Shown in pieces: positions 1 to 64,000 of a stretch of 64,000 nucleotides of DNA. Both the position numbers and the translations under genes were made by a program. Source of the DNA: Bacteroidaceae bacterium (GTDB lineage Bacteria; Bacteroidota; Bacteroidia; Bacteroidales; Bacteroidaceae). The stretch spans positions 23,883 to 87,882 of the forward strand of contig JAFYYH010000004.1 in assembly GCA_017557635.1 (NCBI GenBank), given 5' to 3'. The notes beneath the pieces are model-generated. The model ran no database searches, was not told the origin of the DNA, and saw only the letters and a program-made list of their open reading frames with translations. Every line of letters begins with the position of its first letter. Position 1 is the first letter of the stretch.

Positions 1-1196
1 AGTGAATCACACTGGCTGTAGTTACGCGCTCCGTCAGCATGCTCGCCCACCTTGATAAGTCCGCGGTAGGAGTTCTGGCTGTGTCCGGCCGATATACCCT
101 TACTTATTACCGTACTCTTGGTGTTACGGCCTATGTGTATCATCTTGGTACCCGTATCGGCCTGCTGCCAGTTATTGGTCAGGGCCACCGAGTAGAACTC
201 ACCCTGTGAGCCGTCACCCTGCAGCACGCAGCTGGGGTATTTCCATGTTATGGCCGATCCGGTCTCCACCTGGGTCCATGACAGCTTGCTGTCAACACCC
301 TTGAGCAGACCGCGCTTGGTCACGAAATTGTATACACCGCCCTTGCCGTTCTCATCGCCCGGATACCAGTTCTGGACTGTGCTGTACTTTACCTCGGCGC
401 GATCCAGCACCACGATCTCTACGATTGCGGCATGCAGCTGGTTCTCATCACGCATAGGCGCGGTGCAACCCTCCAGATAGGATACGTAGCTGTCGTCATC
501 GGCCACAATCAGCGTACGCTCGAACTGACCTGTTCCGGCGGCGTTGATGCGGAAGTATGTTGACAGCTCCATGGGGCAGCGGACGCCCTTGGGAATGTAT
601 ACGAATGAACCGTCACTGAAAACAGCGCTGTTCAGTGCGGCAAAGAAGTTGTCACGGTAATTCACCACGCTTCCCAGATACTGTTTGATCAGGTCAGGAT
701 GGTTCTTTACGGCCTCGCCCATTGAGCAGAAAATGATGCCCTTCTCGGCCAGGGTCTGCTTGAAGGTGGTCTTGACCGATACGGAATCCATGACCGCATC
801 GACGGCCACGCCTCCGCTCAGCGCCAGACGCTCCTCAAGGGGTATACCCAGCTTGTCAAAGGTCTTCATCACCTGAGGATCAATCTCCTCCAGGCTCTTG
901 GGACCCTCCTTCTTCACCGTGGGGTCAGCGTAGTATGATATGTTCTGATAGTCTATCTCAGGGATGTCCAAGTGCGCCCAATGAGGCATTTCCATGGTAA
1001 GCCAATGACGGTACGCCTTAAGACGGAACTCCAGCATCCACTCCGGTTCGCCCTTGCGCTCTGAGATGAGCCTTACGGTATCCTCGGTCAGACCGCGGTC
1101 TATTATATCGGTGTGGACATCGGTAGTGAAACCGTACCTGTACTTCTCGGCACTGATCTCCCTTATCAGACTGTTGTCCTGTGTCTCGGTATTCAA
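1..1196 (-). CDS. sufB: SufB, Fe-S cluster assembly scaffold (3' end outside window)
   Basis: Product is the SufB subunit of the SufBCD complex, the cytoplasmic scaffold on which Fe-S clusters are built. The reading frame on the minus strand begins [19 protein letters not shown] and contains typical SufB blocks: [16 protein letters not shown] near the start, [44 protein letters not shown] and the C-terminal [18 protein letters not shown]. About 398 codons are present, so roughly the last fifth is missing past the window edge. The start is a TTG four bases after the cvpA stop; this gives an N-terminus of the length seen in SufB relatives, but the start is not proven. It is the last visible gene of the rimP-nusA-infB-cvpA run; sufC and sufD probably follow outside the window. 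Confidence 0.93.
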
Positions 1197-1200
1197 CTTA

Positions 1201-1761
1201 TCAAACCTTTTGTTGGTCTTTCTTGTCTTTATCTTTGTCTTCTTTCTTATAGTCAGGAATAAGATCCTCGGCATTCTCCTTAACCTTGTTCCAGGTCCAC
1301 TGCAGGCAGAATCCTGAGAACTCGCTTACCGGCACATAGAGCTGTGACTGTTTCTTCTCCTCCTTCTTTACGATCTTGTCGGAGACACCGGTCATATCCA
1401 GCACCATGATTATCAGACCCATTATGAGCACCACCTTGAAGAGTCCGAACACGGCTCCCAGAGCCCTGTCAATGAATCCCAGGCTGGCAGCATGCACCAG
1501 CTTGGAAAGAGCCTTTCCAAGCAGTCCGCATACCATGGGTACTACAAGAAGAATTATCACGAAAGCCACTATCCTGGCTACCTGGTCAGACATCCTGAAT
1601 ATGCTCAGGAGCAGTCCTGCAAACGGCTCGTAGAGCAGCGTACCCAGTATGATGCCCAGGATAAGACCTCCCAGGCTGAATATCTGCTGGATGACACCCT
1701 TGATGATGCCCCCGATCAGACCCACCAGCATGACTATAATGATAATCCAATCCAATACCAT
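1201..1761 (-). CDS. cvpA: CvpA family membrane protein
   Basis: A 186-residue protein of the CvpA (colicin V production) family. Four hydrophobic segments are visible, at about residues 4-22, 28-48, 62-82 and 102-122, with the glycine-rich stretch [22 protein letters not shown] typical of the family in the first part. A charged cytoplasmic tail ending in [15 protein letters not shown] follows. The gene lies 13 bases downstream of infB and four bases upstream of the sufB start, so it is probably co-transcribed with the translation genes. Family members affect envelope properties and biofilm; the exact role is not known. Confidence 0.85.
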
Positions 1762-1774
1762 AATCTATCCTGTT

Positions 1775-4729
1775 TTAAAGAGTCTGCTTAACCTCAATCT
1801 GAGTGAATGTCTCAATGATATCACCCTCCTTGATGTCATTGTATGATACCAGGCTCATACCGCACTCCATACCTGCCTGAACCTCCTTGACATCGTCCTT
1901 GAAGCGCTTCAGAGCCTGAATGTCGCCGGTGTGGATAACGATACCGTCACGGATCACACGGGCCTTGTCGTTACGTGAAACCTTACCCTCACGTACACGG
2001 CAACCTGCTACCATACCAACCTTTGAGATATGGAATACCTCCATAACCTCGACTGTAGCGGTAACCTCCTCCTTGACCTTGGGTGCAAGCAGACCCTCCA
2101 TGGCTGACTTGACCTCGTCAATGGCATCATATATGATTGAGTAGATACGTATGTCAACATCATTCTGCTCGGCAAGACGCTTTGCAGCACCTGAAGGACG
2201 GACATCAAAGCCGATGATGATGGCGTTTGAAGCCGATGCCAGGCTGACATCACTCTCAGAGATGGCACCTACAGCCTTATGGATAACGTTGACCTGGATG
2301 TTCGGAGTAGAGAGCTTGATGAGTGAGTCGCTCAGAGCCTCGACTGATCCGTCCACATCGGCCTTGACGATAAGGTTGAGCTCGTGGAAGTCGCCCATCT
2401 TGATACGACGGCCCAACTCATCCAGAGTAAGTGTCTGTGCAGTACGTACGCCCTGCTCACGCTGCAGCTGCTCACGCTTGCCGGTAATCTCACGGGCCTC
2501 ACGCTCGCTGTCCACAACGTGGAAGCTTACACCGGCCTGGGGAGCGCCGTTCAGACCCAGAATCAGAACAGGCTCTGCAGGAGCGGCCGATTTCATCTTC
2601 TGGTTACGCTCGTTGAACATAGCCTTAACCTTACCCCATGATGTTCCGGCAATCACGATGTCACCCATCTTAAGGGTACCGTTCGATACCAGCACGGTAG
2701 CCACGTAACCGCGGCCCTTGTCCAGTGAAGACTCGATGATGGTACCGGTAGCCTTGCGGTTGGGGTTGGCCTTGAGGTCAAGCATCTCGGCCTCAAGCAG
2801 CACCTTCTCCATAAGTTCGGGAACTCCTATACCCTGCTTGGCCGATATATCCTGGCTCTGGTACTTGCCTCCCCAGTCCTCGACCAGGAAGTTCATCTGT
2901 GCCAGCTCCTGCTTGATACGCTCGGGATCAGCAGCGGGCTTATCGACCTTGTTGATTGCGAATACTATAGGTACACCGGCTGCGGTGGCGTGTGCGATAG
3001 CCTCCTTGGTCTGGGGCATCACGTTGTCATCGGCAGCTACGATGATGATTGCGATATCTGTTACCTGAGCACCACGGGCACGCATGGCGGTAAATGCCTC
3101 ATGACCCGGAGTATCCAGGAATGTGATGTGACGTCCGTCATCCAGCTTCACGTTGTAGGCACCGATGTGCTGGGTGATACCGCCCGCCTCACCGGCAATT
3201 ACGTTTGACTTGCGGATATAGTCAAGCAGAGATGTCTTACCGTGGTCTACGTGACCCATAACGGTTACGATAGGTGCGCGCGGTACCAGATCCTCCTCCT
3301 TATCGGCCTCCTCGCTGATCTGCTGGGCAACCTCGGCGCTTACGAAATCGGTGCTGAAACCGTACTCATCGGCCACGATATTGATTGTCTCGGCATCCAG
3401 ACGCTGGTTGATTGACACCATCATACCTACGTTCATACAGGTTGCGATAACCTGGGTAACGGGTATGTTCATCATGGTGGCCAGCTCGTTGGCTGTTACA
3501 AACTCGGTAAGCTTAAGTACCTTGCTCTCGGCCATCTCCTGCTCCAGAGCCTCCATCTGACGCTGCTGAACCTGCTCACGCTTGTCCTTGCGGTATTTTG
3601 AAGACTTGGTCTTACCCTTCTGGAACGATGAGAATGTATCTCTGATCTGACGGTTTACGTCCTCGTTTGAGAACTCAGCCTTATCGGCCTTGTTGAAACG
3701 GTGATCCTTGTTGTTACGGCCGCCGCCCTTCTGTGCATCCTTGCCGCCGCCACGGTTCTCGTTCTGTGACTGGCTGTAGCTGTCGGCCTTGGTCAGGTCA
3801 ACCTTCTCACCGCCGATGCGGACACGGTTCTTCTTGCGCGGAGCATCGCCGTCCTGGTTCTTGTCACCGGGCTTGATCTCCTTCATCAGGGACTCCTTGA
3901 ACTGCTGACGCTGTTGCTGGCGCTGCAGCTCCTTGGCCTCACGTTCCTTCTTCTTCTCCTCCTTGGACTTCTTCTTGGGACGGGTTGACTGATTGATGGC
4001 TGTCAGGTCAATCTTACCCACGGTCTTGATATTCAGACCTCCGTTCTGGGGAGCTTGAATCTTGAACACGTCCTCCTTGGGAGCCTGCATCTCAGGTTCA
4101 GGTGTAGCTACAGCCACAGGCTCTGCGGCCTTGACGGGAGCCTCCTCAACCTTAGGCTCAACCTTGACGGGTTCAGCCTTTACGGGCTCTGCCTTAGGTA
4201 CTACGACCTTCTTGGGCTCCGGTTTGGGCTCAGCCTTCACCTCGGGCTCCTTCTTGACGGGCTCGGCAGGTTTGGGTTCCTCCTTCTTGGGCTCTACAGG
4301 CTCAGCCTTGGGCTCAGCTGCCGGCTTGACCGGCTCTTTCTTCTGCACAGGCTCTGCCTTGGGCTCCTCTTTGGATTCGGCCTTCTCCTTACCCAGGTCA
4401 ATCTTACCTACTGTCTTGAACTTTATTACCGGCTCCTCGGGGATGACGGTCTCCACCATCTCCGGCTCCTTCTTGGCAGGCTTCTCCTCCTGAACAGGCT
4501 CCTCAGGAGCAGCTTTCCTGCTCATACGGTCCTGAAGGAAACGGTTGGCCTCCTCACGGATTGACTTGTCCTGACTGTACTCTGCCACCAGGAGGTTGTA
4601 CTCCTCGTCGGTAAGTTTCTGGTTCAGGTCCTCGGTAATATCGGCAAAACCCTTCTTGTGCAGGAACTCCACCAGGGTGGAAACTCCCACATTCAACTCT
4701 CTTGTTGCTTTACTTATTCTTATCGCCAT
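1775..4729 (-). CDS. infB: Translation initiation factor IF-2
   Basis: GTPase that delivers initiator tRNA to the small ribosomal subunit. The 984-residue protein opens with an IF2_N domain ([19 protein letters not shown]). A long low-complexity Lys/Glu/Pro region runs through residues about 75-270, a second IF2_N-like segment lies near 395-455, and the G domain follows: G1 [14 protein letters not shown] near 490, G3 [15 protein letters not shown] near 538 and G4 NKVDKP near 590. The C-terminal EF-Tu-like domains follow. The length is in the normal range for Bacteroidetes IF-2, which has an extended N-terminus. It lies between nusA (47-base gap) and cvpA, the usual rimP-nusA-infB order. The repetitive AEPV/KEPE linker explains the Gly/Leu-rich open frames on the opposite strand. 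Confidence 0.98.
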
Positions 4730-4776
4730 CTATAAAAATATCTTTCTGTTAGTCCAGGGCTCTGCCCCGATAAAAA

Positions 4777-6063
4777 TTACTTCTTTATGAACTTCTGGAA
4801 CTCCTCCTCATCGGCAAACTCACGTGCCAGGATGTCCAGTATCTCATCTACCTGCTCCTCCTCAAGGTCAACTGACTCGGTCAGGATCTCGCGGTCGGCA
4901 CGCAGAACGGCCTTGGCTGTCTCAAAGCCTGCATCGTGCAGAGCGTCAACAACCCAATCCTCAATGTCACCGCGGAAGTCATCCAGGTAGATATCCTCCT
5001 CGGTTGAATCCTGCTCGAGCTCACGGTATACGTCGATGGTATACTCGGTCAGCATACTTGCCAGCTTGATGTTCAAGCCGCTCTTACCGATAGCCAGTGA
5101 AACCTGATCCTGCTTGAGGTAAACCTCTGCACGACGGGCCTCGGTATCCAGATTCAGCTCTGAAATCTTGGCGGGGCTCAGGGCACGCTTGATGAAGAGC
5201 TCTATGTTGGTGGTGTAGTTGATAACGTCGATGTTCTCGTTACGCAGCTCGCGAACGATACCGTGAATACGTGAACCCTTTACACCTACGCAGGCGCCTA
5301 CGGGATCGATACGGTCATCATATGACTCAACGGCAATCTTGGCACGCTCACCCGGGATGCGGACAATCTTCTTGATTGTGATCAGACCGTCGGCAATCTC
5401 AGGAACCTCCTGCTCCAGCAGACGCTGCAGGAACACAGGTGATGTACGGCTCAGCATGATCTTGGGGTTGTTCACGTTGTCAACGCGGTCAACAACGGCG
5501 CGGACAGTCTCACCCTTGCGGAAGAAATCGCTGGGAATCTGGTCTGTCTTAGCCAGCAGCAGCTCATTACCCTCCTCATCCAGAAGCAGGATCTCCTTCT
5601 TCCAGATCTGATAAACCTCACCGGTAACGATGGTGCCTATCTTCTCGACATACTTGTTGTACAGACTGTCCTTCTCAAGCTCCAGAATCTTTGAAGCCAG
5701 TGTCTGGCGCAGATTCAGGATGGCACGGCGGCCGAACTTGCTGAAATCAACCTGCTCGGAAACCTCCTCACCTACCTCAAAGTCCTCGTCAATCTGACGG
5801 GCCTCAGTAAGTGAAATCTGAGTGTTGGAATCCTCCAGATCCTTATCCTCAACCACGATGCGTGAACGCTGGATCTCGCAATCACCCTTGTCAGGGTTGA
5901 CAATAACCGAGTAGTTCTCATCGGTTCCGAACATCTTTGAGATAACACTGCGGAAACTCTCTTCAAGAACAGAGACCAATGTCATACGGTCAATGTTCTT
6001 CAGTTCCTTGAACTCCTGAAAGGTATCGATCAATGAGACCGTTTCTTCTTTCTTAGTAGCCAT
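4777..6063 (-). CDS. nusA: Transcription termination/antitermination factor NusA
   Basis: RNA polymerase-associated factor affecting pausing, termination and antitermination. The 428 residues show the N-terminal polymerase-binding domain (residues 1-130), an S1 domain (about 140-210), and two KH domains, the first with GVKGSRIHGIVRELRNENIDVI and the second with AIGKSGLNIKLASMLTEYTIDV. A short acidic helix-hairpin-helix tail (DLEEEQVDEILDILAREF) closes the protein. It starts two bases... downstream of the rimP stop region (rimP ends at 6065, nusA starts at 6063), so the two are tightly coupled. A small GGGC-AGA-GCCC hairpin lies in the 47-base gap to infB but has no T-run. Confidence 0.98.
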   Translation of the reverse strand: MATKKEETVSLIDTFQEFKELKNIDRMTLVSVLEESFRSVISKMFGTDENYSVIVNPDKGDCEIQRSRIVVEDKDLEDSNTQISLTEARQIDEDFEVGEEVSEQVDFSKFGRRAILNLRQTLASKILELEKDSLYNKYVEKIGTIVTGEVYQIWKKEILLLDEEGNELLLAKTDQIPSDFFRKGETVRAVVDRVDNVNNPKIMLSRTSPVFLQRLLEQEVPEIADGLITIKKIVRIPGERAKIAVESYDDRIDPVGACVGVKGSRIHGIVRELRNENIDVINYTTNIELFIKRALSPAKISELNLDTEARRAEVYLKQDQVSLAIGKSGLNIKLASMLTEYTIDVYRELEQDSTEEDIYLDDFRGDIEDWVVDALHDAGFETAKAVLRADREILTESVDLEEEQVDEILDILAREFADEEEFQKFIKK

Positions 6064-6064
6064 T

Positions 6065-6535
6065 TTACTTTAAACTTATTACGTATTTTACATATTTCAC
6101 CTCATCATAGCCGAACGGCATCTCTACCTCGACTGTCTTGGGACGCTTACTGCCCTCAACCTTCTGCTTCTGCTGAACCTTGACGGCAAATCCCTTTTCA
6201 TCGGCAGATACAAGTATACCTTTCAGTTTGGCGCCGCTCTTGGGGAGCACCTCAACCTCCTGGCCGATGTGGTTAATGTACTGCTGGAGTACTTTAAAAG
6301 GCTGGCCGATACCCGCGGAGCCCACCTCCAACTCATAATCCTCGACATCACGGTCAAGTGAGGCCTCGATGAAACGGCTCAGGTCCACACAATCGTCAAT
6401 CCAGACACCCTCTGCCTGGTCAATCTCTACGACAATGCGATTGTCAAGGGTAACATCCACATCAACAAGAAAATAGCCCTCCTTGGTATTGAGCCATTTC
6501 TCTGCGATACTGATAACTTGTTGTCTGTCAATCAT
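6065..6535 (-). CDS. rimP: Ribosome maturation factor RimP
   Basis: Factor for 30S subunit assembly. The 156-residue protein begins MIDRQQVISIAEKWL and has the family pattern VDVTLDNRIVVEIDQAEGVWIDDCVDLSRFIEASLDRDVEDYELEVGSAGIGQPFK, split here by length; the conserved EVGSAGIGQP block replaces the usual EVSSPGLDRP. The frame is open further upstream to 6604, but that extension would run through a hairpin-and-T-run in the leader and lies downstream of a good promoter, so the ATG at 6535 is preferred. First gene of the rimP-nusA-infB-cvpA-sufB run. Confidence 0.93.
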   Translation of the reverse strand: MIDRQQVISIAEKWLNTKEGYFLVDVDVTLDNRIVVEIDQAEGVWIDDCVDLSRFIEASLDRDVEDYELEVGSAGIGQPFKVLQQYINHIGQEVEVLPKSGAKLKGILVSADEKGFAVKVQQKQKVEGSKRPKTVEVEMPFGYDEVKYVKYVISLK

Positions 6536-6578
6536 ATAAAAGTTAAACTTATTTCCTGATAAGTGACCGTATGGCAAC

Positions 6579-6600
6579 AAAAAAGAGGCCCTCGGCCTCT
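6579..6600 (-). terminator. Intrinsic-terminator-like hairpin in the rimP leader (possible attenuator)
   Basis: On the minus strand the sequence is AGAGGCC-GAG-GGCCTCT followed directly by TTTTT: a perfect 7-bp stem with a 3-nt loop (arms 6584-6590 and 6594-6600) and a T-run at 6579-6583. It lies 16-37 nt downstream of the transcription start predicted from the promoter at 6623-6654 and 44 nt upstream of the rimP ATG. It is therefore in the 5' leader of the nusA operon rather than at the end of another gene, which fits attenuation. It could also stop leftover read-through from the esterase gene. Confidence 0.75.
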
Positions 6601-6622
6601 CCACACATCATCTTATCGGGTG

Positions 6623-6654
6623 CAAAGATAGTGTTTCTGCTCTACACGACCAAA
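6623..6654 (-). promoter_or_regulatory. Promoter of the rimP-nusA-infB operon
   Basis: On the minus strand TTTG (6651-6654), a 20-nt spacer, then TATCTTTG (6623-6630). This matches the Bacteroidetes -33/-7 form TTTG-N19-21-TAnnTTTG exactly. The start point would be near 6616, giving a leader of about 80 nt before rimP that includes the hairpin at 6579-6600. Confidence 0.8.
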
Positions 6655-6677
6655 CAAAAGCTGGAAAAAGTGCCAAA

Positions 6678-6754
6678 GGGGACGGTTCTCTTTGGCAAGT
6701 GCTATTGTAAGCGAAAGTCGCTTAATTATGTATTTGCCAAAAAGAACCGTCCCC
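6678..6754. repeat. 77-bp inverted-repeat element with GGGGACGGTTCT arms
   Basis: Outer arms 6678-6698 (GGGGACGGTTCTCTTTGGCA, next base A) and 6734-6754 are reverse complements with one mismatch over 21 bp. The 35-nt interior holds a second perfect hairpin, TAAGCGA-AAG-TCGCTTA (6708-6724). The element lies between the esterase gene and the rimP promoter and could act as a bidirectional terminator. A shorter relative with the same GGGGACGG core lies at 23376-23411. This looks like a dispersed palindromic repeat rather than a gene. Confidence 0.8.
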
Positions 6755-6774
6755 TCTGGGCTTCGGGCGCTTAA

Positions 6775-7653
<879 letters not shown>

Positions 7654-7680
7654 TTAAGTGAGTTCTACAAGAAAAACCGG

Positions 7681-7688
7681 TAGCTTTG
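7681..7688 (+). promoter_or_regulatory. -7 element of the small membrane peptide gene
   Basis: TAGCTTTG fits TAnnTTTG exactly and lies 17 nt before the ATG at 7706. No good -33 element is seen at the expected distance. Confidence 0.5.
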
Positions 7689-7705
7689 TGCCAAAATCGT
7701 ACTTA

Positions 7706-7831
7706 ATGAAAAGAAGATCTTACCGATCCAACAACAATTTCCTTTTGGGCTCACTCGTAATGATAGTGGCAGTGCTCGTTATCGTAGTGATGTTCCTCTA
7801 CCTCTCATTCAGGTTCTCAACCCCTCATTGA
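7706..7831 (+). CDS. 41-residue single-span membrane peptide
   Basis: ATG to TGA frame encoding MKRRSYRSNNNFLLGSLVMI followed by VAVLVIVVMFLYLSFRFSTPH. A basic N-terminus is followed by one strongly hydrophobic helix (residues about 13-34) and a short tail, so an N-in single-pass membrane peptide is likely. It is preceded by a TAGCTTTG box at a suitable distance. It is convergent with the S41 protease gene and the two stop regions overlap by seven bases. I do not recognise a family. The alternative is a chance frame, but length, membrane pattern and promoter together argue for a gene. Confidence 0.6.
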   Translation: MKRRSYRSNNNFLLGSLVMIVAVLVIVVMFLYLSFRFSTPH

Positions 7832-9486
7832 GGAGAAGCCAGGATGGAGTCATAACGCTTGCGGTCGCCAAGCACTCCCGCTGCCTCTTCAAGGAACCTG
7901 TCTGATTTCATGTTATACATAACCACTCCGCGCTGGTAGTAGTAACGCACCAGTATCTCCATCGCAATTACGCGTTCCAGATCACTGCGGAACACATCCA
8001 GGTCATTGCGGAGGTCATACTGAAGTTTGCTCTCCAATGACTTGAACTCGTCCTGAGCCTTATCGGCCAAACCCTCACGCTGGGCCAGTTTTTTGAGTGA
8101 TTCCAGTGCCTTGCCGCTGTTGCTCTCAAACTTGAAGTCAGAGTTGCAGACAAACTCCTTGAAATCATTGTAGTCCTCATCGGTCAGTTTGAACTCCTGC
8201 GCAGGTGCAATCTTATCATGCTTGGTGCACCACCCGTTCACATAGTCAAACAGCACCACGTTCTGGGCCAGATAATAGAGAATGTCAGGCATGGTATCCT
8301 GCTTGCAGACCACGTCGGGGCGGATTCCGCCGCCGTCGCGTACCGGACGGCCCGCAGCGGTGTAGAACACCTTAGTCAGACTGTCAGGGATATGCTGTGC
8401 CTGCCCCTTGTCATTACGTTTTGAGTAGTCGATCTCCTGAATGCAGCGTCCGCTGGGTATGTAGTACTTGGCTGTGGTAACCTTCAGAGTACCGTTGAAC
8501 GGCAGCATGCGGGTGGTCTGCACCAGACCCTTTCCGAATGTACGCACGCCCACAATCACGGCACGGTCCAAATCCTGCAGGCTTCCTGCCACGATCTCGG
8601 AGGCCGATGCCGACTGGTCATCGGTCATAACCACAAGAGGAATGTTCTCATCTATGGGATTGCGCTGTGTAAAGTATGTCGATGCGGCCTGCGGAACCTT
8701 GCCGCGTGTCTCCACCAGTTTGGTGCCCTTGGGAACGAACAGGCCCACAATCTCAACCGCCTCGTTAAGCAGTCCGCCGCCGTTGCCGCGCAGATCCAGG
8801 ATAATACCCTTGGCGCCCTGCTCCTTAAGTTCCACCAGCGCCTTCATCACGCTCTTGGAGCAGTTCTCGGTGAACTGGTCCAGCATGATGTAACCGTAAC
8901 CCTTGTACATTCCGTAATAAGGAACGGCAGGCAGCGCAATCACGCTGCGGACCACATCGATGCTCAGTGAATCCGGCACACCCGGGCGGCGTACCGTAAC
9001 CGTAAGTTTGCTGTCGGCCTCACCGCGAAGATGGTCGCTCACGTATGATGAAGCCTTACCCTTCATGCTCTCGCCGTTGATGCTCAGTATCTCATCGCCC
9101 GCTTTCAATCCGTATCGTGCGGCAGGCATACCCTCATACGGCTCGTCAATGTAGATATAATCACGACCTGTGTACTGACGTATCACCGCACCAATTCCGG
9201 CATACTTACCGGTGGTGATCATCTTCAGGTCCATCATGTCATTCTCGGGGTAGTACTCAGTATACGGATCGATGCTGCTGAGCATGGCCTGTATACCCTT
9301 CTCTATAGTCTTGGTAGGATTGATGGTATCCACATAGAACCGGTCCAGTTCACTGACAATCTCATGGAAAACCTCAAGGTTCTTGGCAATCTCAAAGTTG
9401 TGGTCCTCACTCTTCTGGGCCGATGCTCCAGTACTTGCGATTCCCAATATGGCGAACAGGGCTATACCCTTGATAAATCTCTTCAT
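7825..9486 (-). CDS. S41 family C-terminal processing peptidase (periplasmic)
   Basis: A 553-residue exported protease (signal MKRFIKGIALFAILGIASTGASA). An N-terminal helical part is followed by a PDZ domain (about 95-170, with YGLKAGDEILSINGESMKGK) and the S41 catalytic domain with ASASEIVAGSLQDLDR (Ser near 292) and FGKGLVQT (Lys near 317), the Ser-Lys dyad of tail-specific proteases. The C-terminal 150 residues are helical and charged. Such enzymes trim C-termini of periplasmic or envelope proteins. Single gene downstream of tRNA-Asn, with its own likely promoter at 9504-9511. Confidence 0.93.
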   Translation of the reverse strand: MKRFIKGIALFAILGIASTGASAQKSEDHNFEIAKNLEVFHEIVSELDRFYVDTINPTKTIEKGIQAMLSSIDPYTEYYPENDMMDLKMITTGKYAGIGAVIRQYTGRDYIYIDEPYEGMPAARYGLKAGDEILSINGESMKGKASSYVSDHLRGEADSKLTVTVRRPGVPDSLSIDVVRSVIALPAVPYYGMYKGYGYIMLDQFTENCSKSVMKALVELKEQGAKGIILDLRGNGGGLLNEAVEIVGLFVPKGTKLVETRGKVPQAASTYFTQRNPIDENIPLVVMTDDQSASASEIVAGSLQDLDRAVIVGVRTFGKGLVQTTRMLPFNGTLKVTTAKYYIPSGRCIQEIDYSKRNDKGQAQHIPDSLTKVFYTAAGRPVRDGGGIRPDVVCKQDTMPDILYYLAQNVVLFDYVNGWCTKHDKIAPAQEFKLTDEDYNDFKEFVCNSDFKFESNSGKALESLKKLAQREGLADKAQDEFKSLESKLQYDLRNDLDVFRSDLERVIAMEILVRYYYQRGVVMYNMKSDRFLEEAAGVLGDRKRYDSILASPQ

Positions 9487-9503
9487 AGCGATTTTTGTTT
9501 TCG

Positions 9504-9511
9504 CGAAGATA
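9504..9511 (-). promoter_or_regulatory. -7 element of the S41 protease gene
   Basis: TATCTTCG on the minus strand, one base off TAnnTTTG, 17 nt before the ATG. The same variant TAnCTTCG is seen before manC and tRNA-Leu. Confidence 0.45.
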
Positions 9512-9526
9512 GATATTTTGGCTATG

Positions 9527-9564
9527 ACAAAAAAAAATCAGTCCCAATTTCTTGGAACTGATTT
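9527..9564 (-). terminator. Intrinsic terminator after tRNA-Asn
   Basis: On the minus strand AAATCAGT-(bulged T)-CC, 8-nt loop, GG-(G)-ACTGATTT followed by a long T-run (9527-9537). It starts four bases after the tRNA-Asn 3' end. Confidence 0.85.
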
Positions 9565-9567
9565 CTG

Positions 9568-9641
9568 CGCTCCTTCTAGGACTTGAACCTAGGACCCCCT
9601 GATTAACAGTCAGATGCTCTAACCAACTGAGCTAAAGAAGC
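9568..9641 (-). tRNA. tRNA-Asn (GUU)
   Basis: 74 nt without encoded CCA. The minus strand folds into a cloverleaf: acceptor GCTTCTT/AAGGAGC (one G-U pair), D stem GCTC/GAGC with AGTTGGTTA loop, anticodon arm TCTGA-CTGTTAA-TCAGG with anticodon GTT, and T arm CTAGG-TTCAAGT-CCTAG. Confidence 0.97.
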
Positions 9642-9682
9642 ATTTTGCCACATTTGGAGCAGTACTGCTCTCAAACGCGGTG

Positions 9683-9690
9683 CAAATTTA
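9683..9690 (-). promoter_or_regulatory. -7 element of the tRNA-Asn gene
   Basis: TAAATTTG on the minus strand with TTGG 18 nt upstream. The leader between this box and the tRNA includes a perfect 14-bp palindrome, GAGCAGTACTGCTC (9657-9670). Confidence 0.65.
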
Positions 9691-9741
9691 CCGCCTTTTT
9701 TGGAATATCCAACACCTGCGGGCAAAAAAAACAACTAATCG

Positions 9742-11022
9742 TCAATTTTTTCTTCGCAGCATAATCGATATCAGAACGCAGATACCTACCGCGAACGGAT
9801 AGTAGAGATAAGGGATAATCTGTGTGGTAGCCAGACCCGTAAGACCTGCAGCCATAAGCAGCTGAGCGCCGTACGGAATGATTCCCTGCACAAAACAACT
9901 GAAAATATCCATCAGGCTGGCAGCCCTGCGCTTGGGGATATTGAACTTCTCCGAAATATCATTCACAATACCGCCCACCGTGATGATCGCGATGGTATTG
10001 TTGGCAGTACAAAGGTTGGCCAAAACCGTAAGGAGTCCGATGCTGAGTTCGGCGCCACGACGTCCGTGAGCCCTCTTTACCACGCTGCGCATGATGAAAT
10101 CCAGTCCGCCGTTATAGCGTATAATACCCAGCATACCGCCGGCCAGCATAGTCACAATGATAAGGTCACCCATTCCGGCCATACCCTGACCCATGGAACC
10201 CAGGAAACTGAACCAGTCCAGCGAGCAGGTCGCAAACCCCACAAACGCATTCAGCAAAAGTCCTATCACAAGAACCAGAGTGACATCCAGACCCGTCAAA
10301 GCCAGAATGATGACTGACAGATACGGAATCAGTTTGAGCCACTCGATGGGATGAATATCGGCCGAAGTCTGGATACTCAGACCCTTGAAAATGTAATAAC
10401 CGGCAACCACAATCACCGCCGGCAGCACAATCTTTAAGTTCGCCTTGAACTTGTCACTCATGGCGCAGCCCACCGCACGTGTGGCCGCGATGGTGGTATC
10501 GGATATGAATGAAAGGTTATCACCAAAGAATGAACCGCCCACCACCAGAGCCGTCATCATGGCCTGGCTCATACCCGTCTCCTCGGCAATACCGCTGGCA
10601 ATGGGCACCAGCGCCACGATCGTACCCACGCTTGTGCCGATGGCCAGTGACACGAAACAGGCCGTAAGGAACAGTCCGGCCAGCAGGAAACGCGCCGGGA
10701 TGATGTTAAGGGTAAAGTTTACCGTAGCCTCAATGGAGCCAATCTCCTTGGCCGACCCCGCGAACGCGCCAGCCAGCAGGAAAATCCACACCATAAGCAT
10801 GATGTTCCAGTGACCCGCGCTCTCAGAGAACACATTGATCCTGTAACTGAGCTCACCCGGAGTAATCCAAACGGCATAAACCGACGCTAAAAGGAAGGCC
10901 GATGACACCGGAACCTTGTAGAAATCGCCCGCCAGAAGCGACGAAATCAGATAAACTACCAGAAAAACAATAATGGGGCTCAAAGCCAAGAGCCCCGGTA
11001 ACTTCACCTTGTTCCTACTCAT
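9742..11022 (-). CDS. nhaC: NhaC family Na+/H+ antiporter
   Basis: A 426-residue polytopic inner-membrane protein of the NhaC antiporter family with about 11 hydrophobic segments. Typical blocks are FAGSAKEIGSIEATVNFTL, TSVGTIVALVPIASGIAEETG, GGSFFGDNLSFISDTTIAA and TVLANLCTANNTIAIITVGG. It starts at the base next to the manC stop, so the two genes form an operon. It should exchange Na+ for H+, although some family members move other cation-coupled solutes. Downstream is tRNA-Asn after about 50 nt. Confidence 0.9.
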   Translation of the reverse strand: MSRNKVKLPGLLALSPIIVFLVVYLISSLLAGDFYKVPVSSAFLLASVYAVWITPGELSYRINVFSESAGHWNIMLMVWIFLLAGAFAGSAKEIGSIEATVNFTLNIIPARFLLAGLFLTACFVSLAIGTSVGTIVALVPIASGIAEETGMSQAMMTALVVGGSFFGDNLSFISDTTIAATRAVGCAMSDKFKANLKIVLPAVIVVAGYYIFKGLSIQTSADIHPIEWLKLIPYLSVIILALTGLDVTLVLVIGLLLNAFVGFATCSLDWFSFLGSMGQGMAGMGDLIIVTMLAGGMLGIIRYNGGLDFIMRSVVKRAHGRRGAELSIGLLTVLANLCTANNTIAIITVGGIVNDISEKFNIPKRRAASLMDIFSCFVQGIIPYGAQLLMAAGLTGLATTQIIPYLYYPFAVGICVLISIMLRRKN

Positions 11023-12111
11023 TTAAGAGTACTTTTCGCCATATTTGAGCATGGCGTCATTAATATATTTCTTAAAGTCCGTCTCGTTGTTACGCCGGCA
11101 AATAACCAGCACGTCATCAGTATCCACAACCAGGAACTCACTCAGGTCGTCAATCACCACCAGTTTCTTCTCCTTGTTGCAAAGGAACATACTGTTGTTG
11201 CAGTTGTAAACCTGGTAATTGTACATACCCAGCACGTTGCCGTCGGCATCCTTGGCGCAATAGTCATAAAGCAGATCCCAGCTCTCAATATCGTTCCAGC
11301 TGAAATCACCTATGGTCATGCACACCTTATCGGTCTTTTCAAGAATACCGTAGTCTATGGAGATACGGGGGAACGCCTCATAAACCGAGTAAAGCAGGCT
11401 GCGGCGCTCGTCACGGTTATGCTTTGTATCGTAAATGCGGTTGAACTGCGTGATCATCTCCGGCAGATACGTCTTGGCAATCTCCAGGTAAGCGTTCACG
11501 TTCCACATCAGGATACCCGAGTTCCAGTAGAACTCACCGCTGTCCACGAACACCTTTGCGAAAGACTCCTCGGGTTTCTCGGTGAACGTACGCACGCTGT
11601 AAATGCCGTCGGCCACCTTCTCATCCATCTGGATGTAACCGAAACGGGTCTCGGGACGCGTAGGCTTGATACCTACCGTAAGGATGCAGTTGTTATCGGC
11701 CACATAAGACATGCCGCGCTCAATCACATCAATGTAGGGGGCCTCATCCCTTATTACAAGGTCCGATGGCACCACCAGGATATTGGCGTTGGGGTTTATG
11801 TCACGGATGTGGTACGATGCAAGCGTGATGCTGGGTGCAGTACCCTTCATGACAGGCTCGCGCAGCACCTGAAGCGGATTCAGGTCCGGCAACTGGTTGC
11901 ACACATCCTCATAAAAATCAAGATTTGTGGAAACTATGATGTTCTCCTCCGGAAAAATACGTCTCATTCGCTCAACGGTCTCCTTGAGCAATGTACGTCC
12001 GTTGTTGTTGAAATCCAAAAACTGCTTAGGCATACCCTTGCGGCTCAAAGGCCAAAGCCGCGTTCCGAATCCGCCTGCAAGCACAACGCAGAAATTATCT
12101 TGTCCTAACAT
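11023..12111 (-). CDS. manC: Mannose-1-phosphate guanylyltransferase
   Basis: Makes GDP-mannose from mannose-1-phosphate and GTP for glycan synthesis. The nucleotide-binding motif CVVLAGGFGTRLWPLSRKG with KQFLDF is at residues 8-35; REPVMKGTAPSI, VVPSDLVI, FTEKPEESFAKVFVDSGEFYWNSGILMWN and the C-terminal DDVLVICRRNNETDFKKYI follow. With 362 residues it is the single-domain form, without the phosphomannose isomerase domain of longer ManC/AlgA proteins. First gene of a manC-nhaC pair; promoter likely at 12133-12140. Confidence 0.93.
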   Translation of the reverse strand: MLGQDNFCVVLAGGFGTRLWPLSRKGMPKQFLDFNNNGRTLLKETVERMRRIFPEENIIVSTNLDFYEDVCNQLPDLNPLQVLREPVMKGTAPSITLASYHIRDINPNANILVVPSDLVIRDEAPYIDVIERGMSYVADNNCILTVGIKPTRPETRFGYIQMDEKVADGIYSVRTFTEKPEESFAKVFVDSGEFYWNSGILMWNVNAYLEIAKTYLPEMITQFNRIYDTKHNRDERRSLLYSVYEAFPRISIDYGILEKTDKVCMTIGDFSWNDIESWDLLYDYCAKDADGNVLGMYNYQVYNCNNSMFLCNKEKKLVVIDDLSEFLVVDTDDVLVICRRNNETDFKKYINDAMLKYGEKYS

Positions 12112-12132
12112 AGTACCTTTTTTCGTCTGCTA

Positions 12133-12140
12133 CGAAGATA
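12133..12140 (-). promoter_or_regulatory. -7 element of the manC-nhaC operon
   Basis: TATCTTCG on the minus strand, about 21 nt before the ATG, with a TTGC about 19 nt further upstream. One base off TAnnTTTG. Confidence 0.45.
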
Positions 12141-12233
12141 TTGCATATTTGGACTCAAGCAAGCGTTTGGCCGTTAAAATAGCGCAAAACCAAAAAAAAC
12201 TGCGGCATTACCCTATGTTTCATCAAATTATTG

Positions 12234-12241
12234 TACCTTCG
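12234..12241 (+). promoter_or_regulatory. -7 element of the tRNA-Leu gene
   Basis: TACCTTCG, one base off TAnnTTTG, 18 nt before the mature tRNA-Leu 5' end. Confidence 0.5.
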
Positions 12242-12259
12242 CGGCGGTTTTGACACCAA

Positions 12260-12341
12260 GCCCAGATGGCGGAATCGGTAGACGCGCTGGTCTCAAACAC
12301 CAGTGGGGCAACCCGTGCCGGTTCGACCCCGGCTCTGGGTA
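12260..12341 (+). tRNA. tRNA-Leu (CAA)
   Basis: 82 nt class II tRNA. Acceptor GCCCAGA/TCTGGGT, anticodon arm CTGGT-CTCAAAC-ACCAG with anticodon CAA, an extended variable arm (GGGGCAACCCGT region) and T arm GCCGG-TTCGACC-CCGGC. CCA is not encoded. Confidence 0.95.
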
Positions 12342-12345
12342 CAGG

Positions 12346-12377
12346 AAAGGGAGGTTTTCGGACCTCCCTTTTCTTGT
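12346..12377 (+). terminator. Intrinsic terminator after tRNA-Leu
   Basis: AAAGGGAGGT, 6-nt loop, ACCTCCCTTT (arms 12346-12355 and 12362-12371) followed by TTCTTG. Begins five bases after the tRNA. Confidence 0.85.
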
Positions 12378-12546
12378 ACCCGCCGCCGGGGCCGCTCCCT
12401 CGCCAAAGTGTCCCACACTCGCCTAGCCCACAGCACCCTCTAACGCAGGTGCGTGCGTAACATACCCTCATCTAAGGGGGTGTGTCCCACATCAACCTCG
12501 CTCACAAGTCTCACAGGGCCGATGCGCGCGTTACACTTTGGCGGGA

Positions 12547-13077
12547 TTAAGGGCAGACGGGACGGATGTATGATGTGTCAGTATCATCAAGCCATGGTAA
12601 ATCCAGTCCCATTTTTGCATTAAAAATATCATCGATGGTATACAATCCAAGACTTTCATATTCTGAGATATCTATTAGGACTGGTGCTTTTGCTGCATCT
12701 TGCACATCACGGGAATCCAAAGGTGCAAAATCCTCCCAATCTATTGGCGGCAAATCCTTATCATCCTGCATTCTGATTTCAAAGTAGGCCTTATCTATAG
12801 GGAGAACTATCTTTTCTTTACGATAATAGCTGAATTGAATCCTGTCCTTTGGATTAACCAGACTGAATGAAAATTCACCCTTCAGATCAGTATATGCATA
12901 AGCTACAGCACGGTCAGCCGAATCCAGTTCTGTGATATATACTGCCATTAAAGGGCTGACACTATCGGTAACAACGCCGGAAATAGTATCACCTGCCTTT
13001 GGCTTACTCTGAGCTAACACCTTGACGGAAGATGTCAGCATCAGCAATAGTGACAAGAGGAATAGAACCTTTTTCAT
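12547..13077 (-). CDS. Exported carboxypeptidase-regulatory-like domain protein
   Basis: 176 residues with signal peptide MKKVLFLLSLLLMLTSSVKVLA. Residues about 28-105 form a carboxypeptidase-regulatory-like (SusC N-terminal) domain: AGDTISGVVTDSVSPLMAVY, AYTDLKGEFSFSLVNPKDRI, then FEIRMQDD. This domain is closely related to those of the genes at 17055-17882 and 17879-18616. No plug or barrel follows. The last residues, SYIRPVCP, are the characteristic end of FISUMP-domain proteins and match the end of the gene at 16344 at DNA level for about 12 bases, so the 3' end may be chimeric. Four bases downstream of the DUF4419 gene, so in its operon. Function unknown. Confidence 0.75.
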   Translation of the reverse strand: MKKVLFLLSLLLMLTSSVKVLAQSKPKAGDTISGVVTDSVSPLMAVYITELDSADRAVAYAYTDLKGEFSFSLVNPKDRIQFSYYRKEKIVLPIDKAYFEIRMQDDKDLPPIDWEDFAPLDSRDVQDAAKAPVLIDISEYESLGLYTIDDIFNAKMGLDLPWLDDTDTSYIRPVCP

Positions 13078-13081
13078 ATTC

Positions 13082-14614
13082 TTACAGCTGTACTACGACG
13101 GCGGTGGGGAACTGGCTAAGGATATCAGCCTTCTGATCATCGGTCATAGGAGCCTTTACGGTCAGTTCAATTATACCGAGTTTGCGGCACCACGCACCCA
13201 GATCTGACGGTACGGTTATGGGGTCAAGTGAGAGAATCTCATAACTCTTGCGGCTGTGATTGGGATACTTGGCAAGCATTGATTCCGGGAAACCTATAAA
13301 AATCCATGTATCAACATCTCCGAAAATCTCATAGATTTCATTTGATGTAATAAATGATTTACCGTCACCGTATCTTTTAAGGAACTCTATTTCAGCCTGT
13401 TCCAAGCCGTCCATATTAAGCCCGAATCCCACTTCTTCACGAACCATCCAACTGATAGATGGTTTAAGAGAGCAGTTTTCACTGTCCAACTCCATGCCGA
13501 TGAATCCGGCCCAGAGTTCAAGACTATGATTTATCTCGCGTCCATCGGGCAGATGCTCCACATATCTTACGGGCGCTTTTTTTACCTCCGAGCAGACCTT
13601 TGTGTTATGAGATACAATCTTAGGAGTACGTGCTATACGGAGGGGACCGTTATACGGATCTTCCTCATAGAACGGGAAGAAAACCGTAAACCATCCGTTG
13701 TATGTTGCCGGAACAGGGCCACCACCGCAACCGCCTGTTCCCGCTCTTGCAGGTGAATACTGCTGTACCATATCCAACCAGAACTTGCGGTTTATCTTTC
13801 CTTCCGATGCTTTCACAAACTCATCAAGTACGGGCTCCAAATCCTTGCGCCACCACTCCAGATCCAGATCATCCAGCCTTGAAATACGTGAACGTATCTC
13901 CTTCCAATCATCGGGCGTGCCAAGAAGTGTGATGTTGGGAATGCCGCATCCCAGATAGTGAAGTTCATATTTAAAGAACCTCTTTACGCTCTCCATCATG
14001 GTAATCTGTGATGCAATGCGTTCCAGATTGCCTGTAGTAGAGAAATTGCAGACCATAAGGTCCGAGAACTTTGCTTTCATATTCCTGTCGATAGAGTCGC
14101 TGAAAGCCGGAATAATCCAGTTCCAGTCCTCCTCATTCTCCAGCACATCCCTGTATGTCTCTATTTTCAATGTACGCTGACCTTCAAAATCTACCAGTCG
14201 GTTGCGCAGATGCTCCGCGTGCTCATTTATTTGTGTGCCTATTCCCTGGCTAATTAACATCCAGATAATATCTGGTGACAGCACCAGCGAGTAATGCTTG
14301 TCATAGGCTGTCAGAAAACCTTCAAAGCACGTATTGCGGCTAAAGAATACCATTTTGGAATCTTTTGCGCTGTGTGTTCTGATATTGTAATTGGTTGATG
14401 CAATATTGGAGCTATTAAGCATCTTCTCCCAACACTGTTGGCCCGATATCTCATCCATCAGGTACAGAGGCTCATCCTTATCCTCTATATGGAACTTTAC
14501 TCCGCCGCTCTCCAGGAATTGTACGGTCTCATCGGCCTTAACCTTCTTTTCTCTCTTGGCATACGCCACGCTCACACACATAAGTGAAACGAGAATAAAA
14601 ACCAGTTTCTTCAT
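13082..14614 (-). CDS. DUF4419 domain exported protein
   Basis: 510 residues from the ATG at 14614, which gives the signal peptide MKKLVFILVSLMCVSVAYA. The frame stays open to 14701, but that extension would cross the promoter. The body matches the DUF4419 family: FSRNTCFEGFLTAYDKHYSL, VLSPDIIWMLISQGIG, EDWNWIIPAFSDSIDRNMK, YLGCGIPNITLLGTPDDWKEI and a Gly/Cys-rich GTGGCGGGPVPATYNGWFTVF block. Family function is unknown. First gene of a two-gene operon with 12547-13077. Its promoter carries the GTTGCAA element found before three other transcription units in this island. Confidence 0.8.
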   Translation of the reverse strand: MKKLVFILVSLMCVSVAYAKREKKVKADETVQFLESGGVKFHIEDKDEPLYLMDEISGQQCWEKMLNSSNIASTNYNIRTHSAKDSKMVFFSRNTCFEGFLTAYDKHYSLVLSPDIIWMLISQGIGTQINEHAEHLRNRLVDFEGQRTLKIETYRDVLENEEDWNWIIPAFSDSIDRNMKAKFSDLMVCNFSTTGNLERIASQITMMESVKRFFKYELHYLGCGIPNITLLGTPDDWKEIRSRISRLDDLDLEWWRKDLEPVLDEFVKASEGKINRKFWLDMVQQYSPARAGTGGCGGGPVPATYNGWFTVFFPFYEEDPYNGPLRIARTPKIVSHNTKVCSEVKKAPVRYVEHLPDGREINHSLELWAGFIGMELDSENCSLKPSISWMVREEVGFGLNMDGLEQAEIEFLKRYGDGKSFITSNEIYEIFGDVDTWIFIGFPESMLAKYPNHSRKSYEILSLDPITVPSDLGAWCRKLGIIELTVKAPMTDDQKADILSQFPTAVVVQL

Positions 14615-14643
14615 ATCGTCGTCGTTTTTGATTTGTTCTGCGA

Positions 14644-14727
14644 CAAAGGTAGAAGCGACGGTTTCGGCCCACAAACAAACAGCGTTGCAAAACTGATGCA
14701 AATTTCTTGCAACGTTTTTGCAACGCC
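14644..14727 (-). promoter_or_regulatory. Promoter with GTTGCAA element, copy 1 (two inverted sites)
   Basis: Minus strand: TACCTTTG (14644-14651), 19-nt spacer, TTGT (14671-14674), 7 nt, then the near site 14682-14701 (GCGTTGCAAAACTGATGCAA on the plus strand). A second, inverted, full-consensus copy lies at 14708-14727. The near site has the same spacing from the -33 and -7 boxes as the three other copies in this island. Likely an activator operator for the DUF4419 operon. Confidence 0.7.
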
Positions 14728-14746
14728 TCTATGAAAAAATGGGGGC

Positions 14747-15301
14747 TTATTTCAGGATCTGCCAATCATCTTCCAGCTTGCCCTCTTTCTTGTATGTGCG
14801 GTATTGTTTCTTGGTTAGAACTTCCAATACGCCATAAAATCCCCTGAAGCCCCAAATAGCCGTTGCCTTAGTATTCTCCACAAACCTCACGGCTTTCAAG
14901 CTGCTCTTCCTTACTCCCAGCAGACCGGCCAGACTCTTACTGTTAAAGAAATCCTCATATACAAATGATTCCAGTTTTGCATCATCAATCTCCCTTATCT
15001 CAGAATCAAGCACCACAAGCGGTCTTGAAACATCGGCTCCGTCAATCTTTTTCATCAGAGCACGTACTGGAGGTCCGTACGCCAGATCACCGGATTGAAA
15101 TATTATATCAAAACCGGCAACCTTTCCCTCTAAAGCCTCATCAACCCAAGCATCAACATGAATTGAATCAACATGAACTCTATCACCCGCCTTCTGGGCC
15201 GATGCCCGATTGCAAACCATTGACAACAATGAGAATGACACAAAGCAAACCACCTTGCACCATCCCTTGCTCAAAAGGATTCTAACTCTGCGGATTTTCA
15301 T
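14747..15301 (-). CDS. Exported TonB-plug-like protein without beta-barrel
   Basis: 184 residues. The N-terminus MKIRRVRILLSKGWCKVV and a hydrophobic stretch ending in ASA form a long signal peptide with the KGW motif shared by three neighbours. The C-terminal half resembles the plug domain of SusC-type receptors: RPLVVLDSEI, then LAGLLGVRKSSLKAVRFVE, then ATAIWGFRGFYGVLEVLTKK, compared with the family ATAIYGSRGANGVILITTKK pattern. The carboxypeptidase-regulatory domain of its paralogues is absent, and there is no barrel. Preceded by its own TATATTTG box, without the GTTGCAA element. Role unknown; possibly a periplasmic partner or decoy of a TonB system. Confidence 0.7.
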   Translation of the reverse strand: MKIRRVRILLSKGWCKVVCFVSFSLLSMVCNRASAQKAGDRVHVDSIHVDAWVDEALEGKVAGFDIIFQSGDLAYGPPVRALMKKIDGADVSRPLVVLDSEIREIDDAKLESFVYEDFFNSKSLAGLLGVRKSSLKAVRFVENTKATAIWGFRGFYGVLEVLTKKQYRTYKKEGKLEDDWQILK

Positions 15302-15324
15302 AACAGCGTATGCTTTTCGGTTTA

Positions 15325-15332
15325 CAAATATA
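15325..15332 (-). promoter_or_regulatory. -7 element of the plug-like gene at 14747-15301
   Basis: TATATTTG on the minus strand, about 23 nt before the ATG, in the short gap after the upstream gene. Confidence 0.5.
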
Positions 15333-15338
15333 ATCTTT

Positions 15339-15629
15339 TCATCGTGCCGATGGTGGAATCTGGACTCCGTACATCAGACGGATCTCGGGCGTTTCTACTC
15401 CCAGGCCTTGGAAATCTTCCATACGGATTGTGGATACTTCATCGGCCGATGGTATTTCAACATCATTTGCATCGGGAACTTCAACGTCACCAGCATCAAC
15501 TGTTTTCTGTTTTGAAACCGCTCGGGTCGATGAGCATGAGCAGAGGGCTGAAAACAGCAGGAAAGAGAAGGCGTACACTATGCGGTACCAGCCTTTGGAT
15601 AGCAGTATTTTGATTGTACGTTTATTCAT
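15339..15629 (-). CDS. Short lipoprotein with KGW-type signal (truncated paralogue)
   Basis: 96 residues from ATG. The N-terminus MNKRTIKILLSKGWYRIVYA is clearly related to the signal peptides of the proteins at 14747, 17055 and 17879. Here it leads into a lipobox-like ALCSCSS, so the product may be lipid-anchored. The rest (VDAGDVEVPDANDVEIPSAD and LYGVQ-like end) is short and acidic and lacks both the regulatory-like and plug domains. It may be a reduced paralogue or a degraded gene. Its promoter carries the GTTGCAA element. Confidence 0.6.
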   Translation of the reverse strand: MNKRTIKILLSKGWYRIVYAFSFLLFSALCSCSSTRAVSKQKTVDAGDVEVPDANDVEIPSADEVSTIRMEDFQGLGVETPEIRLMYGVQIPPSAR

Positions 15630-15655
15630 CACTAAAACATTTATTCTTTTCGCAA

Positions 15656-15713
15656 CAAAAGTATATTACCCTACATGGATAGCCAAGCAAAGAGCGTTGC
15701 AAAAACGTTGCAA
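15656..15713 (-). promoter_or_regulatory. Promoter with GTTGCAA element, copy 2
   Basis: Minus strand: TACTTTTG (15656-15663), 19 nt, TTGG (15683-15686), 7 nt, then GCGTTGCAAAAACGTTGCAA on the plus strand (15694-15713), the full consensus with two CGTTGCAA half-sites 11 bp apart. Confidence 0.72.
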
Positions 15714-15898
15714 TGAAAAGAGAAATCCTTTTAGCCGGAAATGCAGTAAAATCACGAGCATTTCTTTGTAATCAATTCGTATTATTACTACATTTGCGTA
15801 ACGGCAGTAAGGTGGTGGTTGTCCCAAATCATACAAACAAGGGAATAGAAAAAGGAACTTATTACAATATCTTGCGTCAGGCAGGAATAAGCAAGTAA
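15713..15898 (+). pseudogene. Degenerate HicA-like toxin gene
   Basis: A 61-codon frame whose second half, KVVVVPNHTNKGIEKGTYYN then ILRQAGISK, matches the C-terminal half of HicA mRNA-interferase toxins (VTVPHP-KDLPIGTL-SILKQAG pattern). The first half lacks the usual leading helix and the G-S-H motif holding the catalytic His. A strong promoter (15765-15796) lies inside the frame, so the transcript would start downstream of the ATG and could give at most a short product from a GTG at 15812. The stop overlaps the hicB ATG by one base (TAATG), the classic hicAB junction. I read it as a 5'-decayed hicA. Confidence 0.55.
15765..15796 (+). promoter_or_regulatory. Promoter of the hicB transcription unit
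   Basis: TTTG (15765-15768), 20 nt, TACATTTG (15789-15796): exact match to the Bacteroidetes promoter form. It lies within the degenerate hicA frame and about 100 nt before hicB. Confidence 0.7.
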
Positions 15899-16308
15899 TG
15901 AATATGGATAAATTACAGGTAATAGTAGAATACGCAGGTGATAATCTTAGCGCATATATAAACGATCTGCCTATTGTGGCTGTGGGAAAGAACCTGAACG
16001 ATATTAAGCGTGATATTACAGAAGCCATTCAGGTTTATAAGGATTCATGTGTGGAATTGGGCGTAGAGCCATCGGCCCTTGTTACAGGTGACTATGAATT
16101 GTCTTTTGTTATTGACGCCACAACGTTCATAAACTACTACAGCAGCATCTTTACAAAAGCTGCACTTAGCAGAATAACCGGAATAAACGAGAGGCAGTTA
16201 TGGCATTATGCTGCAGGCCTGCACAAACCGAGAAAGAGACAACTTGAAAGAATTCAGCGCGGTGTTAAGACCTTGACTGAGGAACTCAACTCGATTTGTT
16301 TACTTTAA
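15898..16308 (+). CDS. hicB: HicB-type antitoxin with C-terminal HTH
   Basis: 136 residues. The N-terminal HicB fold is seen in LQVIVEYAGDNLSAYINDLP followed by IVAVGKNLNDIKRDITEAIQVYKD. The C-terminal third carries a helix-turn-helix, AALSRITGINERQLWHYAAG then LHKPRKRQLERI. HicB antitoxins neutralise HicA and repress their own promoter. Here the partner hicA is degenerate, so HicB may be an orphan repressor. Convergent with the FISUMP gene at 16344. Confidence 0.85.
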   Translation: MNMDKLQVIVEYAGDNLSAYINDLPIVAVGKNLNDIKRDITEAIQVYKDSCVELGVEPSALVTGDYELSFVIDATTFINYYSSIFTKAALSRITGINERQLWHYAAGLHKPRKRQLERIQRGVKTLTEELNSICLL

Positions 16309-16343
16309 AATGGCTTGCAAAAGGGACAAAACCCAATTGCACA

Positions 16344-17012
16344 TCACGGATGGACGGGACGGATGGAGCGGCCTTCGTTGCGGTAAGAGCCGTTTCCCAT
16401 CGACGCATCACGACAGAACCAGATTCCGTTTGCATGGTCCCAACCACCCATCAGGAAACTACCGCTCTCATGACTTAGTGTGCTTGACCAGTATACACCG
16501 TATTCCGGATACTGATGTAGTGTAGCTACTGCTACCGAGTCATTAAACGCATTGACTGGAAGGAATATCGAGTTGTTCTCATAACCCTCTTTCTTACCCG
16601 ATACACGGAAACCTTTTACATCGTTCTCTGTTGTCCAGGTCCAGTTGCACTCCCGGCGCAGTTCATCCATCTCGGCACTGGTGGGAACCCTCCAGCTACC
16701 ACCCCACTTGACGTGAGCCACATCATCCTCAAGATCGAACTGGGTCTTCTGGTCAGTATCGTTGTACTTGTTATAATTTCCTCTGTTGCCATCTACACAG
16801 AACTTATACGTAGAGTAACTATACTCAGTCTTGGTTTCAGTCTCACCCCAGGCGTATAATCCGCCTATGTCTTCGGGCTTATCGGCCCCGACATTACATG
16901 TGGCCCACTTTACACTCAGGCCCAGATCAACAAACTCATGTTGGGCACATACGGGAATGCAGAGTGACATCAGAATGGATGTCAGTGCAAACAATCGGAT
17001 ATTCTTTCTCAT
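16344..17012 (-). CDS. Exported FISUMP-domain protein
   Basis: 222 residues with signal MRKNIRLFALTSILMSLCIPVCA. The rest is one Fibrobacter succinogenes major paralogous (FISUMP) domain: EFVDLGLSVKWATCNVGADK, IGGLYAWGETETK, WGGSWRVPTSAEMDELRREC, FLPVNAFN, YWSSTLSHESGS and the terminal GRSIRPVHP. Such proteins are surface or secreted and of unknown function. It follows the gene at 17055 by 42 bases and probably belongs to the three-gene operon starting at 18616. Confidence 0.88.
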   Translation of the reverse strand: MRKNIRLFALTSILMSLCIPVCAQHEFVDLGLSVKWATCNVGADKPEDIGGLYAWGETETKTEYSYSTYKFCVDGNRGNYNKYNDTDQKTQFDLEDDVAHVKWGGSWRVPTSAEMDELRRECNWTWTTENDVKGFRVSGKKEGYENNSIFLPVNAFNDSVAVATLHQYPEYGVYWSSTLSHESGSFLMGGWDHANGIWFCRDASMGNGSYRNEGRSIRPVHP

Positions 17013-17054
17013 AATGCTGTTTTTTGGTTTTCTGTCATATAAACTGAGTTTTGC

Positions 17055-17882
17055 CTAAAATACGTCCAAGTTTTTGTAACTGTTGTCAAGACGGCCTTCC
17101 CGGCGGAGCTGTCGGTAATACTTTTTTGTTACCACCTCAATTGTTGTAGCCTCAGATTGGGGACCTATCAGTCTTACCGCTTTGAGTTTACTCTTCTTTA
17201 CGCCTACCAGTCCTGCCAGGCTTTCAATATCCATAGGGGCGTTCTCATTAATGAATGACTTCTTTTGCTCATAACTTAGGTTTACCCTGGTGCCGTCAAG
17301 GAATACTGTAAGTTCCGTATTTTTGTTCAGGTATTTGCTCCAGGGCTCCTCAATCTGCGGCCTGGGAACGCCGTATGCCAGCTCCGTAAATTCATTCATA
17401 TCGATGGTTTCCAGAAAATCCGAGGCCTCGCGCAGAGGTATTGCAAGACCATTAACTATCTGAACTCCTCCAGTCTCTACCGAGTCCTGTTCTTCTTCCA
17501 TCGTTATCACAAAAACGTTACCGTTAATCCTGCACTCGGCCATGTCATAACCCACATATGAAACCTGAATGCGGTTTTGCGGATCAACGACCTTAAGGGA
17601 AAAATGGCCCTCTCTGTCAGTGACAGCATGTGATACGATACGGTCATTTGAATCACGCTCCACCACATTGGTAAACAACAGCGGCCCATCAGAATCATGA
17701 ACCCAACCGTTTATGGTATCGCCGGCCTGAGGTTTGACGCCCGATATGACAACCTTGGAACGGAATGATTCGTCAAGCGTGCCGGCATGTGCAGACAGGA
17801 AAGAAAGCACCAGGAAAGACACACTGTAAAGAGCGTATGTCCATCCTCGTGATATCTTTATCCTTACTGTCCTGAACTTCAT
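17055..17882 (-). CDS. Exported protein with carboxypeptidase-regulatory-like and plug-like domains, no barrel
   Basis: 275 residues. Signal peptide with the island motif: MKFRTVRIKISRGWTYALYS, with a hydrophobic run ending in AHAG. Residues about 50-130: KPQAGDTINGWVHDSDGPLL then VTDREGHFSLKVVDPQNRI, a carboxypeptidase-regulatory-like domain. Residues about 200-260: NTELTVFLDGTRVNLS, IESLAGLVGVKKSKLKAVRL and TIEVVTKKYYRQLRREGRL, a reduced plug-like part. There is no outer-membrane barrel. The ATG overlaps the upstream stop by four bases, so translation is coupled to 17879-18616. Confidence 0.72.
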   Translation of the reverse strand: MKFRTVRIKISRGWTYALYSVSFLVLSFLSAHAGTLDESFRSKVVISGVKPQAGDTINGWVHDSDGPLLFTNVVERDSNDRIVSHAVTDREGHFSLKVVDPQNRIQVSYVGYDMAECRINGNVFVITMEEEQDSVETGGVQIVNGLAIPLREASDFLETIDMNEFTELAYGVPRPQIEEPWSKYLNKNTELTVFLDGTRVNLSYEQKKSFINENAPMDIESLAGLVGVKKSKLKAVRLIGPQSEATTIEVVTKKYYRQLRREGRLDNSYKNLDVF

Positions 17883-18616
17883 TTCCGGCCTTTCTTGGTC
17901 TGCACCTCAATCGCGCCATTAAAGCCATGGACTCCCCATAGCGCCATAGCTGCTTGACGTTTTAAATAACTGACACTCTTTATTTTTCTGGCTTTAACTC
18001 CAAAAAGACGTGCCAGTTCTTCCTTGGAATAATCAGCTCTTGTAATGTCAATGCCCGCCCACGCTGTTGAATCGGCGGTTATTATTTTGTCGTCCAGGAC
18101 AAGCAGAGGTCTGGCAATAATATCACCTGCATTATATACAATATCCAGACCTGCGGAAGGCCCATAAGCTTGAGGATTGTCCTGAACGTCCGTCATAAGG
18201 GCAAGTTCTTCAAACTCATCCCAATTGATGGCCGGTTCTATCTTTATATCAAAGTATGTACTGTTAATCAATGTATCAACAGTTGTGTATCCTGCATATG
18301 TAACCTGTAATCTGTCGGCTGGATTGACAAGACGGAAAGAGAAATTACCCTCCATATCCGTAATGGAATGGGCAACGATACGGTTCTTTGAATCACGCTC
18401 TGTGATATTGACCATCATCATAGGCCCCTCGCGGTCTGTAACCGTGCCCGATATAATATCACCGGCCTTAATACTGTCCTGTACAGCCGCAGCTGTAACA
18501 TTCTGTCCCTTGGCCGATGCAAAGCTGCAAAACATTGAAAACAGAGAGTATGATACGCACCATACCGCAACATACCACCCTTTTGCCAACAAAACCTTAA
18601 TTCTGCGTATTTTCAT
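17879..18616 (-). CDS. Exported protein with carboxypeptidase-regulatory-like and TonB-plug-like domains, no barrel
   Basis: 245 residues, the most complete member of the family. Signal MKIRRIKVLLAKGWYVAVW with cleavage likely after FASA. Regulatory-like domain: KAGDIISGTVTDREGPMMMV then ITDMEGNFSFRLVNPADRLQ (about 50-130). Plug-like domain: RPLLVLDDKIITAD, LARLFGVKARKIKSVSYLKR, MALWGVHGFNGAIEVQTKKG (about 165-243). This is the N-terminal architecture of a SusC receptor cut off where the barrel should begin. First gene of the operon 18616-16344, behind GTTGCAA copy 3. Could bind a SusD/TonB partner or regulate one; not established. Confidence 0.75.
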   Translation of the reverse strand: MKIRRIKVLLAKGWYVAVWCVSYSLFSMFCSFASAKGQNVTAAAVQDSIKAGDIISGTVTDREGPMMMVNITERDSKNRIVAHSITDMEGNFSFRLVNPADRLQVTYAGYTTVDTLINSTYFDIKIEPAINWDEFEELALMTDVQDNPQAYGPSAGLDIVYNAGDIIARPLLVLDDKIITADSTAWAGIDITRADYSKEELARLFGVKARKIKSVSYLKRQAAMALWGVHGFNGAIEVQTKKGRK

Positions 18617-18639
18617 AACTCAATACGTTTATCTGCTGA

Positions 18640-18697
18640 CAAAAGTAGCTGAGTAATCTACAAACACCAAGGATTAGGCGTTGCAAAAACGTTGCAA
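18640..18697 (-). promoter_or_regulatory. Promoter with GTTGCAA element, copy 3
   Basis: Minus strand: TACTTTTG (18640-18647), 19 nt, TTGG (18667-18670), 7 nt, then the consensus GCGTTGCAAAAACGTTGCAA on the plus strand (18678-18697). The linker AAGGATTAG is shared with copy 4. Confidence 0.74.
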
Positions 18698-18699
18698 AT

Positions 18700-18729
18700 G
18701 ACACAAAGGAATCTGATCGTTTTGTGTCA
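18700..18729 (-). terminator. Hairpin at the 3' end of the 18727-19680 gene
   Basis: On the minus strand TGACACAAA, 12-nt loop, TTTGTGTCA. The stop codon TGA lies in the first arm. The following bases are only TTTGC, so this is a weak terminator or a stabilising hairpin, placed directly before GTTGCAA copy 3. Confidence 0.5.
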
Positions 18730-19680
18730 TTCGTAGGTCCAGATGGTTGTCTGCCAAGGTCTTCGGAATATTATGTAGTCATCGGGACTATAACCGAATT
18801 CTTTGATTGGGACTCTTGAGCGGAAATCATATTTCCAAAGGTGCACACTGTGTTTACGAAACTTGCCGTCTTTCATTATATAGGTGACACTCTTGGTCCT
18901 TAATCCGTTCTTATACTTTTCCTTGTATTTCCAGCTTGGCTCTTTATGATAGCTTCCATCCTTGTACTGCTTGAGGCTCTCAATCCTTATCACCTTATTC
19001 CCTATGTATTTATACGTATCTGTCAGGTAATTGGGATAGATGCTGTCAGTCTCATCGGGATCAAAAGATTCCCTGCTTAATATCCGGCCCTTTCTGTCAT
19101 ATCTGTAAACGGACTTGCCGGAGATGACAACAGGCAGTGAGTCAAGTTGATAATAAGTTGTGGTTACGGACTGCAAACCATCATCTGAATATTCAATTAT
19201 GTTGCCTCCTCTTTGAATCTGATTGTTATCGTTTACTGTTTCATACCAATCATTTGAAGGACGTCCCTGGGCATCGAAAGTATACCAGTCATGATAACCC
19301 TCTGACTGCACTTCTACGATCCTTCCTTTTTCATCTCTTTTTCTGTAAGATTTCTCTTTCCAGAGGCCCGCCACAAGATCATAAGACCTTATGCTTCCGT
19401 CGCTGCTCTTTACAGTCCTATGTATACTGTTGGTTGTTTCTATTGTATCTGTCGTCTGGCCGTTATGTCTGATTTCATACTCTGTCCATGTGGAATCCGG
19501 AGCATTATTCATAAGAGTAATACGGGTAACCAAAGCAAGCTCATCACCTGAATAATGATACTCTTCACGCTCATATAGCGCATCGTCATGATACTCAACC
19601 CTACTCAACAGCTTACCGCGAGTGCTGCTGCACGCTGCAAACAACAAGGAAAAGGATATTACAGCTACTATCTTTTTCAT
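18727..19680 (-). CDS. Lipoprotein with YD/RHS-like antiparallel repeats
   Basis: 317 residues from the ATG at 19680. Signal MKKIVAVISFSLLFAACSST with lipobox LFAAC, so lipid-anchored. The body contains repeated short strands with tyrosine-aspartate character, such as RKRDEKGRIVEVQSE, YTFDAQGRPSNDWYE, IIEYSDDGLQSVTTTY and YRYDRKGRILSRESF, as in RHS/YD-type or toxin-antitoxin YwqK-like repeats. Function unknown. It is alone, behind GTTGCAA copy 4. The longer frame to 19731 is rejected because it would run over the promoter. Confidence 0.7.
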   Translation of the reverse strand: MKKIVAVISFSLLFAACSSTRGKLLSRVEYHDDALYEREEYHYSGDELALVTRITLMNNAPDSTWTEYEIRHNGQTTDTIETTNSIHRTVKSSDGSIRSYDLVAGLWKEKSYRKRDEKGRIVEVQSEGYHDWYTFDAQGRPSNDWYETVNDNNQIQRGGNIIEYSDDGLQSVTTTYYQLDSLPVVISGKSVYRYDRKGRILSRESFDPDETDSIYPNYLTDTYKYIGNKVIRIESLKQYKDGSYHKEPSWKYKEKYKNGLRTKSVTYIMKDGKFRKHSVHLWKYDFRSRVPIKEFGYSPDDYIIFRRPWQTTIWTYE

Positions 19681-19700
19681 CAGACCAGTATTATCTGCTG

Positions 19701-19758
19701 CAAAACTATACGTATTAATAAGTTTACACAAGGATTAGGCGCTGCAATATCGTTGCAA
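19701..19758 (-). promoter_or_regulatory. Promoter with GTTGCAA element, copy 4
   Basis: Minus strand: TAGTTTTG (19701-19708), 19 nt, TTGT (19728-19731), 7 nt, then GCGCTGCAATATCGTTGCAA on the plus strand (19739-19758), three changes from consensus. It lies between divergent genes and could also affect the plus-strand DUF4160 unit. Confidence 0.7.
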
Positions 19759-19814
19759 GGTGTGGATATATAGAAAAGTTCACTCAAAAAGTTCCGGGTA
19801 TTAAAAATAATACC

Positions 19815-19822
19815 TATATTTG
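19815..19822 (+). promoter_or_regulatory. -7 element of the DUF4160-DUF2442 pair
   Basis: TATATTTG, exact TAnnTTTG, 31 nt before the ATG. No clear -33 box. Confidence 0.55.
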
Positions 19823-19853
19823 TGCTGTCTAACTTTAAAAACACTAATCTATT

Positions 19854-20099
19854 ATGCCAGAAGTATTCAGATTTTTCGGTTATTCTTTCTTTTTCTATAG
19901 TAGAGAACACGAACCCCTTCATATACATGTAGAAGGGAACGGAGGAATAGCCAAGTTCGAGTGGAATGAAACAGAGTTTATTCTTAAAGAGCAACAAGGC
20001 ATAAAAGTTAGTGATTTAAAGAAGATTGAAAAAGTAATAAACGATAACGCTGATTTAATTGTACTTCGGTGGAATCATTACTTCAACAAAGAGGACTGA
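19854..20099 (+). CDS. DUF4160 protein (toxin-antitoxin-like pair, first gene)
   Basis: 81 residues. MPEVFRFFGYSFFFYSREHE then PLHIHVEGNGGIAKFEWNE is the DUF4160 signature (short protein with a conserved EP-HIHV stretch). DUF4160 genes are commonly followed by DUF2442 genes, and the pair is regarded as toxin-antitoxin-like, though I know of no established mechanism. It is one base upstream of the DUF2442-HTH gene. Confidence 0.82.
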   Translation: MPEVFRFFGYSFFFYSREHEPLHIHVEGNGGIAKFEWNETEFILKEQQGIKVSDLKKIEKVINDNADLIVLRWNHYFNKED

Positions 20100-20100
20100 G

Positions 20101-20511
20101 ATGAAAGAAATAAATGAAATATGGTTTGATTCTGATTACATTTACGTACGTGATGAAAAGGGACAGGAGTACCGCCAATCTTTGCTGTGGTACCCCATGC
20201 TGCGCAATGCAACTGATCAAGAACGGCTTCAATATACTATAGGATTAGACGGCATCCATTGGAGAGCACTTGATGAAGACATCAGTTTTGAAAGTTTTGA
20301 ATACGACGATGCTGATCCTTCACCGCTGCAGCGTTTCTTTCTAACTCACAAAGAGATAAATGTAGCAGAATTTGCACGTTCAGCCGGAATAAACGCCACC
20401 CTACTCCGCAACTATATCAACGGCTTCAAGAAACCCTCCGTTGAACGTGAAAAGGAGATTCTCCAGCACATCCACGAATTAGGACAAGAACTGCTAAAGG
20501 TTTCCTTCTGA
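20101..20511 (+). CDS. DUF2442 protein fused to a C-terminal HTH
   Basis: 136 residues from the ATG at 20101, one base after the DUF4160 stop. Residues 1-80 match DUF2442 (IWFDSDYIYVRDEKGQEYRQ, LWYPMLRNATDQERLQY, GIHWRALDEDISFESF). Residues 85-130 form a helix-turn-helix: INVAEFARSAGINATLLRNY then INGFKKPSVEREKEI. The layout parallels the HicB protein at 15898, whose C-terminal HTH looks similar. Probably the DNA-binding, antitoxin-like partner and autorepressor. Convergent with the GNAT gene, one base apart. Confidence 0.82.
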   Translation: MKEINEIWFDSDYIYVRDEKGQEYRQSLLWYPMLRNATDQERLQYTIGLDGIHWRALDEDISFESFEYDDADPSPLQRFFLTHKEINVAEFARSAGINATLLRNYINGFKKPSVEREKEILQHIHELGQELLKVSF

Positions 20512-20512
20512 T

Positions 20513-20989
20513 TCATTTTAGAGGGCACAGCATTATGGCCTCTTCAGCATCTTGTGAGAGGATTTGGAAGCCGGCCTTTTGGTACATCCTAATGGCGTAG
20601 TTAGCTTTCTGGACCGATAAGGACACGCTCTTGTATCCGTCTTTTCTTAATAAGTCAAGCATTTGCCGGAGCAATTGGGAGCCTATACCTTTGTTGCGGT
20701 ATTCCTTGTAAAGCGAGATTGCAATTGACGGTGTTTCGTCATCAATATGGCCGTAGTCATTCATGATTCGGCTCCATATGGCGCCCACAATGCGGCCATA
20801 GGATTCGGCAACCAGGCATCGGTCATCGGGGTACTGGCCGAAATCACGGATGTATATCCGGAGGCTTTCATGGTCAATGATGCTGCGCGGAGGTGCTTCA
20901 ACACCTTCCGGAATAAATATTGCCTCATAAAGGAAATCGCTGAGCACAGGTATCTCAGCGGGCTGTATTGGTCTTATCTGATAATACAT
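20513..20989 (-). CDS. GNAT family N-acetyltransferase
   Basis: 158 residues from ATG at 20989 (MYYQIRPIQPAEIPVLSDFL). The acetyl-CoA motif is SIAISLYKEYRNKGIGSQLL, followed by GYKSVSLSVQKANYAIRMYQ and KAGF. Substrate unknown. The start lies 35 bases inside the end of the BASS transporter gene, so the two are probably translated together. Confidence 0.85.
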   Translation of the reverse strand: MYYQIRPIQPAEIPVLSDFLYEAIFIPEGVEAPPRSIIDHESLRIYIRDFGQYPDDRCLVAESYGRIVGAIWSRIMNDYGHIDDETPSIAISLYKEYRNKGIGSQLLRQMLDLLRKDGYKSVSLSVQKANYAIRMYQKAGFQILSQDAEEAIMLCPLK

Positions 20990-21956
20990 TAGCTTGACGG
21001 GCAAAGATATTGGCCAGGATGGTGCCGCTGATGCTGTGCCAGGCACAGGATATGGCGCATGGGACTACGGCCATGGGATTGGTGGCTACAAAGAATGTCA
21101 TGGCCAGGTTGGTACCAAGACCGGCGTTCTGCATACCCACTTCAATTGAAAGGGTACGTTTCTTGGCGACACTGAACTTGAACAGCTTGCCTACCGAGTA
21201 GCCCAGAACATAACCTATGGTATTGTGACAGAACACCATTCCGAAAGTGAGCAGGAACAGCACAAGGCCGTTCTCCACCAGCGGATCATGAACCGTGGTG
21301 ATGACGCCGCCCACAATACAGGCCAGACATATGACCGATACGCCCGGCATGCAGCCCTGAATCTTGCGGAACACCTCCTTGTGGCCAAGCCAGACGTTCA
21401 GGAAGAAGCCTATGGCAATAGGTATGATGGTCACAATGAGTATCTGTCGGAACATACCCCATGCATCAACATCCACCCTCTCGCCGGCAAGCATAAGCAC
21501 CAGCAGCGGCGTGAGCACGGGTGCCAGCAGGGTCGATACGCAGGTCATGCCCACGGAGTATGCGACATCGGCCTTACACAGGAACGACATGATATTGCTC
21601 GATACGCCTCCGGGACAGCAGCCCACCAGAATTATACCGATGGCCATAGCAGTGCTGTACGGCGCAAAGGCCGGCACCTGACTGAAGAGCCATGAGAGAG
21701 AGAACGCCACCAGCGGCATGATGGTGAACTGAGCCACCGCGCCAATCAGGATGTCAAACGGACGCTGGGCCAGCAGCTTGAAATCATGCGGCGTAAGGGT
21801 GAGTCCCATGGTAAGCATGATGATTCCCAGGATGATGGTCTGCATATTGCCTTTAACCCAGGCAAAGAGCCCCGGGAAAAAGAATGTAATCAAGGCAGTC
21901 AGTATGATAAAAAGACTTGCCTTGGCACTCAGTATATCACTTAGTTTCTTGAGCAT
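20955..21956 (-). CDS. Bile acid:Na+ symporter (BASS) family transporter
   Basis: 333 residues with about ten hydrophobic helices. Family blocks: LGIIMLTMGLTLTPHDFKLL (residues 38-57), ILVGCCPGGVSSNIMSFLCK (near 107), and SIEVGMQNAGLGTNLAMTFF (near 270). Such proteins import bile acids, pantoate or other organic anions with Na+. Substrate cannot be told here. Promoter likely at 22008-22015. Confidence 0.9.
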   Translation of the reverse strand: MLKKLSDILSAKASLFIILTALITFFFPGLFAWVKGNMQTIILGIIMLTMGLTLTPHDFKLLAQRPFDILIGAVAQFTIMPLVAFSLSWLFSQVPAFAPYSTAMAIGIILVGCCPGGVSSNIMSFLCKADVAYSVGMTCVSTLLAPVLTPLLVLMLAGERVDVDAWGMFRQILIVTIIPIAIGFFLNVWLGHKEVFRKIQGCMPGVSVICLACIVGGVITTVHDPLVENGLVLFLLTFGMVFCHNTIGYVLGYSVGKLFKFSVAKKRTLSIEVGMQNAGLGTNLAMTFFVATNPMAVVPCAISCAWHSISGTILANIFARQANVLSDKTNTAR

Positions 21957-22007
21957 AACATAAATACGGCAACTATTCTATAGTAGAGCTCTCTTTTGTC
22001 CGGAGTG

Positions 22008-22015
22008 CAAAAATA
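22008..22015 (-). promoter_or_regulatory. -7 element of the BASS-GNAT unit
   Basis: TATTTTTG on the minus strand, exact TAnnTTTG, 51 nt before the ATG. Confidence 0.5.
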
Positions 22016-22094
22016 AGGAATTATCTCAGAAAAGCCTGTCCATAAATAGCTGTCATTTAAAGACAATAGTGTATATTAGCGAAAAAATTTAGTT

Positions 22095-23375
22095 ATGTTC
22101 CTAAAGAAATTCACCCTTGTATTTGCATCAGTTCTGCTAATAACATCCTGCATGGCCGCAGTATCTGCATGGGCCAATGACGGCGCCTTCTACGCCAGCG
22201 GCAACCACCTTATTCCCATCACTGAGACCGATATCCGCGTACAGAAAGAGATTCTTACCCTGAACCGCGTCGGTGACAGCATCCAGGTAAACGTATATTA
22301 CGAATTCTTCAACCCGGTAGCCGAGAAAGAGGTTCTGGTAGGTTTTGAAGCCCAGCCGCCATCGGTCGATTTCAACAAATCATCAGTTGAACGGTTCCCT
22401 GGACATCCCTACATGAGTGACTTTAAAGTGGTTATGAACGGACAGACACTGCCGTATGAGATAGCCCATGTTCTCTTATATCATGATAACGAAACTATCA
22501 AAGAACCCCCGTATTATGTTAACGGCAAGATTCAGGCCAAATCAGCCGATGAATTGGAACTCACTGAATGGCTCACGGTAGGTGAAGCAGAAGCAGTAGG
22601 ACATCCGCTGTACGTCTACCATTTCAAGGCCAGGTTCCGTCCCGGACTCAACATCATACAGCACACATATAACTATCATATGTCAGAGTCCCAGATGCCA
22701 ATCTTTGTCATGATGTTTGCCGGAAGTTTCGATTACACACTGACCGCCGCCAACCGCTGGGCCAACAACCAGATAGATGACTTTACACTCAACATCAACA
22801 TGGGTGACCACACATCATTCTGTCTCTACCCCATGTTCTTTAACAGCCCCCAGGAGTGGCAGATACAGGGCAAGGGCAAATACGTCATTGAACCCGAGCC
22901 AGATGAGAACATGAAATACACAATGCAATACGCATCCAAAGGGAAACAGGGAATACGCTATCACATGCAAAACGGAGCCCTCACCTTCCATAAGGAGAAC
23001 TTCCACCCCGAAAGAGAACTGTATATCAATGAGGTACGCCGCCTGAGTTGGGAGAGTCCGTCGTGGCGCAGGTGGGACAGCTTCGATACAGCCGCTACCC
23101 AGCTGGTCATAGACTGTTTCCGGCATGAATACCTGCCCACCCGTCTCTATTCCACAAGCACCAGAGAGAACCTCAGTTATGATAAATTCACTCCGCAGCA
23201 GCGCCGCATCCTAAAGAACCTGCCCTTTGCCTACAGGGGCTACATATTCAAAAGCAAGGAGCTGCAGGACTTCTTTGAATCCACCCCCTGGTACATACCC
23301 GCCCCCGACTACGGGGCCGATGTCCAGACACTCACCCCCGATGAACAGAAGTGGGTTGAGTTCTGGGGAGAATAA
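22095..23375 (+). CDS. Exported protein with DUF4424-like region and C-terminal YARHG domain
   Basis: 426 residues with signal MFLKKFTLVFASVLLITSCM; cleavage probably near SAWA. Residues 40-270 look like an immunoglobulin-like DUF4424 region (ETDIRVQKEILTLNR, VNVYYEFFNPVAEKEVLVGF). The C-terminus QQRRILKNLPFAYRGYIFKS then KELQDFFESTPWYIP is a YARHG domain, an extracellular domain with the core aRHGYxF---L-xyF--WY. Function unknown. Alone; a TATATTAG box (one base off) precedes it, and it shares a bidirectional terminator with the RND operon. Confidence 0.75.
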   Translation: MFLKKFTLVFASVLLITSCMAAVSAWANDGAFYASGNHLIPITETDIRVQKEILTLNRVGDSIQVNVYYEFFNPVAEKEVLVGFEAQPPSVDFNKSSVERFPGHPYMSDFKVVMNGQTLPYEIAHVLLYHDNETIKEPPYYVNGKIQAKSADELELTEWLTVGEAEAVGHPLYVYHFKARFRPGLNIIQHTYNYHMSESQMPIFVMMFAGSFDYTLTAANRWANNQIDDFTLNINMGDHTSFCLYPMFFNSPQEWQIQGKGKYVIEPEPDENMKYTMQYASKGKQGIRYHMQNGALTFHKENFHPERELYINEVRRLSWESPSWRRWDSFDTAATQLVIDCFRHEYLPTRLYSTSTRENLSYDKFTPQQRRILKNLPFAYRGYIFKSKELQDFFESTPWYIPAPDYGADVQTLTPDEQKWVEFWGE

Positions 23376-23411
23376 AAGAAACTGGGGACGGAAAACCGTC
23401 CCCAATTTCTT
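23376..23411. terminator. Bidirectional terminator with GGGGACGG core
   Basis: TGGGGACGG-AAAA-CCGTCCCCA (arms 23383-23391 and 23396-23404) flanked by AAGAAA and TTTCTT, which extend the stem. It lies exactly between the convergent genes ending at 23375 and 23410. Same core as the 77-bp element at 6678. Confidence 0.85.
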
Positions 23412-26400
23412 ATTCTATAGTGTGTGACTTGGCCGTAAGCGGGAAGAACACCGGCATGATGAGCACGATGGCAACCACCGAGAAGAGCATGCCGCTCATT
23501 ACACCTATCGCAAAACTGAACCAGAACGGGTTCTGCTTGCCGTCCAACAGGAACGGTATGAGACCCAGCACCGTACTCAGAATAGTAAGCATGGTAGGTA
23601 TGATCTTACGGTTATACGCCTTGATATAGGTCTTAAGTCCGTGCTGTCCGGTAGCCGCCGCGATGGTTCTGTATTCCGATGTCAGGTAAATGCCCGCATT
23701 CACCGTGATACCGCACAGCATTATCATGGCAGCGAATCCGCCCTGTCCGAACGAGACTCCGAATATGGGATATGCCAGGAACAGACCCATGAAACTGACC
23801 GGAATGAGCAGCACAATCATGAGCGGCACCTTGAATGACTCGAACATCGTTGCGCAGATCATGAATATAACCACTACCACGACAAAGATCAGTACCGTAC
23901 GCTGCTTCTCGGCGGTCCACCATCCGTAGTAGTTGCTCGAGCCCACACGGAATCCCATGGGCAGACGCTCGTTGAACCGCTTGGTAATATCACGCTGCAT
24001 CTTGTTCTGCAGATCATACGAGCCAATGAACTCATAACCCACAGAAATCCTGTACTCCTGGTTGTCGCGCTGGATGGAAAGACCGGTACGCTGCTTGGAT
24101 ATACTGCCCAAATCACTCAGACGTATGTTCATGCTGTCAATCACAACCATATCGTTGCGCATGTGCCACAGGTCATAATAATCCTTGTCCGATGACACCA
24201 GCCTTGTGGGAACATAATCACGGCCGTCAAACACGCCCCTGCCCACCTGACTGTCATACAACTGCTCGCGGATAAATGAGAGGTACTGGTTCAGGTTCGT
24301 ACCGGTACGGATCAGTCTCTCACGGTCCAGATCCATGTAGAACTCACTCCTGACGAAGTTGTTGTAGCCACGTGCCGTGAATCCGGCCTGACCGTTTACG
24401 CGGCGGTTGGCCTTGAGCGTGTCAATCAGCTCCTCGGCATAACGGTACAGAAGGTCATAATTGTATCCGTAAACATCCATGGAGTTGGACCAGCTGGTCC
24501 TGTAAACGCTGTTGGTAAGGGGAGTGTCACTGTCCGCAATCTTAGGAATGGTCCATACGGCACCGCCATACCTCATGGCCTTGGCCCACAGACGTTGCTT
24601 GAGGTCAAGAGGGAAGTTGGTATTCTGGTATTCATCCTTGAAGTGAATCTCCAGGGTGCCGCTTGTACCCGACAGAGAGGTATGGAAGTAACTGATCTCA
24701 TCATACTGCTGCAGCCAGTTCTCCATCTCCTTGACAATCTCGTTGAGCTGCTGTACGGTCTGACCCTCGGCCAGATCGGCCATAACATTAAGCACCACCT
24801 CACGAGGTCCTTCATCCTGACGGCTGAATGACATACGTCCGTTGGAGTGTTTCTGGAATATGTTCATGGTTCCGCCAAGCGGATACTCGAACCACTTCTT
24901 GTTACGCTGATACCACTTGCTTCCGATAGTCTTGTTATAAAGGCCCACCAGACCTCCCTTGTTCATATCCCTGCCTTCCACACGCTCCTTGTGGCTCACC
25001 TGCGACGGCAGGAGCTGGATGGGAATACCGAACAACAGTATCAGTGCCACAATGTAAACCCAACGGTGAGAGCGGCTCCACTGAGTCATACGCTCGTAAC
25101 GCGCCGTGTATCGGACCAGACGGCGACGGCGTCCCATGGTGTTGTTTACTACACCCTTGTTCTTAAGGGGCAGGTACTCCAGCAGAGCCGGCACGAACAG
25201 GAACGCAATCACGATGGAAAGCGTCAGGTTGATTACAATCACCCAGATAAAATCGGTAAGGTTGGCCCTGGTCTCCTCCGGAAGGAAGAACACCAGCATC
25301 AGGGCACCGATGGTAGTAAGCAGGGCACCCGTAATGGAGAACATCACCTTACGGTTTCCGTAATATGTGTAGTGGTCGGCAATGACTATCGCCGTATCAA
25401 TGATGATACCCAGCGACACCGTAATACCCGCCATTGAATAAATCTCAATGTTCACGCCGAACACCTTGTAGAAAATTACCGCGCTCAGCAGGTTCACCAC
25501 GATGGTAAGACCTATCACGGCAAGGTAACGGAAGTTACGGCTCACCGCCAGAACGAACACAAGCAGGATAATCAGTGAGAACAACGCACGCAGTAAAATC
25601 TTCTGCATCTCATTGCTCAGGTACTCCGATGCGTCATAAGAGAGTTTGATTGCAAAGTTATCCGGCAGTGATGCCTTGAGAGTCTCCATCTTCTCCTTTA
25701 CGGCCGATGTCACCTCGATGGTATTGATATCCTCCAACGCAGTAACATACAGATAGATGGTATTCAAGCCATTGATTCTTTCATATGAATAGGGAATCTG
25801 CTCGCGGTACTCCACCGTAGCGAAATCACCCATATAGTACATGCGTCCGTTAACCTTACCCACCGGGATCTTCTCCAGTTCACCCGTCAGGTCACGGCTC
25901 TTGAGACGAACCAGCATCAGACGGTCCTCCATCACCTCGGTACCCACGATGGTATTCTGGTAATAGCGGTTCATGGCCTCGCTCAGGTTGGAGGGCGTCA
26001 TGCCCACCGCGCGCAGCGAGTTGGGATTAAACGTCAGAACCCACTCAAAGGACTTGGCGCCTGATGTATTCACGCTCTCCACGCCTTCAATCTTTGAGAG
26101 TTTGGGCATCAGATGCTTCTCGACATAGCGTACAATCTCAATGGCCGGCATATCGGCATTGATGGTATAGCGCAGTATCTGCTGACTGCTGCGTCCGCCG
26201 CCTCCTGCCGAACCGCCCAGACTGTAAGTGGCACCCTCCGGGAGTTTGCTGCGTATCTGACGCAGACGTGTGGCTACGTCAAAACGCGTAGTCTCCATGT
26301 TGGTACCCTTCTTGAAGTTCAGCGTAATGTTTCCATTGCCCTGGTTAGTGGTAGCGCTGATACTGCTTACGCCGTCCACCGTATTCAGGGCGCCCTCAAT

Positions 26401-26604
26401 GACAGACGTCACCTCGGTCTCCACCACTCGGGCTGAACCCGGTCCGCTGAAACCCACCGACAGGCTCAGGTTCTCATGAACCGGATTGTACTGAATGGTC
26501 AGCTGACCGGTGTAGAGGAATATGGCTCCCACCAGCATCAGCACAACCATAATAAGGATTATGGAGAAGGCGTGACTCTTCTTTCCTTTCTGCGTATTAT
26601 TCAT
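23410..26604 (-). CDS. RND efflux permease (second subunit)
   Basis: 1064-residue AcrB/MdtC-type inner-membrane permease: TM1 at about residues 13-32, a large periplasmic loop, a TM2-6 block near 340-490, a second periplasmic loop, and a TM8-12 block near 900-1060. In TM4 the sequence GITVSLGIIIDTAIVIADHY has one Asp at the position of the AcrB Asp407/Asp408 pair. Its start overlaps the stop of 26601-29636 by four bases. Together with the adaptor and TolC it should form a proton-driven drug or lipid exporter; two permeases with one adaptor suggest an MdtBC-like heteromer. Confidence 0.92.
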   Translation of the reverse strand: MNNTQKGKKSHAFSIILIMVVLMLVGAIFLYTGQLTIQYNPVHENLSLSVGFSGPGSARVVETEVTSVIEGALNTVDGVSSISATTNQGNGNITLNFKKGTNMETTRFDVATRLRQIRSKLPEGATYSLGGSAGGGGRSSQQILRYTINADMPAIEIVRYVEKHLMPKLSKIEGVESVNTSGAKSFEWVLTFNPNSLRAVGMTPSNLSEAMNRYYQNTIVGTEVMEDRLMLVRLKSRDLTGELEKIPVGKVNGRMYYMGDFATVEYREQIPYSYERINGLNTIYLYVTALEDINTIEVTSAVKEKMETLKASLPDNFAIKLSYDASEYLSNEMQKILLRALFSLIILLVFVLAVSRNFRYLAVIGLTIVVNLLSAVIFYKVFGVNIEIYSMAGITVSLGIIIDTAIVIADHYTYYGNRKVMFSITGALLTTIGALMLVFFLPEETRANLTDFIWVIVINLTLSIVIAFLFVPALLEYLPLKNKGVVNNTMGRRRRLVRYTARYERMTQWSRSHRWVYIVALILLFGIPIQLLPSQVSHKERVEGRDMNKGGLVGLYNKTIGSKWYQRNKKWFEYPLGGTMNIFQKHSNGRMSFSRQDEGPREVVLNVMADLAEGQTVQQLNEIVKEMENWLQQYDEISYFHTSLSGTSGTLEIHFKDEYQNTNFPLDLKQRLWAKAMRYGGAVWTIPKIADSDTPLTNSVYRTSWSNSMDVYGYNYDLLYRYAEELIDTLKANRRVNGQAGFTARGYNNFVRSEFYMDLDRERLIRTGTNLNQYLSFIREQLYDSQVGRGVFDGRDYVPTRLVSSDKDYYDLWHMRNDMVVIDSMNIRLSDLGSISKQRTGLSIQRDNQEYRISVGYEFIGSYDLQNKMQRDITKRFNERLPMGFRVGSSNYYGWWTAEKQRTVLIFVVVVVIFMICATMFESFKVPLMIVLLIPVSFMGLFLAYPIFGVSFGQGGFAAMIMLCGITVNAGIYLTSEYRTIAAATGQHGLKTYIKAYNRKIIPTMLTILSTVLGLIPFLLDGKQNPFWFSFAIGVMSGMLFSVVAIVLIMPVFFPLTAKSHTIE

Positions 26605-29600
26605 CTATCAGACTTCTTATAGATTACATAATAAGCCAGAGGTACAAAGAATACACTCACGAATGTACCGGCTATCATACCGCTTATAAGAGCAAGTGAA
26701 AGAGGATATTGCAGGTCACTGCCCATGTCACCGCGTACCAGGAACGGAGCGATGGCAAGGATCGTAGTGAGTGAAGTCATTATGATGGCCTTCAGTCTGC
26801 GGCCGCCTGCCTCCAGGATGGCGTGCTTCAGACCCATGCCCTGTTCACGCAGGCGGTTTATGGTATCCACCTTCAATATGGAGTCATTGATAACGATACC
26901 GCACATAACCACCATACCGATCATGGACATCAGGTTAATGCTCTCACCGAACAGCCACAGGATACCCAGCACTGCGAATATGTCAATGATCAGCTCGCTA
27001 AGTATGATGAACGGCTGTATCAGACTCTCAAACTGGGCTGCCAGGATAAAGAACAGCAGCAGGATTGAAATTACCAGCACGGTGCACAGCTCCTTGATCA
27101 TCTCACGGTTACTGAAGTAAGTACCTGCAAAGCTGACATCGAACCTGTCATCCTCACGTACCACCTTCTTGATGACATCCATCGCGTGGCGTGCCTCGCG
27201 GCCCTTAACATCCAGAACCAGCGGATAGAACTCACCGTCCACGCCCGATGTCACCTGCTTGAGGTCACGGTTACGGGTCTCCTTGAGCAGGATCTCAAGC
27301 GGCACGCGTCCGCCACCGGTGACGATGTAACTGCCCTGAATCAGGTCACGCGCCTCCTTGGTGCCCACACCGATAACCACCGGCATGGAGAAATCACCCT
27401 TTGAGATACGCAGTACCGAGCCTGCATTCATTGAGTTCTGCAGGTAACTCAGCACCTGACCGAAACTAACGTCATACAGAGCCAGACGCTCCGGGTCAGT
27501 GATAAGTTCAATGTACTCGTTCCACTCAGGCTGCGGGATATACTGCTCGGGCAGAGCCGCACGCAGGGCGTACAGCAGCGATGAGAGCTGCTCCGGCTCG
27601 GGAGTAGTGCCGTCAGTGTTCTTGATACGGGCTACCAGCGGAGCCTCCTTGTCAGAGAACAGCATGTCAAATATGTTGCCCGATGCCTGACTGCTGTGAA
27701 CAGCCAACGGCCACTCACGGGTAATGTAATCGTTAGCCTCGGCCTCGATTCGGTCAATCTCCTTGGTACCCTGGGCCTTGATGTAAATGGTAGCCTCCGA
27801 AATACCCATCTCACGGGTGTGTGACAGTGCGAACTGCTGTGAGCCCGTCATAGCGGTATACTGGGTGATCTCATCCGGGAACTGTGCCAGAATCTGCTCG
27901 CAGCGGCGGTTGTTCTCCTCGAGCGAAATGCGCTCGTTCCACTCAATGTTGAGCAGGGAGTCGCTGTGTGACAGAGTAGGCAGTTTCTGCTTGTCCAGAT
28001 TGATGAACAGCACACCGATCAGCACCACAGCCGCAGCAAAGATGCTCCACATCACTCCTCTGTGACGGAAGAACCAGCTCAGTATGGCATCATAACCCTT
28101 GGTCATGTTACCCACGCTTATCTTACTGATAAACTTGTTGGGAGTAAAGCAGGGCTGGTTACGGTAGAACCTGTAATAGAATACCGGAATCACCAGCACT
28201 GACATGATCAGGGCCGATATAAGAGTGATGGTCACAGCCATAGCCTCATCATAGAACAGCGCACCTGCAATACCGCTCATGAAAATCAGCGGGATAAAGA
28301 TGGCGCAGGTGGTCATAACCGAACTCAGCATGGGAGTGAACACCTCCTGGGTACCGTATACGCAGGCATCGGCCAGGGGCTCACCCTTCATCCAGCGCTG
28401 CGTTATGTTGTCAATCGTAATGATGGAGTTGTCCACCATCATACCCAAGCCCAACACAAGTCCTGACAGAGATATGATGTTGATTGAGATGTTAAGCACA
28501 AAGAAGAACAGGAACGACAGAATCAGCGCCGTAGGAATGGTAATGACCACCAGCAGCGGACTGCGGAAATCCTGCATGAAGAAGAAAATGATGATACAAG
28601 CAAACAGGGCACCGAAAATAAGGTTTCGTACCATGTTGTTGATGGAGTAGTCGAGAAGCTCCGTCTGGTCACGTGTAATCTGGAAGTTAAGATCCGGATA
28701 CTCGCGCTCAAACACCTGCATCAAATCCTGTATGCCGTCACGGAGTTCGGCCATGCGTGCATCGGTACGCTTGATCACAGCCATTGAGATGGCGGGCTCG
28801 CCGTCGGCCGAAATCATGCCCTTGGCACGCTGCTGCTCCTCACGTACCTCGGCCAGATCCTTTATCTGATAGGTACGTCCGCCCAACTTGAGCCATACGT
28901 TCTCCACATCCTCACGGGTCACTACGTTGGACTCAAAACGTACGTCAAAGCGGTACTCACCGTCACGGATCGAGAGGCTTCCCAGGTTCACCTTGGCGCT
29001 CTGGATCGCACTGCTCAGGGTGTTCTCATCGGCACCGATGGCACGCAGTTTCTCCATGTCGGGTATGATGAGCAACTGCGGGTACAGTACGCCCGATATG
29101 TCCACCATTGCCACCTGCGGCAGCTGCTCCAGACGGCGTGTTATCACCTGACGGCAGAAATCACTCATCTCCAGCATGCGGGTTCCGCCGGTATGCTTGG
29201 AATCCTTGAGTGAAATGTTGATAAAGAAAGCGGGGATATCGGTTGCGCTGGCACGTGCAATCAAGGGTCTCTCCTCACCGGCACCCCAGCCCTGGGTGGC
29301 CCTGTCCACACGATCATTCACATCAATGAAGATGTAGTCGGCATCGGCACCGTAATCGAAAGTCATCTCAATCAGACCGCCTCCGTCCTTGGCCGTGCAT
29401 ACGATATCCTTAAGATGAGCCACCTGCGACAGGTTTGAACGCAGCGGGGCCATCAACGCCTCATTCAGCTCACGCGCACTGCGGTCCGGCGATGTAACCT
29501 GAACCGTAATCTGCGGTATGTTTATGTCCGGCACCAGTGATACCGGCAGTTTCCTTATGGCCGCAATACCCAGCACCATGACTGCTATCAGCACCATGGA

Positions 29601-29636
29601 CACCGCTATCGGGCGCTTAATCAATCCCTTGAACAT
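26601..29636 (-). CDS. RND efflux permease (first subunit)
   Basis: 1011-residue AcrB/MdtB-type permease beginning MFKGLIKRPIAVSMVLIAVM. RND blocks include RKLPVSLVPDINIPQITVQV, the TM4 segment LVLGLGMMVDNSIITIDNIT with a single Asp, and GMVVMCGIVINDSILKVDTI in the second half. It begins six bases after the adaptor gene and overlaps the next permease by four bases. Confidence 0.93.
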   Translation of the reverse strand: MFKGLIKRPIAVSMVLIAVMVLGIAAIRKLPVSLVPDINIPQITVQVTSPDRSARELNEALMAPLRSNLSQVAHLKDIVCTAKDGGGLIEMTFDYGADADYIFIDVNDRVDRATQGWGAGEERPLIARASATDIPAFFINISLKDSKHTGGTRMLEMSDFCRQVITRRLEQLPQVAMVDISGVLYPQLLIIPDMEKLRAIGADENTLSSAIQSAKVNLGSLSIRDGEYRFDVRFESNVVTREDVENVWLKLGGRTYQIKDLAEVREEQQRAKGMISADGEPAISMAVIKRTDARMAELRDGIQDLMQVFEREYPDLNFQITRDQTELLDYSINNMVRNLIFGALFACIIIFFFMQDFRSPLLVVITIPTALILSFLFFFVLNISINIISLSGLVLGLGMMVDNSIITIDNITQRWMKGEPLADACVYGTQEVFTPMLSSVMTTCAIFIPLIFMSGIAGALFYDEAMAVTITLISALIMSVLVIPVFYYRFYRNQPCFTPNKFISKISVGNMTKGYDAILSWFFRHRGVMWSIFAAAVVLIGVLFINLDKQKLPTLSHSDSLLNIEWNERISLEENNRRCEQILAQFPDEITQYTAMTGSQQFALSHTREMGISEATIYIKAQGTKEIDRIEAEANDYITREWPLAVHSSQASGNIFDMLFSDKEAPLVARIKNTDGTTPEPEQLSSLLYALRAALPEQYIPQPEWNEYIELITDPERLALYDVSFGQVLSYLQNSMNAGSVLRISKGDFSMPVVIGVGTKEARDLIQGSYIVTGGGRVPLEILLKETRNRDLKQVTSGVDGEFYPLVLDVKGREARHAMDVIKKVVREDDRFDVSFAGTYFSNREMIKELCTVLVISILLLFFILAAQFESLIQPFIILSELIIDIFAVLGILWLFGESINLMSMIGMVVMCGIVINDSILKVDTINRLREQGMGLKHAILEAGGRRLKAIIMTSLTTILAIAPFLVRGDMGSDLQYPLSLALISGMIAGTFVSVFFVPLAYYVIYKKSDR

Positions 29637-29642
29637 GGCTCG

Positions 29643-30743
29643 TTACTCCTGAATAACCACTGCAGCGTCATCACCCAGATTCAGGTTACCGGTGGTAATG
29701 ATAAGGTCACCGATGTTGAGGTCTGCGCCACGATCCTTGTTGGGCTCAACCACATGTTCCTGAGTGTTTGACATAATAACGTTCACGTATGTCCAAAGGC
29801 TGTGTCCTGTCTCCGGGTCGATGCGGAACAGCACCTCCATGTTGTCGCGGATAACCACTGCGCTCTTGGGAACAACCATCTGGTTAGGAACGCTGTTCTC
29901 AACGGTGATGCGTACGTTCATACCATCCATAAGTTCATCGGCTCCGGGAACCTCGGCCGTAACGGCAATCTGACCGTTCTGGTCAACGGTGGGGTTGATT
30001 GATACTATCTGACCCTTGAGCACCACCTCATTGTTCACGAACGGTGAAACCATCACCGGCTGACCGATATGTACAAAACCGTACTCAGTCTCCAGGATGC
30101 TGAAACGTACCATGTAACGGCTGTCATCAATCAGCGTGCAGAACTGACCGCCCTGCTCGAACTTACGTCCCTTGACGCTTGCCACCTTACCTGCAAAAGG
30201 AGCCTTCAGGTCACACTGTGCGAAAGTCCTCTCGGCATTCTCAAGAGCCATCTTTGCATCGATGAAACCGGTATTGATGTATATCACGCGCTTCTGCTCG
30301 GTCGGAATCTTGGCGGTATCGGCCAGCTTATAACCGTAATCCAGCAGTTTGTCGGCCAGGCTCATCTCGGCCTTGTCAAATGACAGGCGGGCCTGCTCCA
30401 GCTGACGGCGCGGCTGCTCCTTGTCAAGTGATGCCAGAACCTGTCCCTTCTGGACCCTCTGTCCGTCACGAACGTTAACCTGGGCAATGGCACCCTGTGC
30501 GCTGAACTGCACCGTCACCTTGCTCTGGGCCTCCAGCTTACCGTTACAGATAAGCTGCTTGTTGAATGTCTTGAGCGCCAACGGCTCAACTGTCACTATG
30601 TTCTGATCAGCTTTGAAAGTACCGCGGGCCATCTCGGTGGTATCCTTGGTTTCCTCCTTGTCTTTCTTGTTCTTGCATCCGCAAACAAGGCCTGCAACCA
30701 GTGCAAGCATCAATACTGTAGTAAAAGGTCTGTATGTTTTCAT
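29643..30743 (-). CDS. RND periplasmic adaptor (HlyD/MFP family) lipoprotein
   Basis: 366 residues. Signal MKTYRPFTTVLMLALVAGLVCGC with a lipobox, so anchored to the inner membrane. Biotinyl-lipoyl-like half: KVTVQFSAQGAIAQVNVRDG QRVQKG (split by function, about 75-105), a helical hairpin (about 110-170), then DLKAPFAGKVASVKGRKFEQ and the beta-barrel and membrane-proximal domains. Bridges the RND permeases to TolC. Eight bases after the TolC gene. Confidence 0.93.
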   Translation of the reverse strand: MKTYRPFTTVLMLALVAGLVCGCKNKKDKEETKDTTEMARGTFKADQNIVTVEPLALKTFNKQLICNGKLEAQSKVTVQFSAQGAIAQVNVRDGQRVQKGQVLASLDKEQPRRQLEQARLSFDKAEMSLADKLLDYGYKLADTAKIPTEQKRVIYINTGFIDAKMALENAERTFAQCDLKAPFAGKVASVKGRKFEQGGQFCTLIDDSRYMVRFSILETEYGFVHIGQPVMVSPFVNNEVVLKGQIVSINPTVDQNGQIAVTAEVPGADELMDGMNVRITVENSVPNQMVVPKSAVVIRDNMEVLFRIDPETGHSLWTYVNVIMSNTQEHVVEPNKDRGADLNIGDLIITTGNLNLGDDAAVVIQE

Positions 30744-30751
30744 ATCAATAG

Positions 30752-32251
30752 TTATTTTATCAGTTTGTCAAATTCGGCACTGATGTCAGTACCTGAAACA
30801 TAATCATAAAGCGTGGTCTGGCGAATCTGGAAGTAGTAACTCCAGAAGCTTGCCACATTATTCACATAAGTGCTCAGCGCGTTGTCACGCTTATCCTTCA
30901 ACTGATCCAGCTGAGTCATGGTCATGCTGCCGCTGCCAAAGTTCTGAAGAGCCAGCTGGTAACTTTCCTCGGCCAGCTGAGCGGCACGAGCCGATATCTC
31001 ACACTGGCTGCGCTGGTTGTTGAACTGCATCACCTGAGTAAGCAGATTCTGACGCTTGTCAATCATGGACTGCTCCAACTGGTTGCGGGTGGTCAGTGCC
31101 TGGGCCTCGGCCATACGTACGCGACCGCGGGCCAGACCCCAGTCAATCAAAGGAATTGAGAGTGAAATGCCAATCTGCTCCTGATCCTGCAGTTGTACGA
31201 AAGTCTGATTCAGCTCATCGGACGATCCCGACATACCCAGAGTAGCCCTGATGCTGGCAGACAGACCGCGGTTGGCCTTGGCCTGAGCGATGGTGCTCTC
31301 GGTCTGAATGTAACTTATCTCCTGATTCAGGCTGAATGACGAGTTCTGGAGAGAACGCTCCAGCACATCCTCATACTCCAGCGTTACATCAGGAATATCA
31401 TAATCTATTATAAGGTTAAGTTCTGTATCCTCATTATATCCAATGTATGAGCAGAGGCGGTTAAGTGATGTCCTCAGGTTAACCTTCTTGGTATTCAAGC
31501 CAAGTGAGTCCATAAGCATGCTTGACTCAATCTGCATCAACTGGTCACGGTTAATTGTACCCATTGCAAAACGGGTCTGAGCGGCCTCAAACAGACGCTT
31601 GCTGTCATCAAAACTCTTTACGGCACGCTCATAATCCTCTTTGTCCCTAACATAATTCCAAAAATAAGATACCGCAGTCTGGTTAACCTGCTCCATGCTC
31701 TCTATGTACTGACGCTTGGCCAGTTCATAGTTCTTGGGCTCGGTCTTACGGCTCCACTTGAAACGGTTATAGCCCCACAGGCTCTGTGAGTATGTCAAAT
31801 ATACGGGCTGTGCATAATAAGTGGTACTGCGCATGGGGCTGTACTGGTCCAGACGCTGCAGTGAAGTTGTGAGTGAAACCGTACCGCCTGTCCATGGAAC
31901 ATTCTGGCTCACAAATACATTCACCGAATTGTTCATGTTGTAGTTGGGACGGTAACTGATGGCACCTGTCTGATAATCCTGCAAAGCCACAAGTGAACGG
32001 TTGAACCGTGCCAGATCAGCACTCAGGGTAAGTGACGGAAGCAGCTCGGCCCTGTAAGAACGGAAACTCCAGTACCTTGAAGCAAAAGTATTACGGTTAC
32101 TCATTGAAGCGATGGAGTTCTCCTGAGCCAGTTCAACAACCTGCTGCATGTTGAGCGTTCTTGGTACGATAACCTGCGCATCACATACTCCGCCGGCCAT
32201 AAGGCCTACAGCCAGAATAACTCCTTTGGAAAGGGATTTGATTTGAAACAT
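30752..32251 (-). CDS. TolC family outer-membrane efflux channel
   Basis: 499 residues from the ATG at 32251 (a TTG 12 bases earlier is less likely). Signal MFQIKSLSKGVILAVGLMAG ending VCDA. Two TolC repeats, each with long helices: YIESMEQVNQTAVSYFWNYV, FDDSKRLFEAAQTRFAMGTI and ARAAQLAEESYQLALQNFGS with DKRDNALSTYV. Forms the outer-membrane duct of the tripartite pump. First gene of the pump operon, 52 bases after the DUF1573 gene. Confidence 0.92.
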   Translation of the reverse strand: MFQIKSLSKGVILAVGLMAGGVCDAQVIVPRTLNMQQVVELAQENSIASMSNRNTFASRYWSFRSYRAELLPSLTLSADLARFNRSLVALQDYQTGAISYRPNYNMNNSVNVFVSQNVPWTGGTVSLTTSLQRLDQYSPMRSTTYYAQPVYLTYSQSLWGYNRFKWSRKTEPKNYELAKRQYIESMEQVNQTAVSYFWNYVRDKEDYERAVKSFDDSKRLFEAAQTRFAMGTINRDQLMQIESSMLMDSLGLNTKKVNLRTSLNRLCSYIGYNEDTELNLIIDYDIPDVTLEYEDVLERSLQNSSFSLNQEISYIQTESTIAQAKANRGLSASIRATLGMSGSSDELNQTFVQLQDQEQIGISLSIPLIDWGLARGRVRMAEAQALTTRNQLEQSMIDKRQNLLTQVMQFNNQRSQCEISARAAQLAEESYQLALQNFGSGSMTMTQLDQLKDKRDNALSTYVNNVASFWSYYFQIRQTTLYDYVSGTDISAEFDKLIK

Positions 32252-32303
32252 GTCTGCAAACAAAGTTTCTAGTTAGTAAAATGGGTTAACAGCGCGAATT
32301 TAA

Positions 32304-32684
32304 TTATTTTGTATGACCTTTCACCGCAATTGCCAGGAAATCTTCCTGGCCCGATGCCTGAACATACACATATTTAATGAACTCACCCGGATTCTCCACC
32401 GCTACCTTGACCTCAAGCTTACCGCACTCGCGCGGCTTGAGCCTCATGATATCGGTGTTAAGGGTAGTACAGTCACACTCGGTCATGAAAGAGAGGGCAA
32501 TCTGCTCCTTTCGGTTGTTACGGAACGTAAATGACGCCTTTACGGAATCACCCACGGTCGCCTGGCCCACGTCCACTATCTCACGGCGTACGGTGAACGC
32601 AGCGTCAGAATCATTGCAACCTGTCAGCAGCGGTGCTGCAGACAGGATTGCAAGAAAAAGGCCATTGATAATTCTGTTATTCAT
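32304..32684 (-). CDS. DUF1573 lipoprotein
   Basis: 126 residues from ATG (a GTG six bases upstream is in frame). Signal MNNRIINGLFLAILSAAPLL then lipobox TGC. The body is the DUF1573 immunoglobulin-like domain: VDVGQATVGDSVKASFTFRN, SFMTECDCTTLNTDIMRLKP and GEFIKYVYVQASG. The conserved CDC pair is present. Envelope protein of unknown role, probably co-transcribed with the pump genes. Confidence 0.85.
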   Translation of the reverse strand: MNNRIINGLFLAILSAAPLLTGCNDSDAAFTVRREIVDVGQATVGDSVKASFTFRNNRKEQIALSFMTECDCTTLNTDIMRLKPRECGKLEVKVAVENPGEFIKYVYVQASGQEDFLAIAVKGHTK

Positions 32685-32752
32685 AATCACTAGGTCAATA
32701 TAATGTAATCACAGTTCTTTAAGATTTTATTTTTCTGATCGGCTCAGCCCAG

Positions 32753-32775
32753 CCTCCGACCCTTTCGGTCGGAGG
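32753..32775. terminator. Strong 9-bp hairpin after DUF3244 gene 1
   Basis: CCTCCGACC-CTTTC-GGTCGGAGG, perfect stem. It lies 71 nt beyond the stop of the DUF3244 gene at 32847 and before the DUF1573 gene. There is no T-run next to it, so it may be an mRNA-stabilising end or a factor-dependent terminator. Confidence 0.5.
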
Positions 32776-32846
32776 AAGCTGAAACCAATAACAATTGAAA
32801 CAGGAGAGAGACTTATATTGTTCATCTGATTAATGGAAAAGGTACT

Positions 32847-33239
32847 TTATTCTATATAATATTTCCCAATGTACGATTTACCGTTGGAAAGGGTAATTGT
32901 CAGATAATAAGTACCCGGCTCATCAGTTACACTCATAATAAGAGTATCACCTACGCAGGTATCGCTCCAGGTAACATTATCCTCTGCGCGTACAATCTGA
33001 GCATTGATGAAAGTAATTCCGTTTCCAGCCTCGATGGTAACCTCACCTTCAAAGTAAGTGCAGATGGGTTCCACTATATAACGTGCACGTGCACGGGCTC
33101 TGGGACCACCACCTTGGCTAGTTGTTGGATCCGGGAATAGCGGAACATCCTCCGGCTCACCCATTGCCCATGTGTTTGTCTGGAAACAAGGTAATAATAC
33201 CATAACTGCCACCATTGCTTTTTTCACAAAATTCTTCAT
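32847..33239 (-). CDS. Small exported DUF3244-like protein, copy 1
   Basis: 130 residues with signal MKNFVKKAMVAVMVLLPCFQ ending TWA. A proline-rich segment, then SQGGGPRARARARYI, then a small immunoglobulin-like domain ending in EPGTYYLTITLSNGKSYIG as in DUF3244 proteins of gut Bacteroidales. The paralogue at 45185 shares the signal, the SQGGGPRARARA block and the end. The Arg-Ala repeat between the spacer and the domain may be a protease site. It has its own promoter inside the duplicated leader and lies at the distal edge of the peptide-export cluster. Confidence 0.72.
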   Translation of the reverse strand: MKNFVKKAMVAVMVLLPCFQTNTWAMGEPEDVPLFPDPTTSQGGGPRARARARYIVEPICTYFEGEVTIEAGNGITFINAQIVRAEDNVTWSDTCVGDTLIMSVTDEPGTYYLTITLSNGKSYIGKYYIE

Positions 33240-33310
33240 ACGACTTCAATAATTAGGTTTAATAATTAGGTTATTTATTTGGGTTAACTTTTTCGTTCTT
33301 GGTTCTGATG

Positions 33311-33342
33311 CAAAGTTATGGCAGCCCTAATTCATGACCAAA
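33311..33342 (-). promoter_or_regulatory. Promoter of DUF3244 gene 1 (in duplicated leader)
   Basis: Minus strand: TTTG (33339-33342), 20 nt, TAACTTTG (33311-33318), an exact match. The -33 box uses the T-run of the upstream terminator. The leader down to the ATG is about 65 nt and is conserved in the second cassette at 45581-45681. Confidence 0.8.
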
Positions 33343-33373
33343 AAAATGGGGCTGTTTAAGTCTGACAGCCCCC
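33338..33373 (-). terminator. Intrinsic terminator of the peptide-export operon
   Basis: Minus strand: GGGGCTGT, 9-nt loop, ACAGCCCC, then ATTTTTTT (arms 33348-33355 and 33365-33372). It lies about 170 nt after the TPR gene stop at 33542 and directly before the DUF3244 promoter. The intervening 33374-33541 has a second partial CTGACAG hairpin but no gene. Confidence 0.85.
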
Positions 33374-33541
33374 TTTGTGAACTATTGATTTTCAATAAGT
33401 TACAGCTAACGGGTTCACTAAATTTCTGACAGCCTGTTTTTCGTCAGAAAAGTTAATGAAAAATGGGTGCCGGCAAAAGGATTTTCCGGCTTTGTTTTCA
33501 AATTGTTGATAATTGGACGGTGTTTACATGTCAGGATTTCT

Positions 33542-34585
33542 TCAGTCCGTGATTGTATAACTGAAGTATTGTTCCAGGTCACTGACTATATACGGAAATC
33601 TTATGGGATTGCCTCCGTATAACTTCTCCAGACGGAAAGACTGGTCCGACGCGGAATACTGCGCCATCATATCCATCCTGTATTTCTTAAGTACCTCTTT
33701 TTCAACCAGTTTCTGTATTGGAAGCACATCCGTTTCATCCAGTTTGTATGAGCGCTTAAAGTATTCCAGTGCAAGATCCTCGTCTCCACGAGCCTCCTTG
33801 ATGCACCCCAGATAATACCAGGTCCTGTTCAGCGAAGGCATCTCCCTTAGCACCCATTCCATCAGAGATTCTGATTTATCCAGGTCACCCATGGTGTAAT
33901 ACAGCTTTCCAAGCCTTGCGGCAACAAGCGGATCCTCAGTCCGGTCATACTCATCCTTCAGTTTTTTGACCGCAGTCGTTAAGGATTGTTCCGCCAATGC
34001 AGAATCGTTCCTTCTCAAATCTGCAAAAAAGCGGCTCTCAGTGATGTCTGTAAAGCGTTCTATCGCTTTTGAGAAATAATACGCAGCAGCATCCCTGTTA
34101 CCGGTCAGTTCATTCAACCATCCGGTAACCAGCAGCACCTCACGGGTTGAGTAAGACTCACCCGCAAAAGGTTCCAACACCTCCAGTGCCGCTGCATAAT
34201 GTCCTTTCATCATAGCATTCAATGAATAATTCAATGCAAATACCGGTTCATACGGAAACATTGAATAGATGTCACCCACCAGTTCATCCAGTGAATAGTC
34301 CAATCTTTCATTCCGGTTTCCGCCGGCGGCCAGTGATTTGAATAAATCTGAATCAATTGAATCCAGTTTAGCGTAAAAGCAGCATAAATTGAGTTTGTAG
34401 AGCGGATTAAGCTCATTCAGTTTAATGGCTTTCTTTTCCAGAGCGACGGATTTTTCCATATCCGTAACGCTGCAAGCATACAGATTTTTCTTTTCAGCGC
34501 TGTTCTGCACTATTATCAGGGAGTAAAGCGCCTCAAAAAGAAGAACCATCGATACAATGATCGTAAACCTAAATTTTCTTTTCAT
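33542..34585 (-). CDS. TPR protein, membrane-anchored
   Basis: 347 residues from ATG at 34585. N-terminal anchor MKRKFRFTIIVSMVLLFEAL then YSLIIVQ. About seven TPR-like helix pairs follow, for example AKLDSIDSDLFKSLAAGG, REVLLVTGWLNELTGNRDAA, AARLGKLYYTMGDLDKSESL and WYYLGCIKEARGDEDLALEY. TPR domains mediate protein contacts; here probably assembly of the envelope export machinery. The start lies 17 bases inside the O-antigen-ligase-like gene. Last gene of the operon. Confidence 0.75.
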   Translation of the reverse strand: MKRKFRFTIIVSMVLLFEALYSLIIVQNSAEKKNLYACSVTDMEKSVALEKKAIKLNELNPLYKLNLCCFYAKLDSIDSDLFKSLAAGGNRNERLDYSLDELVGDIYSMFPYEPVFALNYSLNAMMKGHYAAALEVLEPFAGESYSTREVLLVTGWLNELTGNRDAAAYYFSKAIERFTDITESRFFADLRRNDSALAEQSLTTAVKKLKDEYDRTEDPLVAARLGKLYYTMGDLDKSESLMEWVLREMPSLNRTWYYLGCIKEARGDEDLALEYFKRSYKLDETDVLPIQKLVEKEVLKKYRMDMMAQYSASDQSFRLEKLYGGNPIRFPYIVSDLEQYFSYTITD

Positions 34586-35792
34586 ACCGGCAAACAGGAT
34601 AAACACTCAAAAACATAATTATAATCGTAAGAAGCGGTAAACAGTTATTTTCAAAAATCGAACTGAAGAAAAACTCATGAACCAACAGGGCGGCAAAAGC
34701 AGCTATGAAAGGAATCGTGTCAACTTTCTTTCGGGCCGACACCACAGACCCCACAATGAAAGCCACTATACCAATCAGGTAACATATGCCACCCAGCAAA
34801 CCCTTCTCGGCCAGCACCTGGAGATAACTGTTGGTTGACCGGAAAGAGAGGGCGTTATACTCTTTTTTGCCATACAGGGCCGATGCCTGCTGATAATTGC
34901 CGCTGCCGTATCCCAGATATGGCCTTGACTTGAACAGATCCACGGCTTCCTGCCACTTGCCAAGGCGTGCATCGGTACTGCGGTGCTGAACGGTAGTCCT
35001 GTTCAGGGAGAGTGTAGTAAGCACTGATTCCTTATCAGACATCATAACACTGCCCAAAGAGATGGTAAGAGTACATGCTGCAATACATATGAACTTAACC
35101 ATAACCTTTCTGTGAAACAGAAGTATCGCGCCAAAAGCAGTCAGGTAGAAGAAGAACAGTGAAACATAGCCTCCGCGGGAGAAACTTACCAGTATCACCA
35201 CGTTCATGGCGATGAATGTAAGCAGGCCCAGTATCCTGACATAAATGTTTCCGTTTCTGAGAATAAGCGTCAGTGATGCAGGCAGCAGGCATATCAGAAT
35301 TGCAGTCCAGTCATTTGATATTATTCCCAAAGGCCTGTAGTACTGCCTGACAGAAGTAAGGTCAGTGTACCCCATTTCCATGAATGCAGCCCTATGCTTC
35401 AGATAGGTTATCATTGTTATGACGGCCATCACCAGTGATGTCAGCAACAAGGTTTTTATCATAACAGCAACCTGTGACCTGTCAGTAATGAAATACCTCA
35501 TGTAAAACCACAATGTTACAATTCCTATCAGACGCGCACATGCATCCACGCTTTTGGGTACATAACCGGAGTAAATTGACGCCGCCAGTTCCGCCGCACA
35601 GATCAACAGCAATGAGACATCAAGAAAACTGATCCTGAAAACCCTTTTGTCTGCAGGTCTGCGTATGCACATGAGTACGGCCAACGGGAGTACTATGCAC
35701 CAAGACACCATCTTGAAGCATCCCAGAACAACCAGCACAGTCAGAATAATGGCCGGAAGCAGGATCAATTGTTCACTTTTATTATTCGTCAT
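34569..35792 (-). CDS. O-antigen ligase / Wzy family membrane protein
   Basis: 407 residues with about 11 hydrophobic helices. The large periplasmic loop has the Wzy_C-type sequence RSTDARLGKWQEAVDLFKSR then PYLGYGSGNYQQASALYG, typical of O-antigen ligases, polymerases and protein O-oligosaccharyltransferases. No sugar-transfer genes are nearby, and the gene overlaps the C39 exporter gene by 11 bases, so its substrate could be an exported peptide or its partner. That is an inference from position only. Confidence 0.78.
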   Translation of the reverse strand: MTNNKSEQLILLPAIILTVLVVLGCFKMVSWCIVLPLAVLMCIRRPADKRVFRISFLDVSLLLICAAELAASIYSGYVPKSVDACARLIGIVTLWFYMRYFITDRSQVAVMIKTLLLTSLVMAVITMITYLKHRAAFMEMGYTDLTSVRQYYRPLGIISNDWTAILICLLPASLTLILRNGNIYVRILGLLTFIAMNVVILVSFSRGGYVSLFFFYLTAFGAILLFHRKVMVKFICIAACTLTISLGSVMMSDKESVLTTLSLNRTTVQHRSTDARLGKWQEAVDLFKSRPYLGYGSGNYQQASALYGKKEYNALSFRSTNSYLQVLAEKGLLGGICYLIGIVAFIVGSVVSARKKVDTIPFIAAFAALLVHEFFFSSIFENNCLPLLTIIIMFLSVYPVCRYEKKI

Positions 35793-37974
35793 CGCTCAAT
35801 CTGTTCCAATACTGACTGTAGAAATTGTCAGACTTCATAAGTTCCTTATGGGCACCCTGAACGGATACGCTGCCATTCTCCAGTACAACAATGTTATCAC
35901 TCAACAGTCTGGCAGTCTCCAGTCTGTGTGTAACAAAGATTATGATGTTGTCCTTCTTAAGCTCCTTGAGCAGGTCACATACAAAAGACTCGGTCCTGCG
36001 GTCCATAGCTGATGTTATCTCATCCAGGATAATGACCTTGTGATTTCTGTACAGAGCCCTTGCCAAAGCCACAAGCTGCTTCTGTCCGCCCGACAGGTTA
36101 ATACCCTCTTCACCTACCAGGGTAAACACACCTGCAGGCAGTTCATTGAAGTATTTTGTAAATCCGTATTTGTCACAGAACTCAAAAATATCCTGCGGAT
36201 TCTCAAGTTTCTCACCAAAGCAGATATTGTCAAGGATAGTTCCGTTATACAGGAATACATCCTGGGGAACATAAGATACAACGTTATGCCATGAATCCGA
36301 GTCAATGTCCGAAAGGTCAACTCCGTCAACCATAATTTTTCCGGATTCAGGCTTGTAGAAGTTCTCTATGATCTGGCACAATGAACTCTTGCCGCATCCG
36401 CTCTCACCTATGATGCTGGTAATGGTACCCTTTTCAAATGAGAGTGACACATCGTTAAGCAGGCGCTTTCTGCCTGTAAAGCGGAATGAAAGATCATCAA
36501 TCTCAATCTTGTCGGCAGCCACGTCCATAACTTTCTTCTCAGTATCATCCGCCTCCTGCTCATCCTGAGTGTCAACAAACTCAAACATACGCTGGAAGGC
36601 AACCTTAGCCTCGTTGATAGGTATGATTGCTGACGCAATCCTAGACATCTCGGACAGAATGTTAGTTGACATGCTTACCATTGCCATCATTACACCTACG
36701 GTCAAGGCATCCTTGAATACAAAGTAGGAGCAGAGTGACAATAACAGGATCTGGAAGAAAGAGTTGGACAAGCCGGTCTCTACACCAATCTTTACGTTGG
36801 TTCTGCCCAGGGAGTATGCCTGATCCTGGAAATTTGAGAACAGACTGTAGTTGTTGTCAAGGAACCTGCCCTCCTTTGAGTAACTCTTAATGTCAGTAAT
36901 ACCGTTTACAGTATTGATAAGGCTGCTTTCACTTGCGGCATAGGCACTCATGGTGCTACGCTGCTGCTGCAGGATCTTCTTGTTCCTCTTTATGATAACC
37001 CAGAAGAACAACGGAGAGAAACAGATTACCAGCAAACCTATTTTCCAGGAATAATGGAACAGGAATATGGAATAGATAAGTACGGTAAGAGCGCTGATTG
37101 TAGTGCTGTTGACCAATGTGCTTATTATTGACTGCAGTCTTCTGGTATCACCCAGACGTGAAAGTATCTCACCTACTTTTCTTGTATCATAGAAATATTT
37201 GGGCAGTCTGAGCAGTTTTCTCAGAAAGAACTTTGTAATCCTGTTGTTGAAACCGCGGCTTTGTTCAAGTAACAGCTTGCCTCTGAAAGAGCCCAGCATT
37301 ACCATTATAAGGTTAATCACCAGAATCGACGACAAACCGATGATGAGTTTGACCAACTCTTTGTTTACGAGTATCGAGTCTATCAGTTTCTGAGAGAATA
37401 TGGTCATTGCCAAACCCAGCAGGGTTGTAATGATGCCTATGATCAGGCTGACTGAGAACAGGCCGTAATCATCACGCACCAGGTTCTTTATCCACTCAGT
37501 CTTTCTCTGCAGTATGGAAGTCTTCTTTTCGAATGAAAGGTTCGGTGTCAGGATGAGACATTTTTTGGTCCATATCTCTTCAAGTTCCTGCTCGGAAACC
37601 GTCTTGACTCCTTCGGCCGGATCTCCAATCAGGAAATTGCCGTCTTTATATGAAAAGAGAGTTACATAATGACTCAACACTTTTTCTTTAACTACCGACA
37701 GTATGCAGGGAGCATCCAGTTTTTTGAGTTCATCCACGCTGTCAACCACTGCACCAAAAGCGTCAAAGCCCATGGTTTTGGCTGCCTGGCACAGTCCCAG
37801 AAGGGTTGTTCCGGTGCTGGAGGTTCCGCTTATTTCACGCAGATGCATGATGCTTGAATCGCCGTTATAGTATTTGATCATCATAAGCAGGCAGGCAACG
37901 CCGCAGTCTGAAAAATCATGCTGCTCTACAAATGATGCGTTTATTCTTTTCTTATTGTTGTATTTCATATTCAT
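35782..37974 (-). CDS. C39-peptidase ABC transporter for double-glycine peptides
   Basis: 730 residues. N-terminal C39 peptidase: VEQHDFSDCGVACLLMMIKY (Cys24), HYVTLFSYKDGNFLIGDPAE (His near 101, Asp near 117), which cuts after Gly-Gly leaders. Then six transmembrane helices (about 160-430) and an ABC domain with Walker A IIGESGCGKSSL (near 526), signature LSGGQKQLVALARALY (near 628), Walker B KVIILDEITSAMD (near 650) and H-loop FVTHRLET. It should process and export the four peptides at 38629-40535 encoded in the same operon. Directly follows the thioredoxin-like gene by 31 bases. An SP with outer-membrane partner such as a TolC or HlyD in the cluster is not seen. Confidence 0.95.
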   Translation of the reverse strand: MNMKYNNKKRINASFVEQHDFSDCGVACLLMMIKYYNGDSSIMHLREISGTSSTGTTLLGLCQAAKTMGFDAFGAVVDSVDELKKLDAPCILSVVKEKVLSHYVTLFSYKDGNFLIGDPAEGVKTVSEQELEEIWTKKCLILTPNLSFEKKTSILQRKTEWIKNLVRDDYGLFSVSLIIGIITTLLGLAMTIFSQKLIDSILVNKELVKLIIGLSSILVINLIMVMLGSFRGKLLLEQSRGFNNRITKFFLRKLLRLPKYFYDTRKVGEILSRLGDTRRLQSIISTLVNSTTISALTVLIYSIFLFHYSWKIGLLVICFSPLFFWVIIKRNKKILQQQRSTMSAYAASESSLINTVNGITDIKSYSKEGRFLDNNYSLFSNFQDQAYSLGRTNVKIGVETGLSNSFFQILLLSLCSYFVFKDALTVGVMMAMVSMSTNILSEMSRIASAIIPINEAKVAFQRMFEFVDTQDEQEADDTEKKVMDVAADKIEIDDLSFRFTGRKRLLNDVSLSFEKGTITSIIGESGCGKSSLCQIIENFYKPESGKIMVDGVDLSDIDSDSWHNVVSYVPQDVFLYNGTILDNICFGEKLENPQDIFEFCDKYGFTKYFNELPAGVFTLVGEEGINLSGGQKQLVALARALYRNHKVIILDEITSAMDRRTESFVCDLLKELKKDNIIIFVTHRLETARLLSDNIVVLENGSVSVQGAHKELMKSDNFYSQYWNRLSDDE

Positions 37975-38005
37975 AACTTCTTTTCAAAAAAAGGAGATTT
38001 TACAT

Positions 38006-38521
38006 TTATTTCAACCAATCTACCAGGACAGAGGATTCCATTCCTCCGTAGTTACTGTTTACAAGAACGCCTTCCTTGTCATATATGAATATGGCGGGCG
38101 GTCCTACAACCTGATATAAGGTGTGATATTTGGGAGAGTCCTCAAGCAATATCACTGAGTTTTCCAGTTTATCAATAGGAGTGTTTTCCAGGAAATATTC
38201 CATTTCATCCTCCATAAAGGCAAAGGAGATGAAAACCCATCTGTTATCGGGATATGAATCCCTGTTCTTTAAGATCTCATTCAGTTCCGTTTCACATATA
38301 CCGCACTCAGGGCTGAAAAACAGCACTACGGTCTTTCCCTTGGTATAGTCATTTACAACAGTATATGCATCTCCCATATATTGCCTGGCGGTAATTTCCG
38401 GCAGCATCTCCTTGGGAGCGGTATCTTCATTACCGGTCTTTGTGTATACCTTGACGGATATGGCACAAACAACCAGCAACAGAATGATGATTCGGGATAT
38501 TTTAAAACTTTTGGTTTTCAT
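38006..38521 (-). CDS. Membrane-anchored thioredoxin-fold protein with CGIC motif
   Basis: 171 residues. Signal or anchor at residues 10-27 (IIILLLVVCAISVKVY). The fold is TlpA/AhpC-like: GKTVVLFFSPECGICETELN (Cys near 72 and 75), RWVFISFAFMED, and VVGPPAIFIYDKEGVLVNSN with the cis-Pro. It should act in the periplasm as a thiol-disulfide oxidoreductase. Between the peptide genes and the exporter, so the natural substrates are the CxxC pairs of those peptides. Confidence 0.85.
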   Translation of the reverse strand: MKTKSFKISRIIILLLVVCAISVKVYTKTGNEDTAPKEMLPEITARQYMGDAYTVVNDYTKGKTVVLFFSPECGICETELNEILKNRDSYPDNRWVFISFAFMEDEMEYFLENTPIDKLENSVILLEDSPKYHTLYQVVGPPAIFIYDKEGVLVNSNYGGMESSVLVDWLK

Positions 38522-38558
38522 AAGATCTTAAGATTATCTTGATTAATGATCATTTTAA

Positions 38559-38611
38559 TTATTTCATTGCAGTCAATTCTGTCATATGCAGCCTTGACTG
38601 CAATGAAATAA
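38559..38611 (-). terminator. 18-bp-stem hairpin between peptide D and the thioredoxin gene
   Basis: Arms 38559-38576 and 38594-38611 (TTATTTCATTGCAGTCAA and its exact complement), 17-nt loop. It lies 18 nt after the peptide D stop. A near-identical copy follows peptide A (40232-40284). No long T-run follows, so partial termination or mRNA end protection is more likely than full termination. Confidence 0.65.
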
Positions 38612-38628
38612 CCAAAACAGGTGATTAA

Positions 38629-38859
38629 TTACTCACCCATAACAGCGTTGAGGCAAGGAGTGCAAGCAAGTGCAACATCAATTGATGATGCTATTGCAGC
38701 GATAATTGAACCAACCAGGGTAAAGGCTGAACCTTCGGCAATTAAAATACCGGCCTGTGCAAGTGCTCTGTAGCAATTGAGGCAAACATCCTGCTTGAGT
38801 GCATCCGGATTCCAACCACCTGAAATTTCCACCATCTGATCATTAGTCAATGTAATCAT
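38629..38859 (-). CDS. Double-glycine leader peptide D with two CxxC motifs
   Basis: 76 residues. Leader MITLTNDQMVEISGG (15 residues, Gly-Gly at 14-15), mature part 61 residues. CxxC motifs at 26-29 (CLNC) and 66-69 (CTPC). Between them is a small-residue-rich hydrophobic helix, AFTLVGSIIAAIASSID. Very similar to peptide A. The leader fits the C39 exporter in the same operon. Possible bacteriocin or signalling peptide; function not shown. Confidence 0.88.
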   Translation of the reverse strand: MITLTNDQMVEISGGWNPDALKQDVCLNCYRALAQAGILIAEGSAFTLVGSIIAAIASSIDVALACTPCLNAVMGE

Positions 38860-38905
38860 AATAATTAAGTTTTAAAAAGTTAATAAATAATTGATAATTA
38901 ATGAA
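38860..38905 (-). repeat. Conserved AT-rich leader before peptide genes (copy D)
   Basis: The 40-50 nt before each of the four peptide ATGs are nearly the same: on the minus strand TTAACTTTTTAAAACTTAAT with TATTATG at the start codon. Other copies: 39153-39205 (C), 39454-39505 (B) and 40536-40585 (A). The match is evidence that each peptide gene arose by duplication with its own ribosome-binding leader. Confidence 0.75.
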
Positions 38906-38921
38906 TTATATAAATAATACA

Positions 38922-39152
38922 TTACTCTGCCATAACTGCATCAACGCAAGGCTTGCAGCTTGTATAAATGTCCAATGAATGAATCAGAGCAGCAATAAGG
39001 CAACCTACAAAGGAGAGAGTTGCACTCTTTGCAACTGTCATGCCGGCCTCAATGAGGGCTCTATAGCAATTAAGGCAAACGTCCTGCTCAAGAGCATCCC
39101 AGTTCATACCACCTGCAATTTCTACCATCTGATCATTAGTTAATGTTGTCAT
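38922..39152 (-). CDS. Double-glycine leader peptide C with two CxxC motifs
   Basis: 76 residues; leader MTTLTNDQMVEIAGG, mature 61 residues. CLNC at 26-29 and CKPC at 66-69; hydrophobic middle LSFVGCLIAALIHSLDIY. It has an extra Cys in the middle (near 50), unlike its paralogues. Ends in VMAE. Confidence 0.87.
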   Translation of the reverse strand: MTTLTNDQMVEIAGGMNWDALEQDVCLNCYRALIEAGMTVAKSATLSFVGCLIAALIHSLDIYTSCKPCVDAVMAE

Positions 39153-39216
39153 AATAATTTAAGTTTTAAAAAGTTGATAATAAGTTGATAATAAATAGTT
39201 TAGTTAAATAAATGAA

Positions 39217-39453
39217 TTACTCTCCGATAACGGCCTGTACGCAAGGCTTGCAGCTCAGGTAAACGTCGCTTCCAATTACCAGCGCAGCAATGATAGCGCC
39301 TACAACGGTCGCTGCTGAACCCTCGGCAATTGCAACACCGGCCTCAAGAAGTGCTCTGTAGCAGTTAAGGCAAACCTCCTCACCCAGTGCATCGGGATTC
39401 CAAGTCCAACCACCTGCAATTTCTACCATCTGATCATTTGTTAATGTTGTCAT
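39217..39453 (-). CDS. Double-glycine leader peptide B with two CxxC motifs
   Basis: 78 residues; leader MTTLTNDQMVEIAGG, mature 63 residues starting WTWNPDALGEEV. CLNC at 28-31 and CKPC at 68-71; hydrophobic middle AATVVGAIIAALVIGSDVY with Gly spacing suited to helix packing. Confidence 0.88.
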   Translation of the reverse strand: MTTLTNDQMVEIAGGWTWNPDALGEEVCLNCYRALLEAGVAIAEGSAATVVGAIIAALVIGSDVYLSCKPCVQAVIGE

Positions 39454-39528
39454 AATAATTTAAGTTTTAAAAGTTAATAATAAGTTGATTATAAATTAAT
39501 TAGTTAAGTTTTTGCAAACAAGGACCCA

Positions 39529-40182
39529 TCAGAAGGCTATTATGGTCGATACTGCAACGAACAGCAGCATCATTACTCCGTATGTCTTCAATACAAAGGA
39601 GATTGACTCCATGAATGAGTATTTAAAGTTTCTGTGAACCAGGAATCCCAGGAAGAGCATGTACAGTATCTCCTGAAGGTTTACTGAGAGCAACAGAATG
39701 TACAACCAGGTCTGGGTCTCCTTCAATGCTGCGGCATCAAACCAGTGCAGCAGGGACATTGATTCAAAAAGACTCTGTGAATGTTGTTCCAATGTGACAA
39801 TGTCAACTGTTGACATGGCGGCATAGAACAGGATGAAAACCAACATGGATTTTACTGAAACCATCCAACAGGTAGAGAATTCCTTCTTTCCGGCAGGTGA
39901 CTTGACCATCTGTACCACATAGAAGCAAACACTAACTGCAACTATGCGTACAATGATCTCCAGCGGTTTCTCCAGATAAACAATCCATTTGCTCCTCTGA
40001 ATGGACTCCAATACCATTGCTACTATGTCGGCGGGAGCCTCAGGATCCAGTTTCTCAAATAGTACGGGAAAAACTATTTTGTTCTCAAGATACAGGAAGA
40101 CAGTGGCAATCAGCATATAGCCTACTATCCAGAACAGTGATCTCAAGCCTTTATTTTCTTTTATACTGTTAACTGCTATCAT
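39529..40182 (-). CDS. Multi-pass membrane protein in peptide operon (candidate immunity or assembly factor)
   Basis: 217 residues, no family recognised with certainty. Hydrophobic segments at about 14-32, 75-93, 108-126, 150-178 and 195-215, giving five likely membrane spans. Located between peptide genes A and B in the same direction. Small polytopic proteins in this position are often immunity proteins in bacteriocin operons, but a role in export or maturation is equally possible. Confidence 0.6.
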   Translation of the reverse strand: MIAVNSIKENKGLRSLFWIVGYMLIATVFLYLENKIVFPVLFEKLDPEAPADIVAMVLESIQRSKWIVYLEKPLEIIVRIVAVSVCFYVVQMVKSPAGKKEFSTCWMVSVKSMLVFILFYAAMSTVDIVTLEQHSQSLFESMSLLHWFDAAALKETQTWLYILLLSVNLQEILYMLFLGFLVHRNFKYSFMESISFVLKTYGVMMLLFVAVSTIIAF

Positions 40183-40231
40183 AAGACCGAAATGATTTGA
40201 TAATGATTATCCTGATTAATGATCATTTCAA

Positions 40232-40284
40232 TTATTTCATTGCAGTCAATTCCATCAAATGCAGCCTTGACTGCAATGAAATAA
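40232..40284 (-). terminator. 18-bp-stem hairpin between peptide A and the membrane protein gene
   Basis: Arms 40232-40249 and 40267-40284, same stem as at 38559-38611, loop differing in a few bases. It lies 20 nt after the peptide A stop. Confidence 0.65.
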
Positions 40285-40304
40285 TCAAAACAGGTGATTC
40301 CTAA

Positions 40305-40535
40305 TTACTCACCCATAACAGCGGTAAGGCAAGGATTGCAGGCAACTGCAACATCAATTGATGATGCTATTGCAGCGATAATTGAACCAACCAGGGTAAA
40401 GGCTGAACCTTCGGCAATTACAAAACCGGCCTGTGCAAGAGCTCTGTAGCAATTGAGGCAAACGTCCTGCTTGAGTGCGTCCCAGTTAACACCACCTGAA
40501 ATTTCTACCATCTGATCATTAGTCAATGTAATCAT
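40305..40535 (-). CDS. Double-glycine leader peptide A with two CxxC motifs
   Basis: 76 residues; leader MITLTNDQMVEISGG, mature 61 residues starting VNWDALKQDV. CLNC at 26-29 and CNPC at 66-69. Differs from peptide D at only a handful of positions, and the similarity continues through the 3' hairpin, so A and D are a recent duplication. Confidence 0.88.
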   Translation of the reverse strand: MITLTNDQMVEISGGVNWDALKQDVCLNCYRALAQAGFVIAEGSAFTLVGSIIAAIASSIDVAVACNPCLTAVMGE

Positions 40536-40636
40536 AATAATTTAAGTTTTAAAAGTTAATAAAAAGTTGATAATTAATTAGTTAAATACAATAGAAGTAG
40601 TTGAGCTCATTTCTACCAATATTATTTCTTCACAAA

Positions 40637-41743
40637 TTATTTCATCTCATAGTACACAAGCACCGGGTTGTCATCTTTCTGTTTTCTGACAGCCTTGATT
40701 ATTTCCTTAGCCAACGGGGAGGGATCAACAGTTTCATCAATGAAACTTTCCACATCTCCTGATATCAGGGTTATGAAACCCTTATCCGTAATACATTTTG
40801 GGATCATTGCATATTTCAGACCCGGAATATGGAATCCCTTCAGATGAGTAACGCCACTCTTGGTCTCACGGTAGAATCTGTAGTCAACTTCCTTTTTCAG
40901 GAGAGTACTGTACCAGAATGAGGTACCGGTTTTTCCATAATGGGGGTAATACAATCCTCTGTATTTATCAGGATTCTCAAACAGGTAAGAGAGATACACG
41001 TTCACGTCTCCGCTGTAGAACTCTGTTTCCGCTCCGTCTCTTCCATAGTTATACTCCTTCAGTACACCCAGACTGTCTTCGGTAATCTCACACAGATAAT
41101 TGGTTTCATCAAACAGGGTGATAATACCATTCTTTCTGGAATAACTTTCTATCTCTACGTCGCTGTTGTTATACTGGAAAGAGGTCAGGTTACAAACTTT
41201 GCGGATAATATCCTGTGTTTTTACGTCAAAGAGATAAAAGCCCAGGTCTTCCTCATTCTTAAGAGCCAGCAGCAGGGTCTTTTTGTCATATACCCTCAGT
41301 GCTCCGATCTGATACGGTGCCTTTATGGTTTCCAGATACTCCATCTTGGGCACTGAATAACACATGATTGAGTTGAGGTCAGTATTGGGGACCAGGTACA
41401 GGATCTTATTCTCACTGTCGTACCCAATCTTTCTGATCATGGTGTATTCACCTCGACCACGGCCCACTGCCTTAAGGACTCCTTCAAGTTTGTTGTCTTT
41501 GAAATAATAGACGTTGTGATACAGTTCATCCACCATGAACAGTTCATCACCGTAGCATTGCAGCATGGAGCAACCGCCTAAAGGATCGTCACTTACCAGA
41601 GGAACCACCTTGACGTTCTCGGTTACATCCTCAAACTGGACGTCTACTGCTTCTTCGGGATTGATGGTGACGCCATCAATGTGCTTCTGTCCACATGATA
41701 CTATGAACAAAGCTGTCGATAAGAATAAAAGAGACTTTTTCAT
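40637..41743 (-). CDS. Six-bladed beta-propeller lipoprotein
   Basis: 368 residues with signal MKKSLLFLSTALFIVSCGQK and lipobox IVSC. The repeats GDELFMVDELYHNVYYFKDN, GRGRGEYTMIRKIGYDSENK and KILYLVPNTDLNSIMCYSV are those of the Bacteroidetes six-bladed propeller family (BF3897/NHL-like). Such lipoproteins often lie next to secreted-peptide genes in this order. Probably binds a peptide or glycan at the envelope. 101 bases upstream of peptide A, same strand. Confidence 0.82.
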   Translation of the reverse strand: MKKSLLFLSTALFIVSCGQKHIDGVTINPEEAVDVQFEDVTENVKVVPLVSDDPLGGCSMLQCYGDELFMVDELYHNVYYFKDNKLEGVLKAVGRGRGEYTMIRKIGYDSENKILYLVPNTDLNSIMCYSVPKMEYLETIKAPYQIGALRVYDKKTLLLALKNEEDLGFYLFDVKTQDIIRKVCNLTSFQYNNSDVEIESYSRKNGIITLFDETNYLCEITEDSLGVLKEYNYGRDGAETEFYSGDVNVYLSYLFENPDKYRGLYYPHYGKTGTSFWYSTLLKKEVDYRFYRETKSGVTHLKGFHIPGLKYAMIPKCITDKGFITLISGDVESFIDETVDPSPLAKEIIKAVRKQKDDNPVLVYYEMK

Positions 41744-41791
41744 AATTAAAATGTTTATTGATTATTTACTGATTTGTTATTCAAAACCATA

Positions 41792-43780
41792 TTACCACCA
41801 CTCCATCATGCCTTCTGAGTCTATGACGAACGGCCTTTCCTCCTTTCCTCTTGAAATGTTACTCAGCCACAGCAGTGCCTGCGGAACGTCCTCATAACGG
41901 AGGTAGTTGTCAGTTGCACGTTGAACGCCCATTGATTTCCATTCGCCATTCAGGAAGTATTTCAATTCATACGTATCACCGGGAATTATGTCGTTACCGT
42001 CACCGCGCGGAACTACGCGTACATACTTGGGGGCCACCTTACCGGCAAAGTTCAATCCTACCCATGCGTTGTCAGGCTGGTCCCAGGCAGTCTCATAATT
42101 TGTCAGCCAATCATTGTCAAAAGCGTTCCTTGCTGATCCCAGATCACCTGATGAGCACATGGGAGTTCCGTCAATCCGGACAGTATCCTTGTCAAAGAAT
42201 GTCAGTTCGGCTATGCTTCCGCTGGTGCCGTCTGCACCCAGGTAACGCCAGTACTTGTGCGGGCCGTCAACCTCTATCATCATCTTGTCGGGGATAGTGA
42301 CACTGTCAATGGTCAATACTGTATGGCAGTCCGAGAAATCCTCCTTGTCAGCATACTGGATCTGACCGCCCAATATCTTGTCGCGCTGGGTCACCACGTT
42401 GTATGAGGAGTAGTACTTTCTGCGCAGCGTTAGCGTACGTGTGGATTCCTGAGTTCCGGTAATGAACCTTACGGAACCGTCCTTGTCCAGCACAAACGGA
42501 TCAGATATAGGGCTCAATGTCCTGCCGTCATATCCCAAGGCAATGTACATGTTGTTGATTCCCATGTTCCTGAAATGTGCCTTTCCGCGCTTTACCTCGC
42601 CAAAGTCAAGTACTGACCAGTCAGAATACTGTCCGTTGAACTTGGCTATGTAGGCATATTTCTCCTTCAGGCTTATGTATTTAGTCCCGTCAGATTTCCT
42701 GTTCACGGGTATTACAATGTCATGGGTACGGTTGTACTTGTCTGTTACATCCATGCTGGTTACCAGGAAAGGATGCTGCAGTTTTGATTTTGATTTATAC
42801 TTGGCAACTTCCCAGTTGATGGTATAACCGTTTCTCCAAACCTTGGGAATGCGCTCATACGGATAGAACTGAATTCCGGCCGGCATTATCAGGGAGTTTA
42901 CCGTTGGCTGCTCACGGCCGCGGTCATCAAGGAATACATACCAGGCGTGGCCGTTGCAGTTTCTGCCCCATTCAGGAACCTCGTCTATGACTGCCGGCAG
43001 TCCCAGGCTCCTGAATCCCAATACACCCAGAGTTACATAGTCTTTGCATGAACCGAATGTCATGCCCAGCATGGTTTCTGCGCTAAGGAATCCCAGTCCG
43101 CTTGTTGATCCCCAGTAAATGTGAGGTATCACCTTGTTGTTGATTTCATTGCGGACAATGTCTATTGTATGGTATATTGTACTCTCTTTATCATCCTGAT
43201 AGGTGAATGTCGAGATACTGTCAGAGAAGGTTGATGAGAATATGCCACGCCAATCATCAAATGCCTGCTTCTCGGTTTCCTTGTATGGTAACAGCCAGAT
43301 GCAGAACTCATCAAATGTCAGCTGTCTGCTCCAGGGTCTGGTTTTCCACTGGTCATAAGCGTGGTCAATGTTATGTATCAGATAATCAGAAGTAATGACT
43401 GCGCAATCTGATATCACACCTCTTGTCACTTTGTTGAACCTGTTGAATGATACTCTCTTAAGGTACTCTCGCTGCTCATCCACACTCATGTCTGACTTGA
43501 ATACATCAAGAGCAATATCGTAATAAGCATTGATTGAGTCTGTCCTGTATGAAAGGTGAGCGGGCATGTTCTCAATGAGGAACTTTGCTGCTGCCAGTTT
43601 CTCCGGGTTGGGATCAACCGTCTTGTAATGGTTCAACACTGCCTTCAGTTCGGTCTTATTACTACCCGCAGCCTTCATGGCCCAACGAAGATGTTTCTGT
43701 TCTTCACTACAGCCACTGAATGCTACGAGTAATAATGTTGCAAACAAGGCATAAATGGATTTTCTCAATAGGGTATTCAT
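41792..43780 (-). CDS. Transglutaminase-like lipoprotein, catalytic residues intact
   Basis: 662 residues from ATG at 43780. Signal MNTLLRKSIYALFATLLLVA then lipobox FSGC. Residues about 30-210 are helical; the transglutaminase-like core has FGSCKDYVTLGVLGFRSLG (Cys near 244), NCNGHAWYV (His near 277) and FLDDRG (Asp near 286). After beta-rich segments the C-terminal 130 residues resemble a discoidin (F5/8-type) module: ELTFFDKDTVRIDG, ARNAFDNDWLTNYET and YVRVVPRGDGNDI. The enzyme could cross-link, cleave or transfer on peptides or peptidoglycan stems. ATG overlaps the upstream stop by four bases. Confidence 0.85.
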   Translation of the reverse strand: MNTLLRKSIYALFATLLLVAFSGCSEEQKHLRWAMKAAGSNKTELKAVLNHYKTVDPNPEKLAAAKFLIENMPAHLSYRTDSINAYYDIALDVFKSDMSVDEQREYLKRVSFNRFNKVTRGVISDCAVITSDYLIHNIDHAYDQWKTRPWSRQLTFDEFCIWLLPYKETEKQAFDDWRGIFSSTFSDSISTFTYQDDKESTIYHTIDIVRNEINNKVIPHIYWGSTSGLGFLSAETMLGMTFGSCKDYVTLGVLGFRSLGLPAVIDEVPEWGRNCNGHAWYVFLDDRGREQPTVNSLIMPAGIQFYPYERIPKVWRNGYTINWEVAKYKSKSKLQHPFLVTSMDVTDKYNRTHDIVIPVNRKSDGTKYISLKEKYAYIAKFNGQYSDWSVLDFGEVKRGKAHFRNMGINNMYIALGYDGRTLSPISDPFVLDKDGSVRFITGTQESTRTLTLRRKYYSSYNVVTQRDKILGGQIQYADKEDFSDCHTVLTIDSVTIPDKMMIEVDGPHKYWRYLGADGTSGSIAELTFFDKDTVRIDGTPMCSSGDLGSARNAFDNDWLTNYETAWDQPDNAWVGLNFAGKVAPKYVRVVPRGDGNDIIPGDTYELKYFLNGEWKSMGVQRATDNYLRYEDVPQALLWLSNISRGKEERPFVIDSEGMMEWW

Positions 43781-45126
43781 AATGTATTGTTTTTCCATTT
43801 ATCTAAATTTTGGGAATTAAGCGTATCAGCGCTTATGTACTCGATACTGTTATCCTTATGCAGGATAAAGGGTTCACTGATTGGAATAAGGGTATTGCCG
43901 TCAAATCCCTGGATCTGGTACAGAACCTCACGACCCATGTCGTGGAATGTGGCCTTACCATCCTGCATGACACCAAAGTCAACTATCTGCCAGGGACTGT
44001 CCTCACTGCGCACGGCCGATGCAATGTAGACGTATTTGTCCATGACATGCTTCTGTATGCCCTGCTCTATCGGAATGGACAGGTTTGTAGTCAGGAAATA
44101 CTTTGAAGTAACATCCTTCTTGGCAAGTTCAAACGGATACTGGTACTTGGCGTTACGGCTGTACTCCAGTCGCTCCGGGTTTATGGCGTATGTATTGCGG
44201 TACACCTTGGGGCCACGCTCGTACGGGAAGAAACTGCCGCCTATCTGAGTTGAGAAATCCCACTCCGAGGCAAGTTCCTGACCGCGGTCAGACATAATCA
44301 CAAACCACTTGGTTGCTGCTGTGCCGCGTGATCCCACGGGAGTTTCATCCAAAACTGCAGGAATGCCTGCGCTACGCATAATCAGGACTGCCGTGAGAGC
44401 ATAATCCGGAATGTTGCCGTAGGTCTGGACGGCCTGCAGGTGGGCGCTCAACAATGGGAGTCCTGCCCGGGTATAGAGTCCGTAACGCTTAAGACCGTTA
44501 TAGGCATCATTACGCAGCATGTCTGCTATTCCTTGCGCCGTATTATACTCTACGTCGTTTACAATTGGATGTTCAAGGCCTTTCCCGAAACGAGCAAGCA
44601 GCGTGTCACGCCATGCGTCCAGTTCCTGGAGCTCTATGGCCTTGTAAGGCAAGAGCCACTCCAGATACTCGTCAAAAGTAATCTGACTTGCCCAGTCACA
44701 GTTAACCCACCTGTCGTATGAAATGTCGATGTTGTTGATCAGGTAATCAGCTTTGATTATCTTAACATCAGACACAATTTGACCAGGCAGGTCGCGATAC
44801 TTAAGATCTGTGATGGAAAGCAGGCTGTCACGCTGCTGCTCGGGGGAGAGAGACTTATTAGCAAGGATTCTTGCTGCGTAATCATAGTATTCGTATATCT
44901 CGTTACCTGCATAGGAGTAATGGGCAGGCATGTTCTCTATCAGAAACTCTGCGGCGCGGAGTTTCTCAGGGTTGTTGTCCTGGGTCTTGTAGTGGTCCAG
45001 CACAGCCTCCAACTCTGAACGGTTGGAGCCGGCTGAATCCAGTACACTTGCAACAGGAGAGATGTCGTTGCAGCCGGTTGCTATGGCTGCCGTCAGCAGC
45101 AATGCTGACAAATCAATTTTTTTCAT
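43777..45126 (-). CDS. Transglutaminase-like lipoprotein, catalytic residues lost
   Basis: 449 residues with signal MKKIDLSALLLTAAIATGCN (lipobox ATGC). Clearly a paralogue of the next gene: LEAVLDHYKTQDNNPEKLRA matches LKAVLNHYKTVDPNPEKLAA. In the core, the Cys-containing FGSCKDYVTLG becomes YGNIPDYALTA and GHAWYVFLDDRG becomes ATKWFVIMSDRG, so Cys and His are gone while the second Asp-Arg-Gly remains. It lacks the C-terminal discoidin-like part. Likely a pseudoenzyme that binds the same ligand or the active paralogue. First gene of the long operon, 58 bases after DUF3244 gene 2. Confidence 0.82.
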   Translation of the reverse strand: MKKIDLSALLLTAAIATGCNDISPVASVLDSAGSNRSELEAVLDHYKTQDNNPEKLRAAEFLIENMPAHYSYAGNEIYEYYDYAARILANKSLSPEQQRDSLLSITDLKYRDLPGQIVSDVKIIKADYLINNIDISYDRWVNCDWASQITFDEYLEWLLPYKAIELQELDAWRDTLLARFGKGLEHPIVNDVEYNTAQGIADMLRNDAYNGLKRYGLYTRAGLPLLSAHLQAVQTYGNIPDYALTAVLIMRSAGIPAVLDETPVGSRGTAATKWFVIMSDRGQELASEWDFSTQIGGSFFPYERGPKVYRNTYAINPERLEYSRNAKYQYPFELAKKDVTSKYFLTTNLSIPIEQGIQKHVMDKYVYIASAVRSEDSPWQIVDFGVMQDGKATFHDMGREVLYQIQGFDGNTLIPISEPFILHKDNSIEYISADTLNSQNLDKWKNNTL

Positions 45127-45184
45127 CTAAAAACAAGGAGAGAGAGATTAATAAACTAAACTTACTGTTGGAGATTTGCTCTGC

Positions 45185-45580
45185 TTAATACAGAGTGTAT
45201 TCTCCGTAATATTTCCGTCCGTTGGACAGAGTAAATGTCAGTATGTATGTTCCGGGATCTGTTGATACGCTAATAGTAAGCATATTTCCCATATCGGAAT
45301 CACTCCACATCATATTATCCTCCACGCGTACTACTGACGCTGTAATACCATCAATGTTCTCGGGTGCCAGAATGGTAACCTCGCCTTCAAAATAGGAGCA
45401 AGCCGGTACCTCATATATATAATGTGCACGTGCACGCGCTCTAGGACCACCGCCTTGGCTAGTTGTAGGATCTGGTACTACTGGAATGTTATCCGGTTCT
45501 CCGCCCGCCCATGCGTTTGTCTGAAAACAAGGTAAAACTACCATCATTACCACTAACACTCTTTTTACAAAATTCTTCAT
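45185..45580 (-). CDS. Small exported DUF3244-like protein, copy 2
   Basis: 131 residues from ATG at 45580. Signal MKNFVKRVLVVMMVVLPCFQ ending AWA, then VVPDPTTSQGGGPRARARAH and the immunoglobulin-like domain ending PGTYILTFTLSNGRKYYGEY. Same organisation as the gene at 32847, including promoter and terminator upstream. Since it precedes the long operon without an obvious terminator between, its promoter could serve the whole operon. Confidence 0.75.
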   Translation of the reverse strand: MKNFVKRVLVVMMVVLPCFQTNAWAGGEPDNIPVVPDPTTSQGGGPRARARAHYIYEVPACSYFEGEVTILAPENIDGITASVVRVEDNMMWSDSDMGNMLTISVSTDPGTYILTFTLSNGRKYYGEYTLY

Positions 45581-45649
45581 ACGACTTAACAATTAGGTTT
45601 AATAATCAGGTTATTGTTTAGGTTAACTTTTTCGTTCTTGGTTCTGATG

Positions 45650-45681
45650 CAAAGTTATGGCGACCCCAAAACCTGACCAAA
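45650..45681 (-). promoter_or_regulatory. Promoter of DUF3244 gene 2, probably of the whole peptide operon
   Basis: Minus strand: TTTG (45678-45681), 20 nt, TAACTTTG (45650-45657). Same sequence and spacing as at 33311-33342. I see no other convincing promoter before the gene at 45126. Confidence 0.8.
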
Positions 45682-45711
45682 AAAAAGGGGCTGTTTAAGT
45701 CTGACAGCCCC
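45679..45711 (-). terminator. Intrinsic terminator of the TPR-HTH gene 1
   Basis: Minus strand: GGGGCTGT, 9-nt loop, ACAGCCCC, then TTTTTTTT (arms 45687-45694, 45704-45711). Lies about 100 nt after the stop at 45814. Same hairpin as at 33338-33373. Confidence 0.85.
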
Positions 45712-45813
45712 CATTGTTAACCTCTGATTATCTGAGTGTTATGCCTAATAAGTGTACGAAAAATCTGACAGCCCTTTTTTAGGGCAAAAAAGCGTACTTT
45801 TTTTTGCAGAAAA

Positions 45814-47508
45814 TTACCAGATGTCATTTAAATAGCTCCATAACTCCTCGGAGCAGCGTCTTACTTTCTTCAATAATCTGGATTTGATCTGATAGATGTT
45901 TTGTGGTGATTCCTTAATAATGACGCTTATGGCCTTTGATGACAATCCTGCAAACGAATATCTGAACAGTTCAAGTTCCTTGTCAGTAAGTCCTATCTCC
46001 GGATCTGCCAGACGGTCCATAATGCCGTCATATGACTCATTTAGCAGCTTGTCCAGTTTCCTTACACTATCCGGAGCCGTATAATCCTTAATAAGGCTGT
46101 TGATTGTTACGTTTAATTGCTGTTTGGTAACCTTATCCTGGCTTGTAGAGTCAAAATACATTGAATACAGGCGGTTTGATATGTCATGACGCTCATGAAA
46201 CTGTACGCGTACCTGATTCTTCAGGTCCTCTATCTTGCCTGACAACTCTTCGACTACAGACAGAGAGTCATACAACTGCTCTTTCATGCGTTTTTTCTTG
46301 TAATGGTAAGTAACCAGTACAATTACAAGGATCAACAGGAATATTACCACGCAGAGTACCAATGTCAGGCGGGCATGTCTGTACTTTAGCAGCTCATTCT
46401 CCGCCATCATCCTGTACTGCTCCTTTTGTGCAGCCAGAATGGGTTGACTCAGAATAGTACGCAGATTTGAGTTTTGCATTGTATTATATTCGCGGTAATA
46501 ATCCAATGCCTTTTCCGCCTCACCCTTCTTTTCGGCCAGCGTAGAAGCTACAAAATAGAGATATATTGAATCATTACCTGACAACTTGCACTGCCAGGCA
46601 CGCTCCAGATAATCCTCAGACTTGGCATAATCCTTTACTGTTATGTAATACATTGCCATCATCTCCAGATAGGCAAACGTATTTGTTTTTTTATCCAGAA
46701 GACCGTTCCTGCTCAGCAAATCCGTTGCGCTGTCAGGCTTTTCCATATATACAAGACATGCCACCCTACTGCTCAAGCACAGATTATGCAACGTACTATC
46801 GCCGTTTTCTACAGACTTATTATCTACAATCCTCAATATGGAATCTGCACTGGTGTACTCCTGCATATTATTCTTAGCCTGTCCTACGCTCAGCATAGCA
46901 TATAACCTATGCTGTTCCTTACCGGCAAGTTCAAAATAAGAAGCGGCCTTGGAATAATAATCTTCAGCTCTATGGTAATCACACGCTTCAGTAAACACAT
47001 AACCCAGTCTGGAATATAGAAGACCCTTCCAATGATTATTGTCAATATAACCAACCAATTGTTCTGCATTGGCAAAAGCGGCACCGGCATCGGATAATTG
47101 ATTCAGATCCAGATATACACAACCCAAATAATAATTGGAAAGGAATCTGTAATCCATATTGTTTCTGATGGAGTAATAGCGTACAGCCGTCATTATAAGA
47201 GAATCACTATGGGCAACGTGATAGTTTTTATACTCTGATCCGGTATAAAGTAATGCATAACGTGCCCTGTTCTCCTTACTTCCTAATGAGTTTGGATCAA
47301 CCAGATTAATAAGTGAATCTGCTAATGCAGCATTATCGTCTATCACTTTTTCAACCAAATCCATTACGGTACTAACAGCCTTACGGCCACGAATCATACC
47401 ATCATTTACACGACTGCAACTAACCTCAAAAAGTGATAAAGCCACAAAGAATATCAGACAGCCCGGAAAAAACAGCTTCCGGATTGAGAATAAATTAGAT
47501 TTATGCAT
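45814..47508 (-). CDS. TPR-transmembrane-HTH regulator 1
   Basis: 564 residues. Signal anchor at 12-32 with a lipobox-like EVSC. TPR helices from about 60 to 350 (SNYYLGCVYLDLNQLSDAGA, LYSRLGYVFTEACDYHRAED). A strong transmembrane helix near 383-405 (LTLVLCVVIFLLILVIVLVT), a coiled coil near 410-445, and a C-terminal LuxR-like HTH: LTDKELELFRYSFAGLSSKA then ISVIIKESPQNIYQIKSRLL. The layout suggests an envelope sensor with a cytoplasmic DNA-binding tail. It lies directly before the peptide operon, its likely target. Confidence 0.8.
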   Translation of the reverse strand: MHKSNLFSIRKLFFPGCLIFFVALSLFEVSCSRVNDGMIRGRKAVSTVMDLVEKVIDDNAALADSLINLVDPNSLGSKENRARYALLYTGSEYKNYHVAHSDSLIMTAVRYYSIRNNMDYRFLSNYYLGCVYLDLNQLSDAGAAFANAEQLVGYIDNNHWKGLLYSRLGYVFTEACDYHRAEDYYSKAASYFELAGKEQHRLYAMLSVGQAKNNMQEYTSADSILRIVDNKSVENGDSTLHNLCLSSRVACLVYMEKPDSATDLLSRNGLLDKKTNTFAYLEMMAMYYITVKDYAKSEDYLERAWQCKLSGNDSIYLYFVASTLAEKKGEAEKALDYYREYNTMQNSNLRTILSQPILAAQKEQYRMMAENELLKYRHARLTLVLCVVIFLLILVIVLVTYHYKKKRMKEQLYDSLSVVEELSGKIEDLKNQVRVQFHERHDISNRLYSMYFDSTSQDKVTKQQLNVTINSLIKDYTAPDSVRKLDKLLNESYDGIMDRLADPEIGLTDKELELFRYSFAGLSSKAISVIIKESPQNIYQIKSRLLKKVRRCSEELWSYLNDIW

Positions 47509-47545
47509 GGAAAAAGAACTTCCTTAATACCCTATTATTGGAACA

Positions 47546-47553
47546 CAAAGATA
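47546..47553 (-). promoter_or_regulatory. -7 element of TPR-HTH gene 1
   Basis: TATCTTTG on the minus strand, exact TAnnTTTG, 37 nt before the ATG. No clear -33 box. Confidence 0.55.
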
Positions 47554-47594
47554 ATAGGATTTATATATTATTAATAATGTATGATAAGAAAAGT

Positions 47595-47626
47595 AAAAAC
47601 AAAGAACCCCCGCGTCACCGCGGAGG
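47595..47626 (-). terminator. Intrinsic terminator with GTGA loop
   Basis: Minus strand: CCTCCGCG-GTGA-CGCGGGGG followed by TTCTTTGTTTTT (arms 47607-47614, 47619-47626). The one non-Watson-Crick pair is a G-U only when read on the minus strand, which supports that direction. It ends either the 47886-49592 transcript or the candidate small RNA. Confidence 0.75.
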
Positions 47627-47746
47627 CCCCTCCTGCCAAATAAATGAATTCTATAATAGATCCCAGAACCAAGAAAAAATTGAAAGTCGCAATAGGTACC
47701 AGATTTTTACGGTGTTTACAGGATCTATTGAGTTGTGACAAAGTTA
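47599..47746 (-). ncRNA. Candidate structured small RNA between the two TPR-HTH genes
   Basis: A TAACTTTG box (47739-47746, minus strand) is followed by about 110 nt that can close with AATAGATCC/GGATCTATT (47655-47663 and 47721-47729, perfect 9 bp) and an inner AAAAAT/ATTTTT pairing, then the terminator at 47595-47626. No open frame of note. No -33 box, so the promoter is uncertain. It could equally be a 3' untranslated region of the upstream gene. Confidence 0.3.
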
Positions 47747-47885
47747 TTCACATTAGTTCGTAATACCCATTAATAAAGGCTTTAAGCGTATGACATGAAA
47801 CCTTGATAATATATTGAGTATCAATAATATAAACAACTCGTCAGAACCTCATGTTATGACGGTTTTGCAAATGGTTGATTACCAG
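47747..47885. other. Intergenic stretch after TPR-HTH gene 2
   Basis: Rest of the 377-bp gap between the two regulator genes. AT-rich, with a small palindrome TATTGA-GTA-TCAATA (47812-47826) and no coding frame or clear terminator next to the stop at 47886. Confidence 0.5.
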
Positions 47886-49592
47886 TCAGTTATCTATGCC
47901 GTTGTCTATCTGGCTGATATTCAGTGCTTTGCTTAATTCATTCATCAGCATTGGAGCCTTTATCTGAATTTTATCCAATAAACGTTTTTTCCGCTGGTTA
48001 ATATTCAAGTGTTTTTCATCAAGTATTGCAGCAATTGATTTTGAAGAAAAACCGGCCAGTACGAAACGGAGAATCAACAAATCCTTTTCCTTAATCTCCA
48101 TACCGGATGACATGATTTTTGTCATTATGCCGTCAAACGATTCGTCAAGCAGTTTATCTATGTGCTCAATATTCTTATGACTAACAAAATCGTTCAGTTG
48201 AGTTTTAATAACACGATATAGACGTTCGGCTTTCTTATTATCATCTATCTGCTCATAATATCGGGTATACAAAAAATCAGAAGAATTGAATTGTTGACGA
48301 AGCATCTCCCTCACTTTATCATTCAGACTACTTATTTTATCCTGATTAACCGATATCTGGGTTGTAAGGTCATTTATAGTTGATATTAATTCCTTTTTCT
48401 GCAAATCAGCATCTATTATATTTTTCAAGCTCAAAGCAAAAGTTATTGCCATAATAATTAAAAATAACACTATTACAATCATTCTGTTGCGTGCTTTAAC
48501 GAACTCAAGTTCTGATAACTTCTGATAATAGTCTTTTTGAGCGCTAAGCACAGATTCCAAAAATATTGATCTAATATTATTGTTTTGTATGTCTTCAAAT
48601 ATTTTGAGATAATGAAATGCTTGATAAAAATCTCCATTTCTTTCAGCTATCATGGAATTATAATAATTCCAATAAACAGAATCTTCTAAAGTAACTATAT
48701 GCTCCTTCGCTCCATTCAAATACAACTCTGACTTAAAATAATCTCCAATTCGGTTATAATAAACCGCCATTAATGCCTGATAAAATGGGTATTTATCAGA
48801 TGCCTCAACAATTTTAGAAGAGTATTTATTATAAAGGACTATGGCGCTATCAATATTATCTGATAGTACTAACTTATCAAATCTGGTAAGTAATGCTTTT
48901 TCAAACAGCTTACTATCATTATTCATTTCTCCCCATTTCTGAACAGTATATAAAATGGAGTCACCTTCTTGAAAGTGTTGCATCTCCGTCTCGCAAAGGC
49001 CAACATAGAAATAGAGAAACATTTTATAGTATTCGTTACCTGCAAGTTCATAAGAATTGATTGCTTTATAATAGTAATCTTCAGCTTGCTGATAAAAACA
49101 GGAATTATAAAAAACGGATCCCAATCTGAAATACAGCAACCCTTTCCAGGTACCATTGTCTATTTTATCAACATATTGTTCGGCTTGAGTTAAGGCAACA
49201 GATGCGTCAATAAATCTGTTCAGTTCCGAATACACGCATCCCAAATAATAATAGGAGAGAAAACGATAATTAATATTACGATCAATGGAATAATAACGTA
49301 CCGCTTCCATTATAAGGGAATCACTATGGAATGTTTGATAGTCCTTATATTGAGCAGCCGTATAAAGCAAAGCATATCTGGCTCGCTGTTCATTATTTCT
49401 AATGGAGTGTGGATTGATTCTTTTTATGAGAGAATCTGCGTATGACGGATTTTCATCCATCACACGTTCTACATTATCCAATAGAGCATTTACAGACTTA
49501 TAGCCATGTACCATTCCGTCATCTTGACGGTTACAGCTGAAACTAAAAAACGCCAATATAAGAATTGACGTCAAATGCAAACATTTAGACAT
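47886..49592 (-). CDS. TPR-transmembrane-HTH regulator 2
   Basis: 568 residues from ATG at 49592. Signal MSKCLHLTSILILAFFSFSC with lipobox, TPR helices (SYYYLGCVYSELNRFIDASV, LLYFRLGSVFYNSCFYQQAE), transmembrane helix near 378-400 (MIVIVLFLIIMAITFALSL), coiled coil near 405-450 and C-terminal HTH KEKDLLILRFVLAGFSSKSI then AAILDEKHLNINQRKKRLLD. Paralogue of the gene at 45814 along its whole length (shared DGMxxGxKxV, NEQRARYALLYTAAQYKDY). Visibly more AT-rich than the flanking genes. Confidence 0.8.
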   Translation of the reverse strand: MSKCLHLTSILILAFFSFSCNRQDDGMVHGYKSVNALLDNVERVMDENPSYADSLIKRINPHSIRNNEQRARYALLYTAAQYKDYQTFHSDSLIMEAVRYYSIDRNINYRFLSYYYLGCVYSELNRFIDASVALTQAEQYVDKIDNGTWKGLLYFRLGSVFYNSCFYQQAEDYYYKAINSYELAGNEYYKMFLYFYVGLCETEMQHFQEGDSILYTVQKWGEMNNDSKLFEKALLTRFDKLVLSDNIDSAIVLYNKYSSKIVEASDKYPFYQALMAVYYNRIGDYFKSELYLNGAKEHIVTLEDSVYWNYYNSMIAERNGDFYQAFHYLKIFEDIQNNNIRSIFLESVLSAQKDYYQKLSELEFVKARNRMIVIVLFLIIMAITFALSLKNIIDADLQKKELISTINDLTTQISVNQDKISSLNDKVREMLRQQFNSSDFLYTRYYEQIDDNKKAERLYRVIKTQLNDFVSHKNIEHIDKLLDESFDGIMTKIMSSGMEIKEKDLLILRFVLAGFSSKSIAAILDEKHLNINQRKKRLLDKIQIKAPMLMNELSKALNISQIDNGIDN

Positions 49593-49622
49593 ATACAAAA
49601 AGGAAAAGGTTAACTAGTGGCG

Positions 49623-49630
49623 CAAAGGTA
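49623..49630 (-). promoter_or_regulatory. -7 element of TPR-HTH gene 2
   Basis: TACCTTTG on the minus strand, exact TAnnTTTG, 30 nt before the ATG, just past the terminator palindrome. Confidence 0.6.
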
Positions 49631-49641
49631 ATTATTTAAAA

Positions 49642-49678
49642 CAATAGCACAATAGGAACGGTTCCTATTGTGCTATTG
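49642..49678 (-). terminator. Terminator of the alpha-2-macroglobulin gene (17-bp stem)
   Basis: CAATAGCACAATAGGAA-CGG-TTCCTATTGTGCTATTG, a perfect stem, followed on the minus strand by TTTTAAATAATT. The TATTGTGC unit is repeated once more just outside the stem. Ten bases after the stop at 49688. Confidence 0.85.
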
Positions 49679-49687
49679 TGCTATTCG

Positions 49688-52600
49688 TTATTCAACCGTG
49701 AGAGTAGCAGACTCGGTCGTTGCCCTGAACGCCGGAGCATAAAGGCACTGCATAACCGCGTTGCCTACCGTGAACGTGCCCGGTTTCTGGACTTTGACTT
49801 CGTACTCGATTACGTAGCTGCCCTTGCTGAGCCTATATATATAAAAGGTGTTGCGGGTGTTACCGGGAGCGATGTAGAAGCCTATGTCGTCGTGCCAGTT
49901 GTAGATCATGCCGGCGTGGGTGCTGAGAGGTTCTACGGTGGCGGCGCGCATATCGGACAATTGGATGTACTCCAGGTTGCGGTCGGTTTCTACGTCGAAC
50001 TGTATCTTAAGCAGGTCACCTACGTGGAGGATGGTTCCGGGCTTGACTTCCTCAAGGAAGTCGCCACTGGCGGTGTGGTTGATGCGCCAGATGGTGCGTT
50101 TGAGGGTTATGCCGTTGCTTTGGGCCTCGACTTTGTCAATGGTCTCGGTGAAGGTGCGGTAGATTGCTCCCCAGCTTATTCCTTCGGTCTTGGCGTCAAT
50201 TACTACATCGGCCTTGTCGCGGCTTATGGGACCTGCCCAGGTTTGGGTGGTCAGGCCGGCCATGGCCTTTGATGTTGAGGCCTGGAGGGATTCCTTGCCT
50301 ACGTAGATGGTTATGTCGGGATCCTGGGCAAGCTGGGTGCTGCCTCCGGTGGCCATCAGGGCGGTGACGGCGGCTGCGGTGGCGGGCGATGTATCCCAGC
50401 CGGTGGTCTGCTTCTGCTTAAGGAGCCAGCGGGCGGCCTCTACGGCTTCGGTCTTGCGGCCTACTGCCAGGAGGACGCGGATTATCAGGGACTGGGTCTC
50501 AATAGGAGCCTCGTACCACATCATTCCGCCTACGTTGTCGCGCCAATATCGGCCCATTTCATCGTCGTATAGGGCGCGGTCGGCTAAGGTGGCGGCTACC
50601 TGGGCGGCATCCTTCTGCTTGCCGGTGCGGGCCAGGAGCAGAGCCAGCTGGGCTCGGTACATCAGGTTCAGTTCATGGGTGTCGGTGATGTCGGCCAGAC
50701 GGCTGAAGTAGGTGTGGCTGGCTTTGGTCAGTCCGCTGAACTTGTAGTCTTGGAAGTAGGAGCGTATGAGCAGGTAGTAGAGCTCGTCATAACCCAGTGA
50801 CCTGGGTTTGATTTCGCGGTCATACTCCTCATAGTATCTGGCATCCAGATAGTTCAGGCCTTTCTGAGCCATGCGGCTGATATCGGCGGTTGCCTCGATT
50901 ATTCCGTTTTCTATGAGCTGGCCAAGTCCGTGCATGATCTCGGCGGTTACGTACAGGCTTGACTCGAAGCCGGGTATCCAGGACCAGCCTCCGTCATAGT
51001 TCTGGGTGGCTACCAGGCGCATCAGGGCGAAACTGAATGCCTCTTCTGTCTTGGCCGATCCAAGATTGACGGCCAGGTCATGCAGGCGGTCGCGCTCGCT
51101 GCGGTTGCTGAATACCCACGGGGTCTCCTCGAGCAGGGTTCCGGTGAGGTCCTGATTGCGCTCCAGCTGGGTCTGCCATTCTGATACGGGCAGGGCCTGC
51201 CATTCGTCGAGCATCTCGCGGATGACGGGATAGCGGCGGCACAGGTCATTGGATATGGCTGCTCCCATCATGCTGTAGAACAGGCTCAGGGTGGACAGAT
51301 CAGCCAGGCGTATCATTGAGGGCAGTGTCTGGATGGCGTACCAGATGGGGGTGGCGCTGTACTCAAGGGTGAGCTGCTCATTCTCCATTGTGGTTGAACG
51401 CGGGCGGTCAAGTACCTCAAAGCGGAACGCGCGTCGCTCATTACCGTTGTTGAAGAGTGAGAGTGACTGCACTACCTGGATGCGGTTGCTCAGAACGGGT
51501 ATGGTCTCCTCAACTCCGTCGCTGTGTCCGGTGGTCTGGGCGGTGAGCCTATAGGTTATGGCCTGCAGGCCTGAGGGCACTTTCACGGTGAATGATGTGC
51601 TGGCGCTGCCGCCGGCGGGAACTGTTATGTTCTTTTTGGTTCCACCCTCGATGATGCCAAGGGCGCGGCCGGTGACGGCATCGGTCATGGTCATGATGAC
51701 GGTGGCCTTGGCGCTCTGCTCCTGCATGTTGCTTACCTTGACGGTGAACTCCATGCGGTCTCCCTCACGCAGGTATCTGGGTGCTGAGGGCTCTACCATG
51801 ATGAGTTTGCGGGTTACCAGGGTGGTGTCTATGTTGGCACTCTTGAGTGAGTCTGTGAATGACAGGCCCTTGACGTTCCACTCGGTGAGCAGTTGCGGGG
51901 TGCGGAAATGCACGGTTGCAATACCGGTGGAGTCTGTTATCAGGTACTCAAAGAGGCCGGTGGGGTTCATGTCGGTGCGCAGTGCTACTGCCTCGGGCTC
52001 GGCCGCCACCTCCTCCTGAACTTTCATGAACACCGCGTCATCGGCCGTTCCTTCCTCGAACAGGGGCGCATCATCATACGCCAAGCCGCGTTTGAAGTCC
52101 AGAACGGTCTCTTCAGTACCGTCGTCAATACCGGTCTGGCGTTCCAGGTCACTGGGCTGCTCATAGGCCTTGACTTTTTCAATCATATCGGCCGTGAGTT
52201 CTGTCAGGCTAATTCCGTTGGTGTTTGACGGAACGCGCATTAAGAGGTCTCTTCTTGGGTTGTAGTAGTATCTGAACGGATCCACAAGCATTCCGGAGAT
52301 GGCGCGCTTGCCCCGGTACTCATATTTGCGGCTGAATGTGTGGCGCCACGACTGGTACTGGCTTGCGCGGTCCGATTTCTCATCATACAGGGTGCGGCCG
52401 CTTACGTATGGGGGATTGAAGGGCTGGAAGTAGAAGTTGTTGGTGCCGTATGTGTCAAGCGCGCGGTCATACATGTCGAGCATGACGGCGGCCTTGACGG
52501 GATTGCCCTCCCAGTCGGTGATGCGCAATTGCCACTCCTCGTCCATATCGGGCTCCAGCAGGCTGCGGAACGTTACAAGCTCCATCTTGAGCTGCTTGTC

Positions 52601-55600
52601 GCGGTCCGGAACCTCGTACTCGAATGACAGGTTCTGGACTTTACCCTCATAGAGGACGCAGCAGCTTACTGCAAAGTGTCCCTTGAGTTCCTTGGTTACG
52701 GGTATGGAGAGCACCTGCTGGCGGCCGTCGGTCTCAAGGCTGCCCTGCTCCACTACTCCGTATCTGTTCTCAATGTAATAATGTATGATGGCGCCCTTGC
52801 GGCTGCTGCCCAGGCGGATGCGTACGGTGTCGCCCACCTCGGCCTTGTTGCCTGCGGCTCTGGTGAAAGCCCACAGCAGGGGTTTGTCAGGTACATAGTC
52901 ATAATCATCCTCACGGCACAGGGTGAACTCTACGGTGCGGCTGTCAAATCCGGGAGCGCTGGCGCTCACACGATAGACGCCTGACTGCAGGCCGTCCAGA
53001 ATGAGTTTCATTGACTCGCGGTCATCGCGGTCATAGGGTACTACTCCCTCAAAGACAGTGTGCTCAATCACGTCTTCGCCCTTGAAGTCAAAGTCGTAAA
53101 GAGGGAACTTCTCCTTGAGGTTCATGTTATCGGCTGCGGTATAGAGTTCGTCAACGACTCTCTTGTTTGTACCTACCGGGAACGGAAGCGGCAGTCCGGG
53201 CTTTTCAAGCCACTGCAGACGTGACACCTTTACGTTTATGCGGCCCGATACGTTTCCGTTGGATGATTGCAGCCATATGTTGAACTGTTTCTGTCCGTCA
53301 GCGCTTATCACATCTTCAGCGTACGTGGTGATCTGGATGTAATGGCTCTGCACCAGACCGGCTGTCAGCGACTGGCTGGCCTCATGAATCTCACCGTTCA
53401 GGTCTGTGACTATGGCAAATACCGTTACGCGGCAGCTTTCATCAGTCATTATCTCACTGGGTACGGTGATGTCAAAGCTGAACTTACCGTCGGCATCGGT
53501 GGTCAGGTTACCTGTTCCGATGCGTACGTATCCGCGGTCATCGGTCAGGCAGAAATCATTGCAGTTGTACTCTCTCACTCCGGCAAACCACTCTACGCCG
53601 GCACCGTCAACGGGCAGTCCGGTAAAGGTTCTGGCATGTCCGGTTATGGTTACGGGCTTGTCATAGAAGACCTCATCCTTGCAACGGTCTATCTCCACCT
53701 CGAACTTGGGCTGGCGGAACGACTCCACGTTGACTGCCGCCCAGCCGCTGTAATAACCCAGGTGCTGGTCAACCTGCGCCCTCAGGTTAAGGTTGCCGGG
53801 CATATAGTTGTCAGGTATCTTGTAGGAGCCTTTGATCACACCCATCTCATCGGTTGTATATGTGCCGATGAGCACCTCGTCGCGGCTTCCGTTGGCATAG
53901 ACCTGGATATCGGTCCTGGGTATTACGTTTCCGGTCTCGGTACGGGGGAGATAAAGTACGCCAGTGAACTGTATGGAATCACCGGGCAGGTAGGTATAGC
54001 GGTCGGTATAGAGTTTGAGTTGGTACCTGTCGGGCATGTCGCTGCTGAACGGCAGGTAGAAGGTGGCGTTACCGCGGTTTACGCCGGACTCCAGTTCCAG
54101 CTTGAAGGGTCCGCGTTGGTAACCCTCCAGCAGGATGGTGCCGTCGGCGCCGGTTATGCCGCTGGTTGATATCTGTACTGCTTGACCATTGGGTGTGCAG
54201 CGCCACAGGGTGTACTTGCAGTCGGGTATGGGTTTGCCCGTGCGGGTGTTGACGGCTACTCCGTACAGGGTGCCGTTATCCTGCATGAGACGTATAAACT
54301 GTATTCCGTTGCACTCAATGTATTTGTATGCCACGCAGTCGCCGTTGCTGAAATAGGGACCCGTGGATACCATCAGGTAGTAACAGCCCTGCATCACGGG
54401 CGGGATGTTGATCATGGTGTGATGGTCCAGGTAGTCAACGGGATCATTCACCCGCATGCTCCACTCGCCTACGGCGGTGCACTGGTTGAGTTGTGAAAGC
54501 AGGTCAACCTGATTCATTCCGTTGAACTTGCCGGGGCACTCGACCACCTTTATGTATACGGTGTTGACGTTCTTATAATCCAGACGTGCTATGTTGCGCT
54601 CTCCGGGCAGGAAATCCTGATTGAAATCAAACGATACGCTTTTATTCTCCATCCTGGCCCTGAGGGCTGCACACTCTATGGCACCCTCGCTCTTGGGCCA
54701 CTTGCGCTGTGCGGCATTGCATATGTCATGGGCCTGACGCATCATGTTTGCCTGCTTGTCATCAGACAGTGTCCCAATCTCGTCAACAATCTTCTGGGCG
54801 GCCATGCTGTAGAACATGGTGCTGAACTTTACCTTTTTGGTATATTCATCGGCCAGCGCTACGCAACCCTTGAGCCACTCCTCATCATTCTTGTTCCACT
54901 CAAAATCCTCATCCAGATAATAACCCAGCACAGTCATGCGCCTTATGTCAACGGTGCAGCGTATGTTGGGTTTGGAGGCTATGTTGTGGTTGACCAGACG
55001 GCGCAGCACATAAATCTGCCACAGATAAGGGTCATCGGCCGATACCTCACGCGTTGCCTCCAGGAAATCCCTCATGCTGCCGTACAGGCGGCTGTCATCA
55101 AAGAACTTGCGCTTGGAAAGCGGCAGGTCGTAACTGCTTACGGGGGTTATGGCATTGTCCATGAGCATGTCCACCAGCAGCGGACGCAGTTTCTTGCCGG
55201 CCTTGTTTCCGCCGGGGAAGAACTCCTCATAGAATCCTGACCCTACATTGCCTGCCAGGTCAATGGACTGGTTAAGATGGTAGCATATGGTATCGGCCAA
55301 CATCCGGTTGGTCCAGCGCTCCAGCGGCGGATTCTCCTCATCGGTGGTCAGCGCGTTGTAGCCCACGTAGGAATTCTCCAGATATTTCATGTATCCCTTG
55401 GCCAGAAAGGCGTGGCACAGTGCTTTGTGCTCCTGCACCTTGAGGGTGCCCAGCAGTGAGTTGAAGAGTTCGATACCGTCCGATATGCTCTTCTCCGTAT
55501 AGGTCTGCTGAACCTGTGTCAGATAGACGGCGCTCTTGAGCATCTGGCGTCCGTCATTATCACTTGCGGCCATATCCCAGATCTGGGAAATGACTTTAGC

Positions 55601-55735
55601 CGCACTCTGAGGCTGGTCGTCTTTGATAAGTTGTTCCACCTTCTCCCATGCGCGTGAATACTTGTCCGCGCTGGCAGTCGCAGTAGTCAGTGTCATAATG
55701 ATAATCAGAAATGATATTCTAAAAAGGCGTCTCAT
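49688..55735 (-). CDS. Giant alpha-2-macroglobulin-like protein, thioester motif not seen
   Basis: 2015 residues from ATG at 55735. Signal MRRLFRISFLIIIMTLTTAT ending ASA, no lipobox. An N-terminal helical part (to about 350) is followed by macroglobulin domains (MG2-type RYQLKLYTDRYTYLPGDSIQ near 580), a carboxypeptidase-regulatory-like stretch near 510, the A2M domain (GIATVHFRTPQLLTEWNVKG near 1285) and a helical thioester-domain-like region with NYDGGWSWIPGFESSLYVTA near 1590. In place of the family's CxEQ thioester I see SMIRLADLSTLSLFYSMMGA, without Cys-Glu-Gln. Bacterial relatives guard the periplasm by trapping proteases; without the thioester it would trap non-covalently. Single gene. 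Confidence 0.88.
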   Translation of the reverse strand: MRRLFRISFLIIIMTLTTATASADKYSRAWEKVEQLIKDDQPQSAAKVISQIWDMAASDNDGRQMLKSAVYLTQVQQTYTEKSISDGIELFNSLLGTLKVQEHKALCHAFLAKGYMKYLENSYVGYNALTTDEENPPLERWTNRMLADTICYHLNQSIDLAGNVGSGFYEEFFPGGNKAGKKLRPLLVDMLMDNAITPVSSYDLPLSKRKFFDDSRLYGSMRDFLEATREVSADDPYLWQIYVLRRLVNHNIASKPNIRCTVDIRRMTVLGYYLDEDFEWNKNDEEWLKGCVALADEYTKKVKFSTMFYSMAAQKIVDEIGTLSDDKQANMMRQAHDICNAAQRKWPKSEGAIECAALRARMENKSVSFDFNQDFLPGERNIARLDYKNVNTVYIKVVECPGKFNGMNQVDLLSQLNQCTAVGEWSMRVNDPVDYLDHHTMINIPPVMQGCYYLMVSTGPYFSNGDCVAYKYIECNGIQFIRLMQDNGTLYGVAVNTRTGKPIPDCKYTLWRCTPNGQAVQISTSGITGADGTILLEGYQRGPFKLELESGVNRGNATFYLPFSSDMPDRYQLKLYTDRYTYLPGDSIQFTGVLYLPRTETGNVIPRTDIQVYANGSRDEVLIGTYTTDEMGVIKGSYKIPDNYMPGNLNLRAQVDQHLGYYSGWAAVNVESFRQPKFEVEIDRCKDEVFYDKPVTITGHARTFTGLPVDGAGVEWFAGVREYNCNDFCLTDDRGYVRIGTGNLTTDADGKFSFDITVPSEIMTDESCRVTVFAIVTDLNGEIHEASQSLTAGLVQSHYIQITTYAEDVISADGQKQFNIWLQSSNGNVSGRINVKVSRLQWLEKPGLPLPFPVGTNKRVVDELYTAADNMNLKEKFPLYDFDFKGEDVIEHTVFEGVVPYDRDDRESMKLILDGLQSGVYRVSASAPGFDSRTVEFTLCREDDYDYVPDKPLLWAFTRAAGNKAEVGDTVRIRLGSSRKGAIIHYYIENRYGVVEQGSLETDGRQQVLSIPVTKELKGHFAVSCCVLYEGKVQNLSFEYEVPDRDKQLKMELVTFRSLLEPDMDEEWQLRITDWEGNPVKAAVMLDMYDRALDTYGTNNFYFQPFNPPYVSGRTLYDEKSDRASQYQSWRHTFSRKYEYRGKRAISGMLVDPFRYYYNPRRDLLMRVPSNTNGISLTELTADMIEKVKAYEQPSDLERQTGIDDGTEETVLDFKRGLAYDDAPLFEEGTADDAVFMKVQEEVAAEPEAVALRTDMNPTGLFEYLITDSTGIATVHFRTPQLLTEWNVKGLSFTDSLKSANIDTTLVTRKLIMVEPSAPRYLREGDRMEFTVKVSNMQEQSAKATVIMTMTDAVTGRALGIIEGGTKKNITVPAGGSASTSFTVKVPSGLQAITYRLTAQTTGHSDGVEETIPVLSNRIQVVQSLSLFNNGNERRAFRFEVLDRPRSTTMENEQLTLEYSATPIWYAIQTLPSMIRLADLSTLSLFYSMMGAAISNDLCRRYPVIREMLDEWQALPVSEWQTQLERNQDLTGTLLEETPWVFSNRSERDRLHDLAVNLGSAKTEEAFSFALMRLVATQNYDGGWSWIPGFESSLYVTAEIMHGLGQLIENGIIEATADISRMAQKGLNYLDARYYEEYDREIKPRSLGYDELYYLLIRSYFQDYKFSGLTKASHTYFSRLADITDTHELNLMYRAQLALLLARTGKQKDAAQVAATLADRALYDDEMGRYWRDNVGGMMWYEAPIETQSLIIRVLLAVGRKTEAVEAARWLLKQKQTTGWDTSPATAAAVTALMATGGSTQLAQDPDITIYVGKESLQASTSKAMAGLTTQTWAGPISRDKADVVIDAKTEGISWGAIYRTFTETIDKVEAQSNGITLKRTIWRINHTASGDFLEEVKPGTILHVGDLLKIQFDVETDRNLEYIQLSDMRAATVEPLSTHAGMIYNWHDDIGFYIAPGNTRNTFYIYRLSKGSYVIEYEVKVQKPGTFTVGNAVMQCLYAPAFRATTESATLTVE

Positions 55736-55773
55736 AAGCAACAATTATTGGTCATCTGTCCTATATTATGACC

Positions 55774-55804
55774 GAAAAACGCCCGGGTTAAGCGTCCCGG
55801 ACGT
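55774..55804 (-). terminator. Intrinsic terminator after ruvB
   Basis: Minus strand: ACGTCCGGG, 8-nt loop, CCCGGGCGT then TTTTT (arms 55796-55804 and 55779-55787, one mismatch). It closes the long housekeeping operon. Confidence 0.8.
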
Positions 55805-55819
55805 GAAAAAAAGTTACAA

Positions 55820-56842
55820 TTATTCAAAAAGGTCACCCGACATGGAGGCGTAGCGGGAGCGGCCCAGATGCTTGTAGGCCAGATCCGTCACCTCACGGCC
55901 GCGCGGAGTACGTTTAAGGAAACCCTCCTGAATCAGGAACGGCTCATAGACATCCTCAATGGTGCCGGCATCCTCACTCAACGCTGTCGCAATGGTGCCG
56001 ATGCCCACCGGACCGCCCTTGAACTTGTCAATGATGGTGGTCAGTATGCGGTTGTCTATCTCGTCCAGTCCGTACTTGTCTATGTTCAGTGCCTCAAGGG
56101 CAATGTTTGCGATGGAAAGGGTAATGCGGCCGGAGCCCTTGACCTGCGCGAAGTCACGCACGCGGCGCAGCAGGGCGTTGGCTATACGGGGCGTTCCGCG
56201 GCTGCGGCCCGCAATCTCGGCGGCGGCATCCACGTCACACGGAATGCCCAGGATACCGGCCGAACGCAGTATGATCTTCTGGAGCGTCTTTGCGTCATAG
56301 TACTCCAGATGCATGTTGATGCCGAAACGTGCTCTTAACGGTGCTGTGAGCAGACCGCTGCGGGTGGTGGCACCAATCAGAGTAAACGGATTAAGGTCAA
56401 TCTGTATGCTGCGGGCCGATGGTCCCTTGTCAATCATGATGTCGATGCGGTAATCCTCCATTGCCGAGTAGAGATACTCCTCGACTACCGGCGACAGACG
56501 GTGAATCTCATCGATAAAGAGCACATCCTTGGGCTCAAGTGAGGTAAGTATGCCTGCCAGGTCACCCGGCTTGTCCAGTACGGGACCCGATGTTATCTTG
56601 AATCCCACTCCAAGCTCATTGGCAATGATGTTGCTCAGGGTTGTCTTACCCAGTCCGGGAGGGCCGTGCAGCAGGGTGTGGTCAAGCGACTCGCCGCGCT
56701 GGCGGGCTGCCTGAACAAAGACACGCAGGTTCTCGACGATCTTGCCCTGTCCGGCAAAGTCATCGAACGAAAGCGGACGCAGAGCGTTATCAAGCTCCTT
56801 GTCGCTCGCCATCTGCTGCTGTCTTATATCAAACTCTTCCAT
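55820..56842 (-). CDS. ruvB: Holliday junction branch-migration helicase RuvB
   Basis: 340-residue AAA+ ATPase that drives branch migration with Ruv[20 protein letters not shown] near the start, Walker [21 protein letters not shown] (near 58), Walker [21 protein letters not shown], sensor [18 protein letters not shown] and the C-terminal winged helix with [17 protein letters not shown]. Starts at the base next to the hisS stop. Confidence 0.98.
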
Positions 56843-58198
56843 TTACTTTATTGCTGCTGCAAGCTCGTTGGCGTTAATCAGAGTCTGCTCGCCGGTTTCC
56901 ATATTCTTGAGTGTCACCTTACCCTCGGCCAGCTCGTTGCTGCCCACGATTGCCACGTAGGGAACTGCGCCGGCATTGGCGTATGACATCTGTTTCTTCA
57001 TCTTGGCGTTGTCCGGATAGATCTCGGCCGGAATGTCATGGGCGCGGAGCTCTGCCAGGAGTTTGAGGCAGAACTGTGCCTCATCATCACCCAGGTTCAG
57101 GAACAGCACCTTTACGCCGCCCTGTGCCTCCTTGGGATAGAGGTCCAGTTGGTTGAGCACGTCATAGATACGGTCTGCGCCGAATGAGATGCCCACACCG
57201 CTCACACCCGGAAGTCCGAATATGCCGGTAAGGTTGTCATAACGTCCGCCGCCGCTGATGGAGCCAATCTCAACATCCAGTGCCTTTACCTCAAAGATGG
57301 CACCTGTGTAGTAGTTCAGGCCGCGAGCCAGAGTCAGGTCAAGCTCCAGCTGGTTCTTAAGACCCAGCTTGGTGGCGCCGTCCAGAATGAATCGGCACTC
57401 CTCCACTCCCTTCAGGCCGGTCTCGCTGCCTGCCAGAACGCCGGCAATGGTGTCCAGCTTCTCGCTGTTGGAGCCGGTCAGCTTGATGATGGGCTGCAGT
57501 TTGTCAATGGCATCCTGCGGCAGACCCTTATCGGCCAACTCGGCATTCACGCCGTCCAGACCAATCTTGTCAAGCTTATCGATGGCAACGGTTATGTCAA
57601 CTATCTTGTCTGACTGGCCGATGCTCTCGGCAATGCCGGCCAGGATCTTGCGGTTGTTGAGTTTGATGGCAACGCGTACGCCAAAACGGCTGAACACGGT
57701 GTCGATCATCTGTATGAGTTCAATCTCGTAGAGCAGTGAATCAGAGCCTACAACATCGGCGTCACACTGGTAGAACTCGCGGTAACGGCCCTTCTGGGGG
57801 CGGTCAGCACGCCATACGGGCTGTATCTGGAAGCGCTTGAAGGGGAACTGGAGTTCCTCGCGGTGCATCACAACGAAGCGTGCGAATGGCACTGTAAGAT
57901 CGTAGCGGAGACCCTTTTCGCAGAACTTTGAGGCCAAACGGAGACTGTTGCGTGACAGCAGCTCCTCATCGGTCAGGCCGCTCATGTAATCACCTGAGTT
58001 CTGAATCTTGAACAGGAGTTTGTCACCCTCCTCGCCGTACTTGCCCATAAGGGTTGACAGATTCTCCATCGAGGGAGTCTCTATCTGACGGTAACCGAAG
58101 AGGCGGAACACTCCGCGGATGGTATCAAATATATAGTTACGGCGTGCCATCTCCACCGGAGTGAAGTCACGCGTGCCTTTTGGAATTGACGGTTTCAT
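56843..58198 (-). CDS. hisS: Histidyl-tRNA synthetase
   Basis: 451-residue class II synthetase. Motifs: [20 protein letters not shown] at the start, motif 2 [20 protein letters not shown] with YQCDADVVG, the histidine motif [15 protein letters not shown] and motif 3 [16 protein letters not shown]-terminal anticodon-binding domain follows. Three bases after the metallopeptidase gene. Confidence 0.97.
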
Positions 58199-58201
58199 CT
58201 T

Positions 58202-58909
58202 TTAGCGTCTACGGGATAAGAAAATCATGATATAATAAATCAGCGTACCCAGAGAACTGACGGCTGCCACTACATATGTGTAGGCGGCGGCTTTCAGGGC
58301 ATCCTGGGCTGCGGTCATTGTCTTGCTGTCGTTATGGCTGGTGTGCTTGAGCCATGCAAGTGCGCGGCTGCTGGCATCCACCTCAACGGGCAGGGTGACG
58401 AAACTGAACAGGGTGGTAAGGGCAAACAGCACTATTCCCGCAATCATCAGCGCGGGGAAGGCCTCCACTACCAGGATACCGGCCAGCAGCACGAATGTCA
58501 CAATCTGTGACGAGAACTGCACCACTGGTACCAGCGCCGAACGCAACTGTACGGGAGCGTACTTCTTGGCGTGCTGTACGGCATGTCCGCACTCATGGGC
58601 AGCAACGGCGGCTGCCATCATTGTGCGTCCGTAATAGACGTCCTTGCTCAGGTTGACCGTATTGGTCTCAGGGTTATAGTGGTCCGATAACTGTCCCTCC
58701 ACGCAGGTGATGCGCACATCGGTCAGACCATGATCGGCAAGCATACGCAGTGCTACGTCGCGACCGCTGCTGCCGTCACGCGTAGGTATCTGCGAGTATT
58801 TCTTGAACTTGCGCTCAAGATTTCCCTGCACCGAATAACTCAGGATGGCTATTACTATGAACAGCACCCAGTACAATGCGTAGGGAGTCATTGCGCCGTT
58901 TGGATCCAT
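58202..58909 (-). CDS. Membrane zinc metallopeptidase (YugP-like)
   Basis: 235 residues. Zinc motif AAHECGHAVQHAKKYAPVQL (HExxH form, near 110), N-terminal anchor at 8-26 and further membrane helices at about 125-145, 150-172 and 205-228. Matches the neutral zinc metallopeptidase / YugP family of unknown substrate. Overlaps the purA stop by one base and hisS follows after three bases. Confidence 0.9.
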   Translation of the reverse strand: MDPNGAMTPYALYWVLFIVIAILSYSVQGNLERKFKKYSQIPTRDGSSGRDVALRMLADHGLTDVRITCVEGQLSDHYNPETNTVNLSKDVYYGRTMMAAAVAAHECGHAVQHAKKYAPVQLRSALVPVVQFSSQIVTFVLLAGILVVEAFPALMIAGIVLFALTTLFSFVTLPVEVDASSRALAWLKHTSHNDSKTMTAAQDALKAAAYTYVVAAVSSLGTLIYYIMIFLSRRR

Positions 58910-60183
58910 TATTCGCGAACGATTGTCTGGTGGCGGTCAGGACCTACTGATACGATTGATACCGGGGTCTCGAGATACTCCTCCAGGAAGGTGATGTAAT
59001 TGTTGAACTCCTCGGGGAACTCATCCTCATCCTTGACCTGAGTAAGGTCGGTCTTCCAACCGGGCAACTCCTCATAGATGGGCTCAACACCCTCGCAGTC
59101 GAACGGGAACTCATCAGTCTGGGTTCCGTCGGGCAGCTTGTAAGCCACGCAGGCCTTGATGGTGGGGAAGGTGTCCAGAACGTCACTCTTCATCAGAATC
59201 AGGTCAGTTACACCGTTCAGGCGTACTGCATAACGCAGAGCCACCAGGTCAACCCAACCGCAGCGGCGGCGGCGACCGGTAACGGCGCCGAACTCATGAC
59301 CGCGGTCTGAGAGAGCCTCACCGTCCTTGTCAAAGAGCTCAGTGGGGAACGGACCGCTGCCCACGCGTGTGCAGTAGGCCTTCATGATTCCGTAAACCTT
59401 GCCGATGTTGCGCGGAGCAACGCCCAGTCCGGTGCATGCGCCTGCGCATATTGTGTTTGATGAAGTTACAAAAGGATATGAGCCGAAGTCGATGTCCAGC
59501 ATCGTGCCCTGAGCGCCTTCGCACAGGATGGTCTTGCCCTCGCTGAGCAGATTGGCAACATAATGCTCGCTGTCCACGAACTTGAACTGCTTCATATACT
59601 CGATGCCCTCACGCCATGCCTTCTCCAGCGGAGCCAGGTCATACTCAAAGTTCAGGCTCTTGAGTGTGCGCTCATGTGCGGCACGTGCGGCAGCATAACG
59701 CTCCTCAAAGTCGGGACGCAGCAAGTCACCTACGCGTACGCCTGTGCGGGCCACCTTGTCGGTATATGTGGGGCCGATGCCTCTACCTGTGGTACCTACC
59801 TTGTTGGAACCCTTTGATGCCTCGAGGGCGCTGTCCATGAGACGGTGGGTAGGCAGTATCAGATGTGCCTTCTTGGATATGAGCAGACGGTTCTTGAGGT
59901 CAATGCCTGCAGCCTCAAGTGACTCGGCCTCGGCCTTGAAGAGAGCGGCGTCAAGCACCATACCGTTACCGATGATATTCTGTTTGTTGCCCTGGAACAC
60001 GCCCGAAGGAATGGACTTGAGCACGAATTTCTTGTCGTCGAAGATAAGGGTATGACCGGCGTTGGGACCTCCCTGGAAACGTGCTACTACGTCATAGCGC
60101 GGTGTGAGCACATCCACAACCTTACCCTTGCCTTCATCACCCCATTGCAGTCCCAGAAGGACATCAATCTTTTCTGTTTTCAT
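58909..60183 (-). CDS. purA: Adenylosuccinate synthetase
   Basis: 424 residues; joins IMP and aspartate with GTP in AMP synthesis. LLGLQWGDEGKGKVVDVLTP at the N-terminus, GGPNAGHTL, GTTGRGIGPTYTDKVART, CEGAQGTMLDIDFGSYPFVT and TGRRRRCGWVDLVALRYA. Overlaps the Fur-like gene by four bases. Confidence 0.98.
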   Translation of the reverse strand: MKTEKIDVLLGLQWGDEGKGKVVDVLTPRYDVVARFQGGPNAGHTLIFDDKKFVLKSIPSGVFQGNKQNIIGNGMVLDAALFKAEAESLEAAGIDLKNRLLISKKAHLILPTHRLMDSALEASKGSNKVGTTGRGIGPTYTDKVARTGVRVGDLLRPDFEERYAAARAAHERTLKSLNFEYDLAPLEKAWREGIEYMKQFKFVDSEHYVANLLSEGKTILCEGAQGTMLDIDFGSYPFVTSSNTICAGACTGLGVAPRNIGKVYGIMKAYCTRVGSGPFPTELFDKDGEALSDRGHEFGAVTGRRRRCGWVDLVALRYAVRLNGVTDLILMKSDVLDTFPTIKACVAYKLPDGTQTDEFPFDCEGVEPIYEELPGWKTDLTQVKDEDEFPEEFNNYITFLEEYLETPVSIVSVGPDRHQTIVRE

Positions 60184-60677
60184 TTCCTGTCTTTATCTTT
60201 TTTATTCAACCTGTTCTGTTTTCGTTTCAGGTCGGCGGAACACTTGCCGCACAACCCGTATACATTCAGCACCCAACCGTTGGCGTTGAAACGGCGCGTA
60301 CGCATCACTGCTATCTGACGGCGTACCTTGTCGCTGTTCATCTCGGTTGTCTTGCCGCACCCGCTGCAAATCAGGCGTATCACGCCTTTGTTCTTATCGG
60401 TCCTTTCAAAGAAGACCCTGTCATCCTGAAAGACCTTGCGCACCAGACCTGCCTCCTCAAACAACTTAAGGTTGTTATAGACGGTGGCGCGGCTTATGCG
60501 CAGTCTGGCTGCTCCCTGGGTCATGAGGTCCGATAGTTCCTCGGCCTGCAGAGGGGCATCGGCCTGATATATGACCTCGAGCAGTGCGTTACGCTCAGGG
60601 GTGTTACGCAGGGAGTTAAGGCGCAGATAATCGGCCAGATTCTGTCGCGCCTGGCTCAGGGGATCCGCCTTATCCAT
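60180..60677 (-). CDS. Fur family transcriptional regulator, atypical metal site
   Basis: 165 residues from ATG at 60677 (MDKADPLSQARQNLADYLRL). Winged helix with RISRATVYNNLKLFEEAGLV, then the dimer domain. The structural zinc cysteines CSGC and CGKC are kept. The stretch where Fur proteins have the regulatory HHDH-type histidines reads TDKNKGVIRLICSGCGKTTE, without any His. This suggests either loss of metal sensing or a different signal. Overlaps the AlkD-like gene by eight bases and purA by four. Confidence 0.85.
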   Translation of the reverse strand: MDKADPLSQARQNLADYLRLNSLRNTPERNALLEVIYQADAPLQAEELSDLMTQGAARLRISRATVYNNLKLFEEAGLVRKVFQDDRVFFERTDKNKGVIRLICSGCGKTTEMNSDKVRRQIAVMRTRRFNANGWVLNVYGLCGKCSADLKRKQNRLNKKDKDRK

Positions 60678-61230
60678 TCTCCCTCTCCAAACGGTCAAGC
60701 ACCGCGCGGGCCGCCTGCGCGCACATTATGTCCGTGCCGCTCATGGCTGCCGCAGCCTGGTCCTTGAGTTCCTGCACATAACGCTGGCCCATCTCGCGTC
60801 CTCCGCGCAGCAGGTGGGCAAGCGTGAGGAATCCGCAATATCGGGCCATCGCATTATCGGAGGCAATCCAACGGAATGCTGACTCCGATGCTCCCTTCAT
60901 CCGGCTGAAGAGGTACATTGAGCACACTTCAGCCAGATCGGGGTATTCTATCTGTTCAATCCAGAGGTCAGCCATGTCGGGCATGAACTGATCCTGGGGA
61001 TAAATTAGCGCAGCAAGTATCCTGCATTCACGGATATCCTCCTTCCAGAGTGCTGCTGCAAGTTCCGTGCTCCCTTCTATCTCCCCGGCTATATCCTTGA
61101 GTACGGGTAATCCTACGCCGAAATTCAGCTTGTAACCTATGCCTGCCTTCCTCATGTCTGTGGAAGCCACGCCGTTCATTGCCAGCCTCAGTTTCTGTTT
61201 AATGTCAAGGATACTCTCCTGAATAGTCAT
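60670..61230 (-). CDS. AlkD-like DNA alkylation repair / HEAT-repeat protein
   Basis: 186 residues, all helical, resembling the short DNA-alkylation-repair (HEAT-like) family: GYKLNFGVGLPVLKDIAGEI, LWKEDIRECRILAALIYPQD, ADLWIEQIEYPDLAEVCSMY and FRWIASDNAMARYCGFLTLA. Shorter than typical AlkD (about 230), so enzyme activity is uncertain. 26 bases after the AraC-type gene. Confidence 0.75.
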   Translation of the reverse strand: MTIQESILDIKQKLRLAMNGVASTDMRKAGIGYKLNFGVGLPVLKDIAGEIEGSTELAAALWKEDIRECRILAALIYPQDQFMPDMADLWIEQIEYPDLAEVCSMYLFSRMKGASESAFRWIASDNAMARYCGFLTLAHLLRGGREMGQRYVQELKDQAAAAMSGTDIMCAQAARAVLDRLERENG

Positions 61231-61256
61231 CTCAGAGATATTGTCAGAGCTTTTTG

Positions 61257-61685
61257 TTACTTGGAAAGAAGGCGTTTCTTATACTGGTGAGGTGCCTCAC
61301 CCTTCTCCTTGAAGAATGCAGCATAGAACGACTGACGGTTGGCAAATCCTGACTTTCGTCCTATCTCATCCATAGTAAGGTCAAGGTAACGCTTGTCGGT
61401 GAGCATGTTGGCCGCATCACGTACCCTGAACTCATTCACCAGACTGGAATAGTTCATTCCGAATCTTGAATTGATCACAGCCGACAGGTATCTGGGGTTG
61501 GTACCCAGCTCCTCGGCCAGTTTCTTGGCAGAATAATCGGGATCGCGGTACTTTTTCTGTGCCACGATGATAGTCAGAATCCCGTCGTAAAGTTCATCTG
61601 CCAGTTCTGCACGGATAAGTCCTCTGTAATCAGCGTCCTTGGAGGCCTTTTCCCTGATTTTGTAAGGTTTCGTTTTTGTTTCCAT
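61257..61685 (-). CDS. AraC-type HTH regulator (DNA-binding domain only)
   Basis: 142 residues. An N-terminal charged helix, then an AraC HTH: YSAKKLAEELGTNPRYLSAV with INSRFGMNYSSLVNEFRVRD, and LTMDEIGRKSGFANRQSFYA with AFFKEKGEAPHQYKKR. There is no sensor domain. First gene on the minus strand, divergent from dnaG; may be co-transcribed with the genes below. Confidence 0.85.
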   Translation of the reverse strand: METKTKPYKIREKASKDADYRGLIRAELADELYDGILTIIVAQKKYRDPDYSAKKLAEELGTNPRYLSAVINSRFGMNYSSLVNEFRVRDAANMLTDKRYLDLTMDEIGRKSGFANRQSFYAAFFKEKGEAPHQYKKRLLSK

Positions 61686-61805
61686 AAGGTCAGTTTTCGT
61701 TCACAAAATAAATCAATTTCCTTCTAATAATAACTATGTTAATGTCAATATTATTTAAAAAGAATGCTATATGATACATCCGTTCATTAGGATGGGATTT
61801 TTTTG

Positions 61806-61813
61806 TAAATTTG
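61806..61813 (+). promoter_or_regulatory. -7 element of dnaG
   Basis: TAAATTTG, exact TAnnTTTG, 21 nt before the ATG at 61835. It overlaps an in-frame TTG (61811), which therefore cannot be the start. Confidence 0.65.
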
Positions 61814-61834
61814 GCGTCAATACACCGTCTGGAA

Positions 61835-63859
61835 ATGATTGACCAGTTAACCATAGAGAAGATACTCGATGCAGCCAACATTGTCGATGTGGTATCAGAG
61901 TTCGTTACCCTGCGACGCCGCGGAGTGAACTATGTGGGACTGTGTCCTTTCCATAACGAGAAGACCCCCTCGTTCTATGTTTCACCCTCCAAGGGCATAT
62001 GCAAATGTTTCAGTTGCGGCAAGGGCGGCAACGTGATCCATTTCCTCATGGAGCACGAGCAGATGTCCTACTGGGACGCCGCAAAATGGCTGGCCCGCAA
62101 GTACGGCATTCCCTACAGCGAGCGTGAACTTACCGACTCCGAGAAGGCGCTTCAGAACGAGCGCGAGTCAATGTTCATTACCAACCAGTTCGCACTGGAT
62201 TTCTTCAAGGATACGCTGCTTAACACCGAGAAGGGCCGCGCCATCGGTCTGGCCTATTTCCGCAAGCGCGGATTCCGCGACGACATACTTGACAAGTTCT
62301 TCCTGGGCTATTGCCCCGAAGAGCCCGATGCACTTGCCCGCGCCGCACTGGCCAAGGGTTTCACCAAGGAGAACCTCATCAAGACCGGCCTGTGCTACGA
62401 GCGCGAGAACGACGGCCAGCTGCGTGACCGCTTTCACGGCCGCGTGATATTCCCCGTCCACTCCATATCGGGCAAGGTGGTTGCCTTTGGCGGCCGCATA
62501 ATGAGTTCCGATGCCAAGGTGGCCAAATACGTCAACTCGCCGGAGTCCATCATATACTCCAAGAGCCGCGAGCTCTACGGACTCTATCAGGCCAAGCAGG
62601 CCATAGTCCGCAAGGACCGCTGCTTTCTGGTTGAGGGTTATGCCGATGTAATAAGCATGTTCCAGAGCGGAGTGGAGAACGTGGTCGCATCAAGCGGCAC
62701 ATCGCTCACCCCCGGTCAGATACGTCTGATACACCGTTTCACCAACAATATCACCGTTCTCTATGACGGCGACAAGGCCGGCATCAAGGCCTCGCTGCGC
62801 GGCATTGACATGCTGCTGGCAGAGGGCATGAACGTAAAAGTACTGCTGCTGCCCGACGGCGAGGATCCCGACAGCTTTGCACAGGGTCGCGGCGCCACCG
62901 CCTTCCAGCAGTACATCGACACCCATCAGGTGGATTTTATCCGCTTCAAGGTCAACCTCCTTATGGAGGATGCGGCCGATGACCCCTACAGCCGCAGCGA
63001 GCTCATCAAGAGTATCACTCAGAGCATATCGGTCATACAGGATCCCATAGTACGCTCGGTCTATATCACCGAGTGCAGCCAGATAATGAAGATTGATGAG
63101 CGTCTGCTCATTAACGACGTCAACCGCCGCCAGCGCGAGCAGGCACAGGCTGCCCCCCAGCCCACACCTCAGCCCGCCGCTCCCGAGGCAGAGCAACCCG
63201 CCGAACCCGAGCCCGCGGAATCACCCGAATCCACCGATGAAAAGGCCCCGGAGCCGCAGATATCGGACCAGGAGAAACTGCGTCAGGACATACGCGCACT
63301 CAAGCGCGAGGGCCTGGGTCCAATGATGGATAAGGAGCGTCTGCTGTCACAGCTCATCGTCAGATACGGAGGCCGCGTCATGTGCAACTATCAGGATGAA
63401 GACGGCCAGGATCAGGAAATGACTGTGGGACAGTTTATTGTGGGTTCGCTTCAGAATGACTCGCTGGAGTTCCGCCATCCGGTTTACAAGCGTTTCGTGG
63501 AGATCATGGCCGAGCATCTGGACGAGAAGGATTTCAATACCCAGAAGTTCTTCATGTCCCACCCCGAGACATTCGTAAGCCTCACCGCCGCCAGCCTCAT
63601 GGAGGAGCGTTACCAGCTGAGCGGCCTCTTCAAGGACAATATGCCCACCGAGGATGAGACCCACCTCTTCAAGCTGACCAGTCACATCATGGCCGACTAC
63701 CAGATGGAGGTGGTCCGCCTGGAAATCAAGAAAACAGAAAAAGAGATCCAAGAGGCCACATCTGACACTCTAGCATCTCTCCAAACCCGCTACCAGCAAC
63801 TCCTCCTAGCCCGCTCCGAGCTCTCCAAAACCTTGGGCGAGCGCGTCATCACCCTCTAA
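61835..63859 (+). CDS. dnaG: DNA primase DnaG
   Basis: 674 residues from ATG at 61835 (MIDQLTIEKILDAANIVDVV). Zinc finger LCPFHNEKTPSFYVSPSKGI with CKCFSCGKGGNVIHFL (residues about 32-65), primase core FHGRVIFPVHSISGKVVAFG GRIM, TOPRIM LVEGYADVISMFQSG and VLYDGDKAGIKASLRGIDML, then a Pro/Glu/Ala-rich linker (about 435-485) and a C-terminal helicase-binding domain. Codon use in this gene is markedly richer in C and G than in the accessory regions. Alone on the plus strand. Confidence 0.97.
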   Translation: MIDQLTIEKILDAANIVDVVSEFVTLRRRGVNYVGLCPFHNEKTPSFYVSPSKGICKCFSCGKGGNVIHFLMEHEQMSYWDAAKWLARKYGIPYSERELTDSEKALQNERESMFITNQFALDFFKDTLLNTEKGRAIGLAYFRKRGFRDDILDKFFLGYCPEEPDALARAALAKGFTKENLIKTGLCYERENDGQLRDRFHGRVIFPVHSISGKVVAFGGRIMSSDAKVAKYVNSPESIIYSKSRELYGLYQAKQAIVRKDRCFLVEGYADVISMFQSGVENVVASSGTSLTPGQIRLIHRFTNNITVLYDGDKAGIKASLRGIDMLLAEGMNVKVLLLPDGEDPDSFAQGRGATAFQQYIDTHQVDFIRFKVNLLMEDAADDPYSRSELIKSITQSISVIQDPIVRSVYITECSQIMKIDERLLINDVNRRQREQAQAAPQPTPQPAAPEAEQPAEPEPAESPESTDEKAPEPQISDQEKLRQDIRALKREGLGPMMDKERLLSQLIVRYGGRVMCNYQDEDGQDQEMTVGQFIVGSLQNDSLEFRHPVYKRFVEIMAEHLDEKDFNTQKFFMSHPETFVSLTAASLMEERYQLSGLFKDNMPTEDETHLFKLTSHIMADYQMEVVRLEIKKTEKEIQEATSDTLASLQTRYQQLLLARSELSKTLGERVITL

Positions 63860-63861
63860 TT

Positions 63862-64000
63862 GTCTTGTCCTAAAAAAAGTTGACTCGCAAAAACGAGTTA
63901 ACAATGAAGAGCAATCGTACAGTTTTGAAAGATCAGTATTACAAAAAGGTTATTGATCTTTACACGAAAGAGCATCTGTCCATGTGGCAAATCGCAAAGA
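63862..64000 (+). mobile_element. Left end of an insertion sequence (cut by window edge)
   Basis: Begins just after dnaG, near TGTCTTGTCCTAAAAAAAGT. A hairpin GTTGACTCG-CAAAAA-CGAGTTAAC (63880-63903, one mismatch) lies directly before the transposase-like ATG. The end position is a guess, because the other terminus is outside. Confidence 0.5.
63904..64000 (+). CDS. Transposase N-terminus (3' end outside window)
   Basis: 32 codons are visible: MKSNRTVLKDQYYKKVIDLY then TKEHLSMWQIAK, an HTH like those at the start of IS3/IS481-type transposases or OrfA proteins. The family cannot be fixed from this fragment. Confidence 0.55.
   Translation, partial: MKSNRTVLKDQYYKKVIDLYTKEHLSMWQIAK

What the first reader, a model, noticed from the sequence alone, without database searches (positions are those of the whole stretch)
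33542..45126. Peptide export and maturation operon with four GG-leader, double-CxxC peptides
Seen: eleven or twelve same-strand genes with short gaps or overlaps join a C39-peptidase ABC exporter, four paralogous 76-78-residue peptides (leader [MI/MT]TLTNDQMVEI[SA]GG, motifs CLNC and C[TKN]PC around a hydrophobic helix), a CGIC thioredoxin-fold protein, a five-span membrane protein, two transglutaminase-like lipoproteins, a beta-propeller lipoprotein, an O-antigen-ligase-like protein and a TPR protein. Known: C39 exporters cut after Gly-Gly; thioredoxin-fold proteins act on CxxC. Inferred: a multi-peptide secreted system (bacteriocin, signal or surface-assembled peptide) whose peptides are oxidised and further modified outside the inner membrane. 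I do not recognise this combination as a named system.
Basis: partly seen in the sequence, partly recalled or inferred. Interest (0 to 1): 0.9.

Follow-up and report, generated by a model that had tools for sequence, protein, structure and literature searches.

The report
Bacteroidetocin-type peptide module in borrowed chassis
Four small sister peptides and their dedicated export and oxidation genes, a set already known from gut bacteria's bacteroidetocin toxins, sit inside a larger envelope operon that in related bacteria serves quite different small secreted peptides, which hints at a shared, exchangeable platform for peptide secretion.

Summary
In detail: twelve minus-strand genes (33542-45126) with four paralogous GG-leader, double-CxxC peptides. 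Two corrections. (1) The core is not unnamed: five-span protein, GG peptide, thiol oxidoreductase and C39 exporter, in that order, is the published bacteroidetocin gene set; homologues of the five-span protein precede TRX and C39 in 9 of 10 genomes that did not seed the search. The peptides are an orphan family, longer (61-63 aa mature) and acidic; only the leader resembles others. (2) The flanking genes are a separate chassis: in relatives a TG, a Wzy-like protein, propellers and a TolC/MFP/RND pump surround Sec-exported NVEALA-type peptides with their own signal peptidase I, or radical-SAM proteins; C39 occurs in 0 of 41 TG loci. One distant genome independently has the GG version. The Wzy protein groups by peptide type (100/100), TG1 mostly by host. 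TG2 is a conserved pseudoenzyme (11 of 11 lack the cysteine). Best reading: a multi-peptide bacteroidetocin-type antagonism module swapped into a periplasmic peptide-handling and export chassis. Module identity is well supported; killing, Wzy/TG chemistry and pump use are inferred. No structure could be predicted.

The parts
38629..38859 (-). pepA: GG-leader peptide, double CxxC, 76 aa
38922..39152 (-). pepB: GG-leader peptide, double CxxC, 76 aa
39217..39453 (-). pepC: GG-leader peptide, double CxxC, 78 aa
40305..40535 (-). pepD: GG-leader peptide, double CxxC, 76 aa; 91% identical to pepA
39529..40182 (-). MEM5: five-span membrane protein, homologue of the TM protein found before TRX and C39 in other GG-peptide loci
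38006..38521 (-). TRX: membrane-anchored thiol oxidoreductase, CGIC
35782..37974 (-). C39 peptidase ABC exporter (PCAT)
34569..35792 (-). WzyC: O-antigen-ligase-like membrane protein; clade of GG/radical-SAM-type loci
33542..34606 (-). TPR protein, separate partner of WzyC (fused to Wzy in the Sec-type loci read)
40637..41743 (-). PROP: probable 6-bladed propeller lipoprotein (indirect)
41792..43798 (-). TG1: transglutaminase-like lipoprotein with Cys/His, CBM-like and F5/8-like regions
43777..45126 (-). TG2: pseudoenzyme paralogue of TG1 (no Cys)
45185..45592 (-). S135: small secreted protein, also in chassis loci L060 and L061
32847..33239 (-). S130: 64% identical paralogue of S135 at the other end of the module
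32304..32690 (-). DUF1573 lipoprotein, chassis
30752..32263 (-). TolC-type outer membrane factor, chassis
29643..30743 (-). MFP adaptor, chassis
26601..29636 (-). RND pump 1, chassis
23410..26604 (-). RND pump 2, chassis
   Evidence: PF00873, 8e-100
45814..47508 (-). REG1: TPR - transmembrane - weak LuxR-type HTH (below cut-off) regulator
47886..49598 (-). REG2: paralogue of REG1 (38%)
40223..40310 (-). strong RNA hairpin after pepD
   Evidence: z -6.6
38540..38635 (-). strong RNA hairpin after pepA
   Evidence: z -7.2

Best explanation
A composite of two units. Unit 1 (pepA-D, MEM5, TRX, C39 exporter) is a bacteroidetocin-type module: the exporter cuts each precursor after GG and passes a 61-63-residue peptide into the periplasm, where TRX, helped by MEM5, forms two disulfides between the two CxxC motifs. 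Unit 2 (REG, TG2-TG1, propeller, WzyC+TPR, DUF1573, TolC-MFP-RND-RND) is a chassis that in relatives handles Sec-exported NVEALA-type or radical-SAM peptides. It takes over oxidised periplasmic peptides, may attach or trim something through WzyC/TPR and TG1, and passes them across the outer membrane by the TolC-MFP-RND pump. The most likely purpose is antagonism of related bacteria by four sister peptides. Shown by sequence: gene set and order, conservation, independence of the two units, swap. Inferred: cleavage, disulfides, modification, pump use, killing.
For: Gene set and order equal the published bacteroidetocin regions, whose TM and thiol oxidoreductase genes are needed for full toxin activity (PMC6671954, passages; section 14). 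A two-row MEM5 profile hits 12 of 386 genomes; leaving out the two that supplied the rows, TRX and C39 homologues follow MEM5 on the same strand in 9 of 10 (the miss, G270, is a 4.1-kb contig). L133, found through the exporter, shows the same set. Chassis: in same-genus loci L060, L061, L062, L064 the order TG2-TG1-[cassette]-(DUF1573)-TolC-MFP-RND-RND matches the window, with a signal peptidase I in each cassette and no C39 module. In 41 TG loci, same strand within 8 kb: Wzy 28, signal peptidase 15, propeller 14, RND 14, MFP 14, TolC 9, NVEALA 9, C39 0, MEM5 0; 11 C39-anchored control loci: Wzy 0, TG 0. Independent recurrence: G255:C35, another family, has TG1-MEM5-WzyC-TPR-GG peptides-MEM5-TRX-C39-TolC on one strand and no signal peptidase, while its contig C130 has the Sec version with one. 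Trees: WzyC of the window and of G255:C35 group with the two radical-SAM loci (100/100) apart from the 29 other Wzy rows, while TG1 of the window falls with its genus and TG1 of G255:C35 with G255:C130.
Against: No peptide homologue elsewhere, so no peptide-partner co-occurrence test. Mature peptides are longer and acidic (-3 to -5), unlike bacteroidetocins A/B (42 aa, basic). No structure model, so the disulfide arrangement is untested. The link of chassis and GG module rests on two loci; TG and Wzy were found in the fetched stretch of only 1 of the 11 other MEM5 genomes. The window Wzy and propeller are only distantly like those of Sec loci (best E 4e-4, and no significant hit to four reference propellers), so 'same chassis' rests most on the TG pair and the pump. 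TG1 does not strictly follow the host: G255:C90 has a TG1 47% identical to the window's that falls in its wider clade. The bacteroidetocin four-gene set made active toxin in E. coli without any chassis. The pump could serve another substrate.
Confidence: 0.55

Rival explanations
1. Peptide signalling: the four peptides are extracellular signals read by the membrane TPR-HTH regulators REG1/REG2; the chassis exports and tunes them.
For: REG-type genes precede the TG pair in the window and in L060 and L061 at 58-61% identity; weaker hits lie in other TG loci. The regulators have a transmembrane stretch and a weak LuxR-type HTH. Several sister peptides could be a multi-signal set.
Against: Regulators with TPR and HTH are common in Bacteroidota (recalled). 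Signals are seldom 61-63 aa with four cysteines (recalled). Relatives keep the regulator with quite different peptides, so it need not sense them.
Confidence: 0.2
2. Surface or matrix peptides: the hydrophobic, disulfide-bonded peptides are linked to a surface glycan by WzyC/TG1 and stay on the cell as coat or adhesive.
For: The O-antigen-ligase-like WzyC tracks peptide type; TG1 keeps Cys/His and has carbohydrate-binding-like regions (F5/8 domain above cut-off in the G255 copy).
Against: A TolC/RND pump argues for release. The His of the classical Wzy_C motif (motif recalled) is absent at that place in the window protein (TNSYL) and in the 30 other rows aligned, so ligase chemistry is unsure.
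Confidence: 0.15
3. Plain bacteroidetocin-type module that merely happens to sit in a recombination-prone chassis operon, with no functional link to TG, Wzy or the pump.
For: The four-gene set is sufficient for toxin production in E. coli (PMC6671954); 10 of the 11 other MEM5 genomes show no TG or Wzy in the fetched stretch. Bacteroidetocin genes move on mobile elements (same paper).
Against: Same-strand tight spacing, and the same combination arose separately in G255:C35 with TG1 of local origin; in both cases the signal peptidase is missing and a Wzy of the GG/radical-SAM clade with a separate TPR protein is present.
Confidence: 0.1

Closest known systems
Bacteroidetocin (class IIf) regions, PMC6671954
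   Same: Five-TM protein, GG peptide, thiol oxidoreductase and C39 ABC exporter in the same order; 15-residue leader; four cysteines
   Different: Four peptides instead of one, 61-63 aa mature instead of 35-50, acidic, double CxxC; beyond the leader no similarity to three peptides of such loci fetched here; embedded with TG, Wzy/TPR and a pump
NVEALA-type (PF14055) Sec-exported peptide cassettes (no paper found)
   Same: TG, Wzy-like protein with TPR, propeller lipoproteins, TolC/MFP/RND pump; often a CxxC protein that I read as thioredoxin-like (no Pfam match above cut-off)
   Different: Sec signal peptide and own signal peptidase I instead of GG leader, MEM5 and C39 exporter; Wzy of a different clade, fused to TPR
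Radical-SAM loci with TG1 and WzyC (L080, L149)
   Same: TG1 and the same Wzy clade; a 62-aa Cys-rich peptide ORF in L080
   Different: Radical SAM proteins (41% identical to each other) and, in L080, an M50-like protein (below cut-off); no C39 exporter or MEM5 by the HMM census
PCAT1/ComA-type C39 exporters
   Same: Full-length homology, C39 and ABC domains
   Different: Gram-negative host; no adaptor gene directly beside it, the MFP downstream sits with the RND genes

Membership tests
Bacteroidetocins (class IIf) | TM protein, peptide, thiol oxidoreductase, C39 ABC exporter together in this order | tested here: met
Bacteroidetocins (class IIf) | GG leader of 15-16 aa | tested here: met
   15 residues; criterion
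Bacteroidetocins (class IIf) | mature size 35-50 aa | tested here: not met
   61-63 aa; criterion
Bacteroidetocins (class IIf) | at least two cysteines | tested here: met
   at least four in each
Bacteroidetocins (class IIf) | sequence similarity to bacteroidetocin A/B or iterative relatives | tested here: inconclusive
   A/B letters not held; against three peptides of like loci only 18 leader columns align
Bacteroidetocins (class IIf) | kills Bacteroidota (BamA target) | not testable with these tools
   PMC8546649 abstract for the known ones
NVEALA peptides (PF14055) | profile match | tested here: not met
   no hit for pepA-D; hit in L078
NVEALA-type chassis | TG, Wzy, TolC/MFP/RND on one strand | tested here: met
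NVEALA-type chassis | dedicated signal peptidase I | tested here: not met
   none in window 22001-50500 by the HMM census
Transglutaminase-like enzymes | catalytic Cys and His | tested here: met
   TG1 yes (40 of 40 TG1-type rows); TG2 no (0 of 11 TG2-type rows with Cys)

The most novel reading that the evidence does not exclude
Bacteroidales carry a general periplasmic platform (TG1, Wzy-like membrane protein with TPR partner, TolC-MFP-RND pump) into which peptide modules of three kinds (Sec/NVEALA, GG/C39, radical SAM) are plugged; the Wzy-like protein is a peptide-type-specific enzyme that decorates or tethers the peptide, and the pump is the missing outer-membrane step for such peptides.
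Probability: 0.3. Interest if true: 0.85.

Novelty: new variant of a known kind. Interest (0 to 1): 0.6.

Why it matters
How Bacteroidota peptide toxins leave the cell is open: the bacteroidetocin authors could not exclude that the toxin is not actively secreted across the outer membrane and that lysis is needed (PMC6671954). A bacteroidetocin-type module sharing an operon-like cluster with a complete TolC-MFP-RND pump makes that question testable. It also gives the NVEALA-type peptides, for which a search of the held library found no paper, a first comparison with a characterised peptide class.

Tried and rejected
Rejected: NVEALA membership of the peptides (no hit above cut-off in Pfam or NCBIfam; the few listed matches were weak and unrelated). 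Plasmid location: no match of pepC or of the L103 TM protein in the plasmid collection. Peptide homologues: one other genome of 393 at E 0.006 and 18 other genomes (20 places) of 201 at E 0.002-0.099; all 21 places were read (after one search had read the minus-strand ones on the wrong strand) and are chance matches. Solved structures: none for the peptides, WzyC or PROP. Consensus scans: 55 promoter-like sites against 42.5 (sd 6.3) in shuffles and 14 terminator-like against 15.2; not used. GC content is 0.41-0.45 for most of the module (pepC 0.51) against 0.52-0.53 for MFP and RND, but TG1/TG2 (0.47-0.49), S135 (0.43) and REG1/2 (0.33-0.41) show no clear border. Literature: NVEALA (0 papers); Wzy + transglutaminase + Bacteroid + TolC + signal peptidase + radical SAM (one paper, not relevant from its title); Wzy + bacteriocin + RiPP terms (13 papers, none on this from titles and abstract starts); propeller family names and PF14055 (74 papers, 15 listed, none relevant from titles). 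Papers: PMC6671954 read as passages, abstract and section 14; PMC8546649 abstract and passages; PMC10352776 two passages; all others seen in search listings only.

Rows dropped: the 41 TG loci are my selection from the hits (69 of 201 genomes, own included), mostly the best-scoring; four are fragments of at most 6.1 kb (L083, L087, L089, L111). L149 and L151, reached through Wzy, are left out of that count. L136 duplicates L151 and was left out, as were ORFs under 400 aa. The TG1 tree used 30 selected rows. The Wzy model was built from Wzy rows found by BLAST in the same loci, so 28 of 41 is not independent of that search. In the MEM5 count G327 is set aside because it supplied one of the two profile rows (with it the count is 10 of 11).
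Full report
The sequence observation is right. Twelve minus-strand genes fill 33542-45126. In transcript order they are TG2, TG1, PROP, pepD, MEM5, pepC, pepB, pepA, TRX, C39 exporter, WzyC and a TPR protein. The other three peptides are 59-91% identical to pepA, with dN below dS in all six pairs, so they are selected genes. pepD and pepA are recent copies, duplicated together with a strong hairpin downstream.

What the core is. A published family, the bacteroidetocins, is made by four genes: a five-TM protein, a GG peptide with a 15-16-residue leader and at least two, in A and B four, cysteines, a thiol oxidoreductase and a C39-type ABC exporter, in this order; loss of the TM or oxidoreductase gene weakens the toxin, and neither confers protection (PMC6671954, passages, section 14). 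The window has MEM5, pepC/B/A, TRX, C39 in exactly that order, plus pepD upstream. MEM5 has distant homologues: it resembles the TM protein of L103 (23% over 73 residues), and a profile of these two hits 12 of 386 genomes of the order, the two source genomes included. In 9 of the 10 others TRX and C39 homologues follow on the same strand. L133, found through the exporter (42% identity), shows TM protein, GG peptide with four cysteines, TRX and C39. The window peptides share only the leader with three such peptides (18 columns, hhalign probability 7.5) and are longer and acidic, so I call the module bacteroidetocin-type and not a bacteroidetocin.

What surrounds it. TG1 hits 69 of 201 genomes of the family, own included. 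In same-genus loci L060, L061, L062 and L064 the frame is TG2, TG1, cassette, then (DUF1573 in L060 and L061) TolC, MFP, RND, RND as in the window. Each cassette holds a signal peptidase I (Pfam), and all but L061 a Wzy-TPR protein. In L060 and L062 there is also a small secreted protein, a propeller-type lipoprotein (DUF5128 in L062; TolB-like below cut-off in L060) and a CxxC protein that I read as thioredoxin-like without Pfam support. A true NVEALA match (PF14055) is in L078. Over 41 TG loci, same strand within 8 kb: Wzy 28, signal peptidase I 15, propeller 14, RND 14, MFP 14, TolC 9, NVEALA 9, C39 0, MEM5 0. Among 11 control loci chosen by the C39 exporter neither Wzy nor TG was found.

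A second GG version. G255:C35, from another family of the order, carries on one strand TG1, an ABC/adaptor set, MEM5, WzyC, a separate TPR protein, four GG peptides, MEM5-TRX, two more GG-type peptides, MEM5-TRX-C39, ABC and TolC, with several long unassigned ORFs between. WzyC and TPR match the window's at E 7.6e-28 and 1.2e-13; its WzyC and TG1 are confirmed by Pfam, the latter through its F5/8 domain. The same genome has a Sec version at C130 with signal peptidase, Wzy and RND pump, and at C90 a TG1 with signal peptidase but no Wzy in the 12 kb fetched. Radical-SAM versions occur at L080 and L149: their radical SAM proteins are 41% identical, L080's above the Pfam cut-off and L149's just below in the ORF as called. 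So three peptide types share TG1 and a Wzy protein.

The two trees differ. In the Wzy tree (33 rows) the window, G255:C35, L080 and L149 form one clade (100/100) apart from the other 29, including those of the window's own genus and G255's Sec-type copy. Branches are long, and the window-G255 pairing itself has only 82/43. In the TG1 tree (30 rows) the window falls in a set of 11 rows that are all of its genus or genome (88/100), and G255:C35 with G255:C130 (100/100). Host order is not strict: G255:C90 falls in the wider clade of the window's genus. The simplest reading is that in two lineages a GG block with its own Wzy and TPR was placed behind a resident TG1. This suggests that the Wzy protein works with the peptide, but not what it does.

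Enzymes. All 40 TG1-type rows keep Cys and His; all 11 TG2-type rows have Ile for Cys and only one keeps His, so TG2 is a conserved pseudoenzyme. TG1 residues 473-536 resemble a family 6 carbohydrate-binding module (1.3e-9). The window WzyC keeps an SRG and a TNSYL motif; the classical His (recalled) is absent at that place in all 31 aligned rows, so a ligase reaction is only a hypothesis.

Mechanism. Most likely: cleavage after GG and export to the periplasm by the C39 exporter; oxidation of the two CxxC motifs by TRX with MEM5; possible modification by WzyC/TPR and TG1, with TG2 and PROP as binding partners; exit through TolC-MFP-RND; use as a four-peptide weapon against relatives. The first two steps rest on the tested bacteroidetocin precedent; the rest is inference. 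Rivals are peptide signalling to REG1/REG2, surface-attached peptides, and a module that only happens to sit in this operon.

Limits. No structure could be predicted. The peptides have no found homologue. The link of chassis and GG module rests on two loci.

Noticed in passing
window 40223-40310 and 38540-38635 (-): Two hairpins with stems of about 25 pairs follow pepD and pepA (the 95-nt repeats are 94% identical); z-scores -6.6 and -7.2. Perhaps an mRNA end, processing or attenuation element that sets peptide dose over downstream genes.
   Followed up: partly
window 45185-45592 and 32847-33239 (-): Two 64% identical small secreted proteins lie at either end of the module; relatives of the first are in chassis loci L060 and L061.
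   Followed up: partly
L056 (own genome, contig C6): A second TG2-TG1 pair without any peptide cassette or pump in the 19.5 kb fetched.
   Followed up: partly
TG2-type proteins, window 43777-45126 and ten relatives: A transglutaminase-like pseudoenzyme with Ile for Cys in all 11 rows, directly before TG1 in 10 of them; L082 shows it without a TG1 behind it.
   Followed up: partly
L080 5198-6768 (+): Radical SAM protein followed by a 62-aa ORF with a Cys-rich tail beside TG1 and a Wzy protein: a possible unrecognised RiPP locus.
   Followed up: partly
L135/L151 (G255:C35): One contig with six GG-type peptide genes, three MEM5 copies, two TRX and one C39 exporter on one strand.
   Followed up: partly
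window 49688-55744 (-): 2018-aa alpha-2-macroglobulin-like protein upstream of the regulators.
   Followed up: no
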